From positions 827,461 through 891,460 of the forward strand of contig NZ_NNBL01000003.1 in NCBI RefSeq assembly GCF_002803065.1: 64,000 nucleotides of DNA. The letters are read 5' to 3'. The notes beneath the pieces were generated by a model that worked only from the letters and a program-made list of their open reading frames with translations, was not told the origin of the DNA and searched no databases. The position numbers were made by a program, and so were the translations under genes. Shown piece after piece: positions 1 through 64,000 of the stretch. Origin of the DNA: Streptomyces sp. CB01635. GTDB lineage: Bacteria; Actinomycetota; Actinomycetes; Streptomycetales; Streptomycetaceae. Numbering within the stretch: the first letter of the stretch is position 1; each line of letters starts with the position of its first letter.

Positions 1-2
1 GC

Positions 3-593
3 GCGCTCGGCACCGCCGCGTACACGCGCTCGGGTCAGCTGCGGGACGCGGTCACGCGGCGCACGGCAACGGTCCTCGCCGTGGCCGCACTGGTCGGCAC
101 ACCTCTCGGTGTCGTGCTCAACACCCTCGTCTCGGGACGGGGGTTCGGGATGCTGCTCGCGTGCGCCGTCACGGTGACGGGTGTCCTGGTGTGGGTGCGC
201 GAGCGCCGTACGCGGGTCGCGGGGAGCGAGCCGGTCAGCGTGCCGGTGACACGAATTGCCCTGGTGGGCTTCGGAGTTGCAGTCGTGGCCGGGCTCTTCG
301 GCCTCGGTGGTCCGATGCTGAGCGTGCCGCTCCTGGTCGTCTGCGGACTCCCGGTGCTCTCCGCACTGGCCGCGGCGCAGGCGCAGTCCGTGGTGATCGC
401 GGCGATCGGCACGGTCGGGTACGTGCTGCACGGTTCCGTCGACTGGGCGCTCGCCGCGCTGGTCGGAGTACCGGAGCTGGCCGGCGTGATCGTGGGATGG
501 AAGATCGCCCACGCGGTCCCGGCGCGCCGCCTCAAGTACGCCCTCGTAGGAACACTCCTGGCGCTGGCTCCGTATCTCGCGTTCCACTCCTGA
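3..593 (+). CDS. TauE/SafE family sulfite/anion permease, C-terminal part
   Basis: The reading frame is open from the left edge, so the start lies outside the window and about 196 residues are visible. The protein is almost entirely hydrophobic. It has at least four to five membrane segments and the glycine-rich AGLFGLGGPMLSVPLL motif that marks the second half of TauE/SafE permeases; the family has two such repeats, and the first should lie upstream of the window. Known members export sulfite, sulfoacetate or other organosulfur anions across the cytoplasmic membrane, but the substrate here cannot be told. A short GC-rich gap separates it from the convergent nitrilase gene. It ends at TGA 591-593, and its relation to upstream genes is unseen. 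Confidence 0.85.
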   Translation, partial: ALGTAAYTRSGQLRDAVTRRTATVLAVAALVGTPLGVVLNTLVSGRGFGMLLACAVTVTGVLVWVRERRTRVAGSEPVSVPVTRIALVGFGVAVVAGLFGLGGPMLSVPLLVVCGLPVLSALAAAQAQSVVIAAIGTVGYVLHGSVDWALAALVGVPELAGVIVGWKIAHAVPARRLKYALVGTLLALAPYLAFHS

Positions 594-664
594 TCCTCGG
601 CCTCCAGTGCTGAGGTCGGGGCCCGCCCTCCTCGTGGTCGAAGGGTGGGCCCGGGACGGGGAGT

Positions 665-1528
665 TCAGCCCCGATGAGGTCGCGGCTGGAACGAGCCGCC
701 GTACATCGGCAGTTGCACAGCGGAGCCGTACCTCTCCAGCTGGGCCCAGGGCCGGTTGAGGCCCGAGGAGCCGAACTCGCGGACGCGGGTGACGGCGTCC
801 AGGTCGAGGACGTCCGCGAGGAGTTCCTGGCCGGGGCCCGCCTGCTGGCGGACGGTGCCCTCGGGGTCGACGATGACGCTGCTGCCCACGGCGGCGGGGT
901 CCGCGGCGTTGACGTTCACCACGTACACCTGGTTCGTCCAGGCATTGGCGCGGGCGCAGACGATCTCCATGTCGCGGTCCCTCGTGGTGGTGAGGGTGGG
1001 CTGGACGATCACTTCGGCGCCCAGCCAGGCGAGCTGGCGCGCGGTCTCCGGGAACGAGCCGTCGTAACAGATCGCGAGGCCGATCCTGCCGATGTCCGGG
1101 ATGTCGAAGACGACGAACTCGCTGCCGGGCGCCGTCGTTTCGTAGGGCTGCCAGGGGAAGACCTTGCGGTAGCGGGCGGCGATCTCGCCCTGCGGGGAGA
1201 CCGCGAGGGCGGTGTTGTAGACGGTGCCGTCGGCGGCCCGCTCGTAGACGCTTCCGGGTATCAGCCACAGTCCCGTCTCGCGGGCGAGGTCGCAGATCCG
1301 GTCGGTGAGCCGTCCTGGGACCGTGACGGCCGCCTTGTCCATCCAGTCCTCGCGGGCGTCGAACAGCGGCGCCTCCGCGGACAGCATCAGCTCGGGAACC
1401 ACGACGAGCTGGACGTGCGGAAGCATCGCGCGGGTCGCGCGGACACGGTCGGCGAACAGCGCCCACGTGGCCTCGGGATCGAAGGGGACAGGGGCGGTCT
1501 GTACGGCGGCGATGCTGAGCGTGCGCAT
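665..1528 (-). CDS. Carbon-nitrogen hydrolase (nitrilase superfamily amidase)
   Basis: A 287-residue cytoplasmic hydrolase of the nitrilase superfamily. The catalytic triad is visible: Glu46 in VVVPELMLS, Lys122 in YRKVFPW and Cys154 in LAICYDGSFPE. Family members hydrolyse amides or carbamoyl compounds to acid plus ammonia. The E-K-C spacing and ICYDGSFPE are typical of aliphatic amidase / N-carbamoyl amidase branches rather than true nitrilases. It starts only three bases after the stop of the APC permease gene on the same strand, so the two are almost certainly one operon. The natural reading is uptake followed by hydrolysis of an amino-acid-like amide. The substrate is inferred, not shown. 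Confidence 0.9.
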   Translation of the reverse strand: MRTLSIAAVQTAPVPFDPEATWALFADRVRATRAMLPHVQLVVVPELMLSAEAPLFDAREDWMDKAAVTVPGRLTDRICDLARETGLWLIPGSVYERAADGTVYNTALAVSPQGEIAARYRKVFPWQPYETTAPGSEFVVFDIPDIGRIGLAICYDGSFPETARQLAWLGAEVIVQPTLTTTRDRDMEIVCARANAWTNQVYVVNVNAADPAAVGSSVIVDPEGTVRQQAGPGQELLADVLDLDAVTRVREFGSSGLNRPWAQLERYGSAVQLPMYGGSFQPRPHRG

Positions 1529-1531
1529 GGA

Positions 1532-3034
1532 TCAGTCCTCGGTGACAGTCAGTCGGGTGACGGCGGTGCGGCCGTCGCGGAAGAAGGGGCGGAAGCGGTG
1601 GCGCAGCGCCAGCATCACGACCAGGCCGAGCAGGACGGAGCCGAGGCCCAGCAGGAGTACGCCGCCGACGCCGAACAGTGAGGTGGAGCCGTACGAGGGG
1701 TCGGTCATGTCGACCGCACTGCGGACGAACGCGGAGAGCATCATCAGCCCGCCTGCGAGCGGCAGCACCCCCTTGAGGAGCGCGTCCCGCCAGGACCGGC
1801 GCAGCTGCCCGCGGAACAGCCAGGCGCAGGCCAGGCCCGTCACGCCGTAATAGAGCGCGATGAGCAGGCCGATGGAGAGGATCGCGTCGCCGAGGAAGGC
1901 GGGCGAGAGCCAGGTCAGGGCCGCGAGGAGAACCGCGGCCGCCGTGCCCATGAAGACGGTGCCGAAGGACGGCGTGCGATGGCGCGGGTGGATGCGGGCG
2001 AATGCCCGGGGCAGCGCGCCGTGGACGCTCATCGACAGCGTGGCCCGCGAACTGCCGACGACGCAGGTGAGCAGCGCGGAGATCGCGGACACGCACACGG
2101 CGAGCTGGACGCCCTTCGCGAGCGCTGTGCCGAGGACGGGCGGTCCGAGGGCGGACAGGACGTCGGCCGCGTTGCCGGCGTTGCCGAGCCCCAGGCCCGA
2201 AGTGCCCGTCCCGGCGAAGCTGATCGCGGCGACCGCCGTGAACAGGTACGTGACCAGGAGGATGAGCGTCGAGATGAGCGCGGCCTTGCCGGGGGTGCGC
2301 TCGCTGTCGCGGGTCTCCTCGTTGACGGTGAGCAGCGCGTCCCAGCCCCAGTAGATGTAGAGGCAGAGCAGGACCGCCTTGGCGAACGCGCCGAAGCTGT
2401 CGAAGCCGAACGGGTCGAACCAGCCGAGCGACGGCGTGAGCGTGCCGTGCCGGGCGAGGGCGGCGGCGCCGAAGGCGAAGAGGGCGACGAGTTGAAGCCC
2501 GAGCAGGACGTACTGGACGACCGCGGCGAGCTGGAGGCCGCGGTACGCGATGACGGTGATGGCCCCGATCAGGAGCGCCGCGGTGACAGCGACCGCGGTC
2601 TCGTCGGAGGCCAGTGAGTCGAGGCCGAGGAGCCCGAGGAGGTAACCGGCGCCCACCTGCGAGAGCGCGGCCATGGCCGTGACCGTGGCGAACTGGGTGA
2701 CCCAGCCGCCCAGAAGCCAGCCGGACGACGGGCCGAAGGCGCGCGTCGTCCACACGAAGGTGGTCCCGCAGTCCGGCATCTCCTTGTTGAGCTCGCGGAA
2801 GGCGAACGCCGTCAGCAGGATCGGCACGAATCCGAGGAGCAGCGCGGCGGGCGCGAGGTGGCCGACGGCCATGGTCACGAAGCCGAGGGTCACGGCGATG
2901 CTGTAGGCGGGTGCGACCGAGGAGAGGCCGAGCGCCACGGAGGCGAGCAGTCCGACGGACCCGCTCCGCAGGCCCTTGGAGGGCGGTGGGGACGTGGTGG
3001 TGGGGGCGAGTGTCTGAGGGGGATCAGGGTTCAC
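1532..3034 (-). CDS. APC family amino acid/polyamine permease
   Basis: A 500-residue membrane protein with about 12 hydrophobic segments starting near residue 25. The first-helix region GLLASVALGLSSVAPAYS resembles the substrate-binding unwound helix of APC (amino acid-polyamine-organocation) transporters. The GTG start at 3034 is preceded by GAAGG at a good distance. It is the first gene of a two-gene operon with the nitrilase-family amidase, and it faces a TetR regulator. A perfect inverted repeat lies 27-50 bases upstream of the start. The likely role is proton-coupled import of an amino acid, amine or amide that the downstream enzyme hydrolyses. The specific substrate cannot be read from sequence. 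Confidence 0.9.
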   Translation of the reverse strand: MNPDPPQTLAPTTTSPPPSKGLRSGSVGLLASVALGLSSVAPAYSIAVTLGFVTMAVGHLAPAALLLGFVPILLTAFAFRELNKEMPDCGTTFVWTTRAFGPSSGWLLGGWVTQFATVTAMAALSQVGAGYLLGLLGLDSLASDETAVAVTAALLIGAITVIAYRGLQLAAVVQYVLLGLQLVALFAFGAAALARHGTLTPSLGWFDPFGFDSFGAFAKAVLLCLYIYWGWDALLTVNEETRDSERTPGKAALISTLILLVTYLFTAVAAISFAGTGTSGLGLGNAGNAADVLSALGPPVLGTALAKGVQLAVCVSAISALLTCVVGSSRATLSMSVHGALPRAFARIHPRHRTPSFGTVFMGTAAAVLLAALTWLSPAFLGDAILSIGLLIALYYGVTGLACAWLFRGQLRRSWRDALLKGVLPLAGGLMMLSAFVRSAVDMTDPSYGSTSLFGVGGVLLLGLGSVLLGLVVMLALRHRFRPFFRDGRTAVTRLTVTED

Positions 3035-3060
3035 GGCGGCCTTCTGGTCGTCGGCGACGT

Positions 3061-3084
3061 TTCGTTAAACGGAGATTTAACGAA
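3061..3084. promoter_or_regulatory. Perfect 9-bp inverted repeat, likely TetR operator
   Basis: TTCGTTAAA at 3061-3069 and TTTAACGAA at 3076-3084 form a perfect inverted repeat with a 6-base spacer. It is conspicuously AT-rich in a GC-rich genome and sits in the divergent promoter region between the APC permease and tetR genes. TetR proteins usually bind such sites next to their own gene. I infer that this is the operator controlling the permease-amidase operon and perhaps the regulator. Confidence 0.75.
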
Positions 3085-3172
3085 CGGGCCATGAAGCCTG
3101 TCAAGAGCGGGTTCGGTATCTTTACCGCGTCATCAGTGAATCGGGTTGGACCCGGGTCGGACGGAGGCGGTC

Positions 3173-3772
3173 GTGGGACGGCGCAAGGACCAGGAGGCGC
3201 GGCGTGCGCAACTGCACCAGGCCACGCTGCGCGCACTGCACAGCCGGGGTCTGGAAGGTCTGCGGCTGCGCGATGTCGCCGAGGAGGCGGGGGTCACGTC
3301 GGCTGCGGTGCTCTACTACTATGACGATCTCGACGAGCTGATGTACGAGACGTTCCAGCGGGCGATCGAGCGCTTCAGCCGTGAGCGCGAGGAGAGCGCC
3401 GAGAAGTTCCCGGACGCCCGGGACAGGCTGCGGGCCTGCGTCGAGCACGGCGTCGCCGACGGGCCCGACGACCTGCTGCCCCGGCTGCTCTTCGAGTACT
3501 GGCCGCGCAGCTTGCGTGACCCCCGCGCGGCCACTCTCGACGCGACGCTGACCGAGCGTCAAATTGCCGTGTACTACGCCACGTTGGTCCTCGGCGAGGC
3601 GCAGGGGCACTTCGTGCTCGTCGAGCCCGCGGGTCAACTGGCCGCCGGATTCGTCGCGATGGAGGACGGCTTTCAGATGGAGGTGCTCGCGGGGCGCCGC
3701 ACACGCACCGAGGTGATCGCCATGCTGCACGGCTACGCCCGGATGGCTACGGGGTTCGACCCGTCGGTATGA
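3173..3772 (+). CDS. TetR family transcriptional regulator
   Basis: About 199 residues. The N-terminal helix-turn-helix contains LRLRDVAEEAGVTSAAVLYY followed by YDDLDELMYETF, the standard TetR DNA-binding layout, and a helical ligand-binding domain follows. I chose GTG at 3173 because GGAGG lies five bases upstream; an in-frame TTG at 3146 would add nine residues but has no ribosome site. The gene is divergent from the APC permease + amidase operon and shares the intergenic region with the palindrome at 3061-3084. It therefore probably represses that operon until the transported substrate or a product binds. The ligand is unknown. Confidence 0.88.
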   Translation: MGRRKDQEARRAQLHQATLRALHSRGLEGLRLRDVAEEAGVTSAAVLYYYDDLDELMYETFQRAIERFSREREESAEKFPDARDRLRACVEHGVADGPDDLLPRLLFEYWPRSLRDPRAATLDATLTERQIAVYYATLVLGEAQGHFVLVEPAGQLAAGFVAMEDGFQMEVLAGRRTRTEVIAMLHGYARMATGFDPSV

Positions 3773-3831
3773 GGCGGCGTGTGCCGGCGCGCAGGGTCAC
3801 ACTCCTCGTGGCCCCGCAGACCGCGTAGCCA

Positions 3832-4473
3832 TCACAGCCCGAACCGGCGCGCCGACTGCTCCTCCTGGGCCAGCCTGCGCAGCGTGAGCAGGACCGGCTC
3901 GTACAGAATCGCCGCCGCGACCGCGATCTCGACCTTCTCGACCTCCTCGGAGAAGGTGTCGAGCCGGTCGATGTCGTGCTCGGCGACGCGCTCCATGTGC
4001 CGTGCGTACGGGGCGAGTTCGGGCGTTCCGCAGGTGTAGCCGAGGCGGTTGAGCGTGGCGACCGTCGTGACGAGGGTGCGGTACGAGGGGGAGAGGCTGC
4101 CGATCTCGCGCGCGGTGTCCCAGCCGAGTTCCTCGAGGAGCCGGTCGACGGCCGAGGTCGCCTCGACCGTCGCAGGGTCGTCCCCGGGCGCCTCCGGCGG
4201 CTGCGGCAGCGCCCACAGGGCCGCGCCCAGGCGGACCGTGCGGCCCAGCGAGTCGTCGTCCACCGCCGCGAGCACCTCGCGAGCGGTCGCCACCGGCACC
4301 CGGCCGACCTGGATCAGTGCCCGTACGAGACGCAGCCGACGCAGATGGGAGTCGTCGTACTCGGCCTGTGTGGCCGTGATCCGCCGCCCAGCGGGCAGGA
4401 GTTGCTCCCGCAGGTAGTACTTGATGGTGGGGATGGAGACCCCGCTCAGCTCGCTGAGTTCCGCGAGTCGCAT
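3832..4473 (-). CDS. MerR family transcriptional regulator
   Basis: 213 residues. The N-terminus reads MRLAELSELSGVSIPTIKYY, the winged-helix MerR DNA-binding motif, and LREQLLPAGRRITATQ.EY continues the wing region. The rest is helical with no cysteine cluster of the metal-sensing MerR types, so the effector is probably not a heavy metal. ATG at 4473 has AAGGAGGG upstream at a suitable distance; the longer open frame upstream has no initiation signal. It is divergent from the DUF4188 gene, and an inverted repeat with MerR-like geometry sits between the two starts. It likely controls itself and that neighbour. Confidence 0.88.
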   Translation of the reverse strand: MRLAELSELSGVSIPTIKYYLREQLLPAGRRITATQAEYDDSHLRRLRLVRALIQVGRVPVATAREVLAAVDDDSLGRTVRLGAALWALPQPPEAPGDDPATVEATSAVDRLLEELGWDTAREIGSLSPSYRTLVTTVATLNRLGYTCGTPELAPYARHMERVAEHDIDRLDTFSEEVEKVEIAVAAAILYEPVLLTLRRLAQEEQSARRFGL

Positions 4474-4494
4474 CTCTTGCACCCTCCTTTGGGC

Positions 4495-4534
4495 AGTGCC
4501 ACTATCCAAGCATGGGTGTCTGGGTAGCGGCACT
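4495..4534. promoter_or_regulatory. 13-nt imperfect inverted repeat in merR/DUF4188 divergent promoter
   Basis: AGTGCCACTATCC (4495-4507) and GGGTAGCGGCACT (4522-4534) are inverted copies with two mismatches and a 14-base spacer. Just beyond are three short direct repeats of the type CTCTCCAA / ATCTCCAG / ACTCTCCAA (about 4533-4558). Long-spaced dyads between divergent promoters are usual MerR targets. Assignment to the adjacent regulator is inference. Confidence 0.6.
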
Positions 4535-4579
4535 CTCCAAATCTCCAGAACTCTCCAACACGGCCGAATCGGGGGCGAC

Positions 4580-5059
4580 ATGGGCACGAAGACACATGCC
4601 GGACGGATGACCGCGGGTGCACAGGGGGATGTGGTGGTCTTCCTCATCGGCATGCGCATCAACCACTTCTGGGCGGTCCACCGATGGCTGCCGGTGTTCA
4701 TCGCGATGCCCATGATGATCAAGGAGCTGAACCGCGACCGTTCTCTCGGCCTCCTGCACCACATCCTCCTCACGGGCTCGCCGCGCACCTACATGGTCGT
4801 CCAGTACTGGGAGTCGAAGGAGAAGCTGCTCGCCTACGCCGCGGCCCCGGACAAGCGCCATCACCCGTGGTGGGCGCGGATCAACCGGTATGCCCGCAAG
4901 GGCGCGACGCACGTGGGGATCTGGCACGAGACGTACGTCGTACCCGAGGGCTCCTACGAGACGATCTACGGAGACATGCCGGCCCAGGGCCTCGCCAAGG
5001 CGTTCGGCGTCGCGGGCCTCGAAGACGGTGTGCAGGCGCAGGACCGGCTGAGGGTGTGA
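4580..5059 (+). CDS. DUF4188 domain-containing protein (monooxygenase-like fold)
   Basis: 159 residues. The sequence MRINHFWAVHRWLPVF, the IMPMMIKEL region, and VVQYWESKEKLLAYA with HHPWWARINR and VGIWHETY match the DUF4188 family, which is related to dimeric ferredoxin-like monooxygenase/aldoxime dehydratase folds. No catalytic activity is established for most members, so I give only the family. ATG at 4580 gives the family's usual N-terminus; the frame is open further upstream but runs into the divergent promoter. It is probably regulated by the divergent MerR protein. Confidence 0.8.
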   Translation: MGTKTHAGRMTAGAQGDVVVFLIGMRINHFWAVHRWLPVFIAMPMMIKELNRDRSLGLLHHILLTGSPRTYMVVQYWESKEKLLAYAAAPDKRHHPWWARINRYARKGATHVGIWHETYVVPEGSYETIYGDMPAQGLAKAFGVAGLEDGVQAQDRLRV

Positions 5060-5102
5060 AGCGGAGCGCTTGAGTCCGGGCGTCGCCGTCGCCTCCGGTC
5101 GA

Positions 5103-5125
5103 TTGTCAGTGCCACCAGGCACGAT
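5103..5125 (+). promoter_or_regulatory. RecA-independent DNA-damage promoter motif upstream of ligA paralogue
   Basis: TTGTCAGTG at 5103-5111, exactly eight bases, then CACGAT at 5120-5125. This matches the mycobacterial RecA-NDp / PafBC-dependent promoter consensus (TTGTCRGTG-N8-TANNNT) except for the first -10 base. The ATG of the ligase is at 5132, six bases after the -10, so the predicted transcript is leaderless. No Shine-Dalgarno sequence is seen before the ATG, which agrees with this. Confidence 0.75.
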
Positions 5126-5131
5126 GGCAGC

Positions 5132-7225
5132 ATGACAACGACTTCTGGTGAGTTCGTCCTGGCCGATGCCGCTGCCTATGCCCAGGCCGTCACGGACGCG
5201 TCCCTGGCGGCGGGCGCCTACTACACGGGCGGTACGTCCGCCCTCGACGACGACGCGTACGACCGGCTCGTCCGGGCCGTCGCCGCGTACGAGGCGGACC
5301 ACCCCGACGAGGTGCTGCCGCAGTCGCCGACCGGGAAGGTCGCGGGCGGCGCCGTCGAGGGGGACGTGCCGCACACGGTCCCGATGCTGAGCCTGGACAA
5401 CGTCTTCGACGGTGAGCAGTTCACCACCTGGACCGCTTCGGTGGCCCGCCGGATCGGCCACGAGGTGACCCGGTGGAACGTCCAGCCCAAGCTGGACGGC
5501 CTGGCCATCGCAGCGCGTTACCACGAGGGCCGCCTCACGCGGCTGATCACCCGGGGCGACGGGACGGCCGGGGAGGACGTCTCGCACGCGATCGGCACCA
5601 TCGAGGGCCTGCCCGACCGCCTCACCGAGCCCCACACGGTCGAGGTGCGGGGCGAAGTCCTCATGACGATCAGCCAGTTCGAGCACGCGAACGAGGTGCG
5701 TACGGAGCACGGCGGCGCCCCCTTCGCCAACCCGAGGAACGCCGCGGCGGGCACACTCAGGGCCAAGGAGCGCGCCTACACGGTGCCGATGACGTTCTTC
5801 GCGTACGGCCTGCTGCCCCTGCCGGACACGTCGGCCGAGCACGCGGACGCGCTGCGCTCCCTGGCCCACGGCGAACTGATGGACCGCACGGCCGCGCTCG
5901 GCGTCAACACACCGGCCACGACGGCTGTTTCGGGACTCACCGTCGACACCGTCGAGGAGGTGCTCGCGCGGGTCGAGCACATCGCGGGCCTGCGCGCCGA
6001 GCTGCCGTTCGGCATCGACGGGATCGTCGTCAAGGCGGACCTCGCGGCCGACCAGGAGGCCGCCGGAACGGGCACGCGCGCCCCGCGCTGGGCCATCGCC
6101 TTCAAGCTGCCGGCGGTCGAGAAGATCACACGCCTCCTCGACGTCGAGTGGAACGTCGGCCGTACGGGCATCATCGCCCCGCGCGCCGTCCTCGAACCCG
6201 TCGACATCGACGGCAGCACGGTCACGTACGCCACGCTGCACAACCCGGCCGACATCACCCGTCGCGACCTGCGGCTCGGCGACCACGTGATGGTCTACAA
6301 GGCGGGCGACATCATCCCCCGCATCGAAGCGCCCGTCGCCCATCTGCGCACGGGCGACGAACAGTCGATCGCCTTCCCCGACGTATGCCCGCAGTGCGGC
6401 TCCGGCATCGACACGAGCGAGCAGCGCTGGCGCTGCGAGCGGGGACGGAACTGCCACCTGGTGGCATCGCTCTCCTATGCGGCGGGCCGCGACCAGCTCG
6501 ACATCGAGGGCCTCGGCGCCACCCGCGTCGTCCAGCTCGTCGACGCGGGCCTGGTCGCCGATCTCGCCGATCTGTTCGCGCTCACCCGTGACGGACTCCT
6601 GGCGCTCGATCGGATGGGGGAGACCAGTACGGACAACCTCCTCGCCGCGATCGAGGCCGCCAAGGCCCAGCCGCTGTCCCGGGTGCTGTGCGCCCTCGGG
6701 GTGCGGGGCACCGGGCGGTCCATGTCCCGCCGTATCGCCCGGCACTTCGCCACGATGGACCACATCCGCGCCGCGGACGCCGAGGCGATGCAGCGGGTCG
6801 AGGGCATCGGCGCCGAGAAGGCCCCGGTGATCGTCTCCGAGCTGGCCGAACTCGCCCCGCTCATCGACCGGTTGGCGGCGGCGGGGGTGAACATGACGGA
6901 ACCCGGCGCCACCCCGCCCGCCCCGGAGGAAGAGACCGAGAAGGACGGAGCGGGCGAACGGGCGGCGGACGCGGGCCCGCTGGACTGCATGACCGTCGTC
7001 GTCACGGGAGCCATGACCGGCCCCCTCGAGAAGCTCAGCCGCAACCAGATGAACGAACTCATCGAGCGGGCCGGCGGCAAGTCCTCCTCCAGCGTCTCCA
7101 AGCGCACCTCGCTCGTGGTCGCCGGTGAGGGCGCGGGTTCCAAGCGGGCCAAGGCCGAGGACCTGGGCATCCGCCTGGCCACGCCGGACGAGTTCGCCGA
7201 ACTCGTCGCGGACCTCCTTGTCTGA
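5132..7225 (+). CDS. ligA: NAD+-dependent DNA ligase (LigA-type, probably second paralogue)
   Basis: 697 residues with the full LigA order: domain Ia (about 10-65), nucleotidyltransferase with VQPKLDGLA (Lys120 would be adenylated), [38 protein letters not shown] and [11 protein letters not shown] fold, four-cysteine zinc finger (CPQCGSG...RCERGRNC), HhH domain, and a C-terminal BRCT domain (about 618-697). It seals nicks in DNA using NAD+. Two unusual residues stand out by hand alignment to E. coli LigA: Tyr31 at the His23 position and Gln118 at the Glu113 position. Housekeeping Streptomyces LigA is normally a little longer, so this is probably the accessory copy, which fits the damage-type promoter at 5103-5125. 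Whether it is catalytically normal is uncertain. Confidence 0.92.
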
Positions 7226-7371
7226 CGAGACGTCGCCGGGGGATCGTGGGGGAGAGGCTGCGGAGGTGACCGTCCTGACCGAATCGGTGGCCTAAAATGC
7301 TCGGCCGACGAGGGGCCCACCATGCGCCCCACAGGAAACGACGGCCGTCGACGGCAGGGCGCGGAGGACAC

Positions 7372-8352
7372 ATGGCAACGGGGGGATGGGGACCGGGAAA
7401 CGGCCCCCAGAACAACGGCGGGCAGGCGCCGGCGGGCCCGGGCCCGGGCAACCCGTACGGCCCACCACCCACAGGCCCCTACGGCCCGCAGCCGGGGGCC
7501 GGGCCGTACGGACCTCCGCAGCCCATCCCGCCCCAGGTCGGGCCGTACCCGTACGGCCCGCCGCGGCCGCCCGTGCCACCCCGGCGCCGCAACCCGCTGC
7601 GCCGCGTGCCGTTCCTCAACATCATCTCCGCGATCATTCACTCGGGACACCGCGTGGCGACCCGGCTCTTCGTGCAGGACGGCGGCGTCCGGATCAACGA
7701 CCCCCTGGTGCTGCGCGTCCAGCTGTTCCGCTCGGTGCTCGGCCTCGTCGCCACGCTCGTCCTGGCCTTCTACTACGGCAAGGGCGAGCAAGCGTGGAAC
7801 GGAGCGGCGAGCGACGGCTTCGGCAACCTGATCATCACGCCGGTCCTGCTGATCGTCACAGGTCCGCTCGTCGTCCTGGGCTTCATCCTGTACGCCCCTC
7901 CCCACCTGCGGTCGGCACTGTGCTCCCGGCTCAAGGGACCGCTCAAGACGGTGGCCTGGTACGTACTGTCGGTGGCCGTCTTCGCCGCTGTGATCGTGGT
8001 GGCGGCCACCAGCGGCTACCTGGACAAGCTGCCCAAGTGGGCGGCGGCCGTGAGCGCGCTCGTCGTCCTGGCTGTCATTGTCTGGGGCCTGCCGTTCCTC
8101 TTCTTCGCCTCCCTCTACTCCGCCAAGACCGCCTTCAACACCGCCCACGTGCATCCGATGCTGCCCGCCGTGCTCACCGCCGTACTGGTGTGGGCGGTGG
8201 CGGTCTTCAACCTGATCGTGGAGGGCATGCCGGAAGGCCCGGTCGCGGCACAGCTCTGCTCCCTGCTGGGTGGCCCGCTGTCAGTCACGGCCGTCTCTCT
8301 GTGGGAGCTGCGGAGGATGCGAACCCGCCACGGAGTCGTCCTGCGTGGCTGA
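7372..8352 (+). CDS. Membrane protein with Pro/Gly/Tyr-rich N-terminus, function unknown
   Basis: 326 residues. Residues 1-75 are low-complexity and rich in P, G and Y, with repeated YGPP/GPYG units, ending in a basic stretch PPRRRNPLRR. The remainder carries about five hydrophobic segments, for example LVLRVQLFRSVLGLVATLVL and VVLGFILYA. I chose ATG 7372 because GGAGGA lies directly upstream, although the frame is open from 7297. The layout (disordered cytosolic tail plus membrane domain) is common in Streptomyces and gives no function. The small membrane-protein gene at 8395 follows after 42 bases and may be co-transcribed. Confidence 0.75.
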   Translation: MATGGWGPGNGPQNNGGQAPAGPGPGNPYGPPPTGPYGPQPGAGPYGPPQPIPPQVGPYPYGPPRPPVPPRRRNPLRRVPFLNIISAIIHSGHRVATRLFVQDGGVRINDPLVLRVQLFRSVLGLVATLVLAFYYGKGEQAWNGAASDGFGNLIITPVLLIVTGPLVVLGFILYAPPHLRSALCSRLKGPLKTVAWYVLSVAVFAAVIVVAATSGYLDKLPKWAAAVSALVVLAVIVWGLPFLFFASLYSAKTAFNTAHVHPMLPAVLTAVLVWAVAVFNLIVEGMPEGPVAAQLCSLLGGPLSVTAVSLWELRRMRTRHGVVLRG

Positions 8353-8394
8353 TCTCGGGCGCATCGCCCTGGCCCGGCGGGGAGTTGACCCGAT

Positions 8395-8571
8395 GTGACC
8401 CAGTCGCACGGACAGCAGAGCCCCGCCGATGCCGCCGACCCGCGCCCCGGTGAGCATCCGGCCGAGGCGGAGCGCCGGCCTCGGGCCTGGCGTGAGTACG
8501 GGACGCTTCTGATGGCGATAGTGGGGCTCACCCTGTCGCTCACCACCTTCTTGGCGACGGCTCTGCGCTGA
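8395..8571 (+). CDS. Small single-pass membrane protein, 58 residues
   Basis: GTG at 8395 is preceded by GGGGAG about ten bases upstream. The first 36 residues are polar (MTQSHGQQSPADAADPRPGE is the start, then RRPRAWREYG). The last 22 form one hydrophobic helix, TLLMAIVGLTLSLTTFLATA, ending in LR. Codon use shows the usual third-position GC bias. It lies 42 bases after the preceding membrane-protein gene, and a strong terminator follows at 8631-8669. Function is unknown; it could be a partner subunit of the upstream protein. Confidence 0.55.
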   Translation: MTQSHGQQSPADAADPRPGEHPAEAERRPRAWREYGTLLMAIVGLTLSLTTFLATALR

Positions 8572-8630
8572 CCCCGGCGGCAGTGCGGCCCGCACGTCTG
8601 CGCCGACCCCCGCGGCCACGTGGCCCGCAC

Positions 8631-8669
8631 GACTCCAGAAGCGCCGAAGGCGTCGGCGCTTCTGGAGTC
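8631..8669 (+). terminator. Strong 17-bp hairpin terminator
   Basis: Bases 8631-8647 (starting GACTCCAGAAGC) and 8653-8669 are perfectly complementary with a five-base loop. The hairpin closes the 7372-8571 transcription unit. No T-run follows, as is usual in Streptomyces. The rest of the 306-base gap up to 8877 holds only the promoter region of the next gene, with a possible -10 TAGACT at 8866-8871 just six bases before its ATG. Confidence 0.8.
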
Positions 8670-8877
8670 TCCTGGCTCTGCGCACCCCGATCTGGATGCC
8701 ACGAGGAGGCGCGCGGCGTGATCATCGTGGCGGGCCGGGCCGGGCTCGGACGCGCGGATCACCGGGATGCAGAGAAAGCTCTCACCTTCTTCACAATTTG
8801 TTGCGACGTCCACACCCGGAGTGGCGGATGTGACAGGGCTCCGACAGCCGCCCGGAGGGGAGCCGTAGACTCGAGAC

Positions 8878-9264
8878 ATGGACACCACGCGGCTCGCGCG
8901 GCTCGGCGCCGGGAAGTACTTGCTGGTCACCAGCTTCCGGAAGAACGGGAGCCCGGTGGCCACCCCCGTCTGGGTGGTCAGGGACGGGGCCGCGCTCGGC
9001 GCCTGGACCCCTGCCGACTCGTGGAAGGTCAAGCGGATCCGCAATCGCGCGGACGTCCTGGTGGGGCCGTGCGACGCGCGCGGCAACCCGACCGGCGATC
9101 AGTCGCCCGCCACGGCGGAGATCTGCTCCCCCGAGGTGACGGCCCGCTATCGCAACCTGATCGGGAGCAAGTACGGCCTGCTCGGCAAGGTGACGCTGTT
9201 CGGCAGCCGCCTGCGCCGCGGCCTCGACGGCACCGTGGGCATCCGCATCACGCTCGACGAGTGA
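8878..9264 (+). CDS. PPOX-class F420-dependent oxidoreductase
   Basis: 128 residues with the split beta-barrel pattern of the PPOX/FDOR superfamily: KYLLVTSFRKNGSPVATPVW, then WTPADSWKVKRIRNRADVLVGPCDARGNP. This version ("YLLVTSFR..G.PVATPVW...K..RIRN") is usually annotated as F420-binding in actinomycetes. Such small proteins reduce varied substrates with F420H2 or bind deazaflavin. The substrate is unknown. A TAGACT element six bases before the ATG suggests a nearly leaderless transcript. It converges on the TPR gene with only nine bases between the stops. Confidence 0.8.
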   Translation: MDTTRLARLGAGKYLLVTSFRKNGSPVATPVWVVRDGAALGAWTPADSWKVKRIRNRADVLVGPCDARGNPTGDQSPATAEICSPEVTARYRNLIGSKYGLLGKVTLFGSRLRRGLDGTVGIRITLDE

Positions 9265-9273
9265 CCGAGGCGG

Positions 9274-10320
9274 TCAGGCCGCTTCACGGCGCCCGGGCCG
9301 CAGGGCACCCGGAGCCGTCTCCGCGCGGAACGCGACCACCATCTCCCGCGCGTGCCGCAACCCGATCCGCGTGAAGTCGGCCTCGAGAACGTCGAGTTCG
9401 GCGAGTGTGTCACGCCGGTCGCGGCCCAGCCGGGAGCGCGACTTGACCAGCCCCAGCCGGCACAGCGCGACACCGCGCGGCTCGTGCAGACGGCGGAACT
9501 CGGCGAGCGTCGACGCGTAGGCGTCCCGGGCTGCCTCATAACGCCCGTCCCGGTAAAGGACGTTGGCGCGCATCTTGTGGTTGTACGCGAGCGCGCTCGC
9601 CAGATCCATCGCGCGGCAGATGCCCTCGGCTTCCGAGAGCAGGGACAACGCCCGGTCGGGTTCGCCCCGGACGGACAGCACATCGGCCACGCCGCGCAGC
9701 GACCACGCGCGGCCCCGCGCGTCGTCCGCCTCGGTGGCCACCCGGACCGACTCCTCGAACAGTTCCAGGGCCTTGGCGTGGTCGCCGGTGTTGCGGTGTA
9801 TCTGCGCGATGCCGGACATCGCCCAGACCATGTGCCGGGGTTCGCCGTGGACGCGGCCCTGTTCCAGCAGCTCCTCGTGGAGGGCGGCTACCGCCGCGTA
9901 GTCGCCCTGGATGCGTCCCGTCTCAGCCAGGCCCGCGAGCGCGTAGCCGTGGGCGAGCCGGTCGTCGCTGTGGGCGGCCAGGGTGACGGCGTGCCCGAGC
10001 AGACGCCGGGCCAGGCGCAACGAGCCGCACTGGCGGGCGAGTGTGCCGCCGTTCCACAGCGCCCAGGCCATCGCCCCCGTGTGCCCGGCGGTGCGCGCGC
10101 TGCGATAGCTGCTCCGCCACGCGTCGCCCGCTTCGCGGACGCGGCCGAGCCGCCGGTTCGCCTCGGCGAGCGCCAGTGCGGCGCGTGCCCGTTCCAGGGG
10201 GCCGGCCGCCGTGTCGAGGGACCGGCCCGCCGCCGCGCGCACATCCTCGTAGGAGGAGTTCACCCCGAGGGCCGTGCGCAACTCGCCCTGATACTCAGGG
10301 GCGAATGCCTTGCCGTACAT
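9274..10320 (-). CDS. Tetratricopeptide-repeat protein
   Basis: 348 residues built almost wholly of TPR-like helix pairs, for example ERARAALALAEANRRLGRVR, YALAGLAETGRIQGDYAAV, GIAQIHRNTGDHAKALELFE, SLRGVADVLSVRGEPDRALS and ANVLYRDGRYEAARDAYAS. There is no signal peptide or catalytic motif. TPR arrays bind peptides or proteins, and similar stand-alone TPR proteins in Streptomyces are the C-terminal type of AfsR/SARP or AAA regulators without the DNA-binding part. I see no such domain here, so the partner is unknown. Confidence 0.75.
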   Translation of the reverse strand: MYGKAFAPEYQGELRTALGVNSSYEDVRAAAGRSLDTAAGPLERARAALALAEANRRLGRVREAGDAWRSSYRSARTAGHTGAMAWALWNGGTLARQCGSLRLARRLLGHAVTLAAHSDDRLAHGYALAGLAETGRIQGDYAAVAALHEELLEQGRVHGEPRHMVWAMSGIAQIHRNTGDHAKALELFEESVRVATEADDARGRAWSLRGVADVLSVRGEPDRALSLLSEAEGICRAMDLASALAYNHKMRANVLYRDGRYEAARDAYASTLAEFRRLHEPRGVALCRLGLVKSRSRLGRDRRDTLAELDVLEADFTRIGLRHAREMVVAFRAETAPGALRPGRREAA

Positions 10321-10483
10321 GTAGCCGTGTCCCTTCGCCGGTCCCGTCGTGCCGCTGCGTTCTGATCAAGAACGTACGAGCGGCGAGGGCCTCGGCGGAT
10401 CCGTCCACGTATGTGTTGTGCCGTACGACTTGAGTGCTACCTGACGTCGGCCGGTCATCACATGGACGTACGGGAAGTACGGA

Positions 10484-10523
10484 AGGCCGCCCGTCTCCGA
10501 GGGGGTGGGGAGGCGGGCGGCCT
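10484..10523 (-). terminator. Hairpin downstream of FG-GAP gene
   Basis: AGGCCGCCCGTCTCC (10484-10498) pairs with GGAGGCGGGCGGCCT (10509-10523) across a ten-base loop, with one G-U pair. It lies 39 bases beyond the stop of the minus-strand FG-GAP gene, so it is placed as its terminator. The rest of 10321-10561 shows no gene. Confidence 0.7.
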
Positions 10524-10561
10524 GGCTTGGATGTTCCTTGCTGGTCCTACGCGTCGGCCGC

Positions 10562-12040
10562 CTACTCGTCGATCGCCGCGCCGAACATCGCGTCGGCGGA
10601 CGGTGCTCCGAGGGAGCCCGCGCCGTAGGTCCAAGAGCCGGAGGCCGTGACACCGCCGGAGCCCGCCGAGAACACCCAGACGACACCGTCGTTGGTGTTC
10701 TCGCCCGGCGCCGCGGCGAGCAGGCCGAAGCGACCGTCGCGGTTCGGGTCGGTGAGGCGGACCTGGCCGCCCCACTTGTCGCCCTTCTCGGGCGCGCCCG
10801 GCACGTTCGCCGAGTTCTGGTCCCAGGACTGCGCTCCGGTCGCGGTCAGGCCCGTCGCCGCCCCGCGCAGCACCCACACGGCGCCCGCGTCGGCGACCGT
10901 GCCGATGTCCTCGCCGGCCGCGCCGATCGCCACGTCGGCGTACCCGTCCCCGTTCGTGTCCGCGACGGACAGGTCCGTGCCCCAGCCGTCGCCGCGCTCG
11001 GCGGTGCCGGGCACGCCCGCGGAGTCCTGCGTCCACCACTGCACGTCGGACGACGGCCCCTCGGGCCCGCCGAGACGCACGCCCACCAGCCCGCCGGTCA
11101 TCGAAGCACCGCCGTCGTCGGGGGAGTTGGGCTCGCCGGTCACCAGGTCGTCGTATCCGTCGCGGTTGATGTCGCCCGAGGCCGCCACGGGTCCGCCGCG
11201 CAGATCGCGCTCGTAGGTGAGGCCGTCGGCGTGCCCGGACAGGTACGACGACCAGCCGTGTCCCGGCTCGGAGCCCGCCGTCACGCCCGAGACGACGAGG
11301 TCCGCGAAGCCGTTGTTGTCGTAGTCTCCCGTCGTCAGCGACATGGGCACGATGTCGCGCGCGTCGGCGAGTTTGGACAGGCGGCTCGTGGAGCGTCGCT
11401 CCAGTGGCGCCTTCGACGCAGGCTGGGGTGCGGAGTCGTAGGCGAAGAGCTCCAGGTCGTCACGGTCGAGGACGGCGATGACGTCGCCCGGCGTGTCGTT
11501 CGTGAAGTGCGCCGCCGTGACGCCCGTGCCGAACTTCTCGCCGGCGGTGGGTTCCTGGGTCTCCAGCCAGTCGCTTGCGGCGCCCGTGAGGCCGGCCTTG
11601 GAGCCCCACAGGATGGCCACTCCGCCCGCGTCCGCGGTCGTGCCGATGTCCTCGCCGGGGATGCCGACGACCGCGTCGTCGTAGCCGTCCCCGTCCAGAT
11701 CGCCCGTGGCCACCGCCTTCCCGAACGCGTCACCGGTCTCGGCGGCGCCGGCCACACCGGAGGTGGACTGGCTGAAGCGGGCGACATGAGTGGTTCCGAT
11801 GCCTCTCGACGACCCGTACTGCACGGTGACGAGGCCGGCGCCCTTCTTCCCGCTGACGGTCGCGCCGGGCGCGCCGACGAGGACGTCCTCGTAACCGTCG
11901 CCGTTGAAATCGCTGTTGCGGTCGCCTGCGTGCGTGCCTCCGGGGGTGCCGGCGTAGGCGGAGGGGGCGGTGGCGATGGCCGCACCGGACAGAAGGAGGA
12001 ATGACGCCGCGGCCAGGGCGGCGGAACGGTTCTTGCGCAC
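10562..12040 (-). CDS. Secreted FG-GAP / integrin-alpha-like repeat protein
   Basis: 492 residues. A signal peptide (MRKNRSAALAAASFLLLSGA with a cleavage region near APSAYA) is followed by at least six FG-GAP repeats. Each carries a calcium-loop sequence such as DFNGDGYEDVLVGAPG, DLDGDGYDDAVVGIPGED, DYDNNGFADLVV, DINRDGYDDLVTGEP and DTNGDGYADVAIGAAGED. These fold as blades of a beta-propeller that binds Ca2+. No enzyme domain is attached. Secreted FG-GAP proteins are abundant in Streptomyces, and their ligands are mostly unknown. It is divergent from the alpha-galactosidase gene. Confidence 0.88.
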   Translation of the reverse strand: MRKNRSAALAAASFLLLSGAAIATAPSAYAGTPGGTHAGDRNSDFNGDGYEDVLVGAPGATVSGKKGAGLVTVQYGSSRGIGTTHVARFSQSTSGVAGAAETGDAFGKAVATGDLDGDGYDDAVVGIPGEDIGTTADAGGVAILWGSKAGLTGAASDWLETQEPTAGEKFGTGVTAAHFTNDTPGDVIAVLDRDDLELFAYDSAPQPASKAPLERRSTSRLSKLADARDIVPMSLTTGDYDNNGFADLVVSGVTAGSEPGHGWSSYLSGHADGLTYERDLRGGPVAASGDINRDGYDDLVTGEPNSPDDGGASMTGGLVGVRLGGPEGPSSDVQWWTQDSAGVPGTAERGDGWGTDLSVADTNGDGYADVAIGAAGEDIGTVADAGAVWVLRGAATGLTATGAQSWDQNSANVPGAPEKGDKWGGQVRLTDPNRDGRFGLLAAAPGENTNDGVVWVFSAGSGGVTASGSWTYGAGSLGAPSADAMFGAAIDE

Positions 12041-12357
12041 GAGCGGCTCCTGATGAGAAGGACGACCGGGCAGCGCGGGGGTTGTCCGGAAAGGGCCCGT
12101 TCCTTGTCCGGCGCCCTGTTTGACAGTGCATGAGGGGGAAGGGTTGTGCAGGAGTTCGCCCGCGGTTCACCGACGTTCCGGGGGTCAACTGACAGGCGGC
12201 GAGGGCGTATTGGTGCACATGGCGCCAAACCGCCCCAGCAGTTGATTGTTTGTGCAAGAAATCGCCATACATCTTGCAGGAACGAGCTTCCCTCGGCACG
12301 GTGTCCCCGTCGCGTCATCCCCGGCGCGCTCGTAGACGCTCGTAGACGGGAGATCCC
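12041..12357. promoter_or_regulatory. 317-base divergent promoter region with inverted repeat
   Basis: This is the region between the FG-GAP and alpha-galactosidase starts. TGCAAGA (12253-12259) and TCTTGCA (12272-12278) form a 7-bp perfect inverted repeat spaced by 12 bases. It is AT-richer than its surroundings and suits an operator for the sugar-hydrolase gene. A tandem duplicate of CGCTCGTAGA (about 12328-12347) precedes the TTG start. No gene was found here. Which regulator binds is unknown; none is encoded next to it. Confidence 0.45.
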
Positions 12358-14592
12358 TTGTCCGGGAGAGCTCACAGAGAGCACAGATCCACACGGCGCC
12401 GCACCTCTCCGCACCCCTCGCGCCGCGGCCGGGCCCGCACCCTTCGCGCCCTGTCCGTGGCCGCCACCGCCACGGCACTCGCGCTCGGCGGCCTCGCGGG
12501 ACCGTCCGCCGCACCCGCCGCCGCGGCCACCACCCCGTACCCCAACCTCACCCCGACCCCGCCCATGGGCTGGAACAACTGGTCCTACTACGGCTGCGAC
12601 ATCAGCGAGGAAACCGTTCTCGCCAATGCCCGCGCACTCGTCTCCTCCGGCCTGGCCGCCAAGGGCTACGACACCGTCACCACCGACGACTGCTGGATGA
12701 CGCACACCCGCGCCGCCGACGGAAACCTCGTCCCCGACCCCACGCGCTTCCCGCACGGCATGGCCTACGTCGGCGAGCAACTGCATGCGATGGGACTGAA
12801 GTTCGGCATCTACGAGGACGCCGGCACGGCCACCTGCGGCGGCTACCCCGGCTCGTACGGGCACATGAAGCAGGACGCCGACCTCTTCGCCAAGTGGAAG
12901 GTCGACTATCTGAAGCTGGACGGCTGCAATGTGCCCGTTCCCACGGGCCAGAGCGCGGACGACGTCTACCACAAGCTCTACGGCGACATGAGCCAGGCGC
13001 TCCTCGACACCGGCCGGCCCATCGTCTATTCCGTCTCCGCGCCCGCCTACTTCGAGGGCGAGAAGGACTGGCACCACGTCATCTCCTGGTCCGCCGAGGT
13101 CGGCAACCTGTGGCGGGAGGGCGCCGACGTCGCCATGGAGTCGTCGTCCGCGCGGGGCAAGTGGGCCTCCATCAAGTACAACTACGCCTACAACGTGCCG
13201 CTGGCCGACCTGCAGAGCCCGGGCCGGTGGAACGACCCCGACTTCCTGCTCGCCGGGCAGTCCCGGCTCACCGGCGACGAGATCCGCAGCCAGATGTCGC
13301 TGTGGTCCGTGATGGCCGCCCCGCTCATCTCCAGCACCGACCTGACGAAGGCCTCGCCCGAGGCACTCGCCGTGCTCGGCAACAAGGACGTCATTGCCGT
13401 CGACCAGGACGCCAAGGGCCTCCAAGGTCGCATCGTCCAGCAGGGCGACGGCTACGACGTCCTGTCCAAGCCGCTCGCGAACGGCGACCGGGCCGTGGCT
13501 CTGTTCAACTCGTCCGACGAGGCGCGGACCATCACGACGACGGCCGCCAAGGCCGGGCTGCCCGCCGGATCCTCGTACCTCCTCAAGGACCTCTGGTCGA
13601 AGCGGACCACCCAGACCACCGGGACCATCGCCGCGAACGTGCCCGCCCACGCGACCGTGCTCTACCGCGTCCACGCCGGCGCCGCCCACCGCGCGCAACC
13701 CGCCACCGCGATCACCTGGACGCGGACCGGCGGCGAAGGTGCCACCTCCACCTGGAAGGTCGCGCTCGCGGACCACGGCCCGACGGGACTCACCGGCGCG
13801 CAACTGCGTATCAGCGCCCCGGAAGGCTGGCGCCTCAGCGCGTCGAAGGTGTCCCTCGGCAAGGTCAGGCCGGGCGGCTCGGCCACCGCGACCGTCACCG
13901 CGAAGGGCCCCGACGCCGAGCCCGGCACCACCGTCACGACCCTGACCGCGACGGCCCGCTATCGAGCGGGTGGCGCCGGCGAGGGTTCCGTAGCGGGACG
14001 CGCCTCGATCGTCACCGAAGTGCCCTACCCGAGCCTGGACGCGGCCTTCAACAACGTCGGCGTGACCAACGAGGGGGCGCCGCCCGCCGAGGGCAACTAC
14101 ACGACCGGCAACTTCGACGGCGGCGGCGACAGCTACTCGGCGCAGGCCCTCGCCGCAGCAGGGGTCACCCCCGGGGCAAAGGTCAGCAAGGACGGCGTGA
14201 CCTGGACGTTCCCGGCCGCCAAGCCGGGCACCCCGAACAACGTCGAACTCGCCGGCCAGTCGATCACCCTCACCGGGAGCGGCTCCAAGCTCTGGTTCCT
14301 CGGCGCGGAGGCCGGCTTCGCCTCGGGCCAGGTCAAGGTGACCTACACCGACGGCACCACGAGCACCGGCAGCCTGGGGTTCCCCAACTGGTGCTGCACG
14401 GCGGGCACGGAGTACGGCGCGACGACAGTCGCCACGTCCGACCACCGCAACACTCCGACCGGCCCCGCCAACTTCGGCACCGGCTACAAGCTGTTCGGCA
14501 ACTCGGTCCCGCTCACCGCGGGCAAGACGATCCGCACGGTCACCCTGCCCGACGCGGACGCGATCCACGTGTTCGCGATCACGGTTCAGTAG
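12358..14592 (+). CDS. Secreted alpha-galactosidase, GH27, with C-terminal NEW3 and NPCBM-like modules
   Basis: 744 residues. A long basic (Tat-like, RRGRARTLR) signal sequence runs to about residue 57, then the GH27 barrel starts PPMGWNNWSYYGC. The catalytic nucleophile is Asp188 in YLKLDGC, and the acid/base is in WNDPD (Asp293). A C-terminal beta domain follows, then an NEW3-type "alpha-galactosidase-associated" module (about 455-540) and a final carbohydrate-binding NPCBM-like module (about 560-744). It hydrolyses terminal alpha-galactose from galactomannan or raffinose-type sugars outside the cell. TTG at 12358 with GGGAGA just upstream gives the full signal peptide. No transporter or regulator adjoins it. 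Confidence 0.92.
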   Translation: MSGRAHREHRSTRRRTSPHPSRRGRARTLRALSVAATATALALGGLAGPSAAPAAAATTPYPNLTPTPPMGWNNWSYYGCDISEETVLANARALVSSGLAAKGYDTVTTDDCWMTHTRAADGNLVPDPTRFPHGMAYVGEQLHAMGLKFGIYEDAGTATCGGYPGSYGHMKQDADLFAKWKVDYLKLDGCNVPVPTGQSADDVYHKLYGDMSQALLDTGRPIVYSVSAPAYFEGEKDWHHVISWSAEVGNLWREGADVAMESSSARGKWASIKYNYAYNVPLADLQSPGRWNDPDFLLAGQSRLTGDEIRSQMSLWSVMAAPLISSTDLTKASPEALAVLGNKDVIAVDQDAKGLQGRIVQQGDGYDVLSKPLANGDRAVALFNSSDEARTITTTAAKAGLPAGSSYLLKDLWSKRTTQTTGTIAANVPAHATVLYRVHAGAAHRAQPATAITWTRTGGEGATSTWKVALADHGPTGLTGAQLRISAPEGWRLSASKVSLGKVRPGGSATATVTAKGPDAEPGTTVTTLTATARYRAGGAGEGSVAGRASIVTEVPYPSLDAAFNNVGVTNEGAPPAEGNYTTGNFDGGGDSYSAQALAAAGVTPGAKVSKDGVTWTFPAAKPGTPNNVELAGQSITLTGSGSKLWFLGAEAGFASGQVKVTYTDGTTSTGSLGFPNWCCTAGTEYGATTVATSDHRNTPTGPANFGTGYKLFGNSVPLTAGKTIRTVTLPDADAIHVFAITVQ

Positions 14593-14665
14593 ACCCGGGT
14601 GGGCCGGTGCGCCGGATGCCGTGGTCGCGGTGTCCGGCGCACCGGCGTGGACGTACGGTGACGCG

Positions 14666-15193
14666 ATGGACAGACTCCGCGAACCAGTGACGGCGATGGT
14701 CATCGCGACCGGAAGGATCGAACTCCTGCCGCTCCAGGCAGAGTTCGCCGACGAGATGGCCGTGGTGCTCGGCGACCCAGCTCTGCATGCGTTCATCGGC
14801 GGCGCACCGCTGACATCGCCGGAGCTGCGTGAACGCTACGGGCGCCTGATCGCGGGCTCCCCGGATCCGGCCGTCTCGTGGTGCAACTGGGTGGTCCGGG
14901 TCAGGGAGGAAGGGAGTCTGGCCGGGACGGTCCAGGCCACGGTCGGCCCCGGCGACGACGGGCTCGAAGCCGAGATCGCCTGGGTCGTCGGCGTGCCGTG
15001 GCAGGGCCGCGGCCTCGCCACGGAGGCGGCGCGCGGACTGGTCGACTGGCTCGGGCAGCGGCCTGTACGCACCGTCGTCGCGCACATCCACCCGGACCAC
15101 GCCGCGTCGGCGGCCGTCGCCAAGGCCTGCGGACTGGCGCCCACGGACCGGATGCACGACGGCGAGATCCGGTGGCAGCTGACCCTGGGGTGA
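14666..15193 (+). CDS. GNAT family N-acetyltransferase
   Basis: About 175 residues from ATG 14666; an in-frame GTG at 14621 is an alternative. Acceptor-side strand IELLPLQAEFADEM and the acetyl-CoA-binding A motif WVVGVPWQGRGLATEAARGL, carrying the GRGLA pyrophosphate loop, identify a RimJ-like GNAT. A late VAHIHPDHAASAAVAKACGL matches the common "heip.N.aS..va.k.GF" region. The substrate cannot be predicted. It converges on the AIM24 gene. Confidence 0.85.
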   Translation: MDRLREPVTAMVIATGRIELLPLQAEFADEMAVVLGDPALHAFIGGAPLTSPELRERYGRLIAGSPDPAVSWCNWVVRVREEGSLAGTVQATVGPGDDGLEAEIAWVVGVPWQGRGLATEAARGLVDWLGQRPVRTVVAHIHPDHAASAAVAKACGLAPTDRMHDGEIRWQLTLG

Positions 15194-15247
15194 CGGTTCA
15201 CCGGATCCCGGGGCAGCCACCTCGGAGTGCGCGGGGACCGTGCGGCG

Positions 15248-15925
15248 TCAGTGCTGCTGGGCCTTCTGCGGAGTCGCCTCGCTGGGACGCACGATGACGT
15301 ACCCCTCACCCTCCAGCTTCAGCTGGACGGCCTCGCCCGAACCGCCACGGATCATCGACCCGATGGACTGCGACCGGTGCAGCGAGGTGTGCAGATGGGC
15401 GGTCCAGCCCACGACCGCGTCCGTGTCGACGAACACCGGCTGCTGCTGCGAGACCGGGATGACCAGCGGGTTGCCCTCGCAGACGAGCCCCAGCCGGCCC
15501 TGCCCGGTGAAGACGCTGTTGAACAGCCCTCCGCCGGATATTCCCGCGCCCTTCACGGTCTTGATCTCGTACGACAGCGTGGAGTCGAAGCACAGGACGT
15601 TGCGCCCGTTGACCGTCAGGGCCTCGCCCGCTTCGACGTCGACGATGAAACAGTTCTGCGCCTCGTGCGCGAACCAGGCCTCGCCCTGTCCGCGCACCGT
15701 CATCAGGGGCAGGCCCTCGCCCGTGACCGCGCGCTTGAGCATGCCGCCCATGCCCTGGCCCTTGCGTTCGAACTGCAGGTTCCCGCGGTAGGCGATCATC
15801 GCTCCCTGGCGGGCCATCATGTCGCCGTCGACGGAGTAGCGGATCGACTTGGAGTTCTGTGCGGTCATTCCCGGTGCGGAGGCGGGCTGTACGACGTGCT
15901 CGCTGGAAAAGAGATCACCCTTCAT
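15248..15925 (-). CDS. AIM24 family protein
   Basis: 225 residues from ATG 15925 (MKGDLFSSEHVV); the frame is open upstream but this is the usual family start. The whole protein is an AIM24 (TIM-barrel-independent, beta-rich) domain, with YRGNLQFERKGQGMGGMLKR, VEAGEALTVNGRNVLCFDST and GGGLFNSVFTGQGRLGLVCEG as typical stretches. Homologues occur widely in Streptomyces as cytoplasmic or membrane-associated proteins of unproven function; the yeast namesake is mitochondrial. No operon partner is seen. Confidence 0.85.
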   Translation of the reverse strand: MKGDLFSSEHVVQPASAPGMTAQNSKSIRYSVDGDMMARQGAMIAYRGNLQFERKGQGMGGMLKRAVTGEGLPLMTVRGQGEAWFAHEAQNCFIVDVEAGEALTVNGRNVLCFDSTLSYEIKTVKGAGISGGGLFNSVFTGQGRLGLVCEGNPLVIPVSQQQPVFVDTDAVVGWTAHLHTSLHRSQSIGSMIRGGSGEAVQLKLEGEGYVIVRPSEATPQKAQQH

Positions 15926-16027
15926 GCGGGCATCTTGTCCCGGACGGGTCCGTTCCGCCAAGGTCGGGCGGTGTACCGGCCGGAATCCGACCAGTGGCGG
16001 GGCGGCGGTCGGGGCACAACTCGCTTG

Positions 16028-16612
16028 TCAGGCGCGGGTCTTCGCCAGGAGTTCGGTGATCTCCTCGGACGTGCCGGTCTCGCCGAGGCGTGGGAAGATC
16101 CGCTCGATGCTGTTGCGGTGCGCCTCGACATCCAGGTCCGTCATCGCGTCGGTGGCCAGGGTGACGTGGTAGCCGTGCTCGTGGGCGGCGCGGGCCGTGG
16201 ACTCGACGCCGATGCTGGTGGCGACGCCGGTCAGCACGACCTGCGTGATGCCGCGGCGGCGTAGCTGGAGGTCCAGGTCCGTGCCGAAGAAGGCGCCCCA
16301 GTTGCGCTTGGTGACCGTGATGTCCTCGGGGTGGCCGGACAGTTCGTCCACGATGACGTCCCAGCCCTCGGGCCGGGCGCCGGTGCGGCCCTGAGTCTCG
16401 TTGCGCCCCGGCACGGCGTCCGCTCCGTCGGGGGCGGCGCTGACGCGCACGAGGACGACCGGCAGGCCGTGTGCGCGGAAGGCATCGGCCAACTCGACCG
16501 AGCGGGCGACGACTTCGGGGCCGCTGTACGGAGTCGTGGGTGTGCCGACAATGCCGTTCTGAAGATCGACGACAACGAGAGCGGTGCGCTCGTCGAGGGT
16601 GGTGAGAGCCAT
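16028..16612 (-). CDS. Isochorismatase-like hydrolase lacking the catalytic cysteine
   Basis: 194 residues with the cysteine-hydrolase fold. The catalytic Asp (VVVDLQNGIV, Asp16) and Lys (VTKRNWGAFFGTDLD) are present. The nucleophile position in the GVATSIGVESTARAA loop, where GVATxxCV is expected, is glycine. Loss of Cys with retention of Asp/Lys is known in isochorismatases such as PhzD, which hydrolyse vinyl ethers, so it may be a true isochorismatase-type enzyme rather than a nicotinamidase/amidase. It lies 46 bases downstream of the marR gene on the same strand and is probably co-transcribed with it. Confidence 0.85.
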   Translation of the reverse strand: MALTTLDERTALVVVDLQNGIVGTPTTPYSGPEVVARSVELADAFRAHGLPVVLVRVSAAPDGADAVPGRNETQGRTGARPEGWDVIVDELSGHPEDITVTKRNWGAFFGTDLDLQLRRRGITQVVLTGVATSIGVESTARAAHEHGYHVTLATDAMTDLDVEAHRNSIERIFPRLGETGTSEEITELLAKTRA

Positions 16613-16658
16613 GGGCCGGCCTTTCGGGGTGGATCGATCGATTTTTGGGGGGCTCCGG

Positions 16659-17123
16659 TCAGGCTTCTGTGAGCCGCTCCAGGAGGGTCAGTGCGGTGAC
16701 GATGGTCCGGCGTTCCTCTTCCGAGTAGCCGTCCTGGAAGGTGCGGGCCAGCCATTCCCCGCGGGCCTGGCGGGTGCCCTCCGCGCTCTCGCGGCCGGCG
16801 TCGGTGAGGGTGACCAGCTGGCGGCGGCCGTCCTCGGGGTCGGGCCTGCGCTCGATCAGCCCGCGCTGGTCGAGCGCGGCGAGCGTGGCGGCCATCGACT
16901 GCGGCCGAACGCCCTCGGCGGCGGCGAGACCGCTGGCCGTGGCGGCCTCCGCCTTGCTGAGCCGGTTGAGTGCGGAGACCTGGGACGGGGTGAGGTCCTG
17001 GCTGTCGGAGACCTCGCGGAGCCGGCGCCGAAGGCGGCTGAACATCACGCGGAGTTCCCGCGCGGCACGGTCCGCGGATTCTGAGATGACCTCGGCGTGG
17101 TCGATGCCCTCGGCGTTGTTCAT
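16659..17123 (-). CDS. MarR family transcriptional regulator
   Basis: 154 residues with the winged helix of MarR: LTPSQVSALNRLSKAEAATA, GLAAAEGVRPQSMAATLAAL, and the wing DQRGLIERRPDPEDGRRQLV. It is the first gene of a probable two-gene unit with the isochorismatase-like enzyme. A 15-bp inverted repeat lies 17 bases upstream of its start, so autoregulation and control of the hydrolase are likely. MarR ligands are usually small phenolic or aromatic molecules, which would fit an isochorismate-like or aromatic substrate, but this is inference. Confidence 0.88.
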   Translation of the reverse strand: MNNAEGIDHAEVISESADRAARELRVMFSRLRRRLREVSDSQDLTPSQVSALNRLSKAEAATASGLAAAEGVRPQSMAATLAALDQRGLIERRPDPEDGRRQLVTLTDAGRESAEGTRQARGEWLARTFQDGYSEEERRTIVTALTLLERLTEA

Positions 17124-17139
17124 GCGTCCACGCTAAAAC

Positions 17140-17171
17140 CTTCAGCCCAGACTGTCCAGTCTGAGCTGAAG
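17140..17171. promoter_or_regulatory. 15-nt inverted repeat, likely MarR operator
   Basis: CTTCAGCCCAGACTG (17140-17154) and CAGTCTGAGCTGAAG (17157-17171) are inverted copies with one mismatch and only two bases between them. The site is directly upstream of the marR start codon at 17123. A long, tightly spaced dyad at this position is typical of MarR autoregulation. A terminator role for the upstream protease gene is possible but that gene ends at 17261, so an operator is preferred. Confidence 0.7.
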
Positions 17172-17260
17172 GCCTGGCGGGGTGGGGGGCGACGCTACGT
17201 CTCCTGCGCTGAGGCCGCCGCTCTGAAGGACTGCCACGCACAGCCGCACAGTCGAATCAC

Positions 17261-18685
17261 CTAGGACCAGGCCCCGCGCCCCCGACGTGACAGACGTGAC
17301 GAGCGCATGGAGCGCACCGCCACCAGGGCGATCAGGCTGCCGCCGATGACCAGCAGGCCCGGGCCGACGCTGCGGGTGTTCACGACCCTGGAGATCGCGG
17401 CGACCGGGCCGGTGTCAGTGCTGGTTCCCGTGCCGGAGACGGTGCCGTCCCCGGTCTCGGCGGCCCCGCCCATGTTCGTACCGGGACCCGTACCCGTACC
17501 CGTCCCGCCCCCACCCCGAGCGCCCGCCTCGGAGCCTGCGGGAGGCGTGGACGGGGCTGAGCCGTCGCCGCCCGGCCGCGCCTGCCCGGAACCGGCCTCC
17601 GACCCGTCGTCCCCGGACGCGCCGGCCAGGCGTACGTCGAGGGCCGTCATCGCCGCTCCGACGGGCTGGAAGAACGTCGTGCCCCCGGCATCGCAGTTTC
17701 CATTGCCGCCCGACGTCAGGCCCAGGGCGAGCCCGTCGGCGAACAGGGGGCCGCCGCTGTCGCCGGGTTCGGCGCACACCGTGGTCTGGATGAGTCCTGT
17801 GACCGTGCCCTCCGGGTAGTTCACCGTCGCGTTCAACGCCGTCACCCGGCCGGAGTGCAACCCCGTGGTGCTGCCGCTGCGGAAGACCCGCTGGCCCACC
17901 ACGGGATCGGTCGCCCCGGTGATGCGTACGCCACGGCCTCCGCCGATGGCGACGACGTCACTTTCTGCGTGAGGCACCCCATCGTCGTAACGCACGAGGG
18001 AGAAGTCGTTCCCGGGGAACGTGCCGCTCACGGTGGTGCCCAGTGCCGTGGCGTCGCCGGGTCGTGCGAACCATGTCGTGCCGACCGGGCCGCAGTGCCC
18101 CGCGGTCAGCAGGAACGCGTCACTGCCGTCGGTCACGTCGAAGCCCGCCGAGCAGCGCCCGCCGCTCGCGAAGATCGGCGAGGCGCCGTCGACGCGGGTG
18201 GTGAACGTGCCACGGGTCCGCTCCATGCGGACGGACGCGCCGATGGCTTTGGCGACGTCGGCCAGCCGCGACCAGTCGGCTGCGGAGACGGTGGAGTCGG
18301 CCCTCACCACGACCTCGTTCGAGCCGTAGTCCATCGCCCACGCCGTACCGGCCACGCGGGGCGCCGCCCGCAGCGTCGCGGCGGCCGAGCGCAGGTCGCG
18401 CATGCTGTGGCGCACGACCTCGGCCCGCGCCCCGGCCCGCCGCACGTCCGCCGCGGCGCCCGCGTCGGTCACCGCGATCACCGTCCGCCCGTCCGCGCCG
18501 AGCCAGCTGCCCGCCGTACGGGCGGTGCCGAGCTGCGTCACCAGCCGTTCGCCCACCGGGACGGGCGGACCGGAGGTGCCGGGTTCGCTCGCTATCGCGT
18601 GCGTGACCAGCAGGCTTCCGCAGAGCAGGCCGCCGACGGCAGCAAGGCGTGTGATCCGCCGGGCGGTGCGTCGCGCGTGCCTCAT
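17261..18685 (-). CDS. Streptogrisin-like serine protease (S1) with C-terminal membrane anchor
   Basis: 474 residues. Signal peptide (about 1-32), then a prodomain-like region, then a chymotrypsin-fold domain with His197 (LLTAGHC), Asp227 (GNDFSLVRY) and Ser310 (EPGDSGGPL), and cysteines GRCSAGF/TAGHC plus [15 protein letters not shown] placed for two disulfides. Unlike secreted streptogrisins it continues with a Gly/Thr/Ser-rich linker (about 365-435), one hydrophobic helix ([17 protein letters not shown]) and a basic tail [10 protein letters not shown], so it is probably held on the outer face of the membrane. ATG 18685 is chosen because of GGGGAG upstream; the longer frame to 18784 has no site. 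Confidence 0.88.
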
Positions 18686-18932
18686 CCAGACTCCCCAACG
18701 TGCGAAACGGCGTACGGACAACAGGTCAACGACCTTGGGGGGAACGGGCGTTGAGAGCGCCGACCGGTCCGTCCCTCGCTTCACGTACGTACGGGCGGGG
18801 CGGCTCGTTCAGCGGGGAGCGACCCGGTCGCCGATGCGGGGGCGGGCCGAACGAGTGGACGCGCGGCCCGAGCGACCTGCGAAAGCCCGGCCCGAGGAGC
18901 GCACGGGTCATGGGGAGTGCAAGGATGTCGTC

Positions 18933-19430
18933 ATGGCAATCAAGGCATATTTCGACATCACCATCGACGACAAGCCCGCCGGGCGCATCAGCTTCAACCT
19001 CTTCGACGACGTCGTCCCGAAGACGGTGGAGAACTTCCGCGCCCTGGCCACGGGCGAGAAGGGCTACGGCTACGCGGGGTCGTCGTTCCACCGCATCATC
19101 CCGCAGTTCATGCTCCAGGGCGGCGACTTCACCGCCGGCAACGGCACGGGCGGCAAGAGCATCTACGGCGAGAAGTTCGCCGATGAGAACTTCCAGCTCA
19201 AGCACACCAAGCCGGGCCTGCTCTCCATGGCCAACGCGGGCCCGAACACGAACGGCTCGCAGTTCTTCATCACCACGATCGTGACCGACTGGCTCGACGG
19301 CAAGCACGTCGTGTTCGGTGAGGTCGCCGACGAGTCCAGCATGGAGCTCGTCAAGAAGATCGAGGGCCTCGGCTCCCGCAGCGGCGCGCCCTCGGCGAAG
19401 GTCACCATCTCCGAGTCCGGCGTTCTCTGA
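18933..19430 (+). CDS. Peptidyl-prolyl cis-trans isomerase, cyclophilin A type
   Basis: 165 residues, the standard length of cytosolic cyclophilins. Active-site features are all present: [15 protein letters not shown] (Arg and Phe/Gln of the site), [27 protein letters not shown]. It catalyses proline isomerisation during protein folding and would bind cyclosporin. ATG 18933 has AAGGA upstream at good distance. It is monocistronic, with two hairpins after the stop. Confidence 0.95.
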
Positions 19431-19450
19431 GCCTGAGGAACGACGCCTGA

Positions 19451-19523
19451 CCGCCGGCCACTCGAAAGCCGGCGGACGGACACAGCGACGGGCCGGGGCA
19501 GCCGATCAGGCCGCCCCGGCCCG
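19451..19523 (+). terminator. Two consecutive hairpins after cyclophilin gene
   Basis: First hairpin: CCGCCGGC (19451-19458) with GCCGGCGG (19468-19475). Second: 15-base arms 19489-19503 and 19509-19523 around loop GATCA, one mismatch, very GC-rich (CGGGCCGGGGC...). They lie between the convergent cyclophilin and FUSC genes and probably stop transcription from both sides. Confidence 0.75.
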
Positions 19524-19548
19524 CTCCATTCCCGCCTTCCAGAAACGC

Positions 19549-19612
19549 CTCACCCTTCAGCGCCTCAACCCTGAGCGCCTCACCGCTCAGCGGCTCAGCC
19601 TTCAGCGCCTCA
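19549..19612. repeat. 15-bp tandem repeat abutting FUSC stop codon
   Basis: Four imperfect 15-base units, CTCACCCTTCAGCGC, CTCAACCCTGAGCGC, CTCACCGCTCAGCGG and CTCAGCCTTCAGCGC (19549-19608), followed by the beginning of a fifth (CTCAGCG), which contains the stop codon of the minus-strand FUSC gene. The units match about 10-12 bases each. It looks like slippage-generated sequence at a gene end. Confidence 0.75.
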
Positions 19613-21865
19613 GCGCCGGTGCCTCGCGACCGGCACATCGAGCGGCCGGGCGAGACCCACGACCCCCTCGTCGAGGCGCTGGAGATGCCGCAGCACGCGG
19701 AAGGTGACCGTGCCCGAGCGCAGCGCTCCCGTCCCGTCCGCCTCCAGCATCGAGGCGATGCTCGCGCCCGCCTCGACCTCCCCGCCGGTCTTCTCGTCCC
19801 GCACATGCGCGTCGATCACGTCGATGTTGTGCGCGATACGCACCCCGGCCCGCTCGAGCCGCGGATCCGCCGCGATGGTCTTGCTGTACGGCACGAGCTC
19901 GGCCGTCGCCGCCAGAGAACGGGCGTGATAGGCGCAGGTCTCCAGGAGTGCCACCAGATAGCGGGCCGTCTGCCTGCGCACCCGCAGCGGCGTGATCGGG
20001 TGCGTCAGCGGCTTCGTGGAGGCGCGCAGATCGTCCAGGGCCGTGTCCAGGTCCCGCGCCTTGTCGAGGAGATCGACCGCGGGCCCGCCGCTGAGCTGCT
20101 CCACGGCCGCCGACACGACGTCACCGAGCCTGACCAGGACCGTACTGAGGAGTTCGTCGGTACGGCGGTCCGTGTGCACCGGCAGCACGAGCACCGCGGC
20201 GACGATGCCGCACGCGGCGCCGAGCGCCGTCTCCTCGATCCGCAGGACGAGCACGTCCAGGCTGTACGTGTTGAGGAGTGTGTAGAGCAGGCCCAGCATC
20301 GCGGTGACGAAGAACGACATCAGGGCGTACGACAGCGGCGCCGTGAAGAACATCGCGAAGATGAAGACCAGGACGAGGGCGAACGCCGTCCAAGTGTGGT
20401 TGCCGACCACGCCCGCGAGCGCGACACCGGCGACCACGCCGAACACCGTGCCGAGAAGCCGGCGGTAGCCCTTGACCAGGATCTCGCCCGTGGACGCGGT
20501 GTTGAGGAAGACCACCCAGCACGTCAGGACCGCCCAGTACCAGCGCTGACTGGAGAGGAACTCGCCACCGACGATGGCCAGGGACGAGCCCACCGCGACC
20601 TGGAACGCGGCCCGCGTGGTGGGCCGCCGGAGCCCGGTGCGGTCGTCCTTGTCGCCCTCGTCCTGCTCGGAGCTGGTGATCGCGAGGTCCTCGGCGTCGA
20701 GTTCCTCGCGGGAGCGCGTCGTCGCCGGGGAGTCGTCGGACTCGTCCTGCGGCCCGTCGAGGGCGACCCGCAGGCCCATGACGGCGCGCGCCGCCTCACC
20801 GATCCCGCGGAAGACGTCCTGCACGGCGGCGGAGCCGCGCGGCAGATTGTCCTCGTCGCGGTAGGCGAGCAGCCGGTTGCGTACGTGCGCGACTGCCGTC
20901 CCGCGGTTGCCCGTCACCGGGCGGGCGACGAGCAGGTGCAGAGCGTTGAGGTCGCGGCGCAGGGTCGCCGTCACGTCGTCGTCGGCGTGCAGGCGCTTCG
21001 ACGGCTCCGGCACGGGCGCGTGCGGCAGATGCAGGGTGAGGGTGTCGGCACGCTCGGCGCTGCGGGCGTTGAGCAGCAGGACGCCGAGCCGTTCGGCCGC
21101 GATCTCGGCGTCGGCGACCCTGCGTTGCACGAGGGCGGCCGTGGCCGAGTCCCGGGTGCCTTCCTCCAGGCGGCCCTGGATCATCAGCGCCGTCTCGTGC
21201 AGCCGTGCGGTGCCCCGCCGCAGGTCGTCGAGGACCCTCTCCAGCTGGTCCGGCTCGGCGTCGAGCAGTTCCGCCTGCGTGTCCACCAGTTGCGCGAGCC
21301 GGGCCCTGAACGCGTCACGCAGCCGGCCGAGCACACGCTCCGGTGTCTCCGGTACGACGGCGAAGCGCACGACCGCGCTGCACGCGAAGGCGACGGCCAG
21401 CGTCGCGTACAGCCGTGGCAGCGACGACACCGTCGCGCTCACGAACAGGGAGACGAAGTAGATCTGAAAGCCGATCAGGCCCAGCGCGGTGCCGCGGTCC
21501 CCGAAGCGGCGGCTGTAGACGGCGCCGAAGATCAGGGCGATGAAGAAGAGGTCACCCGCGACGACCTGGTTGTGCAGCAGCGCGGCCAGCGACACCGCCG
21601 CAAGCGCCACGGGCAGGCCGAGGGCGAGGGTGACGGCCTGGCCGCGTACGTCCTTCTCCCTGATCGCGAACGTGGCCACCATCGCGGCCATGGCGCCGGC
21701 GACCATGTGCGTCACATCGGTGTGGAACGCCGCGAGAACGGCCAGGGTGAGCGCGATCGCGCCGACCGTCCGCAGTCCCGCCATCAGCCGCAGCAGCCCC
21801 GGATCGGATGCCACGAACCGGTCCCACGTGCCCCCGATCCTCGTCACCCGTGTCACTGCCCTCAC
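19610..21865 (-). CDS. FUSC family membrane exporter (aromatic-acid exporter-like)
   Basis: About 751 residues from GTG 21865, which has AGGAGGG ten bases upstream; ATG 21892 is an alternative. Two blocks of hydrophobic segments (about 25-180 and 420-580) flank a large helical cytosolic region, the layout of FUSC/YccS/AaeB-type proteins. The second block starts AFQVAVGSSLAIVGGEFLS and contains RWYWAVLTCWVVFLNTAS, a clear FUSC signature. Such proteins export aromatic carboxylic acids or other organic acids. No membrane-fusion partner gene adjoins it, as expected in an actinomycete. The substrate is unknown. Confidence 0.85.
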   Translation of the reverse strand: MRAVTRVTRIGGTWDRFVASDPGLLRLMAGLRTVGAIALTLAVLAAFHTDVTHMVAGAMAAMVATFAIREKDVRGQAVTLALGLPVALAAVSLAALLHNQVVAGDLFFIALIFGAVYSRRFGDRGTALGLIGFQIYFVSLFVSATVSSLPRLYATLAVAFACSAVVRFAVVPETPERVLGRLRDAFRARLAQLVDTQAELLDAEPDQLERVLDDLRRGTARLHETALMIQGRLEEGTRDSATAALVQRRVADAEIAAERLGVLLLNARSAERADTLTLHLPHAPVPEPSKRLHADDDVTATLRRDLNALHLLVARPVTGNRGTAVAHVRNRLLAYRDEDNLPRGSAAVQDVFRGIGEAARAVMGLRVALDGPQDESDDSPATTRSREELDAEDLAITSSEQDEGDKDDRTGLRRPTTRAAFQVAVGSSLAIVGGEFLSSQRWYWAVLTCWVVFLNTASTGEILVKGYRRLLGTVFGVVAGVALAGVVGNHTWTAFALVLVFIFAMFFTAPLSYALMSFFVTAMLGLLYTLLNTYSLDVLVLRIEETALGAACGIVAAVLVLPVHTDRRTDELLSTVLVRLGDVVSAAVEQLSGGPAVDLLDKARDLDTALDDLRASTKPLTHPITPLRVRRQTARYLVALLETCAYHARSLAATAELVPYSKTIAADPRLERAGVRIAHNIDVIDAHVRDEKTGGEVEAGASIASMLEADGTGALRSGTVTFRVLRHLQRLDEGVVGLARPLDVPVARHRR

Positions 21866-22043
21866 TCTGCCGCACCCTCCTGATCCAGCCATGATCCGCG
21901 GACGCCTCAGCATCCCATGCGCGTCAACAGCGGTCCGAGGCCGGTCGTACGAGGTGGGAGGAGGTACGGGAACCTCGACAGCAGCGCTCTGCAGCCGTCC
22001 TTCGATGTCCCTGGCTGTCATCACACATCGTCATATGTCGTCG

Positions 22044-22682
22044 TCAGATCGGGAGTCCGATCAGGCCACGGCCGCTCCGGGACGCCTCGCTCACGACCTC
22101 GCCCCAGTCGCGGAGCAGCATGACGAACTCCTCGAAGTTCGCGATCCAGCGCCCCGGACGCTCCGCGTGTATCGCGTACGGCTCGCGGAGCCCTTCGAGA
22201 AGGGGTGCGGCAACGGCCCACGCGCGCGCCAGGTGCGGAACCTGTTCCGGCGTACGGACGACGAGCAGCCGAGGGTGCCAGGGGTCCGGTTCGGCGGGGA
22301 AGAGCCCGACGGCCGGCTCGTCCTCCGTACCCGTGCCCGTGTCGGTGTCATCGTCGAGGCCCATCCAGAACAGCCCTGCCAGGAACGCGTCGAGCGCGGC
22401 CCGCAGGCCGGGTTCGGCGAAGTCACGGACGTCCTCCCACGCCTGGCCGGCCCAGAAGTGCGGCTTGAACGAACCGAGCGTCTCGAAGAACTCGTACAGG
22501 GCGCACCACGGCATCTCGGGCCACCTCACCCACCCGTGCTCGACCCGCGCGTGCGCACCGCCACCCTCGTCGCAGTCGTCGTCCGGGTACGCGGCGTCCT
22601 CAAGCATCGCGAGGCGCTCAGCGGCAGGCATCCGCCCGAGGTGGTCCCAGTCGACGACGAGAACGGTGATGTCCAGACCCAT
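22044..22682 (-). CDS. Conserved hypothetical protein
   Basis: 212 residues, acidic, no membrane segment or signal. It begins MGLDITVLVVDWDHLGRM and has aromatic stretches (HGWVRWPEMPWCALYEFFE, FKPHFWAGQAW) and a Thr/Asp-rich insert (DDDTDTGTGTEDE). I recognise no enzyme motif. It resembles small cytosolic Streptomyces proteins with immunity- or SUKH-like aromatic patterns but this is not strong enough for assignment. It is followed downstream by FUSC and preceded by a GNAT gene on the same strand. Confidence 0.65.
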   Translation of the reverse strand: MGLDITVLVVDWDHLGRMPAAERLAMLEDAAYPDDDCDEGGGAHARVEHGWVRWPEMPWCALYEFFETLGSFKPHFWAGQAWEDVRDFAEPGLRAALDAFLAGLFWMGLDDDTDTGTGTEDEPAVGLFPAEPDPWHPRLLVVRTPEQVPHLARAWAVAAPLLEGLREPYAIHAERPGRWIANFEEFVMLLRDWGEVVSEASRSGRGLIGLPI

Positions 22683-22723
22683 GGGGAGAGGCTATAGACG
22701 GCGCGTGGGGGAGGGCCGGGCGC

Positions 22724-23287
22724 CTACCTCAGGGGCCTGCGCACCCACAGCTGCCTGTCGCGCGCTCCGGGTGCGCCGCCGGGGTCCGATGTGCCGAGAT
22801 GCAGCCAGCCCCAGGAGCGCAGCAGCGTGGAGCCCGGCGCCTCGGGGCCTGTGGGGTCCGGCAGGTCCACCGCGGCGACGATCAGATCGGTGTCGTGGCG
22901 CGTGAGGAGCCGTACCTGCAGGTCCGTCGCGACGCCGTGGCGTCGATGGGCGGGCAGCACCATCAGTTCGGCGAGGACGAAGGCCCGGCCGGACGCGGTG
23001 AGTTCCTCGAACTCGGTCGGCAGGTCACCCCGGAAGCCCGCCCACCAGTCACCGGTGCGGTCGGCCCGGAACCCGTACACACAGCCGACGAGGCCGCCCG
23101 AGTCGGCCACCACCATGTCGAAGTCGGGACGCCGGCCGTGTTTCTCGAAGCGGGTCAGGAACCCCTGCCGGTCGCGGTACTCGGCCCCCGCGGCCCCGTG
23201 GTACGCCGAGACATACACGTCAGCGACGGAGTCTCGCTGCTGCTCCGCCTGCCACCGAGACAGCCGCCGCAAGTACACCTGAGCCAT
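22724..23287 (-). CDS. GNAT family N-acetyltransferase
   Basis: 187 residues. VVADSGGLVGCVYGFRAD is the beta-strand 2-3 region, and FVLAELMVLPAHRRHGVATDLQVRLL is the acetyl-CoA-binding motif A with the Arg/His-rich HRRHGVA loop. The C-terminal DLIVAAVDLP...LLRSWGWLHLGT matches the "a.l.v...N..A...y...Gf" region. The acetyl acceptor is not predictable. No regulator adjoins it. Confidence 0.82.
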   Translation of the reverse strand: MAQVYLRRLSRWQAEQQRDSVADVYVSAYHGAAGAEYRDRQGFLTRFEKHGRRPDFDMVVADSGGLVGCVYGFRADRTGDWWAGFRGDLPTEFEELTASGRAFVLAELMVLPAHRRHGVATDLQVRLLTRHDTDLIVAAVDLPDPTGPEAPGSTLLRSWGWLHLGTSDPGGAPGARDRQLWVRRPLR

Positions 23288-23444
23288 ATGAGCCTCCCGT
23301 CAGGCCGCGGGACATGCCCGGGCTCAGCATGGTGACACTCACGGACGACGAGGGGAACGGGGCGTCACGCACTGCCGCGCGAACTCCCGGTGACCTCAGG
23401 GTACTTGGGGCCTAATGTGCTTGGACGGCGTGGTCCTGCGGCCG

Positions 23445-24584
23445 TCAGGACAGGGACTGCACGGTCTCCCGCACCTGGGTCGCGACCGTGTCCGGAAGCG
23501 GCGCGTAGTGGATCCGGGTCAGCGCCTGCTGGCCTTCGTCGCTCGCGGTGTAGGTCAGGAAGGACTTGAGCGCGGGGAGTGTGGCGGCCCGGTTGCCCTT
23601 GTCGCACACGATCTCGTAGGTGACCAGGACGATCGGGTACGCCCCCGCCGCCGAGTGACCGTAGCGGAACTTCAGCGACATGTCCTTGCCCTCGCCGGCG
23701 ACACGGGCCGCGGCGATTCCGGCGGACGCGGACTCCGGCGACGGTGCGACGGGCTCCGCCGTGCCCGTGTCGATGCTGACGGTCGGTACCTGGCTGCTCG
23801 CCGCGAAGGACAGCTCGAAGTAACCGATCGACCCGTACGAGGAGTTGACCTGCGAGACGACACCGCTGGAGCCGTTCGCCGAGCCGCCGCCGGTGCCCTG
23901 CCACGACTTCTCCGCCGAGTAGGGCCAGGCGGCCGGGGCGGCTCCCGCGAGGTAGGCCTGCAGGTTCTGCGTCGTGCCCGAGTCGTCCGAGCGGTGCACG
24001 GGGCGGATGCGGGTCGAGGGCAGTTCCGCGCCGGGGTTGAGCGCGCGGATCTCCGGGGCGTCCCAGGTGGTGATCCGGGTGTCGAAGATCTTGGCGAGGG
24101 TCGCGGCGTCGAGGACCAGGTCGTCGACGCCGGGCAGGTTGTAGCCGACCGCGATGGGGCCGCCGGCCATGGGCAGGTTGATGGCCCGGCCCTCGGTGCA
24201 CGTCTGCTTCGACAGCTCGACCTCTTCGGGCTTCAGCGCGCTGTCCGAGCCGCCGAACGCGGTCGCGCCACGCAGGAACTGGGCGGCACCGGCGCCCGAT
24301 CCGAGCGGGTTGTACGCGATCTGGACGCCGGGGCAGGCGCGCTGGTACTGGTCGATCCAGTACTTCATCACGTTCTGCTGGGCGGTCGAACCCGAGCCGG
24401 GAACCTGGCTCTTGCCCGCGCAGTCGATGTCGGCCACGGGGGAGGCGCCGGCCGAGGACGCCTGATCGTCGGAGTCACCCGGGCCGCCCGCGCCGCACCC
24501 CGCGAGCAGGAGCACGGCCGCGAGGGAAGCCACGCCGGCCGGAGCGCTCCGCTTGATCACACGTCTGGCACGGGCGCTCTGCAC
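23445..24584 (-). CDS. pstS: Phosphate-binding lipoprotein PstS
   Basis: 379 residues. The signal ends in LLLAGCGAGG, a lipobox, so the protein is anchored outside the membrane by Cys (about residue 29). The mature part has the PstS phosphate loop GSGSTAQQNVMKYWIDQY, AYNPLGSGAGAAQFL, FGGSDSALK and HRSDDSGTTQNLQ, all contacts of the phosphate site. GTG 24584 has a GGGG site upstream. No pstC, pstA or pstB follows, so it is a solitary copy and must use permease parts encoded elsewhere. A PHO-box-like sequence lies 61-82 bases upstream of the start, which implies PhoP control. Confidence 0.92.
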   Translation of the reverse strand: MQSARARRVIKRSAPAGVASLAAVLLLAGCGAGGPGDSDDQASSAGASPVADIDCAGKSQVPGSGSTAQQNVMKYWIDQYQRACPGVQIAYNPLGSGAGAAQFLRGATAFGGSDSALKPEEVELSKQTCTEGRAINLPMAGGPIAVGYNLPGVDDLVLDAATLAKIFDTRITTWDAPEIRALNPGAELPSTRIRPVHRSDDSGTTQNLQAYLAGAAPAAWPYSAEKSWQGTGGGSANGSSGVVSQVNSSYGSIGYFELSFAASSQVPTVSIDTGTAEPVAPSPESASAGIAAARVAGEGKDMSLKFRYGHSAAGAYPIVLVTYEIVCDKGNRAATLPALKSFLTYTASDEGQQALTRIHYAPLPDTVATQVRETVQSLS

Positions 24585-24644
24585 TGTCGTTCCCCCTGGT
24601 GAAACCGCGATCGGAAGAACAGATGGTTGCCGATCATGGCGGTC

Positions 24645-24666
24645 GCGGGGTGACGCGCGGGTTAAC
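24645..24666 (-). promoter_or_regulatory. PHO box-like pair of 11-bp direct repeats upstream of pstS
   Basis: Read on the minus strand: GTTAACCCGCG followed directly by CGTCACCCCGC. Each 11-mer matches 8 of 11 positions of the Streptomyces PHO-box unit GTTCACCCGGC. Position 60-80 bases before the pstS start is right for PhoP activation. Assignment is by hand comparison. Confidence 0.65.
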
Positions 24667-24784
24667 TCCAGGCGAAGCACCACCGTACGAAGGGCGAGCG
24701 GGGCGCCAAGCGGGCCCCGCCGTCCACTTCCGCTGACGCCCAGTTCAGCTCTTGGTTCCCGCTCAGTCCTTGCCCGGTCCTTGC

Positions 24785-25573
24785 TCAGTCCTTGTAGTCG
24801 GGCGCGATCCGGTCGAGCAGGCGCAGCATCGCCGCCCACGCCAGCTCGTACGCGTCCTCGTCCTGGAAGTCCGAGTCGGCCTCCGCCTCGCCCGCGAGCT
24901 GCCGGGCGGTGTACTCGCACACCTCCGGCGACGGCACGGTCAGCGGGACGCCGCCCGCCTGCGCGGTGACCTGTATCTCGCAGGCCTTCTCCAGGTAGTA
25001 CATGCGCAGGAACGCCTGGGCCGCGCTCCCGCCGACGGTGAGCAGGCCGTGGTTGCGCAGGATCAGCGCGGGGTGGCCGGCGATGTCGTCGACGAGTCGC
25101 TTCTGCTCGTCCAGGTTGAGCGCCACGCCCTCGTAGTCGTGGTAACCGACCCGGTTGTGGAACTCCATCGACATCTGGTTCAGCGGCAGCAGCCCGCCCT
25201 GCTGTGCGGCGACGGCGCAGCCCGCCTTGGTGTGCGTGTGCAGGACGCAGTGGGCGTCCTCGCGGGCGGCGTGGATCGCGCTGTGGATGACGAACCCGGC
25301 CGGGTTGACCGGATAGGGGGTCGGCTCGACCGGGCTCCCGGACAGATCGATCTTGACCAGGTTGGAGGCGGTGATCTCCTCGAAGAGCAGCCCGTACGGG
25401 TTGATCAGGAAGTGGTGGTCCGGGCCCGGCAGGCGCAGCGAGATGTGCGTGAAGATCAGGTCGGTCATGCGGAAGTGGGCCACGAGCCGGTAGACGGCGG
25501 CGAGTTCGCGGCGCAGCCGCAGTTCCGTCTGCGCGGCGTCCTGATCGGCGGCGGGGGTCAGCAGGTCGGTCAC
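24785..25573 (-). CDS. Class II aldolase/adducin family protein
   Basis: 262 residues from GTG 25573 with AAGGAG upstream. Class II aldolase features: FTHISLRLPG, SAIHAAREDAHCVLHTHTKAG (zinc ligands His-x-His), LILRNHGLLTVGGSAAQAF with a third His, and Glu in the TASNLVKIDL region replaced as usual in this broad family. Members are L-fuculose-phosphate aldolases, ribulose-phosphate epimerases or decarboxylases. The GTGA overlap with the upstream dehydrogenase gene shows translational coupling. The pair suggests processing of a hydroxy-acid substrate by oxidation or reduction and C-C cleavage. Confidence 0.88.
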   Translation of the reverse strand: MTDLLTPAADQDAAQTELRLRRELAAVYRLVAHFRMTDLIFTHISLRLPGPDHHFLINPYGLLFEEITASNLVKIDLSGSPVEPTPYPVNPAGFVIHSAIHAAREDAHCVLHTHTKAGCAVAAQQGGLLPLNQMSMEFHNRVGYHDYEGVALNLDEQKRLVDDIAGHPALILRNHGLLTVGGSAAQAFLRMYYLEKACEIQVTAQAGGVPLTVPSPEVCEYTARQLAGEAEADSDFQDEDAYELAWAAMLRLLDRIAPDYKD

Positions 25574-26550
25574 GAGACGGCTCCTTCGAGGGTCGGGTCG
25601 ACCACAGGCGTGAGCGGGCGGCCGGTGCGTTGCCAGGCGATGACGTTCTCGGCGGGCGCACACACGTACGCGCGCTGCGAGGCGTCGGACAGGAACGCGC
25701 TGTGCGGGGAGAGCTGGATGCGCGGGTGGGTGCGCAACGGGTCGTCGGCGGGCGGGGGTTCGACCGGGAACACGTCGAGCGCGGCCCCGGCGAGGTGCCC
25801 GCTGTCCAGTGCGCGCAGGAGCGCGTCGGGGTCGACGAGTTCACCGCGCGAGACGTTCACGAGGAACGAGCCCGGCCGCATCCGGGCGAGCAGGGCCTCG
25901 TCCGCGAGACCGTGGGTCTGCGGGGTGAGGGGGGTGTGCAGGGACAGCACGTCGGCGCGGCTCACCAGCTCGTCGAGGTCGAGCCGGTCGACCTCGGGCG
26001 GCCAGCCGGCCGGGTCGGCGTGTGGGTCGAAGGCGGCCACGCGGCCGAAGACGGGCGCCGCCATCCGTGCCACGGCGCGCGCGATACGGCCGAACCCGAC
26101 CAGGCCGAGCGTCAACTCGCCGGCCCGGCGGGGCAGTTCACCGAATTCCGTGTTCCAGCCGCCGGTCCGCACCGTGGCGTCGGCGTGCGGCAGGTGGCGT
26201 ACGAGGGAGAGGGTGGCCGCGAGTGCGTGCACGGCGACGTCCTCGGTGGCCGCGTGCGGCAGGTTGCTCACCCACAGGCCGCGCCGGCGGGCCTCGGCGG
26301 TGTCCACCATGTCGTAACCGGCGGACATCGTGGCCAGCATGCGCACCGTCGGCAGCCGGTCCAGGAGGGTCGCGTCCACCGGGGCGTAGCCGACGATCAG
26401 AGCCTCGGCGTCGTGCGCGGCAGCCGCGATCCTCCCGGGGTCGCGGCTCCCGACCACGCGGACCTCGAAGCCCGCGTCGCGCAGCAGGCGCGCGCCCGGC
26501 TCGACGTCCAGCTCCTCGGGGTCGGTGAAGACCACCACCGGCTGACCCAT
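25570..26550 (-). CDS. D-2-hydroxyacid dehydrogenase (NAD-dependent)
   Basis: 326 residues. Nucleotide-binding motif GLVGFGRIARAVARM with the acidic residue in FDPHAD. Catalytic Arg in NVSRGELVD, Glu in ALDVFPVEPP and His in LSPHSAFLSD match the D-isomer-specific 2-hydroxyacid dehydrogenase family, which interconverts 2-oxo and D-2-hydroxy acids. ATG 26550 has GGGGAG upstream. It is the first gene of a two-gene operon with the class II aldolase and faces a double-module Lrp regulator with a palindromic site between them. Confidence 0.9.
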   Translation of the reverse strand: MGQPVVVFTDPEELDVEPGARLLRDAGFEVRVVGSRDPGRIAAAAHDAEALIVGYAPVDATLLDRLPTVRMLATMSAGYDMVDTAEARRRGLWVSNLPHAATEDVAVHALAATLSLVRHLPHADATVRTGGWNTEFGELPRRAGELTLGLVGFGRIARAVARMAAPVFGRVAAFDPHADPAGWPPEVDRLDLDELVSRADVLSLHTPLTPQTHGLADEALLARMRPGSFLVNVSRGELVDPDALLRALDSGHLAGAALDVFPVEPPPADDPLRTHPRIQLSPHSAFLSDASQRAYVCAPAENVIAWQRTGRPLTPVVDPTLEGAVS

Positions 26551-26588
26551 CACATTTCTCCCCACTCTTGGAGCGACGAACTCAGGGT

Positions 26589-26627
26589 GACGAATGATTC
26601 GTCGGTCGCTTCGGTGTTGAAGTTACG
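26589..26627. promoter_or_regulatory. Palindrome GACGAATGATTCGTC, likely Lrp operator (site A)
   Basis: GACGAATGATTCGTC at 26589-26603 is a perfect 15-base palindrome, and TTGAAGTTACG follows at 26617-26627. Both elements recur in the promoter region at 27709-27789 on the other side of the Lrp gene. It lies 39-53 bases upstream of the dehydrogenase start. Confidence 0.7.
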
Positions 26628-26775
26628 TTTCGTCTTCCATAATTGTCCAGTCCACATGAGACGGGTGTCCGTGATGGGCGTCACGGGTGTCCGGCACCCG
26701 CGTCCCCGTGGTCGACAATGGGCGCCGACCCCGGGTGCGGCCGTACCCGGGCAGCCGAGCTGAGGGGAAGCCCCG

Positions 26776-27672
26776 GTGGACCTGGACCACATCGACCTCG
26801 CCGTCGTCCGCGAGCTGCAGGCGGACGGCCGTCTGACGTACGAGACGCTGGCGCAGCGGGTCGGCCTCTCCCGGCCCGCCACCCGGGCCCGCGTCCAGCG
26901 GCTGCTCGAGGGCGGCGGTGTGCGTGTGGCGGCCGTCGTGCACCCCGCCGTCCGGGGTCTCACCGCGTCGGCGCATCTGTCGATCGGTGTCCGCGGACCG
27001 GCCGGGCCCGTGGCGCGCGCCATCGCCGCCATGCCCGAGGCGCCGTTCGTCACGCTGACCGCCGGCGGCTACGCGGTCATGGCCGAGCTGCGCACGAAGG
27101 GGATCGCCGATCTGGACCAGGCGATCGAACGCGTCCGCTGCCTGCCCGGTGTCGACGTCGTGGACCCGCTGATCTCCACCCGTCACCTCAAGGACCCGTA
27201 TCTGCTCGCGGGCGAGCCGGCTGTCACGGAACTCGACGAGACCGACCAGCTCGTCCTGCGCGAGTTGGAGGCCGACGGCCGCCTCCCGTTCGCCGAGCTC
27301 GCCGAGCGGGTCGGCCTGTCGGCCGGTGCGGCCCGCGCGCGCACGCTGCGGCTCCTCGACGGCGGCGTCGCGAAGGTCCTCGCGCTGGTGCGTCCCGAAC
27401 TCCTCGGCCTCGGCATCCTGTGCGGTTTCGCGGTGCGCGTCGAGGCGGAGCGGGATGAGGTCGCCGCGCGTCTCGCTGACCGCGACCAGGTCTCCTTCCT
27501 GTCCTCCTGCATGGGGCGTGCGGACCTGGTCGGCACGATCACGGTGGAGTCCCTCGCGGCGATCCGGACGGCCGTCGAGGACATGCGGGCCGTGAAGGGC
27601 GTGCGAGCGGTGGAGAGCTGGGTGCACCTGGAACTCATCAAGGAGCGCTACGAGGATCCGGCCGCCGAATGA
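26776..27672 (+). CDS. Lrp/AsnC family regulator with duplicated HTH-RAM modules
   Basis: 298 residues, twice the usual Lrp size. Module 1 has DHIDLAVVRELQADGRLTYE and TLAQRVGLSRPATRARVQRL; module 2 (from about residue 153) has DETDQLVLRELEADGRLPFA and ELAERVGLSAGAARARTLRL. Each is followed by a RAM-like alpha/beta sensing domain. Two-headed Lrp proteins are known in actinomycetes and often control a neighbouring catabolic gene. It sits between the dehydrogenase-aldolase operon (divergent) and the amidohydrolase-transporter operon (downstream, same strand), and a shared 12-base motif lies in both flanking promoter regions. Confidence 0.9.
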   Translation: MDLDHIDLAVVRELQADGRLTYETLAQRVGLSRPATRARVQRLLEGGGVRVAAVVHPAVRGLTASAHLSIGVRGPAGPVARAIAAMPEAPFVTLTAGGYAVMAELRTKGIADLDQAIERVRCLPGVDVVDPLISTRHLKDPYLLAGEPAVTELDETDQLVLRELEADGRLPFAELAERVGLSAGAARARTLRLLDGGVAKVLALVRPELLGLGILCGFAVRVEAERDEVAARLADRDQVSFLSSCMGRADLVGTITVESLAAIRTAVEDMRAVKGVRAVESWVHLELIKERYEDPAAE

Positions 27673-27708
27673 GGCGCAGGCCGGATGATACGTAAGCGAT
27701 GACTCGCC

Positions 27709-27789
27709 TGAACTTACGAAAAATTTCTCAGCAGTACATCTAGTCAAGTCAACGTCGGCTGTTTATCGTCCATGCGAACGAATCATTCG
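27709..27789. promoter_or_regulatory. Second Lrp-type site region (site B) upstream of amidohydrolase
   Basis: CGAATCATTCG (27779-27789) is the exact reverse complement of the core of site A (CGAATGATTCG, 26591-26601), and the match extends to 12 bases (CGAATGATTCGT read on the minus strand). TGAACTTACG (27709-27718) resembles TTGAAGTTACG of site A. CGTAAG...CTTACG also forms a dyad at 27691-27718. The site is 62 bases before the amidohydrolase ATG. Confidence 0.65.
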
Positions 27790-27850
27790 CCGCGCCTGTC
27801 TGTGCGCGGCTGCCCTCATGGTCGTCCCACGGTCGAAAGCAGGCCCCTTC

Positions 27851-29506
27851 ATGCACCACCCCCTCGATGACGCCGACCGCACGCTCCTGGTGACCGGCGC
27901 GGCGGTCGCCGCCGCCGGAACTCCCGTACGCGCCGAGGCACTCGCCGTACGCGGCGGTCGCGTCGTCCTCGTCGGTACCGCCGACGAGGCGCGCGCCGCG
28001 CTCGGCGGCCGGATCGACGAGAGCCTCGAACTCGACGGCGGCCTCGTCCACCCCGGCTTCGTCGACGCCCACTGCCACCCCGTGATGTACGGACAGGCCC
28101 TGGCCTGGGTCGACTGCCGGCCCGAACGCGTCCCCGACATCGAGACCCTCGTCGCCGTCCTCACCGACGCCGCCCGCGAACTCCCCGCAGGAGTCCCCGT
28201 GCGCGGCTTCGGGTACGAGCACCGCAGGCTCGCCGAACGCCGCCACCCCACCTGTCACGACCTCGACCGCGTCGCCATCGACCGCGAGGTGTACGTCATG
28301 AACGCCTCCGGCCACGGCGGCGTCGTCAACTCCCACACCCTGCGCACCTGCGGCGTCACCGCGGGCACCCCCGACCCCGAGGGCGGCAGCATCGGCCGGC
28401 TGCCCTCCGGCGAACCCGACGGACAGCTCTGGGACGCGGCCTGCGACCTGCTCACCGGACCCGGCGGCGTGAAGATCGGCAACCACGGGCCGAACTTCCA
28501 CCTCTCCGAACCCGACGCGATCATGGCCGATCACCTCCTGCGCGCCCAGGAGGTCTTCCTCGCCGCCGGCGTCACCACTGTCGGCGACGCCCAGGCCTCA
28601 CGTCGCGAGATGGAGACCTACCTGAGGGCCCGTCGGGACGGCTCGCTGCGCCTGCGCGTCTCCGCCTACCTCACCTCCGCGCTCCTCGACACCGCGCTCG
28701 ACCTGGGCGTCGTGAACGGCTTCGGCGACGACCACTTCCGCGTCCAGGGCGTGAAGTTCTACGCCGACGGCACGCTCGGCGGCTGGACCGCGTACTTCCC
28801 TGACGGATACGCGGCGGACTGCTGCCACCACGGGCAGCTCTACCACTCGGCCGAGGAGTACGCCGAGCTCGTCGGCCGCGCCCACCGCGCGGGCCTGCAG
28901 ACCGCGACCCACGCCCAGTCCCCGTTCGCCATCGGCATGGTGCTCGACGCCGTCGAGAAGGCGCAGGCCGACCGCGAGCGGCCCGGCATCCGCCACCGCA
29001 TCGAGCACTCCGGTCTGCCCACCGACGAACAGATCGTCCGCATGGGCGAGTTGGGCGTCGTACCCGTGATGCAGCCCCAGCACCACCTGCGCACCGGCGA
29101 CGGCACGCTCACTGCTGTCGGCGACCTCGGCCACCGCTACAACCCGGCGGGCACCTGCCTCGCCGCGGGCGTGCCTGTCGTCTTCAGCTCCGACGCGCCC
29201 GTCGCACCGCCCGCCCCCCTTGAGGCGATCTCCGCGGCGGCCACCCGGCGCACCGTACTCGGCACCGTCCTTGGCGACGCCGCGCTGCGCATGCCCGTCG
29301 CGGACGGCCTGCACGCGCACACCGCGGCGGCGGCCGCCGCCCTGCACCGCGAACACGCGGTCGGCGCCCTGGCCCCCGGCATGCTCGCCGACTTCGCGGT
29401 CCTCGACAGCGACCCGCTCACCGCGGACCCGGCCGAACTCGCCTCCATCGGCGTGCGCGAGACCTGGATCGGCGGCGCCCGCGCCTGGGCCGCCCCCGGC
29501 CGCTGA
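27851..29506 (+). CDS. YtcJ-like metal-dependent amidohydrolase
   Basis: 551 residues of the Amidohydro_3 family. The metal motif HPGFVDAHCHPVMYG is at about 70, the HAQSPFAIGM and RHRIEHSGLPT histidines follow, and the late Asp is in PVVFSSDAPVAPPAP. Characterised relatives include N-substituted formamide deformylase, but the family is broad. ATG 27851 is preferred over ATG 27818 by family N-terminus; the ribosome site is weak. It is followed by an MHS transporter after 47 bases. It probably acts on an imported amide or cyclic substrate. A paralogous cassette lies at 53427-56521. Confidence 0.88.
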   Translation: MHHPLDDADRTLLVTGAAVAAAGTPVRAEALAVRGGRVVLVGTADEARAALGGRIDESLELDGGLVHPGFVDAHCHPVMYGQALAWVDCRPERVPDIETLVAVLTDAARELPAGVPVRGFGYEHRRLAERRHPTCHDLDRVAIDREVYVMNASGHGGVVNSHTLRTCGVTAGTPDPEGGSIGRLPSGEPDGQLWDAACDLLTGPGGVKIGNHGPNFHLSEPDAIMADHLLRAQEVFLAAGVTTVGDAQASRREMETYLRARRDGSLRLRVSAYLTSALLDTALDLGVVNGFGDDHFRVQGVKFYADGTLGGWTAYFPDGYAADCCHHGQLYHSAEEYAELVGRAHRAGLQTATHAQSPFAIGMVLDAVEKAQADRERPGIRHRIEHSGLPTDEQIVRMGELGVVPVMQPQHHLRTGDGTLTAVGDLGHRYNPAGTCLAAGVPVVFSSDAPVAPPAPLEAISAAATRRTVLGTVLGDAALRMPVADGLHAHTAAAAAALHREHAVGALAPGMLADFAVLDSDPLTADPAELASIGVRETWIGGARAWAAPGR

Positions 29507-29553
29507 CCCTCCACCCCCTCCCCTTCCGCGCCTCTCCTGTCCCCGGAGGCTTC

Positions 29554-30897
29554 ATGCCGACACAGCCATCCGCCCCCCGACAGAGCCCGTACAGAGCCCC
29601 CTTCGCGGCCCTCGCCGGCACCTCCATCGAGTGGTACGACTTCTACGCCTTCGCCACCGCTGCGGCGATCGTCTTCGACGACGTGTTCTTCCCGCCGGAC
29701 ATGTCGCCCTACCTCAAGACCCTCTCGGCGTTCGCGACCTTCGCCGTCGGCTTCCTGCTGCGCCCGCTCGGCGGCATCGTCTTCGGCCACATAGGCGACC
29801 GCGTCGGCCGGAAGAAGACCCTCGTCATCACGCTCATGATGATGGGCGTCGCGTCGTTCGCGATCGGCCTGCTCCCCACCTACTCCCAGGTCGGCGCGCT
29901 GGCCCCGGTCCTGCTCATCACGCTGCGCCTCATCCAGGGCATCGCGATCGGCGGCGAGTGGGGAGGCGCCGTACTGATCGCGGTGGAGAACGCCCCGCCC
30001 GGCAAGTCCGCGTTCTTCGGCTCGTTCGCCCAACTCGGCTCATCCGTCGGCGCGTTGCTGTCGACCGGCGCCTTCAGCCTCATGAACCTCTTCGGCGACG
30101 ACGCGTTCATGAGCTGGGGCTGGCGCGTGCCGTTCCTGGCGTCCGCGGTCCTGGTGATCGTGGGCCTCGTCGTACGGGTGAAGCTGGAGGAGTCGCCCGT
30201 CATGTCCGAAGTGCGCGAGGAGCACGCCGCCGCCGAACAGAAGCTGCCCGTCGTGGAGGTATTCCAGAAGGCGTGGCGCACGGTCCTCATCGGCGTCTTC
30301 GCCCTGGCCACCGCGACCGGCGGTTACTACGTCGTGACCAGCTTCCTGCTCTCGTACGGCACGGGTGACCTGCACCTGTCCGAGTCCATGCTCCTCAACG
30401 GCCTCACCCTGGCAGCCTTCCTGGAACTCCTGGTCACGCCGTGGCTGTCCTGGCTGGCGGACCGGGTCGGCCCGCACAAGGTCGTCATCGCGGGCCTGGC
30501 CGGCGTGATCGTCCTGTCGATCCCGCAGTTCATGGCCCTCGGCACCGGCAGCGTCGTCCTGATCTGGCTGATGATGCTGGCGATGCGCCTGGTGATGTCC
30601 GCGCTGTACGGGCCCATCGCCTCGATCCTCGCGGAGGGTTTCGCCCCGCACGTCCGCTACACCGGCATCTCGCTGTCCTACCAGATCTGCAACATGGTCT
30701 TCGGCGGCCTCGCGCCGCTCGCGGCGGTCTCCCTCGCCGCGGCGGCGGGCGGCCACTACTGGCCGACGGCACTCATGCTCATGGCCATCTCGGCCGTCGG
30801 CATCTGGTGCACGGCCCGACTCCGGCACCTGCGGGTGCCGCAGCCGGGAGAGGGTCTGTCCTCGGTGACGCAACGGGAGGTGGCGAGCGGGGTCTGA
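29554..30897 (+). CDS. MHS-type MFS transporter (metabolite:H+ symporter)
   Basis: 447 residues with 12 membrane segments. Signature stretches are GTSIEWYDFYAFATAAAIVF, FGHIGDRVGRKKTLVITLMM, RLIQGIAIGGEWGGAVLIAVE and GWRVPFLAS, which place it in the metabolite:H+ symporter family (KgtP, ShiA, ProP). These import organic acids and compatible solutes with protons. Its location right after the amidohydrolase gene suggests it brings in that enzyme's substrate. The organic acid or amide it carries is unknown. Confidence 0.92.
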   Translation: MPTQPSAPRQSPYRAPFAALAGTSIEWYDFYAFATAAAIVFDDVFFPPDMSPYLKTLSAFATFAVGFLLRPLGGIVFGHIGDRVGRKKTLVITLMMMGVASFAIGLLPTYSQVGALAPVLLITLRLIQGIAIGGEWGGAVLIAVENAPPGKSAFFGSFAQLGSSVGALLSTGAFSLMNLFGDDAFMSWGWRVPFLASAVLVIVGLVVRVKLEESPVMSEVREEHAAAEQKLPVVEVFQKAWRTVLIGVFALATATGGYYVVTSFLLSYGTGDLHLSESMLLNGLTLAAFLELLVTPWLSWLADRVGPHKVVIAGLAGVIVLSIPQFMALGTGSVVLIWLMMLAMRLVMSALYGPIASILAEGFAPHVRYTGISLSYQICNMVFGGLAPLAAVSLAAAAGGHYWPTALMLMAISAVGIWCTARLRHLRVPQPGEGLSSVTQREVASGV

Positions 30898-30918
30898 GCA
30901 TCGCCGACCGCTCACGTG

Positions 30919-30981
30919 GGCCGGGCAGGACCCGTGCACGTCCGGGCGCACCGCGCCGGGCGGCACGGATCCGGCCCGGCC
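30919..30981. terminator. Long imperfect hairpin between convergent genes
   Basis: GGCCGGGCAGGACCCGTGC (30919-30937) pairs with the reverse complement at 30963-30981, 17 of 19 matching. It lies between the MHS gene and the convergent MFS gene, so it can terminate transcription in both directions. Confidence 0.7.
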
Positions 30982-31004
30982 GCGGTGCTGTCGTCATCCC
31001 GACG

Positions 31005-32357
31005 TCACCCCGCGCCCAGAGCCTCGCTCCTGCGCCGGTCGAGTTCCCCCTGCACCCGTGCCACGTCCTGCGCGTAGGGGCGGTAGAGCAGGGTGAGGAC
31101 CGCGCCGTTGACGAGCATCAGGATCACGAGGACCCACAGGAACACCGGCCGGAGTCCGACCACGTCGCCCAGGAAGCCCGCGCCGAGGCTGAACGCCGCC
31201 CAGGCGATCGCCTCGAAGACGGACACGTAGATCGCGAAGGCGGCGGCACGCTGCTCGGGTGGGGTGACCGCCATGACCATGGGCCGGTTGACCGGCGGGT
31301 TGATCCCCTGGGCCATGCCCATGAGGCCGAAGAAGACCGCGAAGAGGGCGATGCCGTCGTACTCGATCTGAGTGCCGAAGAAGGCCGTCACGGCGAAGGC
31401 GAACTGCGCGCCCTGCAACACGGCGACCAGCCCGTACCGAGGGCTGCGGCGCGCGGCCCAGTCGGCCGCGAAGCCGCCGAGAAGGGTGCCCAGGAAGTAG
31501 CCGATGCCCATCGGGAGCAGGACCACCGAGGCGACCTGGGTGCTGAAGCCGAACACGTCCACCAGATAGACCACACCGAACGTGGAGATCAGGAGGTGGC
31601 CGGACAGCAGCCGGGACACCAGCAGGACGAACAGGCTGCGGACCCTGAACAGCGCCACCGCCTGCGACCAGGTGACCCTGGTGGCCTGGGCCGCGCGGGC
31701 CTCCTGGCCCAGGTCGGCGAGCTGCCGCTCCGCGGCGCCCCGTCCGGGGTCGCGGAACCACAGCCAGATCCCGCAGCCCAGCAGGATGTTGAACGCGCCG
31801 ATCCCCCACAGACCCCAGCGCCAGCCGTCGTCGACGCCGGCCAACTGGCCTTTGAGCGGCCCGATCACCGAACTGACCAGCGCCACGGCGCCGTACACGA
31901 ATCCGACGGCGCGGCCCCGTGACGAGCTGTCGAAGAGGTCGCCGATGATCTCGGTGATGACAGGGTGGGCGGCCGCGTAGCCCGCCGCGAGGATCGTGTA
32001 GAGCACCAGGAGCTGGGCGAAGTTCTGGGAGAAGCCCGCGGCCACACCCCAGACACCCCACAGGCCCGTCGCGAGGACGAGGACGCCCTTGCGGGACCAG
32101 CGCTGTGCGGCCCACACCCAGAACGGGCCCGTGAACACCCCCACGATCTTGCTCGCGGCGGTGAGGACGCCGAGTGCCCCGAGCGAGATGCCGAGCGACT
32201 GCCGGATCAGCGGGAAGAGGCCGCTGACGAGGCTCGCCTCGGTGCTGTCGACCAGCAGCGCACCGCCGAGCAGCGACAACTGGCGCCCGCGCCGGGACAC
32301 TCCGGATGGTCCGATGTCCTTGGTCGTTCTCGCTGGCCCATCGATAAGCTCGGGCAT
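31005..32357 (-). CDS. MFS transporter
   Basis: 450 residues, 12 hydrophobic segments. Starts LLGGALLVDSTEASLVSGLF; contains FDSSSRGRAVGFVYGAVALV and WRWGLWGIGAFNILLGCG. The family is MFS with an MFS_1-like layout, substrate unknown. ATG 32357 has AAAGGG upstream; ATG 32378 would add seven residues. It follows the sulfatase gene after 144 bases that hold a strong hairpin, so it may be transcribed partly with PadR-sulfatase and partly alone. Export or uptake of the sulfatase substrate or product is a reasonable guess. Confidence 0.82.
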   Translation of the reverse strand: MPELIDGPARTTKDIGPSGVSRRGRQLSLLGGALLVDSTEASLVSGLFPLIRQSLGISLGALGVLTAASKIVGVFTGPFWVWAAQRWSRKGVLVLATGLWGVWGVAAGFSQNFAQLLVLYTILAAGYAAAHPVITEIIGDLFDSSSRGRAVGFVYGAVALVSSVIGPLKGQLAGVDDGWRWGLWGIGAFNILLGCGIWLWFRDPGRGAAERQLADLGQEARAAQATRVTWSQAVALFRVRSLFVLLVSRLLSGHLLISTFGVVYLVDVFGFSTQVASVVLLPMGIGYFLGTLLGGFAADWAARRSPRYGLVAVLQGAQFAFAVTAFFGTQIEYDGIALFAVFFGLMGMAQGINPPVNRPMVMAVTPPEQRAAAFAIYVSVFEAIAWAAFSLGAGFLGDVVGLRPVFLWVLVILMLVNGAVLTLLYRPYAQDVARVQGELDRRRSEALGAG

Positions 32358-32417
32358 GGCGCCACCCTTTCTTGGCATGGTTCTTCGCTGGAGCGGTGCG
32401 GGAGGGGAGAGGTGCCT

Positions 32418-32449
32418 GCCGGTGACGGGGTGGCCGCCCCGTCACCGGC
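32418..32449. terminator. Perfect 13-bp hairpin between sulfatase and MFS genes
   Basis: GCCGGTGACGGGG (32418-32430) and CCCCGTCACCGGC (32437-32449) with a six-base loop. It is on the minus strand between sulfatase stop and MFS start; it could end or attenuate the sulfatase transcript. Confidence 0.7.
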
Positions 32450-32501
32450 GTTCTTTCGGTGGTGCGGCGGCACGGACCTTCCGGCCCGGGCCGCGGTTCG
32501 G

Positions 32502-34259
32502 TCAGAGCGCGGCGAGCTCCTCGGCGACCAACCGCAGCCGCGGCGCCGGGAAGAGCCCGCCCGCCATGGCGGCGACGTCGATCAGGGGTGTCGGCCCCAG
32601 GATCTGCAGGAGTTCCGAGTCCACGACTCCTGGCAGGTGGCGGCGCAGGACCTCCACCGCCACCGGGTCGGAGATCAGAGCCCGGATCGGTGTGCGCAGG
32701 GAGAAGCGGCCCTCCGGGTAGTCGTCCGCGCGCGGCAGGGGCTGCGTGGCGAGCTCGGCCTGTTCGCGCTGGGCGCGCACCAGCAGGTGTTTCTCGGTGA
32801 CGGGCCCCACCGCGGGGAGGCCGAGCCGCTCGTACTGGCCGGGCGGCGCCTCGTTCGCCCGCATGAGATCCACCATCAGGCGCGCCATGCGCAGCTCCAC
32901 CGCGTCGTCGGCGAGCGGCGTGCGCTGCTCGGGGTCCGACTCCAGGTCGTAGAGCAGCGTGCCGTGCTGGTAAGGGTTGAAGAGCGTGCGCCCGGACACG
33001 CGCAGCGTGCGGACCCCCTTGGTGAAGCCGAACGGTTCGGCGAGCTCCAGGTCCGCGAGCTCCTGCGGCGTGAAGCGGCCCCGCATGTGCGTCGGCATCA
33101 ACGTGTGTTCGTGCAGTGGAGCGTTGTCGGGGGAGACGGGCGCCCTCATGTAGACGTAGCGGCCGTCGGTGACATTGACGTGTCCGCCGTGCATGCCGAA
33201 CAGGCCTGCCTCGCGCACGGATGTGTCCGAGAGCGGCGCGCCCTGCATGTCGCCGGGTCGCGGGACGTCGAAGAACTCCAGGAGGGTGGGCGCCAGGTCG
33301 ATGGTCTGCACGAGGTCCCGGCGCCGCTCGCCCGTCGCGCCGGTCCGGGGATCCCAGGCGAACAGCGGCAGATGGACGAGTTCGTTGTACCAGGGCTGCA
33401 CGCTCTTGCCCCACCACCCCTTCTCGCCGAGCAGCAGACCGTGGTCCGTGCAGACGAGGAGCAACGTGTCGTCCCACAGGCCGAGTTCGTCCATCGTGTC
33501 GAGGACCCGCCCGAGGGAGTGGTCGCACATGGACAGCAGCGCCGCGTACTCGTACCGGGCGTGCCCGACCTGGTCGTCCGTCTCCACCACGCGCTTGTAG
33601 TCGGGCCAGTCGAAGTGCGGGCCGTCGTAGTCGTGCGGATAGAGGTCCTTGAAGCGCTGGTGGCTGAAGAACGGCTCGTGCGGGTCGAAGGTCTCTATCT
33701 GTACGAACCAGTCGTCCGCGTCGCGATTGGTGTGGACGAACTCCAGGCCGGCGTCGAACGTCAGCGTCTGCGGATGACGGTCCTCGGTCGCCATGTGCGG
33801 CCGGTTCACCCAGTCCTGCCGGTAGACGGCCCCGAACCGGACCTTCTTGAGGTCCTCGGGCATCTCGGGATCCGCGACCTGCCCCTTCCAGGGGTCGCCC
33901 TCCTGCCCGCGGAAGAACTCCCAGGTGTTGTACCGGCCGTGATAGGTCGCGCCGCCGTCCTCCCAGTAATGGGGGTGGTCGCTGACGAGGTGGGTGTAGA
34001 CGCCGCTCTGCTTGAGCAGTTCGGGCATGGAGTCGTCGAACGGCTCCAGCGGACCCCAGCTGCGGTGCAGGAAGTTGTGCCGCCCCGTGTGGATCTCACG
34101 GCGGGCCGGCATGCAGGGCATCGAGCCCGCGTAGCAGTTGTCGTACGTGACGGACCGCTCGGCGAGGCGGGCGAAGTTCGGCGCGTGCGTCCAGTCGCCT
34201 CCGTACGGCGGCAGCATCCGCCGGTTGAGGCTGTCGAACATCACCATGATCGCCTTCAT
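32502..34259 (-). CDS. Sulfatase (type I, formylglycine)
   Basis: 585 residues from ATG 34259. The sulfatase signature is at 49-53, CMPAR within GSMPCMPARREIHTGR, where Cys49 would be converted to formylglycine; Asp9 (MFDSLN) and the late TDHGLLLGEKGWWGKS supply metal and substrate ligands. There is no signal peptide, so it acts in the cytoplasm. The start overlaps the PadR stop by four bases (ATGA), so the two are translationally coupled. It should hydrolyse an organic sulfate or phosphonate-type ester; the substrate is unknown. A formylglycine-generating enzyme is not in the window. Confidence 0.88.
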   Translation of the reverse strand: MKAIMVMFDSLNRRMLPPYGGDWTHAPNFARLAERSVTYDNCYAGSMPCMPARREIHTGRHNFLHRSWGPLEPFDDSMPELLKQSGVYTHLVSDHPHYWEDGGATYHGRYNTWEFFRGQEGDPWKGQVADPEMPEDLKKVRFGAVYRQDWVNRPHMATEDRHPQTLTFDAGLEFVHTNRDADDWFVQIETFDPHEPFFSHQRFKDLYPHDYDGPHFDWPDYKRVVETDDQVGHARYEYAALLSMCDHSLGRVLDTMDELGLWDDTLLLVCTDHGLLLGEKGWWGKSVQPWYNELVHLPLFAWDPRTGATGERRRDLVQTIDLAPTLLEFFDVPRPGDMQGAPLSDTSVREAGLFGMHGGHVNVTDGRYVYMRAPVSPDNAPLHEHTLMPTHMRGRFTPQELADLELAEPFGFTKGVRTLRVSGRTLFNPYQHGTLLYDLESDPEQRTPLADDAVELRMARLMVDLMRANEAPPGQYERLGLPAVGPVTEKHLLVRAQREQAELATQPLPRADDYPEGRFSLRTPIRALISDPVAVEVLRRHLPGVVDSELLQILGPTPLIDVAAMAGGLFPAPRLRLVAEELAAL

Positions 34260-34861
34260 GCGGCGTCCCCTGTCTGCGTGGGTGTACGGCCTTCGGACTC
34301 CGGCCGTCCGGTCTCCAGGCGCCGCAGCATCCCTTCGAGCCAGGCCACCCAGCGGTCGACGGACGAGGCGCCGTAGGCGTGCAGCTCGTCGCTGATCTCG
34401 CGCGCGAGGTCCTGGTCCAGTTCGGGCAGCGGGTTCTCGAAACCGATGCGCCGGTCGCGGGCGCGGTTGCCGGCGATCTGGGCGCGCCGATAAGTGAGTT
34501 CGGTCCTGATCAGCCGGATCGCCGCGTCCTTGTCGAGCGGGGCGGCGAAGCTGAACCTGGCCAGGAAGTCGGCGTCCTGGAAGCGGCTGGGCGGGTCGTA
34601 CGGAGAGCGCACCCACTCCATGAGGACGTCGCGCCCCCGTGGCGTCAGCCGGTACACCTTCGCGTCCGGCCGGCCCTCGCGCGGGTCGACCTCGTACGCC
34701 ACCCAGCCGTCGTCGACCATGCGCCCGAGCAGCCGGTAGATCTGGCTGTGATGGGCGCGCGAACGAAGGAACTGCCCTTCTGTTTCCACCCACTTGCGCA
34801 GGTCGTACCCGCTGAACGGGCGGTACGACAGCAGCGCGAGCAGGACGTACTCGAACTTCAC
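34256..34861 (-). CDS. PadR family transcriptional regulator
   Basis: 201 residues. KFEYVLLALLSYRPFSGYDL is the PadR winged-helix start, followed by SRAHHSQIYRLLGRMVDDGW and the wing region PREGRPDAKVYRLTPRGRDV, then a Vir_DUF-like dimerisation helix domain. I chose GTG 34861 because of AGGGG upstream; GTG codons at 34870, 34882 and 34888 are in frame. It is the first gene of the unit that contains the sulfatase. Repeats TATGTGCA at 34874 and 34890 lie just upstream and may be its operator. Confidence 0.88.
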   Translation of the reverse strand: MKFEYVLLALLSYRPFSGYDLRKWVETEGQFLRSRAHHSQIYRLLGRMVDDGWVAYEVDPREGRPDAKVYRLTPRGRDVLMEWVRSPYDPPSRFQDADFLARFSFAAPLDKDAAIRLIRTELTYRRAQIAGNRARDRRIGFENPLPELDQDLAREISDELHAYGASSVDRWVAWLEGMLRRLETGRPESEGRTPTQTGDAA

Positions 34862-34873
34862 GACCTTCACCCC

Positions 34874-34897
34874 TATGTGCACAATCACTTATGTGCA
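34874..34897. promoter_or_regulatory. TATGTGCA direct repeats upstream of padR
   Basis: TATGTGCA at 34874-34881 and again at 34890-34897, 16 bases apart, with a TGTGCACA palindrome at 34876-34883. The block is AT-rich and overlaps the alternative padR starts. It is a candidate autoregulatory site by position only. Confidence 0.4.
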
Positions 34898-34992
34898 GAG
34901 ATTCATATCGCCGGGGGCAAGGGCAGTCAACAGATCGGACAGGCTCTTATCGAGGCGTTCACAGTCGGCCTGAGGTACTCACGGGTGCGGGC

Positions 34993-35448
34993 TCAGATCG
35001 GCTGCGTCCGGTGGATGGAGTACTGCTCCATGAGCTTGGCGCGGGTCGCCCCGAGCCGGTACGCGAGGATCTCGGCGACGGTGCGGATCAGGGTCATGCC
35101 CAGCGCTGGATCGGTCTCGCATAGGTCGCGCACCGCCTGCGCGTTGAACTCGTAGGCGCGCACGGGGCTGAACGCCTCGGCCCCGAAGTCCCATTTGTGT
35201 GGCGGGAACAGCCATGACCAGCCGAGCAGATCACCCGAGCCCAGCGAGGCGACAGTCACCTTCCTGTGCTCGGTGACCTGCTGGTCCAGAGAGACCGCGC
35301 CCGAGCGCACGACCCAGAACCGGTCGGCGATGTGGCCCTCCTCGAAGATCCGCTCGTCCTCGTCGAACGACACCTCCTTGGCGAGCGTCATCAGCCGTTC
35401 GCGGTGCTCGTGAGGAAGAGCAGTCAGCAGTCGCGTCGCGTTCGTCAT
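34993..35448 (-). CDS. Cyclic nucleotide-binding domain protein without DNA-binding domain
   Basis: 151 residues from ATG 35448 with GGAGG upstream. The Crp/Fnr-like sensor beta barrel is clear: SFDEDERIFEEGHIADRFWV, SGAVSLDQQ, VASLGSGDLLGWSWLFPPHK. No helix-turn-helix follows the long helix, so it is a stand-alone cNMP_binding domain. The Arg of the classical cAMP pocket is not evident. It may respond to another ligand or partner. It lies between padR and the ankyrin gene, all minus-strand. Confidence 0.82.
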   Translation of the reverse strand: MTNATRLLTALPHEHRERLMTLAKEVSFDEDERIFEEGHIADRFWVVRSGAVSLDQQVTEHRKVTVASLGSGDLLGWSWLFPPHKWDFGAEAFSPVRAYEFNAQAVRDLCETDPALGMTLIRTVAEILAYRLGATRAKLMEQYSIHRTQPI

Positions 35449-35538
35449 GGACAGGCCTCCTCGCCGAGGTTCCCCACCCTCCATTGGAGCCGCCACGGGC
35501 CGATTGAGCACCCTGGGAGCGGCACCGATTCGCACGGA

Positions 35539-36282
35539 TTACATGGAGTCACCCACCGGCTTCGCTGCGACAGCGGAAAGCCACTCGACGACGTCCGTGG
35601 CCTCCTGCTCGCGCGCGACGTCCAGAGGCGTCTTGTCGCCGTAGCCGACCCGGCCGGGATCCGCCCCCAGCTCGTACAGGTACTGGGCGGTGGCCAGGCG
35701 GCCGCCGTGACAGGCGCACCAGAACGCGCTGGACACCTCCTCCGGCGTCGGCGGTTCCCCGGCGGTCCCCCAGGCCCTGACCCGGTCGAGCAGGCCGAGC
35801 GACGCGGCCTCCTCGTACGTGACGTGGGCGCCGTGCTCGACGAGACGGAACGCCGCGCGCCACTGCCCGAAGGCGCAGGCGTCGGCGAGGGGCGTGCCGT
35901 CGCCGATCACCGCGCCCGGCGCCTCGATGTCCGCGCCGGCCGCGACGAGGGAGTCGACGGCGGCGACGTCGTCGTTGCTCGCCGCCCAGTGCAGGGGCGT
36001 CTCGGTGTGTGCGCCGGAGAAACGCGCGTCGGGGTCCGCCCCGGCCTCCACCAGGGCGGCGATGACCTGGGCACCGTTGGGGAAATGGCCTGGCCAGTCG
36101 GTCGCGATGTGCAGCAGCGTGCGGATCCCGGAGCAGTCCGGGCGGGCGGTCTCCGCGATCCCGGCGGAGGCCAGCCCCGGGTGTTCGGCGAGCAGATGGC
36201 GCAGGGCCGGTATGTCGCCCTGGCGGATCGCCTGCGTGACCGCGACGGCGAGCGGGTCCTGAGAGTCGATGGTCTTCGTCAT
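35539..36282 (-). CDS. Ankyrin-repeat protein
   Basis: 247 residues from ATG 36282 with GAAGG upstream. Ankyrin repeats are visible: TLLHIATDW...VIAALVEAGADPDARF, ETPLHWAASNDDVAAVDSLV, AAGADIEAPG, GTPLADACAFGQWRAAFRLV, EHGAHV, FWCACHGGRLATAQYLYELGA and KTPLDVAREQEATDVVEWL. It begins IDSQDPLAVAVTQAIRQGDI, a common cap. It is cytosolic and has no catalytic domain. It probably acts by protein binding; the partner is unknown. Confidence 0.85.
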   Translation of the reverse strand: MTKTIDSQDPLAVAVTQAIRQGDIPALRHLLAEHPGLASAGIAETARPDCSGIRTLLHIATDWPGHFPNGAQVIAALVEAGADPDARFSGAHTETPLHWAASNDDVAAVDSLVAAGADIEAPGAVIGDGTPLADACAFGQWRAAFRLVEHGAHVTYEEAASLGLLDRVRAWGTAGEPPTPEEVSSAFWCACHGGRLATAQYLYELGADPGRVGYGDKTPLDVAREQEATDVVEWLSAVAAKPVGDSM

Positions 36283-36300
36283 GGGGGGTGCCTTCTGCCG

Positions 36301-36329
36301 GGACGGGATGGGGCAGGACGGGATGGGGC
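36301..36329. repeat. 15-bp period direct duplication
   Basis: GGACGGGATGGGGC occurs exactly at 36301-36314 and 36316-36329. It lies upstream of the ankyrin gene. A short tandem repeat, no known role. Confidence 0.6.
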
Positions 36330-36331
36330 GG

Positions 36332-36393
36332 GCCAGGGCACCGCCATTCTGGCAGTGCCCTGGCGGGCCGTCCCGTGGTCGGCGGGACGGCCC
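36332..36393. terminator. Two adjacent hairpins downstream of DUF305 remnant
   Basis: GCCAGGGCAC (36332-36341) with GTGCCCTGGC (36355-36364), and GGGCCGTCCCG (36365-36375) with CGGGACGGCCC (36383-36393), both perfect. They end minus-strand transcripts from the CDF exporter region before the ankyrin gene. Confidence 0.75.
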
Positions 36394-36401
36394 CACCCCC
36401 G

Positions 36402-36647
36402 TCAGCGAGGCGACGAACCGCGCGCCCGCAGCAGGTCGGCCATGAGCTTCATCTCCGACTCCTGCGCGTCGACCATGCCCTGCGCGAGACTCCGCTCCAC
36501 CGGTACCTCGCACTGCTGGGCACAGGCGCTCGCCATGTCGATGCCGCCCATGTGATGCGCCGTCATCAACTGGAGGTAGAGCACCTCGGCGTCCTTGCCC
36601 TGAGCCTTGCCTGTGAGCGCCCTGTTGGGCAGGGGGCGAAGCTCCAA
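36402..36647 (-). pseudogene. C-terminal remnant of a DUF305 protein
   Basis: 81 codons encode ALTGKAQGKDAEVLYLQLMT then AHHMGGIDMAS and a C-terminal helix LAQGMVDAQESEMKLMADLL, matching the last half of DUF305 (His-rich, copper/metal-linked ferritin-like) proteins. The first half, which should have its own HH motif, is missing: upstream of it lies the CDF exporter gene that ends six bases before the only start codon (TTG). I interpret this as a truncated gene. It might still be translated by coupling to the exporter. Confidence 0.6.
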
Positions 36648-36652
36648 GGTCT

Positions 36653-37714
36653 CTACGCGGAGTGGTGGGCGAGTGCCGCGTGCGGGTCGGGTGCGCCGGG
36701 GTCGGGCGCCGGGTCGGCGTGCACGAGCGCGCCGGTGAGCTTGGGGACGGCGTGCAACAGGGCGTGCTCCGCGGCGACCGCGACCTCGTGCGCGGCCCGC
36801 ACGCTGAGGGCGCCGTCGACGACGATGGCGACCTCGGCGCGCAGCCGGTGCCCGATCCAGCGCATGCGCAGTTCGCCGACGGCCAGCACACCGGGTACGT
36901 GTTCCAGCGCGTGCTCGGCGCTGTCCACGACGGCCGGGTCGACGGCGTCCATCACGCGCCGGAAGACCTCGCGGCAGGCGTCGCGCAGCACCAGAAGGAT
37001 GGCGGCGGTGATGGCCAGTCCCACGATCGGGTCGGCGAGCCGCCAGCCGACGGCGGCCCCGCCCGCCCCGATGAGCACGGCGAGCGAGGTGAACCCGTCC
37101 GTACGCGCGTGCAGTCCGTCGGCGACCAGCGCCGCGGAGCCGATGTCACGGCCGACGCGGATGCGGTGGCGGGCGACCCATTCGTTGCCGAGGAACCCGA
37201 TCACGGCGGCCGCGGCCACGGCCGGCAGGTACGTGATGTCGCGCGGGTTGATGAGCCGGTCGACCGCAGTCCACGCGGCGAAGGCCGCGGAGGCGGCGAT
37301 GGTCAGGACGATGACGAGCCCGGCGATGTCCTCGGCACGCCCGTATCCGTAGGTGAAGCGGCGGTTGGCGGCCCGCCGGCCCAGGACGAAGGCGACGCCG
37401 AGCGGCAGCGCGGTGAGGGCGTCCGCCGCGTTGTGGACCGTGTCGCCGAGCAGCGCGACCGAACCCGAGAGCACGACGACGACCGCCTGGGCCGCCGCGG
37501 TCACGCCCAGTACGGCCAGCGAGATCCACAGGGCGTGCAGGCCCCGGGCCGAGGCTTCGAGTGCCCGGTCGGTCTTGTCGGCGGTCTCGTGGGAGTGCGG
37601 GGTGAGGACGTGCGCGAGCCGGTGCCGCCACCGGGCCGCTCCCGACACGGGGCCGTGCTCGTGACCGTGGTGATGCGTGCTGTCGTGGGGTGCGTGTCCG
37701 TGCTGAGGGCTCAA
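36653..37714 (-). CDS. Cation diffusion facilitator (zinc/divalent metal exporter)
   Basis: 353 residues. The N-terminus is His-rich (HGHAPHDSTHHHGHEHG). Six membrane helices follow, with HxxxD metal motifs in helix 2 (GDTVHNAADAL) and helix 5 (ADGLHARTDGF), the tetrahedral transport site of CDF proteins such as ZitB/CzcD. A short cytosolic domain with AEVAIVVDG and a His-containing C-terminus complete it. It is divergent from the ArsR gene, which presumably senses the same metal and controls it. Zinc is the most likely cargo. Confidence 0.93.
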   Translation of the reverse strand: MSPQHGHAPHDSTHHHGHEHGPVSGAARWRHRLAHVLTPHSHETADKTDRALEASARGLHALWISLAVLGVTAAAQAVVVVLSGSVALLGDTVHNAADALTALPLGVAFVLGRRAANRRFTYGYGRAEDIAGLVIVLTIAASAAFAAWTAVDRLINPRDITYLPAVAAAAVIGFLGNEWVARHRIRVGRDIGSAALVADGLHARTDGFTSLAVLIGAGGAAVGWRLADPIVGLAITAAILLVLRDACREVFRRVMDAVDPAVVDSAEHALEHVPGVLAVGELRMRWIGHRLRAEVAIVVDGALSVRAAHEVAVAAEHALLHAVPKLTGALVHADPAPDPGAPDPHAALAHHSA

Positions 37715-37793
37715 GGGCCGGGCCTTCCTGGACGGGGCGGAGGCTGGGGGATCGGCGCGGAGCTGGACACCGGAAGGCGTCCCGTTCCATTAT

Positions 37794-37809
37794 GTGCGTA
37801 TGAGCGCAC
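37794..37809. promoter_or_regulatory. Inverted repeat over arsR start, candidate metal-sensor operator
   Basis: GTGCG (37794-37798) and CGCAC (37805-37809) are separated by TATGAG and overlap the arsR start codons. The region between the CDF and arsR starts is only about 80 bases. Autoregulation at this site is plausible but the dyad is short. Confidence 0.4.
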
Positions 37810-38156
37810 GCATGCACCTATCACCTGCGCACGGTGTGCACCCGCAAAACCCGAGCGACGAGCAGCTTGCCTACGCCGCCGACCTCCTCGGCCTCCTCGC
37901 CGATCGCACCCGTCTCGTGCTCCTGCACACGCTCGGCAGTGGTGAGGCGGATGTCACGACGCTCACCGAGACGTGCGGCGCGGCCCGCCCCGCCGTCAGC
38001 CAGCACCTGGCGAAACTACGTCTCGCGGGCCTGGTGACCGTCCGCAAGGAGGGCCGCCGCATGGTCTACGCGCTGACCGACGGGCATCTGCGACGCCTGG
38101 TGAGCGAGGCGCTGAACCTCGCGGACCCTCACCTCGGACGCCACCCCCTTGTGTAA
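37800..38156 (+). CDS. ArsR/SmtB family metal-responsive regulator
   Basis: 118 residues from ATG 37800; GTG 37794 is also possible. Core sequence LLGLLADRTRLVLLHTLGSG, TLTETCGAARPAVSQHLAKL and RKEGRRMVYALTDGHLRRLV is the SmtB/ArsR winged helix. Helix alpha-5 has DGH then a later DPH and HPLV, the pattern of zinc-binding SmtB-like sensors in actinomycetes (DxH with a downstream His); the classical spacing is slightly altered. It sits divergent from the CDF exporter. A perfect hairpin straddles its stop codon. Confidence 0.88.
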   Translation: MSARMHLSPAHGVHPQNPSDEQLAYAADLLGLLADRTRLVLLHTLGSGEADVTTLTETCGAARPAVSQHLAKLRLAGLVTVRKEGRRMVYALTDGHLRRLVSEALNLADPHLGRHPLV

Positions 38157-38163
38157 GGGGGTG
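38142..38163 (+). terminator. 9-bp hairpin straddling arsR stop codon
   Basis: CACCCCCTT (38142-38150) and AAGGGGGTG (38155-38163) with loop GTGT; the TAA stop is in the hairpin. It probably terminates the arsR transcript immediately after the last codon. Confidence 0.65.
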
Positions 38164-38197
38164 CGAGGGCGCGGATCGGGCTCCTAGGATCCCCGGC

Positions 38198-38662
38198 ATG
38201 ACGGATCACGACTGCTACCCATGCGGCAAGGAAGCGCAGTTCGCCGGTCTGCCGCCACGCGAACGCATCGCCTTCGACGAGCACTGGCGGGTGGTCCACG
38301 CCATTAGAACGGCGCTGCCCGGCTGGCTGGTGCTGCTGCCGCGACGCCACGTCACGGCCGTCCACGACCTCACTGACGCGCAGGCCGCGACGCTGGGTGT
38401 CTGGCAGGTCAGGCTCTCCCGCGCGCTGCGGAGCGTGACCGGCTGCGAGAAGACCTACGTGGCGCAGTTCGCGGAGGCCGAAGGCTTCTCGCACGTGCAC
38501 TTCCACGTAGTGCCCCGACTGCCCGACCTCCCGCAGGAGCGCCGGGGTCCCGGCGTCTTCGCGATGCTCGGCCGGCCGGAGGGGGAGTGGGTGACGGACG
38601 GTGAGGCGGACCGGATAGCACGCGAACTCCGGGCTCATCTCCGCCCCGAGCCACCTCTGTGA
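38198..38662 (+). CDS. HIT family (histidine triad) protein
   Basis: 154 residues from ATG 38198. The triad FSHVHFHVVPR holds His99, His101 and His103, and GWLVLLPRRHVTAV is the N-terminal strand region of HIT nucleotide hydrolases/transferases. It starts with CYPCG, a possible metal pair seen in several members. HIT proteins hydrolyse dinucleotide polyphosphates or nucleotidyl-amidates. The exact substrate is unknown. Confidence 0.9.
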   Translation: MTDHDCYPCGKEAQFAGLPPRERIAFDEHWRVVHAIRTALPGWLVLLPRRHVTAVHDLTDAQAATLGVWQVRLSRALRSVTGCEKTYVAQFAEAEGFSHVHFHVVPRLPDLPQERRGPGVFAMLGRPEGEWVTDGEADRIARELRAHLRPEPPL

Positions 38663-38681
38663 CGGCGATGGTGACGTAGCG

Positions 38682-39209
38682 TCAGCCCCCTGCCGGGGAA
38701 GGGGAATCCTGGTCCAGTACGTACAGCTCCGGCAGGTTGACGACGATCGCCTCCTGCGTGCTGCGCGCGATCACCACGACCGCCTCCTCGTCCGGGCTCG
38801 GGTTCTCCTCGCGGTGCGGGACGTAGGGCGGCACGAAGATGTAGTCGCCGGGTGCGGTGCGCAGCCTGACTTCCTCCGGGGCTCCGGTGGAGTCGTCCAG
38901 GAACACGAACTCCGGGTGGCCCTTCACGACGTGGATCGCCGTCTCCGAGGCGCCGTGGTGGTGGTTGGAGGAGGCGGTGTCGGGGGTCACGTGCGTCTGG
39001 CCCATCCAGATGCGCTCGGAGCCGACCGTACTCCCGCTGATCGCCGCGAACCGCCGCATGCCGCCGGTCTGCGCGGTGTCGCCGTCCAGTTCGCCCGCGC
39101 GGATGTGGTGGAGCCGGGCGCGGAGCGGCAGCGGCGCGTCATGGTCCGGGAGGTCGGGGTGGAACGCGTCGCGCTCAGGGGAGTCGCCGGCGTGTGAAGG
39201 TGTGGCCAT
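38682..39209 (-). CDS. Cupin-domain protein
   Basis: 175 residues from ATG 39209. A single cupin barrel: motif 1 NHHHGASETAIHVVKGHPEF gives the metal ligands (His, His, Glu, His), and motif 2 GDYIFVPPYVPHREEN supplies the last His. Cupins may be dioxygenases, isomerases, decarboxylases or sugar-binding. The IVVNLPELYVLD C-terminus does not settle which. Upstream is a 304-base gap with no gene. Confidence 0.85.
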   Translation of the reverse strand: MATPSHAGDSPERDAFHPDLPDHDAPLPLRARLHHIRAGELDGDTAQTGGMRRFAAISGSTVGSERIWMGQTHVTPDTASSNHHHGASETAIHVVKGHPEFVFLDDSTGAPEEVRLRTAPGDYIFVPPYVPHREENPSPDEEAVVVIARSTQEAIVVNLPELYVLDQDSPSPAGG

Positions 39210-39513
39210 GGCAGTCCTGCTCCTCGTGGGCGGGCCGTCGGCGGTGGCCCGGCGTGGAATGCGGGGGCGCGCGCCGGTGTGGTGGGTGTCGAAGACGACG
39301 GAGACAAGGTTGCTCCCGGCTCGCTCGATGCCGAGCCGTGAACGCTCAAGATCCACGGCCGACCGTAAGGAGCCGGTCGAACGGATGTCAAGGTTTGTCC
39401 GTTGCCGTCGCTTCGGGTGCTGTTCGCCGCCGGAGTCGCGTCGGGTGGTGGCCCGGCTGGGGGTGGCTGTAGGGGCCGGACACTTGAAGCCCGTGCGGCT
39501 GCCTGATGCGCTG
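39210..39513. other. 304-base intergenic region
   Basis: This lies upstream of the cupin gene and downstream of the GNAT gene, both minus-strand. I see no open frame with coding bias of its own and no strong dyad. It presumably holds the cupin promoter. Confidence 0.5.
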
Positions 39514-40056
39514 TCAAAAACTCACAGGATGCGAGGAGTTCCTAAAATTCGAGGGCGTCACGTACGCGCGCATCCGGGCGAGCCGGCCGTCGGCGGTTGT
39601 CCAGTCGGCGGTGAACGTGCCTGCGTAGCGCCAGCCCGCGCGCTCGTAGAGCCCGATGGCGGTGCTCGCGGCCGTCTCGACCTCCAGGACCGGTGTCTGC
39701 CCGCGGGCGGCGCCGGTCCCGATCGCCCGGTCGAGCAACAGGGCGGCCACCCCGCGCCGCCGGGCGCCGGTGCTGACGAAGAGCCGTGACACGGCCACCA
39801 GGCGCCGCTCGGGCAGCCCCGCAGCAGAGGCCAGGGCAGGTCCCGGCGGGGTGAGCGCCATGTGCCCGACGACATCGGTGCCCGCCACGACGACCCACGC
39901 GTCGGTCATCCCGTGCGGGGTGAGCCAGCCCGCCGGATCGGCGGGCCAGTCCACCGGATAGCGGTCGGCCGCCTGGACCCCTGCGAGCGCCTCGACGCAG
40001 CTGGGCAGGTCGGCGTCGGCGCGCGGGCGCACCGTGAGTTCGTTCGTGTCCGTCAT
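39514..40056 (-). CDS. GNAT family N-acetyltransferase
   Basis: 180 residues from ATG 40056. RLVAVSRLFVSTGARRRGVAALLLDRAI is motif A with ARRRGVA, and LEVETAASTAIGLYERAGWR is the motif B region with the Tyr used as general acid in many GNATs. Start and C-terminal extension TPSNFRNSSHPVSF run close to the promoter region of the cupin gene. Substrate unknown. A 19-bp palindrome covers its start codon. Confidence 0.85.
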   Translation of the reverse strand: MTDTNELTVRPRADADLPSCVEALAGVQAADRYPVDWPADPAGWLTPHGMTDAWVVVAGTDVVGHMALTPPGPALASAAGLPERRLVAVSRLFVSTGARRRGVAALLLDRAIGTGAARGQTPVLEVETAASTAIGLYERAGWRYAGTFTADWTTADGRLARMRAYVTPSNFRNSSHPVSF

Positions 40057-40073
40057 GCCAGGGATCCTGGCAT
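40055..40073. promoter_or_regulatory. 19-bp palindrome over GNAT start codon
   Basis: ATGCCAGG (40055-40062), GAT, CCTGGCAT (40066-40073) is a perfect inverted repeat overlapping the GNAT ATG (complement at 40054-40056). It may be an operator or a hairpin in the 5' end of the mRNA affecting initiation. Confidence 0.4.
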
Positions 40074-40091
40074 CCGGGCGGCCTCGCGGGA

Positions 40092-40721
40092 TCACTGCAC
40101 CCCGTGCGGCCGGAACTGGATACTGATCCGTCCGCCCGCGGCCCGCGTCGTCTTCGGGATGGCGTGCTCCCACGTCCGCTGGCAGGAGCCGCCCATCACG
40201 ATCAGGTCGCCGTGGCCCAGCGGCCGGCGGACCACGTCGCCGCCGGCGCGCGGGCGCAGGAGCAGGTCGCGCGGCGCGCCCACGGACAGGATGGCGACCA
40301 TGGTGTCCTCGCGGGCGCCGCGGCCGATGCGGTCGCCGTGCCAGGCGACGCTGTCGCGCCCGTCGCGGTAGTGGCACAGCCCGGCCGTGGTGAAGGGTTC
40401 GCCGAGCTCGGTCGCGTAGTGCGCCGAGAGTGTCTGTCGCGCCTCGTCGAGGACGGGGTGCGGGAGCGGCTCGCCCGCGCCGTAGAAGGCGAGCAGGCGC
40501 GGCACGTCCACGAGACGCTCGTACATCTGCCGCCGCTCGGCCTTCCAGGGCACGTCCGTGGCCAACTGCTCGAACAGGGCGTCGGCGCCGGTCAGCCAGC
40601 CCGGCAGCAGGTCGATCCAGGCGCCGTCGCCGAGCGCGGTCCTGCGGACCCCGTCCAGTGGGCGCAGTCGCACGTCGTCGCTCTGGTCGAACAGGGACCC
40701 CTGGAGTTGGTGCGTTGCCAT
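40092..40721 (-). CDS. alkB: AlkB-type 2-oxoglutarate/Fe(II) dioxygenase
   Basis: 209 residues. The metal ligands are His128 and Asp130 (WHGDRIG) and His186 (WEHAIPK); RISIQFR at the C-terminus supplies the 2-oxoglutarate arginine. GDLIVMGGSCQRTWEHAIPK is a strong AlkB signature. The enzyme demethylates 1-methyladenine and 3-methylcytosine in alkylated DNA or RNA. It is divergent from a TOPRIM gene, and an SOS-like box lies in the shared region. Symbol is by family; orthology to E. coli AlkB is not tested. Confidence 0.92.
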   Translation of the reverse strand: MATHQLQGSLFDQSDDVRLRPLDGVRRTALGDGAWIDLLPGWLTGADALFEQLATDVPWKAERRQMYERLVDVPRLLAFYGAGEPLPHPVLDEARQTLSAHYATELGEPFTTAGLCHYRDGRDSVAWHGDRIGRGAREDTMVAILSVGAPRDLLLRPRAGGDVVRRPLGHGDLIVMGGSCQRTWEHAIPKTTRAAGGRISIQFRPHGVQ

Positions 40722-40742
40722 GAGGACAGCGTACTCCTAGAT

Positions 40743-40758
40743 TCGAACATGTGAGCTA
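40743..40758. promoter_or_regulatory. Weak SOS (LexA)-box-like sequence
   Basis: TCGAAC-ATGT-GAGCTA: the left half matches the actinobacterial LexA half-site TCGAAC perfectly; the right half matches GTTCGA in three of six positions. It lies between the divergent alkB and TOPRIM genes, 22 bases upstream of the alkB start. Marked tentative. Confidence 0.4.
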
Positions 40759-40801
40759 ATTGACTGGACGGGAACACCCCGTGCCCTGCGAAACTGGGCG
40801 T

Positions 40802-41461
40802 GTGGACGAGATGAGGCGGTTCCGTCGGGCGGCCGGAGCATGGGCGGCACGCGGAGGAGACGACGGGCCTGCCGCGGAGGCGGCCCGCGAGCTGGCCGTC
40901 GTGGCCGGTGTGCGCAAGGTCGTCCTGGTCGAGGGGGAGAGCGACCTGGCTGCCGTCGAGGCGCTGGCCCGGCGGCGTGGACGCAGCCTCGACGAGGAGG
41001 GCGTCGCGGTGCTGCCGCTCGGTGGCGCGATGAGCATCGGGAGATTCCTCGCCGTGTGCGGCCCGGACGGGCTCGACGTCACCGTCGCCGGGCTGTGCGA
41101 CGCGGGGGAGGAGCACTACTTCCGCAGCGTTCTCGAGCGGACCGGCCCGCGCCCCCACCTCACCCACGCCGACATGGAGCAGCTCGGTTTCTACGTGTGT
41201 GTCGCGGACCTGGAGGACGAGCTGATCCGCGGCCTCGGCGCGGACACCGTGCAGGAAGTCCTGGACGCCGAGGGCGACTTGAGGTCATTCCGCACCTTCC
41301 AGAAGCAGCCGGCGCAGCGGGACCGGGGCGTGGAGCGGCAGTTGCGCCGGTTCATGGGGACGCACAGCGGCCGCAAGACGCAGTACGCGCGCTCACTCGT
41401 GGAACGGCTCGACCTCGACCGCGTTCCACGCCCTCTGGACAGGCTCCTCGCACATGTCTGA
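40802..41461 (+). CDS. TOPRIM-like nucleotidyl transferase/hydrolase domain protein
   Basis: 219 residues from GTG 40802; ATG 40811 is an alternative. VRKVVLVEGESDLAAVEALA gives the TOPRIM glutamate, and LDVTVAGLCDAGEE occupies the position of the acidic DxD motif, here DAG. The family is the OLD-like TOPRIM group ("ATP-dependent endonuclease" annotations), usually acting on nucleic acids. There is no attached ATPase. C-terminal half, with RQLRRFMGTHSGRKTQYARS, is basic and may bind nucleic acid. It shares a divergent promoter with the alkB gene. Confidence 0.78.
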   Translation: MDEMRRFRRAAGAWAARGGDDGPAAEAARELAVVAGVRKVVLVEGESDLAAVEALARRRGRSLDEEGVAVLPLGGAMSIGRFLAVCGPDGLDVTVAGLCDAGEEHYFRSVLERTGPRPHLTHADMEQLGFYVCVADLEDELIRGLGADTVQEVLDAEGDLRSFRTFQKQPAQRDRGVERQLRRFMGTHSGRKTQYARSLVERLDLDRVPRPLDRLLAHV

Positions 41462-41538
41462 CTCCGCCGATCTCCGCTGACTCCGGTTCGCACGTCGCAC
41501 CCCGGCGGGCACAGTTTCCCCGTCGCCGCGAACAGCGC

Positions 41539-42981
41539 TCAAACAGGCAGCAGCCGCGCGATGAGCGCACTCAGCTGCTGGGCGTTGCGGCACTCGTACA
41601 TCTCGACGATCTCCGCGTACGTGTCTGCCGCCGAGTCGCCGGTGTCCCACAGCGAGCGCCGTTCGGGGTTGAGCCAGTACACCTTGCGGGCACGCCCGGC
41701 GACGTCACGCAGCGCCCCCCTGTTGGGGTCGCTCATGTTCGTACGGGCGTCGCCCAGGACGAAGACAGTGCTGCGCGGGCCGACCGCATCCGTGTACCGC
41801 TCGGCGAACTCGCCCAGCGACGTGCCGTAATCGCTGCTTCCGTGCCAGCCCGTCACGGACGCCGCCGAGAGGATGCGGGCACCGAGTCCCTCGGGCCCGG
41901 CGGTGTCGCGGCCGATGAGGTCGGTCACCTCGTCGACGCGGTTGACGAAGGCGAACACCCGCACCTTGCTGAACTGGTCGTGCAGCGCCTGCACCAGCAG
42001 CATCGTGAAGTTGGCGAACCCCGCGACCGAGCCGGACACGTCGCACAGGAGGACGAGTTCGGGGCGGGCGGGACGGCGGCGGCGCAGCACGGGCCGCATC
42101 GGGACGCCGCCCGTCGACAGGGAGCCACGGAGCGTGCGGCGCAGGTCGATCCGCCCGCGCGCGGCCCGGCGCCTGCGGGCGGCGAGGCGGGTGGCCAGCT
42201 TGCGGGCCAGGGGCTGAACCGCCCGGCGCAGTTCGTCCAGCTGGGCGCGGCCCGCGATGAGGAAGTCGACACGGTCGGCGGTCGGTGCGATGGCGCGGCG
42301 GGCGATCTCGTCGGTGCCGCGACGCTCGGCGACGCGGCGCCGCGCCTCGGTGCCCACGCGTCCGCGGAACGCCTGGATGCGGCGGCGGATCTCGTCCGCC
42401 TGGAGCCGGTCGGTGAACTCGTCGTCGCCGGTGGCCCCGGCCCGGATCCCGGCGAGGATCCGGGCGAGCAGGGTCTCCGGGCGCAGCCGGGCGAGCGTCT
42501 GGTGCGAGGACCAGCCGTCCGAGCGGTCCGACGGACCCGATCCTCCGGACCCACCCGAGCCGCCCGCCCCGTTCGCGGTGCTGTAGCCGCCGAGGCCGTC
42601 CACCGCCTCGGCCGCCAACTGGTCGAGCAACTCCTGGTCGTTGGCGGCGAGCGCGGCGGCGAGCCGCTCGCGCAGGTCGGCCGTGTCGGAGTCCTGCCAC
42701 GGACTGCCGGAGCCCGGCTCGTGCCGTGTGTCCTGCGGGGCGCCGACACTCCGGGGAAAGTACAGATCGAAGACGGGATCGAAGACGGCCCGCTGCCCCT
42801 CGCTGTGCAGCAGCGCCGCCGCCAGGCCCTCCCGCAGATGCTCGCGGTCGGTCAGGCCGAGCGCCTCGACGGCGAGCCCGGCGTCGACGGTCTCGCCGGT
42901 GCCGATCCGGACGCCGTGCGAGCGCAGCGCCTGCACGAGTGCGGTGAGCCGCTCCGGGACGCCGGCCGCCGTCGCGCTCAC
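41539..42981 (-). CDS. VWA-domain protein (CoxE-like)
   Basis: 480 residues. The C-terminal half is a von Willebrand A domain with the MIDAS motif LVLLCDVSGSVAG, then GRDTAGPEGLGARILSA and STVFVLGDARTNMSDPN. The N-terminal half has arginine-rich helices of CoxE/YehP-like proteins and a Gly/Ser-rich insert (GGSGGSGGSGPSDRSD). Together with the overlapping MoxR ATPase gene it forms the usual MoxR-VWA pair, which acts as a metal-dependent chaperone for cofactor insertion or complex assembly. No CO-dehydrogenase genes are in the window, so the client is unknown. Confidence 0.88.
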   Translation of the reverse strand: MSATAAGVPERLTALVQALRSHGVRIGTGETVDAGLAVEALGLTDREHLREGLAAALLHSEGQRAVFDPVFDLYFPRSVGAPQDTRHEPGSGSPWQDSDTADLRERLAAALAANDQELLDQLAAEAVDGLGGYSTANGAGGSGGSGGSGPSDRSDGWSSHQTLARLRPETLLARILAGIRAGATGDDEFTDRLQADEIRRRIQAFRGRVGTEARRRVAERRGTDEIARRAIAPTADRVDFLIAGRAQLDELRRAVQPLARKLATRLAARRRRAARGRIDLRRTLRGSLSTGGVPMRPVLRRRRPARPELVLLCDVSGSVAGFANFTMLLVQALHDQFSKVRVFAFVNRVDEVTDLIGRDTAGPEGLGARILSAASVTGWHGSSDYGTSLGEFAERYTDAVGPRSTVFVLGDARTNMSDPNRGALRDVAGRARKVYWLNPERRSLWDTGDSAADTYAEIVEMYECRNAQQLSALIARLLPV

Positions 42982-43847
42982 ACGGCGTCCAGGTCCAGCT
43001 TGGCCGCCGCCTTCAGCACGTCCTCCTGATGCTTGAGGACGACGCCGAGCGTGTCGCGTACGACCTGCTCGTCGAGCGTTCCGGCGCCGAGGGCGAGGAG
43101 CGTGCGGGCCCAGTCGATGGTCTCCGCGACCGACGGCACCTTGCGCAGGTCCATCGCGCGGAGCGCGCCGACCACGCGCACCACGGCCTGCGCCAGCGCC
43201 TCGTCGAGCCCCGGCACCTTGAGCCGCACGATCCGGCGCTCCAACTCCTCTTCGGGGAAGCCGATATGGAGGAACAGGCAGCGCCGGCGCAGCGCCTCGG
43301 ACAGCTCGCGGCTCGCGTTGGAGGTGAGGACGGTGAACGGGCGGCGCGTCGCGCTGATCGTGCCGAGCTCGGGCACCGTCACCTGGAAGTCGCTGAGCAC
43401 CTCCAGGAGCAGGCCCTCCACCTCCACGTCGGCTTTGTCGGTCTCGTCGATGAGGAGCACCTTCGGGTCACTGCCGCGGATCGCCGTCAGCAGCGGGCGC
43501 GGCAGCAGGAACTCCTCGCTGAAGATGTCCGTACGGGTCTCGTCCCACGACTCGTCGCGGCCCGCCGTGATGCGCAGGAGCTGCTTGGCGTGATTCCACT
43601 CGTACAGGGCGCGCGACTCGTCCACGCCCTCGTAGCACTGGAGCCGGACGAGGGTGGCGCCGGCGACCTCGGCGACCGCCTTGGCCAGTTCGGTCTTGCC
43701 GACGCCCGCGGGGCCCTCGACGAGGAGTGGCTTGCCGAGGCGGTCGGCGAGGAAGACCGTGGTGGCCACCGCGGGGGACGCCAGGTAGCCCGTCGCGGCG
43801 AGCCGCGCGGACACATCGTCGACGGACGTGAAGTACCCGGACGTCAT
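42978..43847 (-). CDS. MoxR family AAA+ ATPase
   Basis: 289 residues from ATG 43847 with GGAGGGGG upstream. Walker A LLVEGPAGVGKTELAK (about 41-56), Walker B KVLLIDETDKAD, sensor 1 PFTVLTSNASRELS, and an arginine finger region. It overlaps the VWA gene by four bases (ATGA). MoxR ATPases work with VWA proteins to remodel or activate partner enzymes. Divergent from the HxlR gene at 44057. Confidence 0.92.
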   Translation of the reverse strand: MTSGYFTSVDDVSARLAATGYLASPAVATTVFLADRLGKPLLVEGPAGVGKTELAKAVAEVAGATLVRLQCYEGVDESRALYEWNHAKQLLRITAGRDESWDETRTDIFSEEFLLPRPLLTAIRGSDPKVLLIDETDKADVEVEGLLLEVLSDFQVTVPELGTISATRRPFTVLTSNASRELSEALRRRCLFLHIGFPEEELERRIVRLKVPGLDEALAQAVVRVVGALRAMDLRKVPSVAETIDWARTLLALGAGTLDEQVVRDTLGVVLKHQEDVLKAAAKLDLDAV

Positions 43848-44022
43848 GGGTGAGCCCCCTCCTCGTGCGGCGCCGCGCGCCGGCTGGTCTGCGGTCACTG
43901 GATCAGTTCCGCGAGGGGCTCCACAACAGGGACGCGGTGTTTGCGGCGTAGGTCACGTGCCACAGCCGTACGGAGCGCCCGAACCGGTCGGCTGCTGGAG
44001 TGTCCTCGGGCCCCGAACTGCT

Positions 44023-44041
44023 GGGTCTCAATCCGAGACCC
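44023..44041. promoter_or_regulatory. Perfect inverted repeat upstream of HxlR gene
   Basis: GGGTCTC (44023-44029) and GAGACCC (44035-44041) with spacer AATCC, perfect. It is followed by TATGCT (44045-44050), a -10-like element only six bases from the ATG, so the mRNA may be leaderless and the site would block the promoter. Confidence 0.55.
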
Positions 44042-44056
44042 TCGTATGCTGACGGC

Positions 44057-44554
44057 ATGAGGCGGACCTCCTTTGCCAACTGGCCCTGCTCCATCGCCCG
44101 CACCATGGACCTGCTCGGCGACTGGTGGACGCCGCTCGTCCTGCGTGAGGCGTTCTACGGGATCAAGCGGTTCGACGTGTTCCAGGAGGAGCTCGGCATC
44201 GCGCGCAACACCCTGGCCGACCGGCTCCGGCGCCTCGTGGACGAGGGGCTCATGGAGAAGCGGGCCTATCAGCAGGAGCCCGTCCGCTACGACTACGTCC
44301 TCACGGACATGGGACGCGACTTCTTCGGAGTGCTCGCCGCCATGAACAGGTGGGGCGACCGCTGGCTGGCGGAGGAGGCCGGACCGCCCGTCGTGTTCCA
44401 CCACGACCGGTGTGGCCACGAGGGTCACGCCGAGGTCGTGTGCAGCGAGTGCAAGGAGCCGATGACGGCCGAGAACACGCGGCCCCGGCTCGGCCCCGGC
44501 TATCCGCCCCGCCTCGCGGAGCGCCCCGACATCAAAGCCCGTTTCGCGGACTGA
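44057..44554 (+). CDS. HxlR family transcriptional regulator
   Basis: 165 residues from ATG 44057. CSIARTMDLLGDWWTPLVLR is the classic HxlR beginning with the conserved Cys, followed by FDVFQEELGIARNTLADRLR and the wing. The C-terminus adds a cysteine/histidine cluster, HHDRCGHEGHAEVVCSEC, that may bind zinc; many HxlR proteins lack this tail. It may sense redox or aldehyde compounds. It sits upstream of the SRPBCC + LLM pair (94-base gap plus, same strand) and divergent from MoxR. Confidence 0.88.
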   Translation: MRRTSFANWPCSIARTMDLLGDWWTPLVLREAFYGIKRFDVFQEELGIARNTLADRLRRLVDEGLMEKRAYQQEPVRYDYVLTDMGRDFFGVLAAMNRWGDRWLAEEAGPPVVFHHDRCGHEGHAEVVCSECKEPMTAENTRPRLGPGYPPRLAERPDIKARFAD

Positions 44555-44681
44555 CTCCCTGTCGTCCCGCCCTTCGGGGTTGCCCCTTGACGGGTGAGTC
44601 TATCTACGCAACTCTCATGCTCAGGGTCGCTTTTCACGGATCCGCCCAGTGAACTTCCCGCAGACGGAGAGGCAACCGGCA

Positions 44682-45218
44682 ATGGAGTGGACGGGCGCGC
44701 GCTACGCCGACAGACCGACGGTCGAGGTCCGCAGAAGGGTTCAGGCGTCGCCGGAGCGGGTGTGGGAGTTCGTCTCCGACATCGACTTGATGCCGACGCT
44801 CAGCGCCGAACTCCAGTCGGTCGCCTGGCTGGACGGGGCGGTGGGCCCCACGCTCGGCGCCCGGTTCCTCGGGCGGAGCAAGCACGAGTCGCTGGGGGAG
44901 TGGGAGACCACCTCGTATGTCGTCGCGTGTGAGGCGCCACGCGAGTTCGCCTGGGGGGTCGAGGACCCCGAACAGCCCAGTGCCCTCTGGAAGTTCACCC
45001 TGACACCGCTCGACGACGGCGGCACCGAGCTGGCCCAGTGGATGCAGCTCGGCCCCGGCCGCTCCGGGCTCTCGTACGCGATCGACGCGATGCCGGAGAA
45101 GGAGCAGAAGATCGTGTTCGTGCGGCTGCGGGAGTTCGAGCGGAACATCACCGCCACGCTCGACGCGATCAAGGACCTGGCCGAGGGCGGCCCGGCTCCG
45201 GAAGGGCGGGGCGAGTGA
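44682..45218 (+). CDS. SRPBCC family protein
   Basis: 178 residues from ATG 44682 with GAGAGG upstream; GTG 44649 would add 11. VEVRRRVQASPERVWEFVSD is the beginning of a Bet v1-like ligand-binding domain, and WKFTLTPLDDGGTELAQWMQ matches the central strands. Such proteins bind hydrophobic ligands, sometimes as cyclases. Its stop overlaps the start of the LLM oxidoreductase by one base (TGATG), which means co-expression. Confidence 0.85.
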   Translation: MEWTGARYADRPTVEVRRRVQASPERVWEFVSDIDLMPTLSAELQSVAWLDGAVGPTLGARFLGRSKHESLGEWETTSYVVACEAPREFAWGVEDPEQPSALWKFTLTPLDDGGTELAQWMQLGPGRSGLSYAIDAMPEKEQKIVFVRLREFERNITATLDAIKDLAEGGPAPEGRGE

Positions 45219-46276
45219 TGCGTACGTCTACGACGATCGAGGCCTCGGGCGGCAGCTGGCGCGAGACGGTCGACTTCGTGACCGAGGCCGAGCGGCTCGG
45301 GATGGACATCTGCTGGGTGGCCGAGGCGTGGGGCTCGGAGGCGCCCTCGCCGCTCGGATATCTGGCGGCGCGCACGGAGAGGATGCTGCTCGGCTCCGGG
45401 ATCATCCAGCTGGCGACCCGCACCCCGGCCGCGATCGCCCGCGCGGCGATCACCCTGTCCAACATCTCCGAGGGCCGCTTCCTGCTCGGACTCGGACCGT
45501 CGGGACCTCAGGTGATCGAGGGGCTGCACGGTGTCCCCTTCGCGCGGCCCCTGTCCCGTATGCGCGAGACCGTCGAGATCGTCCGGCAGGCCGTGGCCGG
45601 AGAGAAACTCTCCTACGAGGGACGGGAGTTCACCCTCCCGCTGCCGGGCGGCGAGGCGAAGCCGATGCGCCTGTCGATGCGCGCCGAGCACGACCTGCCC
45701 GTCTATCTGGCCACACTCTCGCCCAAGATGCTGCGGCTCACGGGTGAGGTCGCGGACGGCTGGCTCGGCACGAGTTTCGTGCCGGAAGGTGCGCAGGAGG
45801 CCTACTTCGACCATCTGGACGCCGGGCTCGCCGCGGCCGGCCGCAAGCGGTCGGACCTGGACATCTGCCAGGGCGCCGAGGTGGCGTTCGCGGACGACGA
45901 GGACGCGCTGCGCGCGATGGTCGCGGGCCGCAAGAAGGAACTGGCCTTCAGCCTGGGCGGCATGGGATCCGCGACCACCAACTACTACAACAACGCCTAC
46001 AGCAGGCAGGGTTGGGCCGACACGGCGGCCGAGGTCCGCGCGCGGTGGCAGGCCGGCGACCGGGACGGCGCGGCGGAACTGATCACCGACGACATGGTCT
46101 TGGCCACCACCCTCATCGGCACCGAGCCCATGGTCCGCGAACGCCTGCGGGTCTGGAGCGCCGCGGGCGTCGACACGGTCCGCCTCTACCCGGCCGGCGA
46201 CACCCTGGATGCCCGTCTGACTACCTTGGGCAGGGCGCTGGATCTCGTACGGGACGTGGGGCGCGAGGAGCGCTAG
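45218..46276 (+). CDS. LLM-class F420-dependent oxidoreductase
   Basis: 352 residues. TEAERLGMDICWVAEAWGSE, LLGSGIIQLATRTPAAIA and FLLGLGPSGPQVIEGLHGVP are characteristic of luciferase-like monooxygenase-fold F420 enzymes. The SRPBCC partner directly upstream may hold a hydrophobic substrate. The reaction is unknown. The stop codon TAG is inside the left arm of the inverted-repeat element at 46275-46403. Confidence 0.88.
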   Translation: MRTSTTIEASGGSWRETVDFVTEAERLGMDICWVAEAWGSEAPSPLGYLAARTERMLLGSGIIQLATRTPAAIARAAITLSNISEGRFLLGLGPSGPQVIEGLHGVPFARPLSRMRETVEIVRQAVAGEKLSYEGREFTLPLPGGEAKPMRLSMRAEHDLPVYLATLSPKMLRLTGEVADGWLGTSFVPEGAQEAYFDHLDAGLAAAGRKRSDLDICQGAEVAFADDEDALRAMVAGRKKELAFSLGGMGSATTNYYNNAYSRQGWADTAAEVRARWQAGDRDGAAELITDDMVLATTLIGTEPMVRERLRVWSAAGVDTVRLYPAGDTLDARLTTLGRALDLVRDVGREER

Positions 46277-46403
46277 GGCCTCTCGTTCGGATCACCCTGG
46301 GCTCGCGGGGTCTGGCACGCACTTCCCCGAGCTCTCGGCCGTGCTCGAGCAGGGGCCCCATGGCCCCGCTCCCAGATCCAGTCCGATCCAAACGAAAGAC
46401 CCT
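46275..46403. mobile_element. MITE-like element with 19-bp terminal inverted repeats
   Basis: Terminal arms AGGGCCTCTCGTTCGGATC (46275-46293) and GATCCAAACGAAAGACCCT (46385-46403) match in 16 of 19 positions as inverted repeats. The 129-base body contains GAGCTCTCGGCC..GCTCGAGC and GGGGCCCCATGGCCCC stems and no gene. It occupies exactly the space between two convergent stop codons. I recall similar GGGTCTTTCGTTTGGATC elements in Streptomyces but cannot check here. It would also fold as a bidirectional terminator. Confidence 0.55.
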
Positions 46404-46405
46404 GG

Positions 46406-46810
46406 TCAGGATGTGTGCGGGTCCGCCGTGTCCGCATAATTGCTGAGCTCGATCAGGTTGTCGTCCGGATCCCGCACGTACACGCTGACGATGAGGCCGG
46501 TGGCGCCCGTGCGTTCCACCGGCCCCTCCTCCAACGGGACGCCGTGGCTCGCCAGTTCGGCGGTGATCCGCTTGACGGGCTCGTCGACGATCAGGCACAG
46601 GTCCGCGCTGCCCGGCGTGGGGCGGGCCGCCTTCGGCTCGAACTCGTGCCCCGCCTCATGGAGGTTGATCTTGCTGTGGCCGAAGGTCAGGGCGCGGCGG
46701 CCGCCCCGGAAGGTGACCGCCTCCATGCCCAGGACCTTCGTGTAGAAGGCGACCGTGGCGTCGAGGTCGTGCACGGTGAGGACGAGGTGGTCGAGTCGGT
46801 CGATGCGCAT
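46406..46810 (-). CDS. VOC family protein (glyoxalase/extradiol dioxygenase fold)
   Basis: 134 residues from ATG 46810. RIDRLDHLVLTVHDLDATVA is the first beta-alpha module with a metal His, and VYVRDPDDNLIELSNY is the closing module with Glu. The ligand set (His, His, Glu) suggests a metal-binding lactoylglutathione lyase-like or resistance protein. Substrate unknown; no ribosome site is evident at this start. Convergent with the LLM gene. Confidence 0.85.
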   Translation of the reverse strand: MRIDRLDHLVLTVHDLDATVAFYTKVLGMEAVTFRGGRRALTFGHSKINLHEAGHEFEPKAARPTPGSADLCLIVDEPVKRITAELASHGVPLEEGPVERTGATGLIVSVYVRDPDDNLIELSNYADTADPHTS

Positions 46811-46883
46811 GGCGCAAGCCAATCAAGCGTCGGGCGGCTTGTCGACGACCGCCCGAGCCGCTGTCGGTCCGCTGCGGGGCGCC

Positions 46884-47061
46884 GACCCGACCGCCGGCCG
46901 GAGAGTTCGTTCGCCGCCTTTTCGATCAGGTCGGCGACCGGGCCCGGCTGTGAGGCCAACGAAGCGTGCCCTGCGGCGGGTTCGGTGACGGCGCGCGGGC
47001 TCATCCGCTTGTCGGCCATGACGACGCACCGATTTCGATCGGTGAGAGCGGTCCTTTCCAC
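46884..47061 (-). pseudogene. Remnant of alpha/beta hydrolase C-terminus
   Basis: On the minus strand, positions 47061 down to about 46884 translate to ...VVMADKRMSPRAVTEPAAGH followed by ASLASQPGPVADLIEKAANE, the C-terminal end of alpha/beta hydrolases of the "FMAERAG...ASH...SQPgaVADLI" type, including the catalytic His (AAGHASL). There is no nucleophile elbow, no upstream domain and no proper start. It is a decayed gene tail. The remaining 46811-47137 gap holds only this and a terminator. Confidence 0.55.
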
Positions 47062-47077
47062 GCTGAGCCCGAGGTCA

Positions 47078-47109
47078 CGGCCCGGCCACTGCTGACGGTG
47101 GCCGGGCCG
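47078..47109 (-). terminator. 12-bp hairpin downstream of rocD
   Basis: CGGCCCGGCCAC (47078-47089) and GTGGCCGGGCCG (47098-47109), perfect, loop of eight. It lies 29 bases beyond the rocD stop on the minus strand. Confidence 0.75.
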
Positions 47110-47137
47110 GTCTGCCGATCGCGCCCGGGTCCAGGGG

Positions 47138-48361
47138 TTAGCCCAGCACCCTCCCCAGCGCGGCGAGCGCCGACTCCAGCTCTTCGCGGGTGATGGTCAG
47201 GGGCGGGGCCAGGCGGATCGTCGAACCGTGGGTGTCCTTGACCAACACGCCCTCGTCCAGGAGGAGTTCGCTGATCCGGCGGCCCGTGCCGATGGCCGGG
47301 TCGATGTCGACGCCCGCCCATAGACCGCGGGCTCGGAAGGCATTGACTCCCTTACCGGTCAGGGCTTCGAGCCCGGCGCGCAGCACCTCGCCCAGATCCG
47401 CCGCCCGGCGCTGGAATTCGCCGGTGGCGAGCAGGTCGACGACGGCGGAGCCGACCGCCGCGGACAGCGGATTCCCGCCGAACGTGGAACCGTGCTCGCC
47501 CGGCCGCAGCACCCCCAGGACGTCCCGCCCCGCGACGACCGCCGACACCGGCACGATGCCGCCGCCGAGCGCCTTGCCGAGGAGCAGCATGTCGGGGCGT
47601 ACGGCCTCGTGGTCGACGGCGAGCGTGCGGCCCGTGCGGCCGAGCCCCGACTGGATCTCGTCGGCGATGAACAGGCAGCCGGCCCGCCGCGTCAGATCGC
47701 GTACCCCGGTGAGATAGCCGTCGTCCGGGATGACCACCCCGGCCTCGCCCTGGATGGGTTCGAGCAGGACGGCCGCTGTCGTCTCGTCGACCGCCGCCTC
47801 CAGCGCGGACAGGTCGTTGTAGGGGACCACGCGGAAGCCCGGCGTGAACGGCCCGAACCCGGCGCGGGCCGACTCGTCCGTGGAGAAGCTGACGATCGTG
47901 GTCGTCCGGCCGTGGAAGTTGCCGTCCGCCACGACGATCGTCGCCCGGTCCGCGGGGACGCCCTTGACCTCGTACGCCCACTTACGGGCGACCTTGACGG
48001 CGCTCTCCACGGCCTCGGCGCCCGTGTTCATCGGCAGCACCATGTCGAGCCCGGTCAGCTCCGCGAGGCCCTCGGCGAAGCCGGCCAGACGGTCGTTGTG
48101 GAAGGCGCGCGACGTCAGTGTGAGCTGGTCGAGCTGACGGTGGGCGGCCTCGATGAGGGCGGGGTGGCGGTGGCCGAAGTTGAGGGCCGAGTAACCCGCG
48201 AGGAGGTCGAGGTAGCGGCGGCCCTCGACGTCCTCGACCCAGGTGCCCTCGGCGCGGGCGACGACGACGGGAAGGGGGTGGTAGTTGTGCGCGAGCACCG
48301 GTGTCTCGGCGCTGATGAGCTCGGCAGAGGAACGCGCGGCCTGGACGGGGGCGACGGTCAT
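47138..48361 (-). CDS. rocD: Ornithine aminotransferase
   Basis: 407 residues, class III aminotransferase. The PLP lysine is in LLLGKALGGGIVPVSAV, Asp in FIADEIQSGLGRTGR, and MNTGAEAVESAVKVARKW is the signature of ornithine-oxo-acid transaminases. It converts ornithine and 2-oxoglutarate to glutamate semialdehyde and glutamate in arginine/proline metabolism. ATG 48361 has AGGAGA upstream. It overlaps ddaH by four bases (48358-48361), so arginine-derived compounds are processed in one operon. Confidence 0.93.
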   Translation of the reverse strand: MTVAPVQAARSSAELISAETPVLAHNYHPLPVVVARAEGTWVEDVEGRRYLDLLAGYSALNFGHRHPALIEAAHRQLDQLTLTSRAFHNDRLAGFAEGLAELTGLDMVLPMNTGAEAVESAVKVARKWAYEVKGVPADRATIVVADGNFHGRTTTIVSFSTDESARAGFGPFTPGFRVVPYNDLSALEAAVDETTAAVLLEPIQGEAGVVIPDDGYLTGVRDLTRRAGCLFIADEIQSGLGRTGRTLAVDHEAVRPDMLLLGKALGGGIVPVSAVVAGRDVLGVLRPGEHGSTFGGNPLSAAVGSAVVDLLATGEFQRRAADLGEVLRAGLEALTGKGVNAFRARGLWAGVDIDPAIGTGRRISELLLDEGVLVKDTHGSTIRLAPPLTITREELESALAALGRVLG

Positions 48362-49185
48362 GAACGGATCTCCTGGGTGCAGCACTTGATGCCTCCGCCG
48401 GCCTTGTGGAACTCGGAGAGGTCGACGGGGACGGGGACGTATCCGCGGTGGGTGAGCTGTGCGATGAGCCCGGTGGCCTGCGGGGCGACGAAGACATGAC
48501 GGCCGTCGGAGACGGAGTTGAGGCCGAAGGCCATCGCGTCCTCGCGGGTGGCGAGCACGGCGCTCGGGAAGAGCCGCGCGAGCACCTCGCGGCTCCCGGC
48601 CGAGAACGCCTCCGGGTAGTACGCGATGGTGCCGCCGTCCGGATCATCTGGATCAACCGGATCGTCTGGGTGATCGAGGGCGAACAGCGCGGTGTCCAGG
48701 TGGTAAAAGTACGGATCGACCAGGCGGAGTCCGATGACCGGTACGCCGAAGAACTCCTGCGCCTCGTCGTGCGCGGCACGCGTCGTACGGAATCCGCTGC
48801 CCGCGAGAACGTAGCGGCCCGCCGGTACGAGGTCGCCCTCGCCCTCGCAGACCGACTCCGGGCGGTGGACGTCGTAGCCCGCCGCCTTGAACCACGTCTC
48901 GTACTCCGCGGACTCGGGGCGGCGTTGCTCCGCATGGAAGTGGGAGCCGAGAACACGGCCGGCCACGACGAGCGCCGAGTTCGCGGCGAACACCATGTCG
49001 GGCAGGCCCGGGACGGGCGGCACGGTTTCCACGGTGTGTCCGTGCGCGCGGTAGGTCTCGATGAGGTTCTGCCATTGCGCGATGGCGAGCGCGGTGTCGA
49101 CCCGCACGTCGTCACGCATCCACGGGTTGATGGCGTACTGAACGTCGAAGTATCGAGGCTCGCACACCAGATAGCGCCTGGGCAC
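48358..49185 (-). CDS. ddaH: Dimethylargininase / amidinotransferase-fold hydrolase
   Basis: 275 residues from GTG 49185 with GGAGG nine bases upstream; a longer TTG start at 49215 is weaker. PRRYLVCEPRYFDVQYAINP is the beginning of DDAH/arginine-deiminase-like proteins; the His is in YFYHLDTALFALD, and the catalytic Cys is in GGGIKCCTQEIRS. The reaction would be hydrolysis of (methyl)arginine to citrulline or ornithine-like products. With rocD downstream it fits arginine-derived nitrogen catabolism. Confidence 0.88.
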   Translation of the reverse strand: MPRRYLVCEPRYFDVQYAINPWMRDDVRVDTALAIAQWQNLIETYRAHGHTVETVPPVPGLPDMVFAANSALVVAGRVLGSHFHAEQRRPESAEYETWFKAAGYDVHRPESVCEGEGDLVPAGRYVLAGSGFRTTRAAHDEAQEFFGVPVIGLRLVDPYFYHLDTALFALDHPDDPVDPDDPDGGTIAYYPEAFSAGSREVLARLFPSAVLATREDAMAFGLNSVSDGRHVFVAPQATGLIAQLTHRGYVPVPVDLSEFHKAGGGIKCCTQEIRS

Positions 49186-49284
49186 AGACGGGTACCTCCG
49201 CTTCCGGCGGGACAACGATCAGAGGGTGTCTCCACGGTAGGAAGCGGAAGTCGCGCTCGACAAGAGCATTTGGATGCGTGTGCC

Positions 49285-49299
49285 CGCAGTAATGCTGCG
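49285..49299. promoter_or_regulatory. Palindrome upstream of ddaH-rocD, possible Lrp site
   Basis: CGCAG-TAATG-CTGCG (49285-49299) is a perfect 5-bp-arm dyad with an AT-rich centre, as in Lrp/AsnC boxes. It lies 100 bases upstream of ddaH and just downstream of the Lrp gene. Assigned by position only. Confidence 0.4.
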
Positions 49300-49311
49300 C
49301 AGATATGGAGG

Positions 49312-49815
49312 TCAGCGCTGGTTTGCTGCGTCGTCCGGGGCGGGCTCGCGGGCGCCGGCCTCCGCGCTGTCCGGCAGCAGATGGGAAAGAACCATGTAGC
49401 TGATCGTCTTGCGGATGAACGGCTCGGCCCTGATGCGTTCGAGCACCTCTTCGAAATGGCCGACGTCCGTGGCCCTGACGTGCAGCAATGCGTCGGCGCC
49501 GCCCGTCACGGTCATCGCGGAGGTGATCTCCGGGTGGTTGCGCACGACTTCGGCGAGCCGACGAGGCGGCGCCGCGCCGTCGCAGTACACCTCGACGAAC
49601 GCCTCGGTGCTCCAGCCGAGCGCAGTCGGCCGGACCGTGGCGGTGTAGCCGGTGATGACGTCGTTCTCCCGCAGCCGGTCGGCGCGCCGCTTCACCGCGG
49701 TGGCGGACAGACCGATGGCCGCGCCGATCTCCGCGAAACTCGTCCTGGCGTTGGCGATCAGGGCGGCGACGATCTTGCGGTCGAGGTCGTCGAACGCGAC
49801 GTGCTTGCTGTTCAT
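49312..49815 (-). CDS. Lrp/AsnC family transcriptional regulator
   Basis: 167 residues, normal Lrp size. [20 protein letters not shown] and [20 protein letters not shown] form the HTH; the RAM domain holds [20 protein letters not shown]. It lies just upstream of ddaH-rocD on the same strand, and its start overlaps the PucR stop by four bases. It probably responds to an amino acid and regulates ddaH-rocD. Confidence 0.9.
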
Positions 49816-51011
49816 GGCCGGTGGTCCTTCTCGTGCTGGTCACGGGCGCGCAGGGCGAGGGCCACCAGGGCGGCGTCCTCGGGGCGCCGCACATCGCGGC
49901 CGGTCAGCTCGGCGAACCGGTTGATCCGCTGCTGGATCGTGTTGCGATGGCAGTACAGGGCGGCCGCGGTGTCCGCGACGGACCCGGTCCCGGCCAGGTG
50001 CGACCGTACGGTATCGAGGAGGCGTTTCGTCTCGCCGACGGGCACCGCTTCCGCGTCGAGCCCGCTGAGGACGTCGTCGGCGAGATCCCGCCCGAAGCCT
50101 TCCGCGCGCTGCACCAGGACATCGAGCCAGCTGTCCTCGAGCCGCCGTGGACCCGCGGCGTCCACCGGCAGCACGCGCGCCGTGGCCGTCGCGAGCACCA
50201 CGGCACGCGGCACCGCGGCAAGGCCCGCCGGGGCGGAAGCGACCCCGCACGGCGTCTCCTGAAGCAGCGCGAGCACGGTCTCCGCCGTGGTGCGCCGTCC
50301 CAGCTGCACGGCGAGGACCAGATCCGACGCGACCTCCTGCAACTGGACGGGTGTCTCCGCGGTGCGCAGCGCCGTCGCGGCCCTGCGCAGCCCCGCCCCG
50401 TGCTGCGGCGGCGCCACCGCGCACAGGAAGCGGTCGTCGGGCTGGAAGCCGAGAGCGAGCGCCGCGTCCCGTACCACCGTCGGATTGCGGCCCTCGCTGT
50501 CCAGGAGCCGGGCGAACCACATGCGCCGCTCGTCGGCCGCGCGGCGTCCCATGTCCAGGATGGTGCGCTGATACGCGGTCATGATCCCGGTGACATGCTT
50601 CTCCACGGCTTCCCACACGTGGTACGCGGACGTCACCAGCTCGGCCTTGTCCTTCTCGCCAGCCTTGTCGACCAGAGCCGCCCAGACCACGCGGAAGTCG
50701 AGGCGGGCCGCCGCGAGCAGGGAGTCCAGGGGGACGCCCTGCCGGGCGCGCCTCTCCCCGATCTCTTCGGAGACCGTGGCGATGCGCTCGGGCAGGGGCA
50801 GACAGGCGACCTTGCGCAGCAGGTACTCGAACGCCTGCCAGGCCGTGGCGCGGAAGTCCTCCTCCGAGACACGGTCCGCGTAGGAGGCACGGACAGGGCG
50901 TACGCACTCCACCCAGAGGCCGACGAGGCTGTCGATGTCCTCGAGGCAGCCCCGGGCCAGCTCGGTGACCCGGGGATCCGGGGGCGGGAAGAGGATGGGC
51001 TCACTGTTCAT
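49812..51011 (-). CDS. PucR family transcriptional regulator
   Basis: 399 residues from ATG 51011. A helical N-terminal domain precedes the C-terminal PucR/CdaR-type [23 protein letters not shown] followed by [20 protein letters not shown]. PucR proteins govern purine, allantoin and related nitrogen catabolism in Gram-positives. It is divergent from the urease-like operon and overlaps the Lrp gene. It is the prime candidate for regulating the ureAB-to-aldehyde-dehydrogenase operon. Confidence 0.88.
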
Positions 51012-51134
51012 GTGCACAATCCTGGCCGCCCCATCGGCGCCATATCAACGTTGGCTTCGCGCCAGACCCCGTGAATTCTTGGAGTGTCCGGCAGGCCGTG
51101 GCCGGAATTCCACTGCATGGAGGGCCGGGTAGCT

Positions 51135-51728
51135 GTGCATTTGACCCCTCGCGAGCTGGAGCGGATCCAGCTGTTCACCGTCGCTGAACTGGCGCGCCGC
51201 CGCAGGACGCGCGGGCGCCGGCTGAACGCGCCGGAGGCGATCGCCCTGATCTGCGACGAGGTTCTCGAAGCCGCCTGGGACGGCCTGAGCCTCGACGAAG
51301 TGATCGCGGCGGGCCGCAAGGTCCTCACCGAGGACGACGTCATGGACGGGGTGCCGCAGATGGTCACCACGATCCAGGTCGAGGCCCTGTTCCCGAGTGG
51401 TACGTCCTTGGTGGCGATCGACCACCCGATCCCCACCACGGGCGGAAGCGGCGAATCCGGGCCGGGAGCCGTCCGCACCGCACCAGACCCGGTCCTGATC
51501 AACACCGGCAGGCTCCGCTCGCGGCTGACCATCCGAAACAACGGCGACCGCACCGTCTACCTGTCCTCGCACTACCCGCTCGCCGAAGCGAACGCGGCCC
51601 TGGAGCTCGACCGCGAGGCCGCCGCGGGCATGCGGCTCGACATCCCGGCGGGCACCGCCCTGTCCTTCGAACCCGGCGCCGTACGCGAAGTCGACGTGGT
51701 GACGGCACGCCATGAGGAGGCGTCATGA
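51135..51728 (+). CDS. ureAB: Fused urease gamma-beta subunit (UreAB)
   Basis: 197 residues from GTG 51135 (HLTPRELERI, the canonical UreA start), with GGAGGG upstream. UreA part: LNAPEAIALICDEVLEAAWD, VMDGVPQMVTTIQVEALFPSG. UreB part: LTIRNNGDRTVYLSSHY, MRLDIPAGTALSFEPGAV. Fusions of gamma and beta occur in some bacteria. HYPL replaces the usual HYHF. Stop overlaps the next start by four bases (ATGA), so UreAB and UreC-like are made together. Confidence 0.9.
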   Translation: MHLTPRELERIQLFTVAELARRRRTRGRRLNAPEAIALICDEVLEAAWDGLSLDEVIAAGRKVLTEDDVMDGVPQMVTTIQVEALFPSGTSLVAIDHPIPTTGGSGESGPGAVRTAPDPVLINTGRLRSRLTIRNNGDRTVYLSSHYPLAEANAALELDREAAAGMRLDIPAGTALSFEPGAVREVDVVTARHEEAS

Positions 51729-53410
51729 CACAGGTCGACCGCCGCACGTACAACGCTCTCTACGGGCCCACGACCGGCGACCGGATCCGGCTCGGCGACA
51801 CGTGCTTGTGGGTCGAGGTGGAACAGGACGACGGCACACCGGGCGACGAACTGCTCGGCGGCTGCGGCAAGACGGTGCGCGACGGACTGCTCGCATCGCC
51901 GCGCTCCGAGCGGGACTCCGCGCTCGACATGGTGGTCGCGGGGGTGGTCCTGATGGACCCGGTGCTGGGCGTCCGCAAGACCGACATCGGCATCAAGGAC
52001 GGCCGGATCGTCGCCGTCGGCGGTGTCGGCAACCCGGATGTCATGGACGTCGACTTCGCCATCGACTCCCACACCTCGGTCATCCCGGGCGAGGGCCTGA
52101 TCGCCACCCCGGGCATCGTGGACAGCCACGTCCACCTCTCCTCGCCCGAGGTGGCACCCGCCGCGCTGTCCGCGGGAGTCACCACGCTCGTCGGCATGGG
52201 CCTCGGCGGCGTCTGGGAGATCGGCTGCAACCCGGCGCACAACCTGCACACCCTGATGGCGTCCTGGCGCGGCACCCCGCTCAACATCGCGTTCCTCGCC
52301 CGGGGTTCCTCCACCTCGCGCGCCCTGCTCGACGAGTCCGTACTCGCGGGCGCCGGCGGCTTCAAGATCCATGAGGACTTCGGGGCCACCCCGCGCATCA
52401 TCGAGACGTGCCTGGGCACCGCGGAACAGGCGGACCTGCCCGTCGCCATGCACACCGACTCCATGAACGAGTCCGGCTATCTGCGCGACACCATCGGCGC
52501 CACCCGCGGCCGCACCGTGCACGCCTACCATGTCGAGGGCGGCGGCGGTCACCCCGACCTCCTGGAGATCCTCTCCGAGCCCAACGTGCTTCCCTCGTCG
52601 ACCACCCCGACGGTTCCGTACACCGCCAACACCGTCGGCGAGCTCTTCCCGATGACGATGACGGTCCACCGGCAGAACCACCACTCGCCCAGCGACATCG
52701 AGATCTCCAAGGGCCGCATCCGCGGCCATGCCATCGCCGCCGAGAACGCCCTGCACGACCTGGGTGCGATCAGCATCGTCAACTCCGACTCCATGGGCAT
52801 GGGCCGGATGGCCGAGACCGTGCGCAGGACCTGGCAGCTCGCCCATGTCCAGGCCCTCGCGAACGGCGCCGGGGGAGTGGAACACGCCGCCAACGCACGA
52901 GCGTTGCGCTATCTGGCGAAGATCACCCTGAACCCGGCGATCGCGCACGGCCTGGCCCACGAGGTCGGCTCCCTCCAGCCGGGCCGCATGGCCGACCTCG
53001 TCCTGTGGCACCCCGCCTGGTTCGGTACCAAGCCCGAACTCGTCGTCAAGGGCGGCTTCGTGGCCTGGGGCAACACCGGATCGGGCTCCGGCTCCACCCG
53101 CCTGACCCAGCCCCGCACCTACCGCCCCTACTTCGGGGCACTCGGCGACGCCCCCGCACGCCTGTCCCGGATCTTCGTCGCGCAGGCCGCCCTGGAGGAC
53201 CGGGCCGCCCGCGCCGCGCTCCCGCAGGGTCTGCAGTACGCGCCGATCGTCGGCGCACGGGGCCTGACCCGGGCCGACATGCTGCACAACACCGCCACGC
53301 CACGCGTCCACGTGCCGCGCGAGCCCGCTCCCGTCCTGGTCGACGACGTCCCCACCGGAACCGACGCCGTCACCGAACTGCCCCTCGCCCAACTGCACCA
53401 CTTCGCCTGA
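51725..53410 (+). CDS. ureC: Urease alpha subunit-like amidohydrolase, divergent
   Basis: 561 residues, UreC length and order. Metal-site residues: His135/His137 (DSHVHLSS), Lys214 for carbamylation and His216 (GGFKIHEDFGATP), His243 (MHTDSMNES), His269 (YHVEGGGGH), Asp355 (NSDSMGMGR). The flap is MTMTVHRQ: the cysteine (KAU C319) is Val314, with His315 kept. The "AGTHATTCTPG" pocket loop is replaced by LGGVWEIGCNPAH. No ureD/E/F/G are present nearby. It may be a urease with accessory proteins encoded elsewhere, or a nickel/other-metal amidohydrolase with another substrate. Confidence 0.88.
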   Translation: MTQVDRRTYNALYGPTTGDRIRLGDTCLWVEVEQDDGTPGDELLGGCGKTVRDGLLASPRSERDSALDMVVAGVVLMDPVLGVRKTDIGIKDGRIVAVGGVGNPDVMDVDFAIDSHTSVIPGEGLIATPGIVDSHVHLSSPEVAPAALSAGVTTLVGMGLGGVWEIGCNPAHNLHTLMASWRGTPLNIAFLARGSSTSRALLDESVLAGAGGFKIHEDFGATPRIIETCLGTAEQADLPVAMHTDSMNESGYLRDTIGATRGRTVHAYHVEGGGGHPDLLEILSEPNVLPSSTTPTVPYTANTVGELFPMTMTVHRQNHHSPSDIEISKGRIRGHAIAAENALHDLGAISIVNSDSMGMGRMAETVRRTWQLAHVQALANGAGGVEHAANARALRYLAKITLNPAIAHGLAHEVGSLQPGRMADLVLWHPAWFGTKPELVVKGGFVAWGNTGSGSGSTRLTQPRTYRPYFGALGDAPARLSRIFVAQAALEDRAARAALPQGLQYAPIVGARGLTRADMLHNTATPRVHVPREPAPVLVDDVPTGTDAVTELPLAQLHHFA

Positions 53411-53426
53411 GGGACGGACCCACCCC

Positions 53427-55082
53427 ATGCTTCTCGATCTGCTGGTGCGCAACGCGCGCATCCTCACCCTCGACGACGACCGGCCCTCCGCCCGCACCCT
53501 GGGCGTCCTGCACGGCAGGATCGCGGGACTCGACGAGGACGTCGAAGCCCTGCCCGCGCGGCGTGTCCTCGACGCGGGCGGCGCCACCCTCGTCCCCGGC
53601 TTCAACGACGCCCACTGCCACACCGCGTGGTTCGGCCTCACCCTCGCCCAGCTCGACCTGTCCAAGGCCCGGTCGGTGGACGAGGTGTACGCCGCCGTCG
53701 CCGACCACGCGGAAGGCCGGCCGCGGGACGCGTGGGTGATCGGCGCCGGGCTCGACCACCACAAGCTCGGCGGCGTCCAGCCGCACCGCGACGCACTCGA
53801 CCGCGCCGCGGGCGGCCGCCCGGTGTGGCTCAAGCACACCTCCGGACACGCCTGCATCGTCAACTCGCCTGTCCTGGAGAAGGCCGGAGCGCTGGCCGAC
53901 GGGTTCGCCGACCCCACCGGCGGCGTCGTCGCCCGAGACGCGGACGGGCGGCCCAACGGACTTCTCGAAGAGACCGCGCAGCAGCTCGTGCAACGCCAGG
54001 TGCTGCCGTATCCCATGGCCACCCTCGCCGACGCCATCGGCGCCGCCACCCGGCACTACCTCGCCGAGGGCATCACCAGCTTCACCGAAGCGGGCATCGG
54101 CGGCGGCTGGATCGGGCACAGCCCGGTGGAGCTCGCCGCCTATCAACTCAGCTGTGACAGTGGCCGGTTGCACACCCGGGCCCAGGTGATGGCCGCCTCC
54201 GACGTGCTGCACCCGCTCACCGCTCACGCCGACGACGCCATCACCCTCGGCCTCGACCTCGGCATGCGCACGGGCTTCGGCGACGACCGGCTCTCGCTGG
54301 GACCCGTAAAGATCTTCCTCGACGGCTCGCTCCTCGGCCGCACCGCCGCCGTCACCGAACCGTTCTGCGGCTGCCCCCACGACACGTCCGCCACCGGATA
54401 CTTCCAGGGCGACCCCGAGGCGATGGCCGACACCGTGGTGGCCGCGCACCGGGCCGGCTGGACCGTCGCTGCCCACGCCATCGGCGACCGGGCCGTCGAC
54501 CTCGCACTCGACACCTTCGCCCGCGCCCAACGGGTCCACCCACGCCCCGAGGTGCGCCACCGGATCGAGCACGCCGGAGTCGTACGCCCCGACCAGCTCG
54601 CCCGCTTCGCCGAGCTGCGCGCCGTGCCCGTGCCGCAGCACAACTTCCTGTACGCCTTCGGAGACGCCATGGCGGCAGCGCTCGGGCCGCAGCGCACCCC
54701 GTGGTCGTACCGGCTGCGTTCCCTGCTCGACCTGGGCATTGTCGTGCCCGGCAGCTCAGACCGGCCGGTCGCTCCCGGCGCCCCGCTGCCCGCGATGCAG
54801 TCGATGGTGGAGCGCCTCACCGAGACCGGCGCGCCCTTTGGCGCGGACGAGAGCGTCACGGCACTCGCCGCGCTGCGTGCCTGGACCGTCGGCTCCGCGC
54901 ACGCCACGGGCTACGGCGACCGCAAGGGCGTCCTGCGCCCCGGTCACCTGGCCGACTTCACCGTCCTGGACGCCGACCCCACCCGCATCTCGCCGGACCG
55001 TATCGGCGCGATCCGGATCCTGGCCACCTCTGTCGGCGGCACCGTCGCCCACGACCCGCTCGGCCTGACCGCCTTCGCCTGA
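53427..55082 (+). CDS. YtcJ-like metal-dependent amidohydrolase (second copy)
   Basis: 551 residues, same family and length as the protein at 27851-29506. Metal motif LVPGFNDAHCHTAWFG, then AHAIGDRAVDLALDTF, RHRIEHAGVVRPDQ and late Asp in GSSDRPVAPGAPLPAM. It starts 16 bases after the ureC-like stop and is followed by an MHS transporter. Family members hydrolyse formamides, ureido or cyclic amide compounds. In this operon it probably acts on the imported substrate, or on a metabolite of it. Confidence 0.9.
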   Translation: MLLDLLVRNARILTLDDDRPSARTLGVLHGRIAGLDEDVEALPARRVLDAGGATLVPGFNDAHCHTAWFGLTLAQLDLSKARSVDEVYAAVADHAEGRPRDAWVIGAGLDHHKLGGVQPHRDALDRAAGGRPVWLKHTSGHACIVNSPVLEKAGALADGFADPTGGVVARDADGRPNGLLEETAQQLVQRQVLPYPMATLADAIGAATRHYLAEGITSFTEAGIGGGWIGHSPVELAAYQLSCDSGRLHTRAQVMAASDVLHPLTAHADDAITLGLDLGMRTGFGDDRLSLGPVKIFLDGSLLGRTAAVTEPFCGCPHDTSATGYFQGDPEAMADTVVAAHRAGWTVAAHAIGDRAVDLALDTFARAQRVHPRPEVRHRIEHAGVVRPDQLARFAELRAVPVPQHNFLYAFGDAMAAALGPQRTPWSYRLRSLLDLGIVVPGSSDRPVAPGAPLPAMQSMVERLTETGAPFGADESVTALAALRAWTVGSAHATGYGDRKGVLRPGHLADFTVLDADPTRISPDRIGAIRILATSVGGTVAHDPLGLTAFA

Positions 55083-55159
55083 CCGCCTCCGCCAGAGGCA
55101 CGCTCCCCGCTCCACCGTCCCCCGACCGCCCAGGCGGTCACCGTCCCCCGGGAGATTCC

Positions 55160-56521
55160 GTGAGCTCCAACAGCACGACGCCGCCAACAGGCCGCACCGT
55201 CGCCGGCACCGCCGACATCAAGCGCCTCCTGTCCGCCGCGTTCATCGGCACCGCCCTCGAGTGGTACGACTACTTCCTCTACGGCACCGCGGCCGCGCTC
55301 GTCTTCAACAAGCTGTTCTTCCCCTCGCTCGACGCCACGACGGCGACCATCGCCTCCTTCGTGACCTTCGCCGTCGGCTTCGCGGCCCGGCCCATCGGCG
55401 CCGCTGTCTTCGGCCACATCGGCGACCGCTACGGACGCAAGGCCGCGCTGATCATCACGGTCGTCATGATGGGTGTCGCCACCGGCTGCATCGGCCTCCT
55501 CCCGTCGTACGACACCATCGGCATCTGGGCCCCCGTGCTGCTCGCCGTACTCCGCTTCGTGCAGGGCATCTCGGTCGGCGGGGAGTGGAGCGGCGCGATG
55601 CTCCTGACCCTGGAACACACGCCGAAGGAGAAGCACGGCAGCTACTCGGCGGTTCCCCAACTCGGCTCACCCGTGGGCACGTTGCTCTCCAGCGGCGCCT
55701 TCGCCCTGGTCGGCCTGCTGCCCGACGACGCCTTCTACGCGTGGGGCTGGCGCATCCCCTTCCTCGCCGCCTTCGGCCTGCTCGTCTTCGCGCTCTACCT
55801 GCGCCTGCGCATCGAGGAGTCCCCGGTCTTCCGCGCCATGATCGAGGACGCCGAGAAGAGCGGCCCCGCGCCCGCCCCCCTCATCGAAGCCTTCCGCAAG
55901 ACCTGGGGCCGCATGATCATCAGCGTCCTCGCGGCCTTCCTCGGCATCGGCGGCTTCTTCCTGCTGACCACCTTCATGATCTCGTACGGCACCGAACAGC
56001 TCGGCATCGCGAAGTCCGTGATGCTGAATGCCACGCTCCTTGCCGCCGTGGCCGAGATGGTCGTGATCTACATCGGCGGCCGGATCGCGGACCGCGTCGG
56101 CCCGTGGAAGGTGTGCGCCGTCGGCGGCGTGCTGTCCGTCCTGGTCGCCTTCCCGGTCTTCTGGCTCGTCGACACGGGGCAGACCGCCCTCGTCATCCTC
56201 GGTGTGACGCTCGGCGTCGCCGTCATCTCCATCCCTTACGCCACCATCGGCGCCGTCGTCACGGGCCTGTTCCCGGAGACCTTCCGCTACAGCGCCGTCG
56301 CCATGTCGTACAACCTCTCGGGTGTCCTCGGCGGGTTCGTCCCGCTGCTCGCCGCCTGGCTGACCGGCGTCACCGACGGCGCGTCCTGGGGCGTCGCCCT
56401 CCTCCTCGTCCTCATCGCCGCCTGCACCGCGGCCGGCTCCTTCCTGGCAGGCCCGCTGCTCGGCAGCCGGTCCACCACCACGCCCGAGAACACCTCCGCA
56501 CCTCAGAAGGCCACCGCATGA
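55160..56521 (+). CDS. MHS-type MFS transporter (second copy)
   Basis: 453 residues from GTG 55160 with GGAGA five bases upstream. GTALEWYDYFLYGTAAALVF, FGHIGDRYGRKAALIITVVM and FVQGISVGGEWSGAMLLTLE are MHS signatures, strongly similar to the transporter at 29554. It imports a small organic acid or zwitterion with protons. Its stop overlaps the ThDP-enzyme start (ATGA), so transport is coupled to the downstream pathway. Cytoplasmic-membrane protein with 12 segments. Confidence 0.92.
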   Translation: MSSNSTTPPTGRTVAGTADIKRLLSAAFIGTALEWYDYFLYGTAAALVFNKLFFPSLDATTATIASFVTFAVGFAARPIGAAVFGHIGDRYGRKAALIITVVMMGVATGCIGLLPSYDTIGIWAPVLLAVLRFVQGISVGGEWSGAMLLTLEHTPKEKHGSYSAVPQLGSPVGTLLSSGAFALVGLLPDDAFYAWGWRIPFLAAFGLLVFALYLRLRIEESPVFRAMIEDAEKSGPAPAPLIEAFRKTWGRMIISVLAAFLGIGGFFLLTTFMISYGTEQLGIAKSVMLNATLLAAVAEMVVIYIGGRIADRVGPWKVCAVGGVLSVLVAFPVFWLVDTGQTALVILGVTLGVAVISIPYATIGAVVTGLFPETFRYSAVAMSYNLSGVLGGFVPLLAAWLTGVTDGASWGVALLLVLIAACTAAGSFLAGPLLGSRSTTTPENTSAPQKATA

Positions 56522-58191
56522 CCCAGCACCACCCCGCCCGTCCCGGCGGCCAGGTCCTCATCGACCAGCTGTCCGCACACGGCGTCGAGGCCGTCTACGG
56601 CGTGCCCGGCGAGAGCTACCTCGCCGCGCTCGACGCCCTGCACGACGCCCCCGTCCACATGGTCGTCTGCCGCCACGAAGGCGGCGCCGCCTACATGGCC
56701 GAGGCCCACGGCAAACTCACCGGGCGCCCCGGAGTCTGCTTCACGACCCGGGGCCCCGGGGCCACCAACGCGCTGGTCGCTCTGCACACCGCGCACCAGG
56801 ACGCCACGCCGATGGTCCTGTTCATCGGCCTGGTGCCGCGCGGGCACACGGACCGCGCCTCCTTCCAGGAACTCGACCTGCGCGGCACGTTCGGCGCGAG
56901 CGCCAAGCTCGTCGAGACCATCGACGACGCCGTGCGCATCCCCGAGTACGTCGCCCGCGCGTTCGCCGTCGCGAGCAGCGGCCGGCCGGGACCCGTGGTC
57001 CTGGGTCTGCCGGAGGACATGCTCACGGACGTCGTACGGGTCGCCGACGCAACCCCGCTGCCCGTACCCGGCGGCGGCGTGACCCCGGCCGAACTCACTT
57101 CCCTGGAAAGGCTGTTGACGTCTGCCGAACGCCCCCTGCTCTTCCTCGGCGGCGGCCGCTGGACCCCGGACGCCCGCGCCGCCGTACGGGACTGGGCCGA
57201 GGCGTGGTCCCTGCCCGTGACGGTGGACTTCCGCTGCCAGGACCTCATCGACAACGAGTCCGAGGTGTACGTCGGCCCGCTCGGCTACGGACGCGACGAC
57301 GCGCTCGCGCAGCGGGTGCGCGAGGCCGACCTTCTGCTGGCACTCGGGACCGCACCGGGTGACGTCGCGACCGACGGGTTCACGCTGCTTCCCATCGACG
57401 GAACCGGACCCCGGCTCGTCCAGGTGCTGCCCGAAGCGCAGCCGCCGGGCGCCCTGTACCCCGCCGAACTCACCCTGCTCGCCGCCCCCGAGGCATTCGC
57501 GGACGCGGTACGCACCCTGCGCCCCGGCAACCCCCTGCCGTGGGCCGTGCGGACCAAGCAGGACAGGGCCGCCCATCTGGCGTTCCGCACCCCGGTCCCC
57601 GAGGAGGACCCGCTCGACCTCGCCACCGTCTTCGCCACCCTCGACGACCGGCTGCCCGCGGACGCCGTCATCACCTTCGGCGCCGGCAACCACGCCATCT
57701 GGGCGCAGCGCTTCCTCACCTACCACGACGGCACACGCCAACTCGCCCCCCGCAACGGGTCCATGGGATACGGCATACCCGCCGCCGTGGCCGCCGCGAT
57801 CCACGATCCGGACCGCCGGGTCGTCTCCGTCGCGGGCGACGGCTGCTTCCTGATGAACGGTCAGGAACTGGCCACCGCCGTGGCCGAGGGCGCCAAGCCG
57901 CTGATCATCGTGCTGAACAACGCCAAGTACGGCACCATCCGCCAGCACCAGGAGCAGGCCTACCCGGGGCGGGTCAGCGGCACAGGACTCGGCAACCCCG
58001 ACTTCGCCGCGTACGCCCGCGCCTTCGGCGCCCACGGCGAAACCGTCACTGTCACAGGCGAGTTCGGGCCCGCGCTCCAGCGGTCCCTCGACAGCGGCAA
58101 GGCCGCCCTCATCGAGCTGAAGGTGACCGACGGGCGCCTGGGCCCCGGTGTCACTGTCGCCTCCCTGCGCAAGGAGAGCTGCCATGTCTGA
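56518..58191 (+). CDS. Thiamine-diphosphate enzyme (acetolactate synthase / 2-oxoacid decarboxylase type)
   Basis: 557 residues with the three ThDP-enzyme domains. Catalytic Glu54 (VVCRHEGGAAYMAEA), GRPGPVVLGLPED, and the ThDP/Mg motif starting GDGCFLMNGQELATAV and ending in LNNAKYG. No FAD-binding acetolactate-synthase regulatory features are clear. In this context a 2-oxo acid decarboxylase giving an aldehyde for the next gene product (as AruI does with 2-ketoarginine) is more natural than branched-chain biosynthesis. Overlaps both neighbours, so co-translated. Confidence 0.85.
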   Translation: MTQHHPARPGGQVLIDQLSAHGVEAVYGVPGESYLAALDALHDAPVHMVVCRHEGGAAYMAEAHGKLTGRPGVCFTTRGPGATNALVALHTAHQDATPMVLFIGLVPRGHTDRASFQELDLRGTFGASAKLVETIDDAVRIPEYVARAFAVASSGRPGPVVLGLPEDMLTDVVRVADATPLPVPGGGVTPAELTSLERLLTSAERPLLFLGGGRWTPDARAAVRDWAEAWSLPVTVDFRCQDLIDNESEVYVGPLGYGRDDALAQRVREADLLLALGTAPGDVATDGFTLLPIDGTGPRLVQVLPEAQPPGALYPAELTLLAAPEAFADAVRTLRPGNPLPWAVRTKQDRAAHLAFRTPVPEEDPLDLATVFATLDDRLPADAVITFGAGNHAIWAQRFLTYHDGTRQLAPRNGSMGYGIPAAVAAAIHDPDRRVVSVAGDGCFLMNGQELATAVAEGAKPLIIVLNNAKYGTIRQHQEQAYPGRVSGTGLGNPDFAAYARAFGAHGETVTVTGEFGPALQRSLDSGKAALIELKVTDGRLGPGVTVASLRKESCHV

Positions 58192-59611
58192 TCTGACCCT
58201 GCACAACATCGTCGACGGCCGCAGTACCGAGGTCGCGGACCGCATGGAGCTGACCGACCCCGCAACGGGTGAGGTCTACGGCACCGCGCCCCGCTCGTCC
58301 GCCGCGCACGTGGACGCGGCCGTGGCCGCCGCGCGCCGGGCCCTGCCCGCCTGGCGCCGCAGCACCCCGGCCCAGCGGCAGGAGGCACTCCTGCGCCTCG
58401 CCGACCTCGTGACCGCCCACGCGGACGAGCTGGTCGACGCGGAAGTGCGCAGCACCGGCAAGCCGCGCGAGACGACCCGCACCCTCGAAGTCGGCCGCGG
58501 CGCCGACCAGTTGCGCTTCTTCGCGGGCGCCGCCCGTGTCCTGGAGGGCGTTGCCGCGGGCGAGTATGCGCAGGGCCACACCTCGTACGTCCGCCGCGAG
58601 GCCGTGGGGGTCGTCGCCCAGGTCACGCCCTGGAACTATCCGCTGATGATGGCCGTGTGGAAGCTCGGCCCCGCGCTCGCCGCGGGCAACACGGTGGTCC
58701 TCAAGCCGTCCGACACCACGCCCTGGTCGACCGTCCTGCTCGGCGAACTCGCCGCGCGCGTCTTCCCGCCGGGCGTCGTCAACATCGTGTGCGGCGACCG
58801 GGACACCGGACGCGCGCTCGTCGCCCATCCGGACGTGGACATGGTGGCCATCACCGGCAGCACCCGGGCCGGCTCCGAGGTCATGGCCGAGGCCTCCCGC
58901 GAGGTCAAGAACGTCCACCTGGAGCTGGGCGGCAAGGCTCCGGCCGTCGTCTTCGCCGACGTCGACCCCGTCCGCACGGCCCGCGCCCTCGCCGACGCCG
59001 CCTTCTTCAACGGCGGCCAGGACTGCACTGCCGTGACCCGGATCCTGGTCCAACGCACGCTCTACGAAGCCCTGTTGACGGCCCTCGTCGATGCCGCCCG
59101 CGACACCCGGACAGGCTCACCGGACGAGGACGTCTTCTACGGTCCTCTCAACAGCGCCGCCCACGCCGCCCGCGTCGAGTCCGTCATCGCGACGCTCCCG
59201 GAGCACGCCCATGTAGAGACTGGGGGCCGGCGCGTCGACCGGCCCGGCTACTTCTTCCCGCCCACCGTCATCTCCGGTGTCCGCCAGGACGACGACGTGG
59301 TGCAGGGCGAGATCTTCGGCCCCGTCGTCACCGTCCAGCCCTTCGACACCGAGGAAGAGGCCGTCGCCCTGGCCAACGGCGTCGACCTCGGCCTGGCGTC
59401 CAGCGTATGGACCGCCGATCTGGGCCGCGCCATGCGGCTGAGCGCCGAACTCGACTTCGGCTGCGTCTGGCTCAACTGCCACCAGGTGGTCCTCGCCGAG
59501 ATGCCCCACGGCGGATACAAGCAGTCGGGCATCGGCAGCGACCTGAGCCGCTACGGCTTCGACGACTACACGCGGATCAAGCACGTCATGGCCGCGCACG
59601 TCACGCCCTGA
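58184..59611 (+). CDS. Aldehyde dehydrogenase, aminobutyraldehyde-type
   Basis: 475 residues. Asn151 (TPWNYPLMMAVW), Glu247 (HLELGGKAP) and Cys281 (GGQDCTAVTRIL) are the catalytic set. NCHQVVLAEMPHGGYKQSG and YGFDDYTRIKHVM resemble gamma-aminobutyraldehyde / guanidinobutyraldehyde dehydrogenases. It would oxidise the aldehyde from the upstream ThDP enzyme to an acid with NAD(P)+. Starts eight bases inside the end of that gene. Last gene of the operon. Confidence 0.9.
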   Translation: MSDLTLHNIVDGRSTEVADRMELTDPATGEVYGTAPRSSAAHVDAAVAAARRALPAWRRSTPAQRQEALLRLADLVTAHADELVDAEVRSTGKPRETTRTLEVGRGADQLRFFAGAARVLEGVAAGEYAQGHTSYVRREAVGVVAQVTPWNYPLMMAVWKLGPALAAGNTVVLKPSDTTPWSTVLLGELAARVFPPGVVNIVCGDRDTGRALVAHPDVDMVAITGSTRAGSEVMAEASREVKNVHLELGGKAPAVVFADVDPVRTARALADAAFFNGGQDCTAVTRILVQRTLYEALLTALVDAARDTRTGSPDEDVFYGPLNSAAHAARVESVIATLPEHAHVETGGRRVDRPGYFFPPTVISGVRQDDDVVQGEIFGPVVTVQPFDTEEEAVALANGVDLGLASSVWTADLGRAMRLSAELDFGCVWLNCHQVVLAEMPHGGYKQSGIGSDLSRYGFDDYTRIKHVMAAHVTP

Positions 59612-59665
59612 CACTCCGCGAATGACGCGCCCTCGGCCCGCCATGGGAACTCCCGCCGGGCGGGG

Positions 59666-60210
59666 ATGCTGTCCTGGCTCGGCTGGTGCCGTGAGCGCGG
59701 CTACGAGGGACCGATGGTCCCGGCCTGGGCGAAGGGGCTGGCGGTACCGATTCCGAGACCCCGGTGCGCTCGCCGCCGGGGCCGGGCGCGTGAGGACTAC
59801 GTGCTGGAGACCGTGTACTGGGATGCCGGTCCGCTCGGCTGCTGCCCCGTCTGCTGAAAGGCCGCACGCGCCGTCCGGTGTTCGTCACCCACCGCCGCCC
59901 GGGGCCGGGCAAGGTCGTCAGCCCATGTGACGTGCGCCCGGACACCCGCCTGGTTCGTCTCTCCTACGGGCAGGCCCGCGCCCTGCTCGACGAGCACACC
60001 GCCCTGCGCGGACCGGGCACGGGCTGGGACCTGCACGAGTACCGCCACTTCGCACTGACCCATCTCGGCGGACAGGGTGCCTCGCTGTTGATGCGGATGG
60101 CGAAGTCCCGGCACAAGAAGCCTACGATCGTCCGCCGCTGCTTCAAGGCGTCTCCCGTGGCGATCGCCGAGCTCGCGAGCCTGCTCGCGCCCGGCGGCAG
60201 CAACCGCTGA
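59666..60210 (+). pseudogene. Decayed tyrosine recombinase (integrase) remnant
   Basis: Two fragments: 59666-59844 reads LSWLGWCRERGYEGPMVPAW AKG..., ending [13 protein letters not shown]; then, one frame over, [20 protein letters not shown] continues into [29 protein letters not shown] and [15 protein letters not shown] to the stop at 60210. The frames join with one missing base near 59829. The HxxR-like HEYRH box and KSRHKK region remain, but the central catalytic part is deleted (between LAVPIPRP and [12 protein letters not shown]). It is an inactive integrase. Confidence 0.75.
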
Positions 60211-61414
60211 GCCGCGTTCCTTGATCCTTCTCGGTGGCGACGGCGGAGGCGGAGAGGAGCGTCGCAGCGGCCAGGCTGCCCCAGAGGGCGGCCGAGCCGC
60301 GGGAGGCGAGAGTGGTGATGGCCGCCGGGGAGACGGCGAGGCCGAAGCCCGTGGAGAGCTGGAAGCGGGCGAGGGCACGTCCCAGGACATGTGCCGGGGC
60401 GAGGACGGTGACGAGCGCCGTGGCGCTGCCGGCATAGATGATCTCGCCGATGGTGCAGACCACGGAGACCGTGGCGACGGCCGGGGCACCCCAGCCGTGC
60501 CCCAGTGAGGTGGCCACCAGGAAGCCGAGGTAGGACGCGGCGAGTACCACGCCGGCGAGAGCCAGCACGGTCCGCCGGGAGAAGCGGGACATCAGGACGG
60601 TGACCGGGACCTGCAGGGTGACCACCAGCACCGTGTTGGCCACGAAGATGGCTGCCGACCACACCGAGGAGGCGTGCAACTGTGACCACAGGACCAGAGG
60701 GAGCGCGATTTCGGGGACGTTGAGGCAGAAGGCGTAGATCACGTTGGCGGCCAGCAGCGCGCGCATCCGGGGCGCGGGCCCGTCGTCCCTGTCCTTGGCC
60801 GGAGCAGCGGCCGGATGAGCGCGCACGTGGACCGACCACGCCAAGGCTGCCGCGGTGAGGTAGGCGAGCCCGGTGACGGCTGCCAGCGTCTGCAATGCGG
60901 TGGTGCCGCCCGTCAGGCATGCGGCGGCGAGGAGCGCGCCCGCACCCAGGCCGGCGTTGCGCAGGGCGCGGCCGGCCGCGAGAGCGGTGTCGCGTTCGCG
61001 GCCGTGGACGACCGTGGCCACGAGAGCTGCGTGGGCGGCCGGCCATGCCTGGTTGCCGATGCCGAGGAAGAGCGCCGCCGTCGCGAACAGCCGGACGTGC
61101 CCCGCCGGGGTGGCCAGCAGCAGCGCCACGCCCAGCACCCGCACCAGCATCGACGCTGCCACGACCGTGCTGCGTGCGCCCCGGTCCAGCCAACGGCCGA
61201 CCGCGGGCATGCACACCAGGCCCACGACGACGCCGCCCGTCATGGCGATGCCGGTGGCGGGCGGGGACAGCCTCAGCACGTTCACCCCGTAGAGCAGCAG
61301 GAAGGGCCGCAGCAAGCCGGTGCCGAGCGCGTCCACGGCCAGAGCGACGGCATAGCGGGGGCCTCCGGAGGCACGGACGAGGGCGCGCGGCTGGATCTTG
61401 GTGGTGGTTGCCAT
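60143..61414 (-). CDS. MFS transporter with C-terminus reading into integrase remnant
   Basis: 423 residues, 12 hydrophobic segments: [59 protein letters not shown] drug-efflux-like MFS. The last 23 codons (60143-60210) run antisense through the integrase remnant and look foreign ([19 protein letters not shown]); the natural end was probably near 60211-60225. It is divergent from the DUF5937-ArsR gene, with a perfect 17-bp dyad between. Confidence 0.85.
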
Positions 61415-61443
61415 GGCGTCAACGGTGCGTTCGGCCGCCGGGC

Positions 61444-61484
61444 CGACCGCGTCGGTTGACGAACACCGTCAACCGACGCGGTCG
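61444..61484. promoter_or_regulatory. Perfect 17-bp inverted repeat, operator of MFS/ArsR pair
   Basis: CGACCGCGTCGGTTGAC (61444-61460) and GTCAACCGACGCGGTCG (61468-61484), spacer GAACACC. The core GTTGAC-N7-GTCAAC has the size and symmetry of an ArsR-type operator. It lies between the divergent MFS exporter and its presumed regulator. Confidence 0.8.
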
Positions 61485-61512
61485 TCGGCTGTCGACCACC
61501 GAGAATGAGGGG

Positions 61513-62598
61513 ATGACGTTGAGGATCGACATCGGCGGCCTGCCGTCCGGACGACTGCGGTTCGCTGCCTCCCCGCTGGCCGAGCTGACCGCGATGCTGC
61601 ACGTGCTGGCCGAACCCGGTCATCACCCGCAACTCGCCGGCTGGGCCGGGGACGTCTGGGCCGGGCTGCGGCCGGAGCTGGCCGAGCGGCTCAGGGAAGC
61701 GGAGTTCCTCTGGCGTTCCTCACGAGCAGACTTCCTGGTCCCCGCCCGTCCCCGGCCGACCCTCGCCGAGGAGTTGGACGATGTGGACCGGATCGACGAC
61801 GAAACCTATGTGACCGCCGCGCTCGTCACCACGTGCGGCAGCAACCGGGTCCACTTCGCCGCGCCGTCACCGCTCGCCGACGCGACGGCGCGCGAGCGGG
61901 CCCTGGACCTCGCCCAGGCCCGCGGCGCGCTCCAAGAGGCCTTCGCGGAACGGCTGCTCGCGGACCCCGCAGCCGTGCGGGCACGGGTGCGCGACACCCT
62001 CGAACAGTGCGCCGAGGCCTTCTTCGACGCCGCCTGGATGGGCGTCGCCGTGCAACTCGCCACCGACCTGCGCCTGAAGAACGACCTGATGAGGCGCCAG
62101 GGCATCGGGGCGGCACTCGCGTCGATCTCCAGCGCCGTCACCCTGGCACCGGACGGCAACTGCATCATCGTGGACAAGCTGCAGGACAATGCGACCGCCG
62201 CCCACGGCACCGGGGTCACTTTCCTCCCCAGCGTCTTCGGCCGCCCGCACCTGGTGGCGGTCCACGCGCCCGGTTGGCATCCGGTGGTGCAGTACCCCGT
62301 CGCCGAGCCGAGTCCCTCGGTGCCGGTATCGCTGGAAACGGTCACGCTACGCCTGGAGGCGCTCGCGCATCCGGTACGGCTGCGGCTGCTGCGCACTCTG
62401 GCCCGCGGCCCGCACACCACCGGTGAGCTGGCCCACGCCTGGGAGCTTTCGCCCCCGGAAGTCTCCCGCCACCTCGCTGTCCTGCGCCGCGCGGGCCTGC
62501 TCACGGCCCGGCGGCAGGGCCGTTACGTCCGTTACACCGTCAATCTGCCCGATCTGACGGCGCTGGGGGCCGACCTGCTGGCGGCCGTACTGCGCTGA
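61513..62598 (+). CDS. DUF5937 / ArsR-type winged-helix regulator
   Basis: 361 residues from ATG 61513. Residues 1-275 are the DUF5937 effector domain (ASPLAELTAMLHVLAEPGHH), then the C-terminal HTH: LEALAHPVRLRLLRTLARGP, TGELAHAWELSPPEVSRHLA and the wing ARRQGRYVRYTVNLP. Typical of Streptomyces repressors that control a divergent MFS exporter. The ligand is probably a small molecule expelled by the exporter. The adjacent 17-bp dyad is its likely operator. Confidence 0.85.
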   Translation: MTLRIDIGGLPSGRLRFAASPLAELTAMLHVLAEPGHHPQLAGWAGDVWAGLRPELAERLREAEFLWRSSRADFLVPARPRPTLAEELDDVDRIDDETYVTAALVTTCGSNRVHFAAPSPLADATARERALDLAQARGALQEAFAERLLADPAAVRARVRDTLEQCAEAFFDAAWMGVAVQLATDLRLKNDLMRRQGIGAALASISSAVTLAPDGNCIIVDKLQDNATAAHGTGVTFLPSVFGRPHLVAVHAPGWHPVVQYPVAEPSPSVPVSLETVTLRLEALAHPVRLRLLRTLARGPHTTGELAHAWELSPPEVSRHLAVLRRAGLLTARRQGRYVRYTVNLPDLTALGADLLAAVLR

Positions 62599-63036
62599 GC
62601 AGCTTCGGTCTGCCGGAACGCGGGCGACCGCCGCCTTCGCAACATCGTCCGACTCGGCAGGCCGCCGAGCAGTACCGGCGCGACCGCCTGCTGCCCTCGG
62701 GCAGCCGGGCAGCGGACCGGCTGCAGGACGTTCCTCCTGGCCATACCCCGGGGGCGTCCTGTCCGGCCGTGCGGGCCAGGGCCTGTCACTCCTCGTCGAT
62801 CGCGTCCTTGTCGCGAAGCGGACGCAGACCGCCGGGCAGGTTCGGGGGGCTGGAAGGAGGCGGTCGGCTGGCCGGTCACTTTCGCCCGAGGGGTCGCTGG
62901 ATCGGGGCGACACGCGTGGGATGTCTTGGTTTCGTGCATGTCCTGAGGCGGTCGAGCGCAGGGGAGTCATTGAAGTTGAGTCCGGGTTCAGGTACGTTGC
63001 GAATGCTTCCCGAACCTGCGACCAGGAGGCTGTCTC
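62599..63036. other. 438-base region without a clear gene
   Basis: No frame here has full coding bias with a start. On the minus strand, a stop-terminated stretch GLRPLRDKDAIDEE ends near 62787 and may be the tail of a decayed gene. Codon bias is patchy. A GGAGG at about 63024 belongs to the HAD gene. Confidence 0.4.
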
Positions 63037-63678
63037 TTGGGTACCCGAATCAGCGCCGTCCTCTTCGACTTCGGGGGAGTGCTGACCAGTAGCGTGTTCA
63101 AGGCGTTCGAGGCCTTCGGTACCAAGCTCGGCGTGGATCCGCGGCTCCCGCTCCGGCTGCTCGCGAAGGACGAGCCCTCCGGCGCCCTCCTCGTGGAGCA
63201 TGAGGAAGGCAGACTCGGCCAGCGTGACTTCGAGGACGGTTTCGCCGAGCGGCTGCGCGCGCACGGAGCCGATGTCCAGGGCCCCGGACTCCTGTCCCTG
63301 ATGCAGACCGAACTGCGCCCCGACCGGGCGATGCTCGACCTCGTCGCCGAGCTTCGGACCGCGGGACACCGCGTGGGCCTGCTCTCCAACTCCCTGGGCG
63401 ACGACTGCTACGCGGGCTTCGACCTTGAGTCCATGTTCGACGCCGTGGCGATCTCCGGAGAGATCGGCGTACGCAAACCGTCCCGGCGTGCCTACGCCAT
63501 CGCGTGCGAGCGGCTCGGCACCGAGCCCGCCGAGACCGTCATGGTCGACGACCTCGAACACAACATCGTCGCGGCACGACGTGCCGGCCTCGCCGGGATC
63601 GTCCACCGCGAAGCGGCGGCGACCGCCAAGGAGTTGAGGTCCTTGCTGCACCTGGACGTGGCGAAAGAGGCGACATAG
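63037..63678 (+). CDS. HAD superfamily hydrolase
   Basis: 213 residues from TTG 63037, with GGAGG eight bases upstream. Motif I is VLFDFGGVLTS (Asp11), motif II VGLLSNSLGDD, motif III Lys in IGVRKPSRRAYAIA and motif IV VMVDDLEHNIVAARRAG. An epoxide-hydrolase N-terminal/phosphatase-like HAD; it removes phosphate or a halogen from a small metabolite. Substrate unknown. A 9-bp minisatellite follows its stop. Confidence 0.88.
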   Translation: MGTRISAVLFDFGGVLTSSVFKAFEAFGTKLGVDPRLPLRLLAKDEPSGALLVEHEEGRLGQRDFEDGFAERLRAHGADVQGPGLLSLMQTELRPDRAMLDLVAELRTAGHRVGLLSNSLGDDCYAGFDLESMFDAVAISGEIGVRKPSRRAYAIACERLGTEPAETVMVDDLEHNIVAARRAGLAGIVHREAAATAKELRSLLHLDVAKEAT

Positions 63679-63683
63679 ACAGC

Positions 63684-63764
63684 GGCAGCACAGGCAGCAC
63701 AGGCAGCACAGGCAGCACAGGCAACACAGGCAGCACACGAAGCACGCGCAACACGGGCAGACGC
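63684..63764. repeat. 9-bp minisatellite GGCAGCACA
   Basis: Four perfect GGCAGCACA units (63684-63719), GGCAACACA (63720-63728), another perfect unit (63729-63737) and three degenerate units to 63764. It lies between the HAD gene stop and the acyl-CoA dehydrogenase start. Confidence 0.85.
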
Positions 63765-63848
63765 GCAGCCCGATGCCCGATCCCGCTAGCCGGCTGCGCC
63801 GCGCTGCCGCGCCGGTCCCTGAAATCCATCCCCCGTGAGGAGAACCAC

Positions 63849-64000
63849 GTGTTCGAGCTGACCGACAGGGCCAAGGAGTACCAGGAGAAACTGCTCGCCT
63901 TCATGGACGAGCGGATCTACCCGGCGGAGTCCGTCTACGAGGCGCAGATGGCGGAGTCCGGCGATCCGCACTTCCACCCGCCCGTCCTCGAAGAGCTCAA
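63849..64000 (+). CDS. Acyl-CoA dehydrogenase, N-terminal part
   Basis: GTG 63849 with GAGGAG upstream begins VFELTDRAKEYQEKLLAFMD then ERIYPAESVYEAQM and HFHPPVLEELK, the usual N-terminal helix bundle of a group of actinobacterial acyl-CoA dehydrogenases. The rest is beyond the window. The catalytic residues cannot be seen. Role: FAD-linked first step of beta-oxidation of an acyl-CoA. Confidence 0.75.
   Translation, partial: MFELTDRAKEYQEKLLAFMDERIYPAESVYEAQMAESGDPHFHPPVLEEL

Follow-up and report, generated by a model that had tools for sequence, protein, structure and literature searches.

The window analysed here is a stretch of 64,000 nucleotides from Streptomyces sp. CB01635, and it carries a pair of urease-like genes next to a divergent regulator and a set of putative catabolic genes. 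In the list below, locus counts refer to the 41 loci that hold a close relative of this pair (window type); several of the contigs end early.

47138..49815, minus strand: ornithine aminotransferase, dimethylargininase (DDAH) and Lrp-type regulator, from family matches; neighbours outside the conserved module
49812..51017, minus strand: divergent PucR-type regulator (HTH_30, the PucR C-terminal HTH, 69.9 bits; 32 of 41 loci)
51135..51728, plus strand: fused UreA(gamma)-UreB(beta)-like subunit (Pfam Urease_gamma 126.6 bits and Urease_beta 95.2 bits, both over cut-off)
51725..53410, plus strand: UreC-like catalytic subunit of 561 aa (Pfam Urease_alpha and Amidohydro_1)
52664..52666, plus strand: codon of Val314, which takes the place of the flap cysteine (aligned with the genome's own canonical UreC and 40 relatives)
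53427..55082, plus strand: YtcJ-like Amidohydro_3 hydrolase, third gene of the module (Pfam 312 bits; within 7 kb of UreC in 33 of 41 loci)
55160..56521, plus strand: MHS-family metabolite:H+ symporter (TIGR00883 386 bits, cut-off 443; within 7 kb in 35 of 41 loci; start taken from homologue L043)
56518..58191, plus strand: ThDP-dependent enzyme of the NF006052 (PRK08199) subfamily (719.7 bits, cut-off 539; 21 of 41 loci)
58184..59611, plus strand: aldehyde dehydrogenase of the aminobutyraldehyde dehydrogenase subfamily NF010000 (643.8 bits, cut-off 615; 9 of 41 loci within 7 kb; start taken from homologue L043)

Near the window end, a DUF5937 protein with an ArsR-type HTH regulator occupies 60895-62598. 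The UreAB open reading frame runs from 51084 to 51728, and the GTG at 51135, which reads VHLTPRE, is a start shared with the homologues. The UreAB stop and the UreC start overlap at 51725-51728. Against the model of the bifunctional subunit, UreAB scored 232.4 bits, under the cut-off of 243 bits, and the conserved C-terminal tail of UreB is missing from it and from the aligned window-type homologues (five window-type rows). The window UreC is 45-46% identical to true UreC over its full length. Its AlphaFold2 model (mean pLDDT 81, pTM 0.88) superposes on solved ureases with TM-scores of 0.87-0.91, and these two results together rule out a chance match.

The metal site of the window UreC is complete. 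The His-His-Lys-His-His-Asp ligands align at H135, H137, K214, H243, H269 and D355, where K214 is the equivalent of the lysine that is carbamylated in urease, and they are invariant across all aligned relatives. With the Pfam matches, this bears out the sequence-only reading, which had described a fused UreAB and a UreC-like protein with a carbamylated-type lysine and metal histidines. The catalytic-type residues H216, H315 and R331/R333 are also retained in the alignment. That reading was equally right that the flap cysteine is replaced by Val314: the flap reads MTMTVHR (V314-H315-R316) where the genome's canonical copy has MLMVCHH, so that the cysteine is gone and the histidine retained. V314 and R316 are present in all window-type rows, with T-V-H-R throughout. 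The pocket loop, GLGGVWEIGCN----PAHNL, differs as had been claimed, with four residues fewer than its counterpart in the genome's canonical UreC. The alignment, not the model, is the source of the flap and loop details, because residues 161-164 of the loop were modelled at pLDDT below 50.

Neither feature is decisive by itself. Accessory-bearing proteobacterial ureases have the same four-residue deletion, and the deletion alone therefore does not imply a new substrate. The flap cysteine is dispensable in Klebsiella urease. Structures of C319A/S/Y urease variants are among the structural matches of the window model, and the UreC on a plasmid of Aminobacter sp. SR38 (L114, 7295-12374) has Ser at the flap position yet retains ureG, ureD and ureF. 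The absence of the cysteine was thus correctly noted, but it is weaker evidence than had been implied. Loss of the cysteine was also considered as proof of accessory loss and was rejected, as the tree holds only two independent joint losses (p 0.5), too few for such a test, and the SR38 enzyme is a counterexample.

The genome of the source strain (G000, 10.06 Mb) contains four full UreC genes. An ordinary urease operon on contig C15 holds the only UreD, UreF and UreG over cut-off, each as a single copy. The remaining three belong to UreAB-C pairs that lack accessory genes, namely the window pair, one on C59 and one on C45, and the UreC of the latter two are 44-45% identical to that of the window. 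Each of these two pairs (L010 on C59, 8505-11963; L011 on C45, about 8600-12180) is directly followed by an agmatine deiminase relative; a further such relative lies near the C45 pair (L011, 2609-3769), and its N-terminal signal looks to be of the Tat type. The genome search proposed with the sequence-only reading thus yielded one complete ureDFG set with its ordinary urease and two additional accessory-free pairs. With such a set in the cell, the window pair could be a paralogue of ordinary nickel urease that the C15 operon matures in trans, and published surveys do count Streptomyces ure(AB)C clusters among urease genes (PMC5489568, PMC3293853). UreD, UreF and UreG were found in none of the 41 window-type loci, as had been reported for the neighbourhood of the window pair. 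Maturation in trans is nevertheless improbable as a general explanation. We searched for accessory genes in 46 genome handles, representing about 42 distinct genomes, all with the window-type clade. All three genes were absent from 12 of these (G113, G212, G262, G265, G012, G311, G312, G318, G321, G323, G328, G331), five of which reach 99% completeness or more; G311 and G328, as metagenome assemblies, carry lower weight, and G312 has a sub-threshold UreF fragment containing a stop. In three of the 12 (G113, G212, G262), the window-type gene is the sole UreC found at E<=1e-100. Several genomes with the agmatine deiminase-linked type (AguA type) also have no UreD over cut-off (G012, G073, G094, G096, G044).

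The gene is under constraint in the genomes without accessory genes: dN/dS of UreC between them is 0.10-0.21 (five pairs), which indicates purifying selection, and the ligands are intact. Maturation by genes located elsewhere, which had been left as an option, is therefore excluded for those 12 genomes, so that it fails for the clade while remaining available in the source strain. Judged from the genomes, the window-type enzyme is kept and constrained where the known route of nickel-urease maturation is impossible. The same dN/dS values, the ligands that are invariant in all relatives and the conserved operon make a non-catalytic or decaying urease copy very improbable, as far as sequence can tell.

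A maximum-likelihood tree of 47 UreC, the phylogeny that had been proposed as a check, placed the window UreC in a separate actinobacterial group. The window type, the AguA type, a type located in nonribosomal peptide synthetase (NRPS) clusters and one unlinked actinobacterial copy form this group, which has 100/100 support and a branch of 0.52 and is distinct from both canonical UreC and the proteobacterial ureEF(AB)CGD type. The urease equivalog model TIGR01792 (cut-off 680 bits) separates them in the same way. The window UreC scored 570 bits, the window type as a whole 531-576, the AguA type 638-649 and the NRPS type 598, all under the cut-off, whereas the canonical copy (873) and the accessory-bearing relatives (range 812-873) passed. 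Failure in this model is a further point against a paralogue matured in trans. A second, independent accessory-free pair was seen in alphaproteobacterial metagenome assemblies (L090, 8023-9732; L091, 9298-11710), with a Thr-Val/Ile-His-His flap; the L091 protein passes the equivalog model at 763 bits, and an MttB-family methyltransferase lies near its gene.

In a scan of 84,980 species genomes, the window-type clade comprised 41 loci (64-99% identity), all in Actinobacteria, including Streptomyces, Streptosporangiaceae, Pseudonocardia, Actinomycetospora and others. It is rare in Streptomycetaceae (about ten of 298 genomes). The module, seen across 7-10 genera, consists of the divergent PucR-type regulator, UreAB (41 of 41), UreC, the YtcJ-like amidohydrolase and the MHS transporter, often with the ThDP enzyme and the aldehyde dehydrogenase. 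Three candidate partners were rejected. DDAH, considered together with ornithine aminotransferase, adjoins the pair in one of the 41 loci, the near-identical L043 (99% identity). Glyoxylate carboligase is not the identity of the ThDP gene, which falls in NF006052, TIGR01504 not being among the 25 families listed. PotABCD is not a conserved neighbour, as the ATPase cluster of 11 loci is a mixture of unrelated ABC ATPases and a Pot-like set occurs only in L064. A dehydrogenase related to that of the window lies upstream in L050 and L064, the latter being the locus that also has the Pot-like ABC transporter. In Pseudonocardia (L061, 52-4616, and upstream of the L072 locus), genes for LamB/YcsF, biotin carboxylase, biotin carrier and molybdenum hydroxylase adjoin the module.

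Over its length, the YtcJ-like protein shares 52% identity with an amidohydrolase encoded on p2MP, a plasmid of Arthrobacter sp. 68b; a flavin reductase and a flavin monooxygenase flank this amidohydrolase. In the pyridine pathway on p2MP, such an amidohydrolase reportedly splits an N-formyl enamide and releases formamide. By analogy, the window enzyme might hydrolyse a small amide such as formamide, or urea, freed by the YtcJ-like hydrolase from a ring-opened N-heterocycle. In Streptosporangium and Nonomuraea (L058, 306-6760; L059, 1-2961; L069, 3901-6896), the module adjoins a cluster of xanthine dehydrogenase, urate oxidase, HIU hydrolase and OHCU decarboxylase, and this placement of Streptosporangiaceae modules beside urate degradation would suit such a role. 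However, the module has no conserved ring-opening enzyme, the p2MP stretch has no urease-like pair and the purine neighbourhood is confined to one family, and we consider this explanation rather unlikely. The YtcJ/p2MP, aldehyde dehydrogenase, Pot-like and urate clues agree on nitrogen-rich ureido or amide compounds as a class, not on one molecule.

The main rival is a true urease that loads another metal. The iron urease UreA2B2 is not known to have accessory genes of its own, and the window pair, a fused UreAB with a UreC, likewise has none. In Helicobacter mustelae and in Hardy H. pylori, UreA2B2 is a second UreAB-C pair beside the nickel urease, and it demonstrates that the urease scaffold can work without nickel (PMC11541087). 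The window pair could likewise be a urease that takes up iron, for example, without accessory proteins. Its full ligand and catalytic set, its position as a second UreAB-C pair alongside a nickel urease, as for the iron urease (PMC11541087), and the presence of 3qga among its structural matches (TM 0.90) are all consistent with this. On the other hand, its operon differs from that of UreA2B2, a neighbourhood of YtcJ-like hydrolase, MHS symporter and ThDP enzyme is not a urea-use cassette, and the loci read showed no urea transporter. The flap and pocket loop are unlike those of canonical nickel urease, the pocket may differ from that of UreA2B2 as well, and the clade stands on a long separate branch within Actinobacteria. 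We therefore regard an iron-type urease as unlikely, though less so than the other alternatives.

The sister clades suggest substituted ureas as the class of substrate. The AguA-type UreC was found in 65 of 101 Streptomycetaceae sampled, and in all 30 AguA-type loci examined an agmatine deiminase relative lies 11-200 bp downstream on the same strand. These relatives score 307-349 bits, below the AguA equivalog cut-off of 382. The product of agmatine deiminase is N-carbamoylputrescine, a monosubstituted urea, and the linked pair is thus well placed to replace AguB, the next enzyme. No AguB over the curated cut-off was found in the 101 genomes; nearly all have AguB-like nitrilases under the cut-off (best 268 of 410 bits), which could perform the step instead. 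AguB would share with the sister clade the proposed reaction, R-NH-CO-NH2 to amine, NH3 and CO2, but is a nitrilase-superfamily protein unrelated to urease. A UreAB-C pair with a TVHR flap was also observed in NRPS clusters of Kitasatospora, Streptomyces anulatus and Embleya (L103; L104, 7264-9644; L106, 7276-9662), adjoining phosphotransferases and two proteins without a Pfam match. The flap histidine is followed by Arg in the window and NRPS types, by His or Asn in canonical UreC, and by Asp (26 of 30) or Gly (4 of 30) in the AguA-type copies. These differences may reflect selection for the charge of the substrate. The predominant Asp of the AguA-linked clade suits the amine end of N-carbamoylputrescine, and the constant Arg316 beside the flap histidine of the window type could bind a carboxylate. 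On this basis an omega-ureido acid, 4-ureidobutyrate-like, is our guess for the window clade, held with low confidence.

Taken together, we consider it about an even chance that the window pair encodes a binuclear metallohydrolase derived from urease, belonging to an actinobacterial clade that needs no UreD, UreF or UreG for maturation, and that it most likely cuts a terminal carbamoyl or amide group rather than urea. The reaction would be R-NH-CO-NH2 to R-NH2, NH3 and CO2 on a larger compound. We infer that the substrate is not urea and that the metal is not delivered by the nickel-urease system. As for the order of steps, the MHS symporter would import the compound, UreABC and the YtcJ-like hydrolase would make the hydrolytic cuts, and the ThDP enzyme and aldehyde dehydrogenase would then decarboxylate and oxidise the product, with the PucR-type regulator controlling this small catabolic operon. 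All of this evidence agrees with the earlier suggestion of an amidohydrolase for some other amide or ureido compound, a suggestion strengthened by the agmatine deiminase-linked sister clade, although the substrate itself is only inferred. Against a non-urea substrate, the enzyme has every catalytic residue of urease but the flap cysteine, so that urea hydrolysis is chemically possible. In addition, the genome context names no substrate, and the ThDP and aldehyde dehydrogenase genes are present in only part of the loci.

Compared with known systems, the window type shares with nickel UreABC of Klebsiella aerogenes and Sporosarcina pasteurii the fold, the six ligands including the lysine, the equivalents of H216 and H315 and the post-flap arginines. 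It departs from them in its flap Val followed by His-Arg, its shorter loop, its lack of the UreB tail, its lack of UreDEFG in cis and its failure in the equivalog model. The proteobacterial ureases with the gene order ureEF(AB)CGD (PMC2492869) resemble it in the fused UreAB and the loop deletion but have the flap cysteine and ureEFGD and pass that model. The S. coelicolor ure(AB)C genes SCO5525-5526 are likewise an accessory-free pair (PMC2492869, PMC3293853), and SCO5527 has been named as an AguA-pathway homologue (PMC3293853). This pair is likely to be the reference for the AguA-linked sister clade, which is ~45% identical to the window UreC and has AguA downstream instead of the YtcJ/MHS module. 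It has been listed among urease or urea-utilising genes (PMC2492869, PMC3293853, PMC5489568); among the papers searched, we found none that tests it or ties it to agmatine, nor any that links urease-like pairs to agmatine deiminase or NRPS clusters. In its sequence features, the window type follows the plan of urease but departs from what that name implies in its flap, its equivalog score and its lack of accessory genes. Look-alikes of this kind are carried by many soil actinobacteria; although the annotation is urease throughout, they are probably another enzyme.

The usual view of urease is that of a nickel enzyme strictly limited to one substrate, and the presence of ureAB-C genes is taken as evidence that urea is used. 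Should these pairs prove to be other hydrolases, numerous annotations and counts of ureolysis would be in error, the missing agmatine step of Streptomyces would be filled, and the pairs would provide a natural set for studying how a urease site is loaded without UreDFG and what the flap does. More tentatively, and with the odds slightly against it, Actinobacteria may have repurposed the urease scaffold into ureido hydrolases that need no nickel accessory proteins, acting on N-carbamoylputrescine beside agmatine deiminase, on a ureido acid in the PucR module and on a peptide intermediate in the NRPS clusters. If true, this would be the first branch of the urease fold with physiological substrates besides urea.

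Follow-up and report, generated by a model that had tools for sequence, protein, structure and literature searches.

What does a complex built from urease subunits do in an operon that otherwise encodes an amidohydrolase, a permease, a ThDP-dependent enzyme and an aldehyde dehydrogenase? Textbooks present urease as a single-substrate nickel enzyme dependent on dedicated assembly proteins, and the question arises from six genes in a stretch of 64,000 nucleotides of Streptomyces sp. CB01635, here called the window. Comparison across genomes suggests that the complex cuts carbamoyl (ureido) groups from larger nitrogen compounds and that urea is not split. We think it probable that UreAB and the UreC-like protein form an N-carbamoyl (ureido) amidohydrolase that derives from urease, works independently of accessory proteins and belongs to an operon for ureide degradation; the clade, the residues, the gene order, the absence of accessory genes, the alternation with M20 enzymes and the shared palindrome, all described below, were computed.

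The six genes lie in a row on the plus strand at 51135–59611 (Table 1), joined by three overlaps of 4–8 bp, one gap of 16 bp and one of approximately 77 bp. This agrees with the first-pass annotation, which had described them as coupled or nearly so, divergent from pucR and adjacent to genes for Lrp, ddaH and rocD; pucR and these three lie on the minus strand, in agreement with it. The ureAB gene has a GTG start with GGAGGG upstream at 51119–51124, and Helicobacter UreA is the top PDB match of its product. The Pfam domains of the urease gamma, beta and alpha subunits (PF00547, PF00699 and PF00449) are all present in the complex. The aldehyde dehydrogenase matches the gamma-aminobutyraldehyde dehydrogenase 6c43 in the PDB. 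For the amidohydrolase, hereafter AH3, a structure model was obtained (pLDDT 85), and by structural comparison its predicted fold is closest to 3igh/3icj, followed by imidazolonepropionase and AtzC; these are relatives at the superfamily level, and they indicate no substrate. For the UreC-like protein, an AlphaFold model based on 18 sequences reached a pLDDT of 69 and was set aside as poor.

Table 1. Features of the urease-like operon and its upstream region, in window coordinates.
Feature	Position	Strand	Remarks
Divergent PucR-type regulator	49812..51017	-	PF13556 HTH_30 1.6e-19; adjoins ureAB in most loci
Operator-like palindrome ATTGTGCA-N2-TGCACAAT	51003..51020		Overlaps pucR start codon; here ACTGTTCATGTGCACAAT, 2 mismatches
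Second conserved element TCAACGTTGG	51045..51054	+	Between pucR and ureAB
ureAB, fused urease gamma-beta subunit homologue, 197 aa	51135..51728	+	Pfam Urease_gamma 5e-37, Urease_beta 2.5e-27
ureC-like catalytic subunit, 561 aa, distinct clade	51725..53410	+	Metal ligands kept, flap Cys to Val, substrate loop shortened
AH3, Amidohydro_3 (YtcJ-like) amidohydrolase	53427..55082	+	Pfam 1.5e-92
MHS-family (metabolite:H+ symporter) MFS permease	~55160-56521	+	TIGR00883 2e-115, 386 bits vs cut-off 443
ThDP-dependent enzyme, PRK08199 subfamily	56518..58191	+	719.7 bits vs cut-off 539; TPP domains
Aldehyde dehydrogenase (ALDH), PRK13473 subfamily	58184..59611	+	644 bits vs cut-off 615

The ureAB-ureC-AH3-MHS-ThDP-ALDH unit is an operon of soil actinobacteria that is conserved beyond chance. 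An arrangement of pucR divergent from ureAB-ureC-MHS, with AH3 and often ThDP/ALDH, was found again at approximately 48 loci, carried by Streptomyces, Streptosporangium, Nonomuraea, Pseudonocardia, Actinomycetospora and other genera, and the earlier proposal of a catabolic operon whose amide- or ureide-cleaving enzymes would release nitrogen is supported. AH3 is short, split or missing at some loci (L047, L050, L059, L075), and thus the pathway is not uniform; some ure-type operons are also without ThDP or ALDH. The Lrp-ddaH-rocD neighborhood recurs only at two loci of the same or nearly identical species (L037 and L088) and is therefore placed outside the conserved unit.

The UreC-like proteins form a distinct clade with a tree support of 100/100. 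Every clade member (48/48) retains H134, H136, K217, H219, H246, H272, H320, D360 and R336 (Klebsiella numbering); H134, H136, K217, H246, H272 and D360 among these are metal ligands, and H219 and H320 are catalytic. We can rule out a pseudogene or decayed duplicate, as the catalytic residues are all invariant across genera. The complex has the gamma, beta and alpha subunits, the metal ligands and the position of the carbamylated Lys in common with the nickel urease UreABC of Klebsiella and Sporosarcina, but differs from it in that the flap Cys319 is Val in every one of the 48 clade members, H321 is Arg or Gly, and the canonical substrate loop GGGTGPA is replaced by a shorter, conserved GMGxGGVW[DE][IV]GxNP. 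Flap Cys and loop are kept in the four canonical Streptomyces rows of the alignment; the loop deviates also in some accessory-linked proteobacterial rows and is therefore not diagnostic by itself. The UreC-like protein scores below the urease alpha equivalogs (TIGR01792, 570.1 vs 680; PRK13206, 573 vs 907) and passes the broad subfamily model PRK13207 only. Its matches are confined to urease and amidohydrolase models, which places it outside the M20 sequence family. The non-canonical, accessory-independent clade and its alternation with M20 enzymes were not part of the first-pass annotation.

In a search for UreD, UreF and UreG, 10 of the 39 carrier genomes (7 isolates and 3 MAGs, among them Mobilicoccus caccae NBRC 113072) lacked UreD and UreF and had no UreG above the cut-off, and in these ten no canonical UreC was found, the single UreC being the clade's own. 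UreD is present in the other 29, and most carriers also have a canonical urease. Unlike the nickel urease, the complex thus occurs in genomes without UreD, UreF or UreG and, judged by gene content, cannot need these three proteins; for the ten genomes, help from accessory genes located outside the operon is ruled out by their absence.

Loci with MHS plus either AH3 or ThDP carry ureC only in 48 cases, an M20 gene only in 7, both in none and neither in 2, counts that are not independent, the M20 loci being drawn from few genera. The M20-type sister operons have the same permease, AH3, ThDP, RidA, RraA and PucR partners, and a RidA-RraA-MHS-ThDP set is common to two ure-type and three M20-type operons. 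The nearest characterized relatives of these M20 enzymes are beta-alanine synthase, N-carbamoyl-L-amino-acid hydrolase and allantoate amidohydrolase. The UreC-like protein occupies a slot equivalent to that of such a carbamoylase, although its fold and sequence are unrelated, and from this exclusive replacement in shared operons we infer that it acts like the M20 enzyme on an N-carbamoyl amino acid. An exchange in gene context proves no shared reaction, and the two enzymes could use different intermediates of the pathway. The palindrome (with up to 4 mismatches) is found in 35/35 pucR-ureAB intergenic regions of ure-type loci and upstream of 6/7 M20-type operons, against 3 matches in 680 kb of background, and together with the shared neighbors it implies one predicted inducer class for both types of operon. 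The second element has a fixed position in the Streptomyces intergenic regions and occurs only once in the window.

We infer the reaction, the substrate class, the order of steps and the metal of the complex as follows. PucR would control a pathway for an imported ureide, cyclic or linear, that bears an N-carbamoyl group, and the MHS permease would bring this substrate in. Where present, AH3 could open or trim it to a ureido compound, and the UreAB-UreC-like complex, assembled without UreD, UreF or UreG, would then act as a bimetallic hydrolase on this compound (R-NH-CO-NH2 + H2O -> R-NH2 + CO2 + NH3) instead of on free urea, in the slot that the M20 N-carbamoyl-amino-acid hydrolase holds in the sister operons. 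After release of the amine, the ThDP enzyme and the aldehyde dehydrogenase would handle the carbon skeleton. In this way, a six-gene operon otherwise annotated only at the superfamily level would gain a testable function.

As the remaining active site is urease-like, urea could itself be a substrate. The complex would then be a true urease of relaxed maturation, which acts on urea released by the pathway, e.g., by AH3 or a further enzyme, and is spontaneously loaded with nickel or another metal. The full set of metal ligands, the three urease domains and the ten carrier genomes without accessory genes are consistent with this, and there is a precedent in Helicobacter, where UreA2B2 is an iron urease, a second urease without a nickel cofactor (PMC11541087); UreA2B2 splits urea, unlike the present complex as proposed here. 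We nevertheless regard a relaxed urease as unlikely, since the flap Cys and substrate loop are conservedly replaced, all urease equivalog cut-offs are missed, a canonical urease is already found in most carriers, and the complex alternates with an N-carbamoyl hydrolase and not with a urea-handling enzyme. It is more doubtful still that the substrate is some other amide or guanidino compound (formamide, a lactam, a carboxyguanidine-like compound or a guanidino acid), with the M20 enzymes working at a different step. Members of the AH3 family do act on diverse amide and imine substrates, and the fold predicted for AH3 lies near imidazolonepropionase and AtzC, but the characterized M20 relatives hydrolyze N-carbamoyl or ureido compounds, and the inducer class implied by neighbors and palindrome is the same.

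The first-pass annotation had likened the ThDP enzyme and the dehydrogenase to the 2-ketoarginine route for arginine, in which the former would yield 4-guanidinobutyraldehyde and the latter 4-guanidinobutyrate, while the urease takes the urea. The two superfamilies are of a suitable general kind, and ddaH and rocD adjoin the operon in the host species. We find this route very improbable, as the arginine genes are adjacent in the same species only and are not conserved neighbors, and AruI is a poor match for the ThDP enzyme (234.8 bits with the 5-guanidino-2-oxopentanoate decarboxylase model PRK07524, cut-off 500). The dehydrogenase reaches 498.5 with the aminobutyraldehyde equivalog (cut-off 909) and passes the broad PRK13473 model alone. 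Furthermore, no guanidinobutyrase is encoded within the operon, and the ure-type operons that have no ThDP or ALDH also speak against the route. Among the substrates proposed earlier, ureido acids are thus retained as the best fit, and the arginine route is dropped on account of the neighbors and the AruI model.

Earlier work on S. coelicolor and S. avermitilis described clusters of ure(AB)C that lack accessory genes (PMC2492869), and such clusters were also counted as urease genes elsewhere (PMC5489568). They share with the present locus a fused ureAB beside ureC and a lack of accessory genes in the cluster, but are called ureases in those papers. Accessory-less Ure(AB)C pairs in Streptomyces are therefore already known, whereas we found no description of the clade, its accessory independence or its proposed role in the open-access literature, which is not proof of absence. 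If an N-carbamoyl amidohydrolase is indeed encoded here, the urease scaffold has diversified in both substrate and maturation, and many actinobacterial "urease" annotations need correction. An accessory-free relative would also allow the true requirement for UreD, UreF and UreG to be studied in a natural setting.

A sister urease-like clade is found directly beside an agmatine-deiminase-family gene at 22/22 loci (C59 and C45 of the window's own genome, and 20 Streptomyces loci). The expected product of an agmatine-deiminase-family enzyme carries an N-carbamoyl group. AguB, a candidate partner of this clade, was over the curated cut-off in 0/20 genomes, and related nitrilases, among which another carbamoyl hydrolase may occur, were present in 20/20. 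We hold it quite possible, if short of probable, that an actinobacterial branch of the urease fold with at least two clades has moved beyond urea and nickel chaperones, comprising accessory-free ureidohydrolases of which one acts on N-carbamoyl acids within ureide operons under PucR control and one on an agmatine-deiminase-type product. Many "second or third urease" annotations in Streptomyces would in that case denote a different enzyme class. SCO5526, from the accessory-less clusters described earlier, could fall within this agmatine-deiminase-linked clade instead of the present one. Both clades lack adjacent accessory genes, have a shortened substrate loop and have the flap Cys replaced, but the sister clade is separate, with 44–45% identity, and its partner is an agmatine deiminase homologue and not AH3, MHS and PucR.

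We find that the operon is conserved and is centred on a non-canonical, accessory-independent urease relative. The six-gene row proposed in the first-pass annotation was confirmed for all six genes, which are collinear and divergent from pucR (see table). The host is a Streptomyces with a 10.06 Mb genome, and a protein of Streptomyces sp. NBC_01446 is 99% identical to its UreC-like protein.

Features of the operon in the window and of the genome's second-clade copies
Feature	Position	Strand	Remark
pucR	49812-51017	-	divergent from six-gene row
operator-like palindrome	51003-51020		at pucR start
ureAB	51135-51728	+	fused urease gamma-beta
ureC-like	51725-53410	+	
Amidohydro_3 (AH3)	53427-55082	+	
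MHS permease	about 55160-56521	+	
ThDP enzyme	56518-58191	+	
aldehyde dehydrogenase	58184-59611	+	
own C59 second-clade copy	L096:10190-12962		
own C45 second-clade copy	L097:10334-13179		

The UreAB-UreC-like complex contains all three urease domains and has ureases as its best structural relatives, and UreC-like scores below the urease equivalog cut-offs. We aligned 63 UreC proteins, 48 of them from the clade of this protein. Throughout those 48, every metal-ligand and catalytic residue is unchanged and Val takes the place of the flap Cys, while Arg (46 members) or Gly (two) stands at the adjacent His. Where the canonical UreC of the same genome has the loop GGGTGPAEGSKATTITPG, the clade has a conserved version four residues shorter, GMGxGGVW[ED][IV]GxNP. 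A 100/100 branch separates 45 clade members from accessory-linked ureases in a maximum-likelihood tree of 60 sequences with midpoint rooting only.

The window's genome has four UreC-type genes to one UreD, which sits in the canonical cluster. UreD is present in 29 of 39 clade-carrying genomes and absent from ten: Streptomyces daqingensis, Streptomyces sp. WMMB 322, Pseudonocardia nigra, P. terrae, Pseudonocardia sp. MH-G8, Actinomycetospora lemnae, Mobilicoccus caccae and three MAGs. Each of these holds exactly one UreC, the clade's own; UreF was not found in any of the ten and UreG gave nothing above cut-off, while the same searches detected both in six control genomes. Assembly gaps are an unlikely cause, since UreD, UreF, UreG and canonical UreC are jointly missing from seven isolates. 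Judged by gene content, the complex does not need UreD, UreF or UreG. Work from 2008 (PMC2492869) already noted accessory-less ure(AB)C clusters in S. coelicolor and S. avermitilis, which were later tallied as urease genes (PMC5489568); our literature search found no paper separating two clades, testing accessory independence or suggesting a non-urea substrate.

About 40 named actinobacterial records contain UreC-like relatives of at least 64% identity, as do 8 of 199 Streptomyces genomes, the window's own counted. Every window gene was mapped onto the relatives' loci, with genes called by a codon-usage model. The expected conservation of gene order was borne out for a core, pucR / ureAB-ureC-AH3-MHS. 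ThDP and aldehyde dehydrogenase join it in most Streptomyces and ThDP does so in some Pseudonocardia, whereas AH3 is missing from some lineages (L045, L050, L051, L089, L090) and reduced to a remnant in L047. The arginine context did not hold up. L037 and L088, both from the same species as the window or nearly so, are the only loci where Lrp, ddaH and rocD adjoin the operon, and this neighbourhood is therefore incidental. The three genes (47138-49815, - strand) resemble an arginine/dimethylarginine unit, and DDAH scores 383 bits with the model for mycobacterial-type dimethylargininase, above its cut-off of 300. In Pseudonocardia, a class III aminotransferase, possibly acting on the released amine, lies repeatedly within 10 kb of the operon (L060:18223-19473; equivalents in L055, L056, L061, L066, L069, L070, L073).

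Operon partners without ureC were sought through ThDP homologues and their surroundings in 394 genomes of the class, and likewise through AH3 homologues. This gave MHS-RidA-RraA-ThDP-M20-ALDH (ALDH, aldehyde dehydrogenase) in L133, L137 and L138, MHS-ThDP-AH3-M20 in L140, MHS-ThDP-AH3 in L143, and, from AH3, M20-containing PucR/AH3-MHS loci (L167, L168, L169). All these M20 enzymes fall within the hydantoinase/carbamoylase family, their closest relatives of known function being beta-alanine synthase, N-carbamoyl-L-amino-acid hydrolase and allantoate amidohydrolase. MHS occurs together with AH3 or ThDP in 57 loci, of which 48 have ureC only, seven M20 only, none both and two neither. These counts lack phylogenetic independence, as few genera supply the M20-type loci. 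Two ure-type loci (L089, L090) have the RidA and RraA genes seen in M20-type operons.

The palindrome ATTGTGCA-N2-TGCACAAT (≤4 mismatches) lies at the pucR start in all 35 ure-type pucR-ureAB intergenic regions and in intergenic DNA upstream of six of seven M20-type operons, against three matches in 43 unrelated loci (680 kb). PucR-family regulators such as GabR bind inverted repeats in related systems (PMC7652997), and sharing of this putative operator suggests a common regulator family and inducer class for both operon types. A second element, TCAACGTTGG (51045-51054), is conserved with fixed spacing from the palindrome in Streptomyces, not in Pseudonocardia.

Most simply read, these data would have the urease-like complex stand in for an N-carbamoyl hydrolase. 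From the genes, the MHS permease would import a ureide, AH3 may trim this compound or open a ring in it, UreAB-UreC-like would cut off the carbamoyl group, and the ThDP enzyme and aldehyde dehydrogenase would process the carbon skeleton. The closest matches to the predicted AH3 fold are two uncharacterised hydrolases, followed by imidazolonepropionase and AtzC. That the urease relative is a ureidohydrolase is a well-supported hypothesis, which we regard as more probable than not.

The Streptomyces locus L131 (2509-16484), a pyrimidine-type cluster that also came from the ThDP homologues, encodes a dihydropyrimidinase, a carbamoyl-cleaving nitrilase homologue, a class III aminotransferase, a ThDP enzyme, an aldehyde dehydrogenase and a permease called NCS1-type from inspection of its sequence. 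A carbamoyl-cleaving nitrilase homologue 72% identical to that of L131 lies with a second AH3 copy upstream of pucR (L093:38-2496) in one Streptomyces ure-type locus.

In a second urease-like clade, ureAB-ureC is followed by an agmatine-deiminase-family gene in 22 of 22 loci, namely the genome's own C59 and C45 copies and all 20 sampled Streptomyces loci (L144-L163). Agmatine deiminase yields N-carbamoylputrescine, a ureido compound (PMC9397018); AguB exceeded its cut-off in none of 20 genomes searched, where related nitrilases exist. C45 additionally carries a dipeptide-type ABC transporter and more deiminase-family copies.
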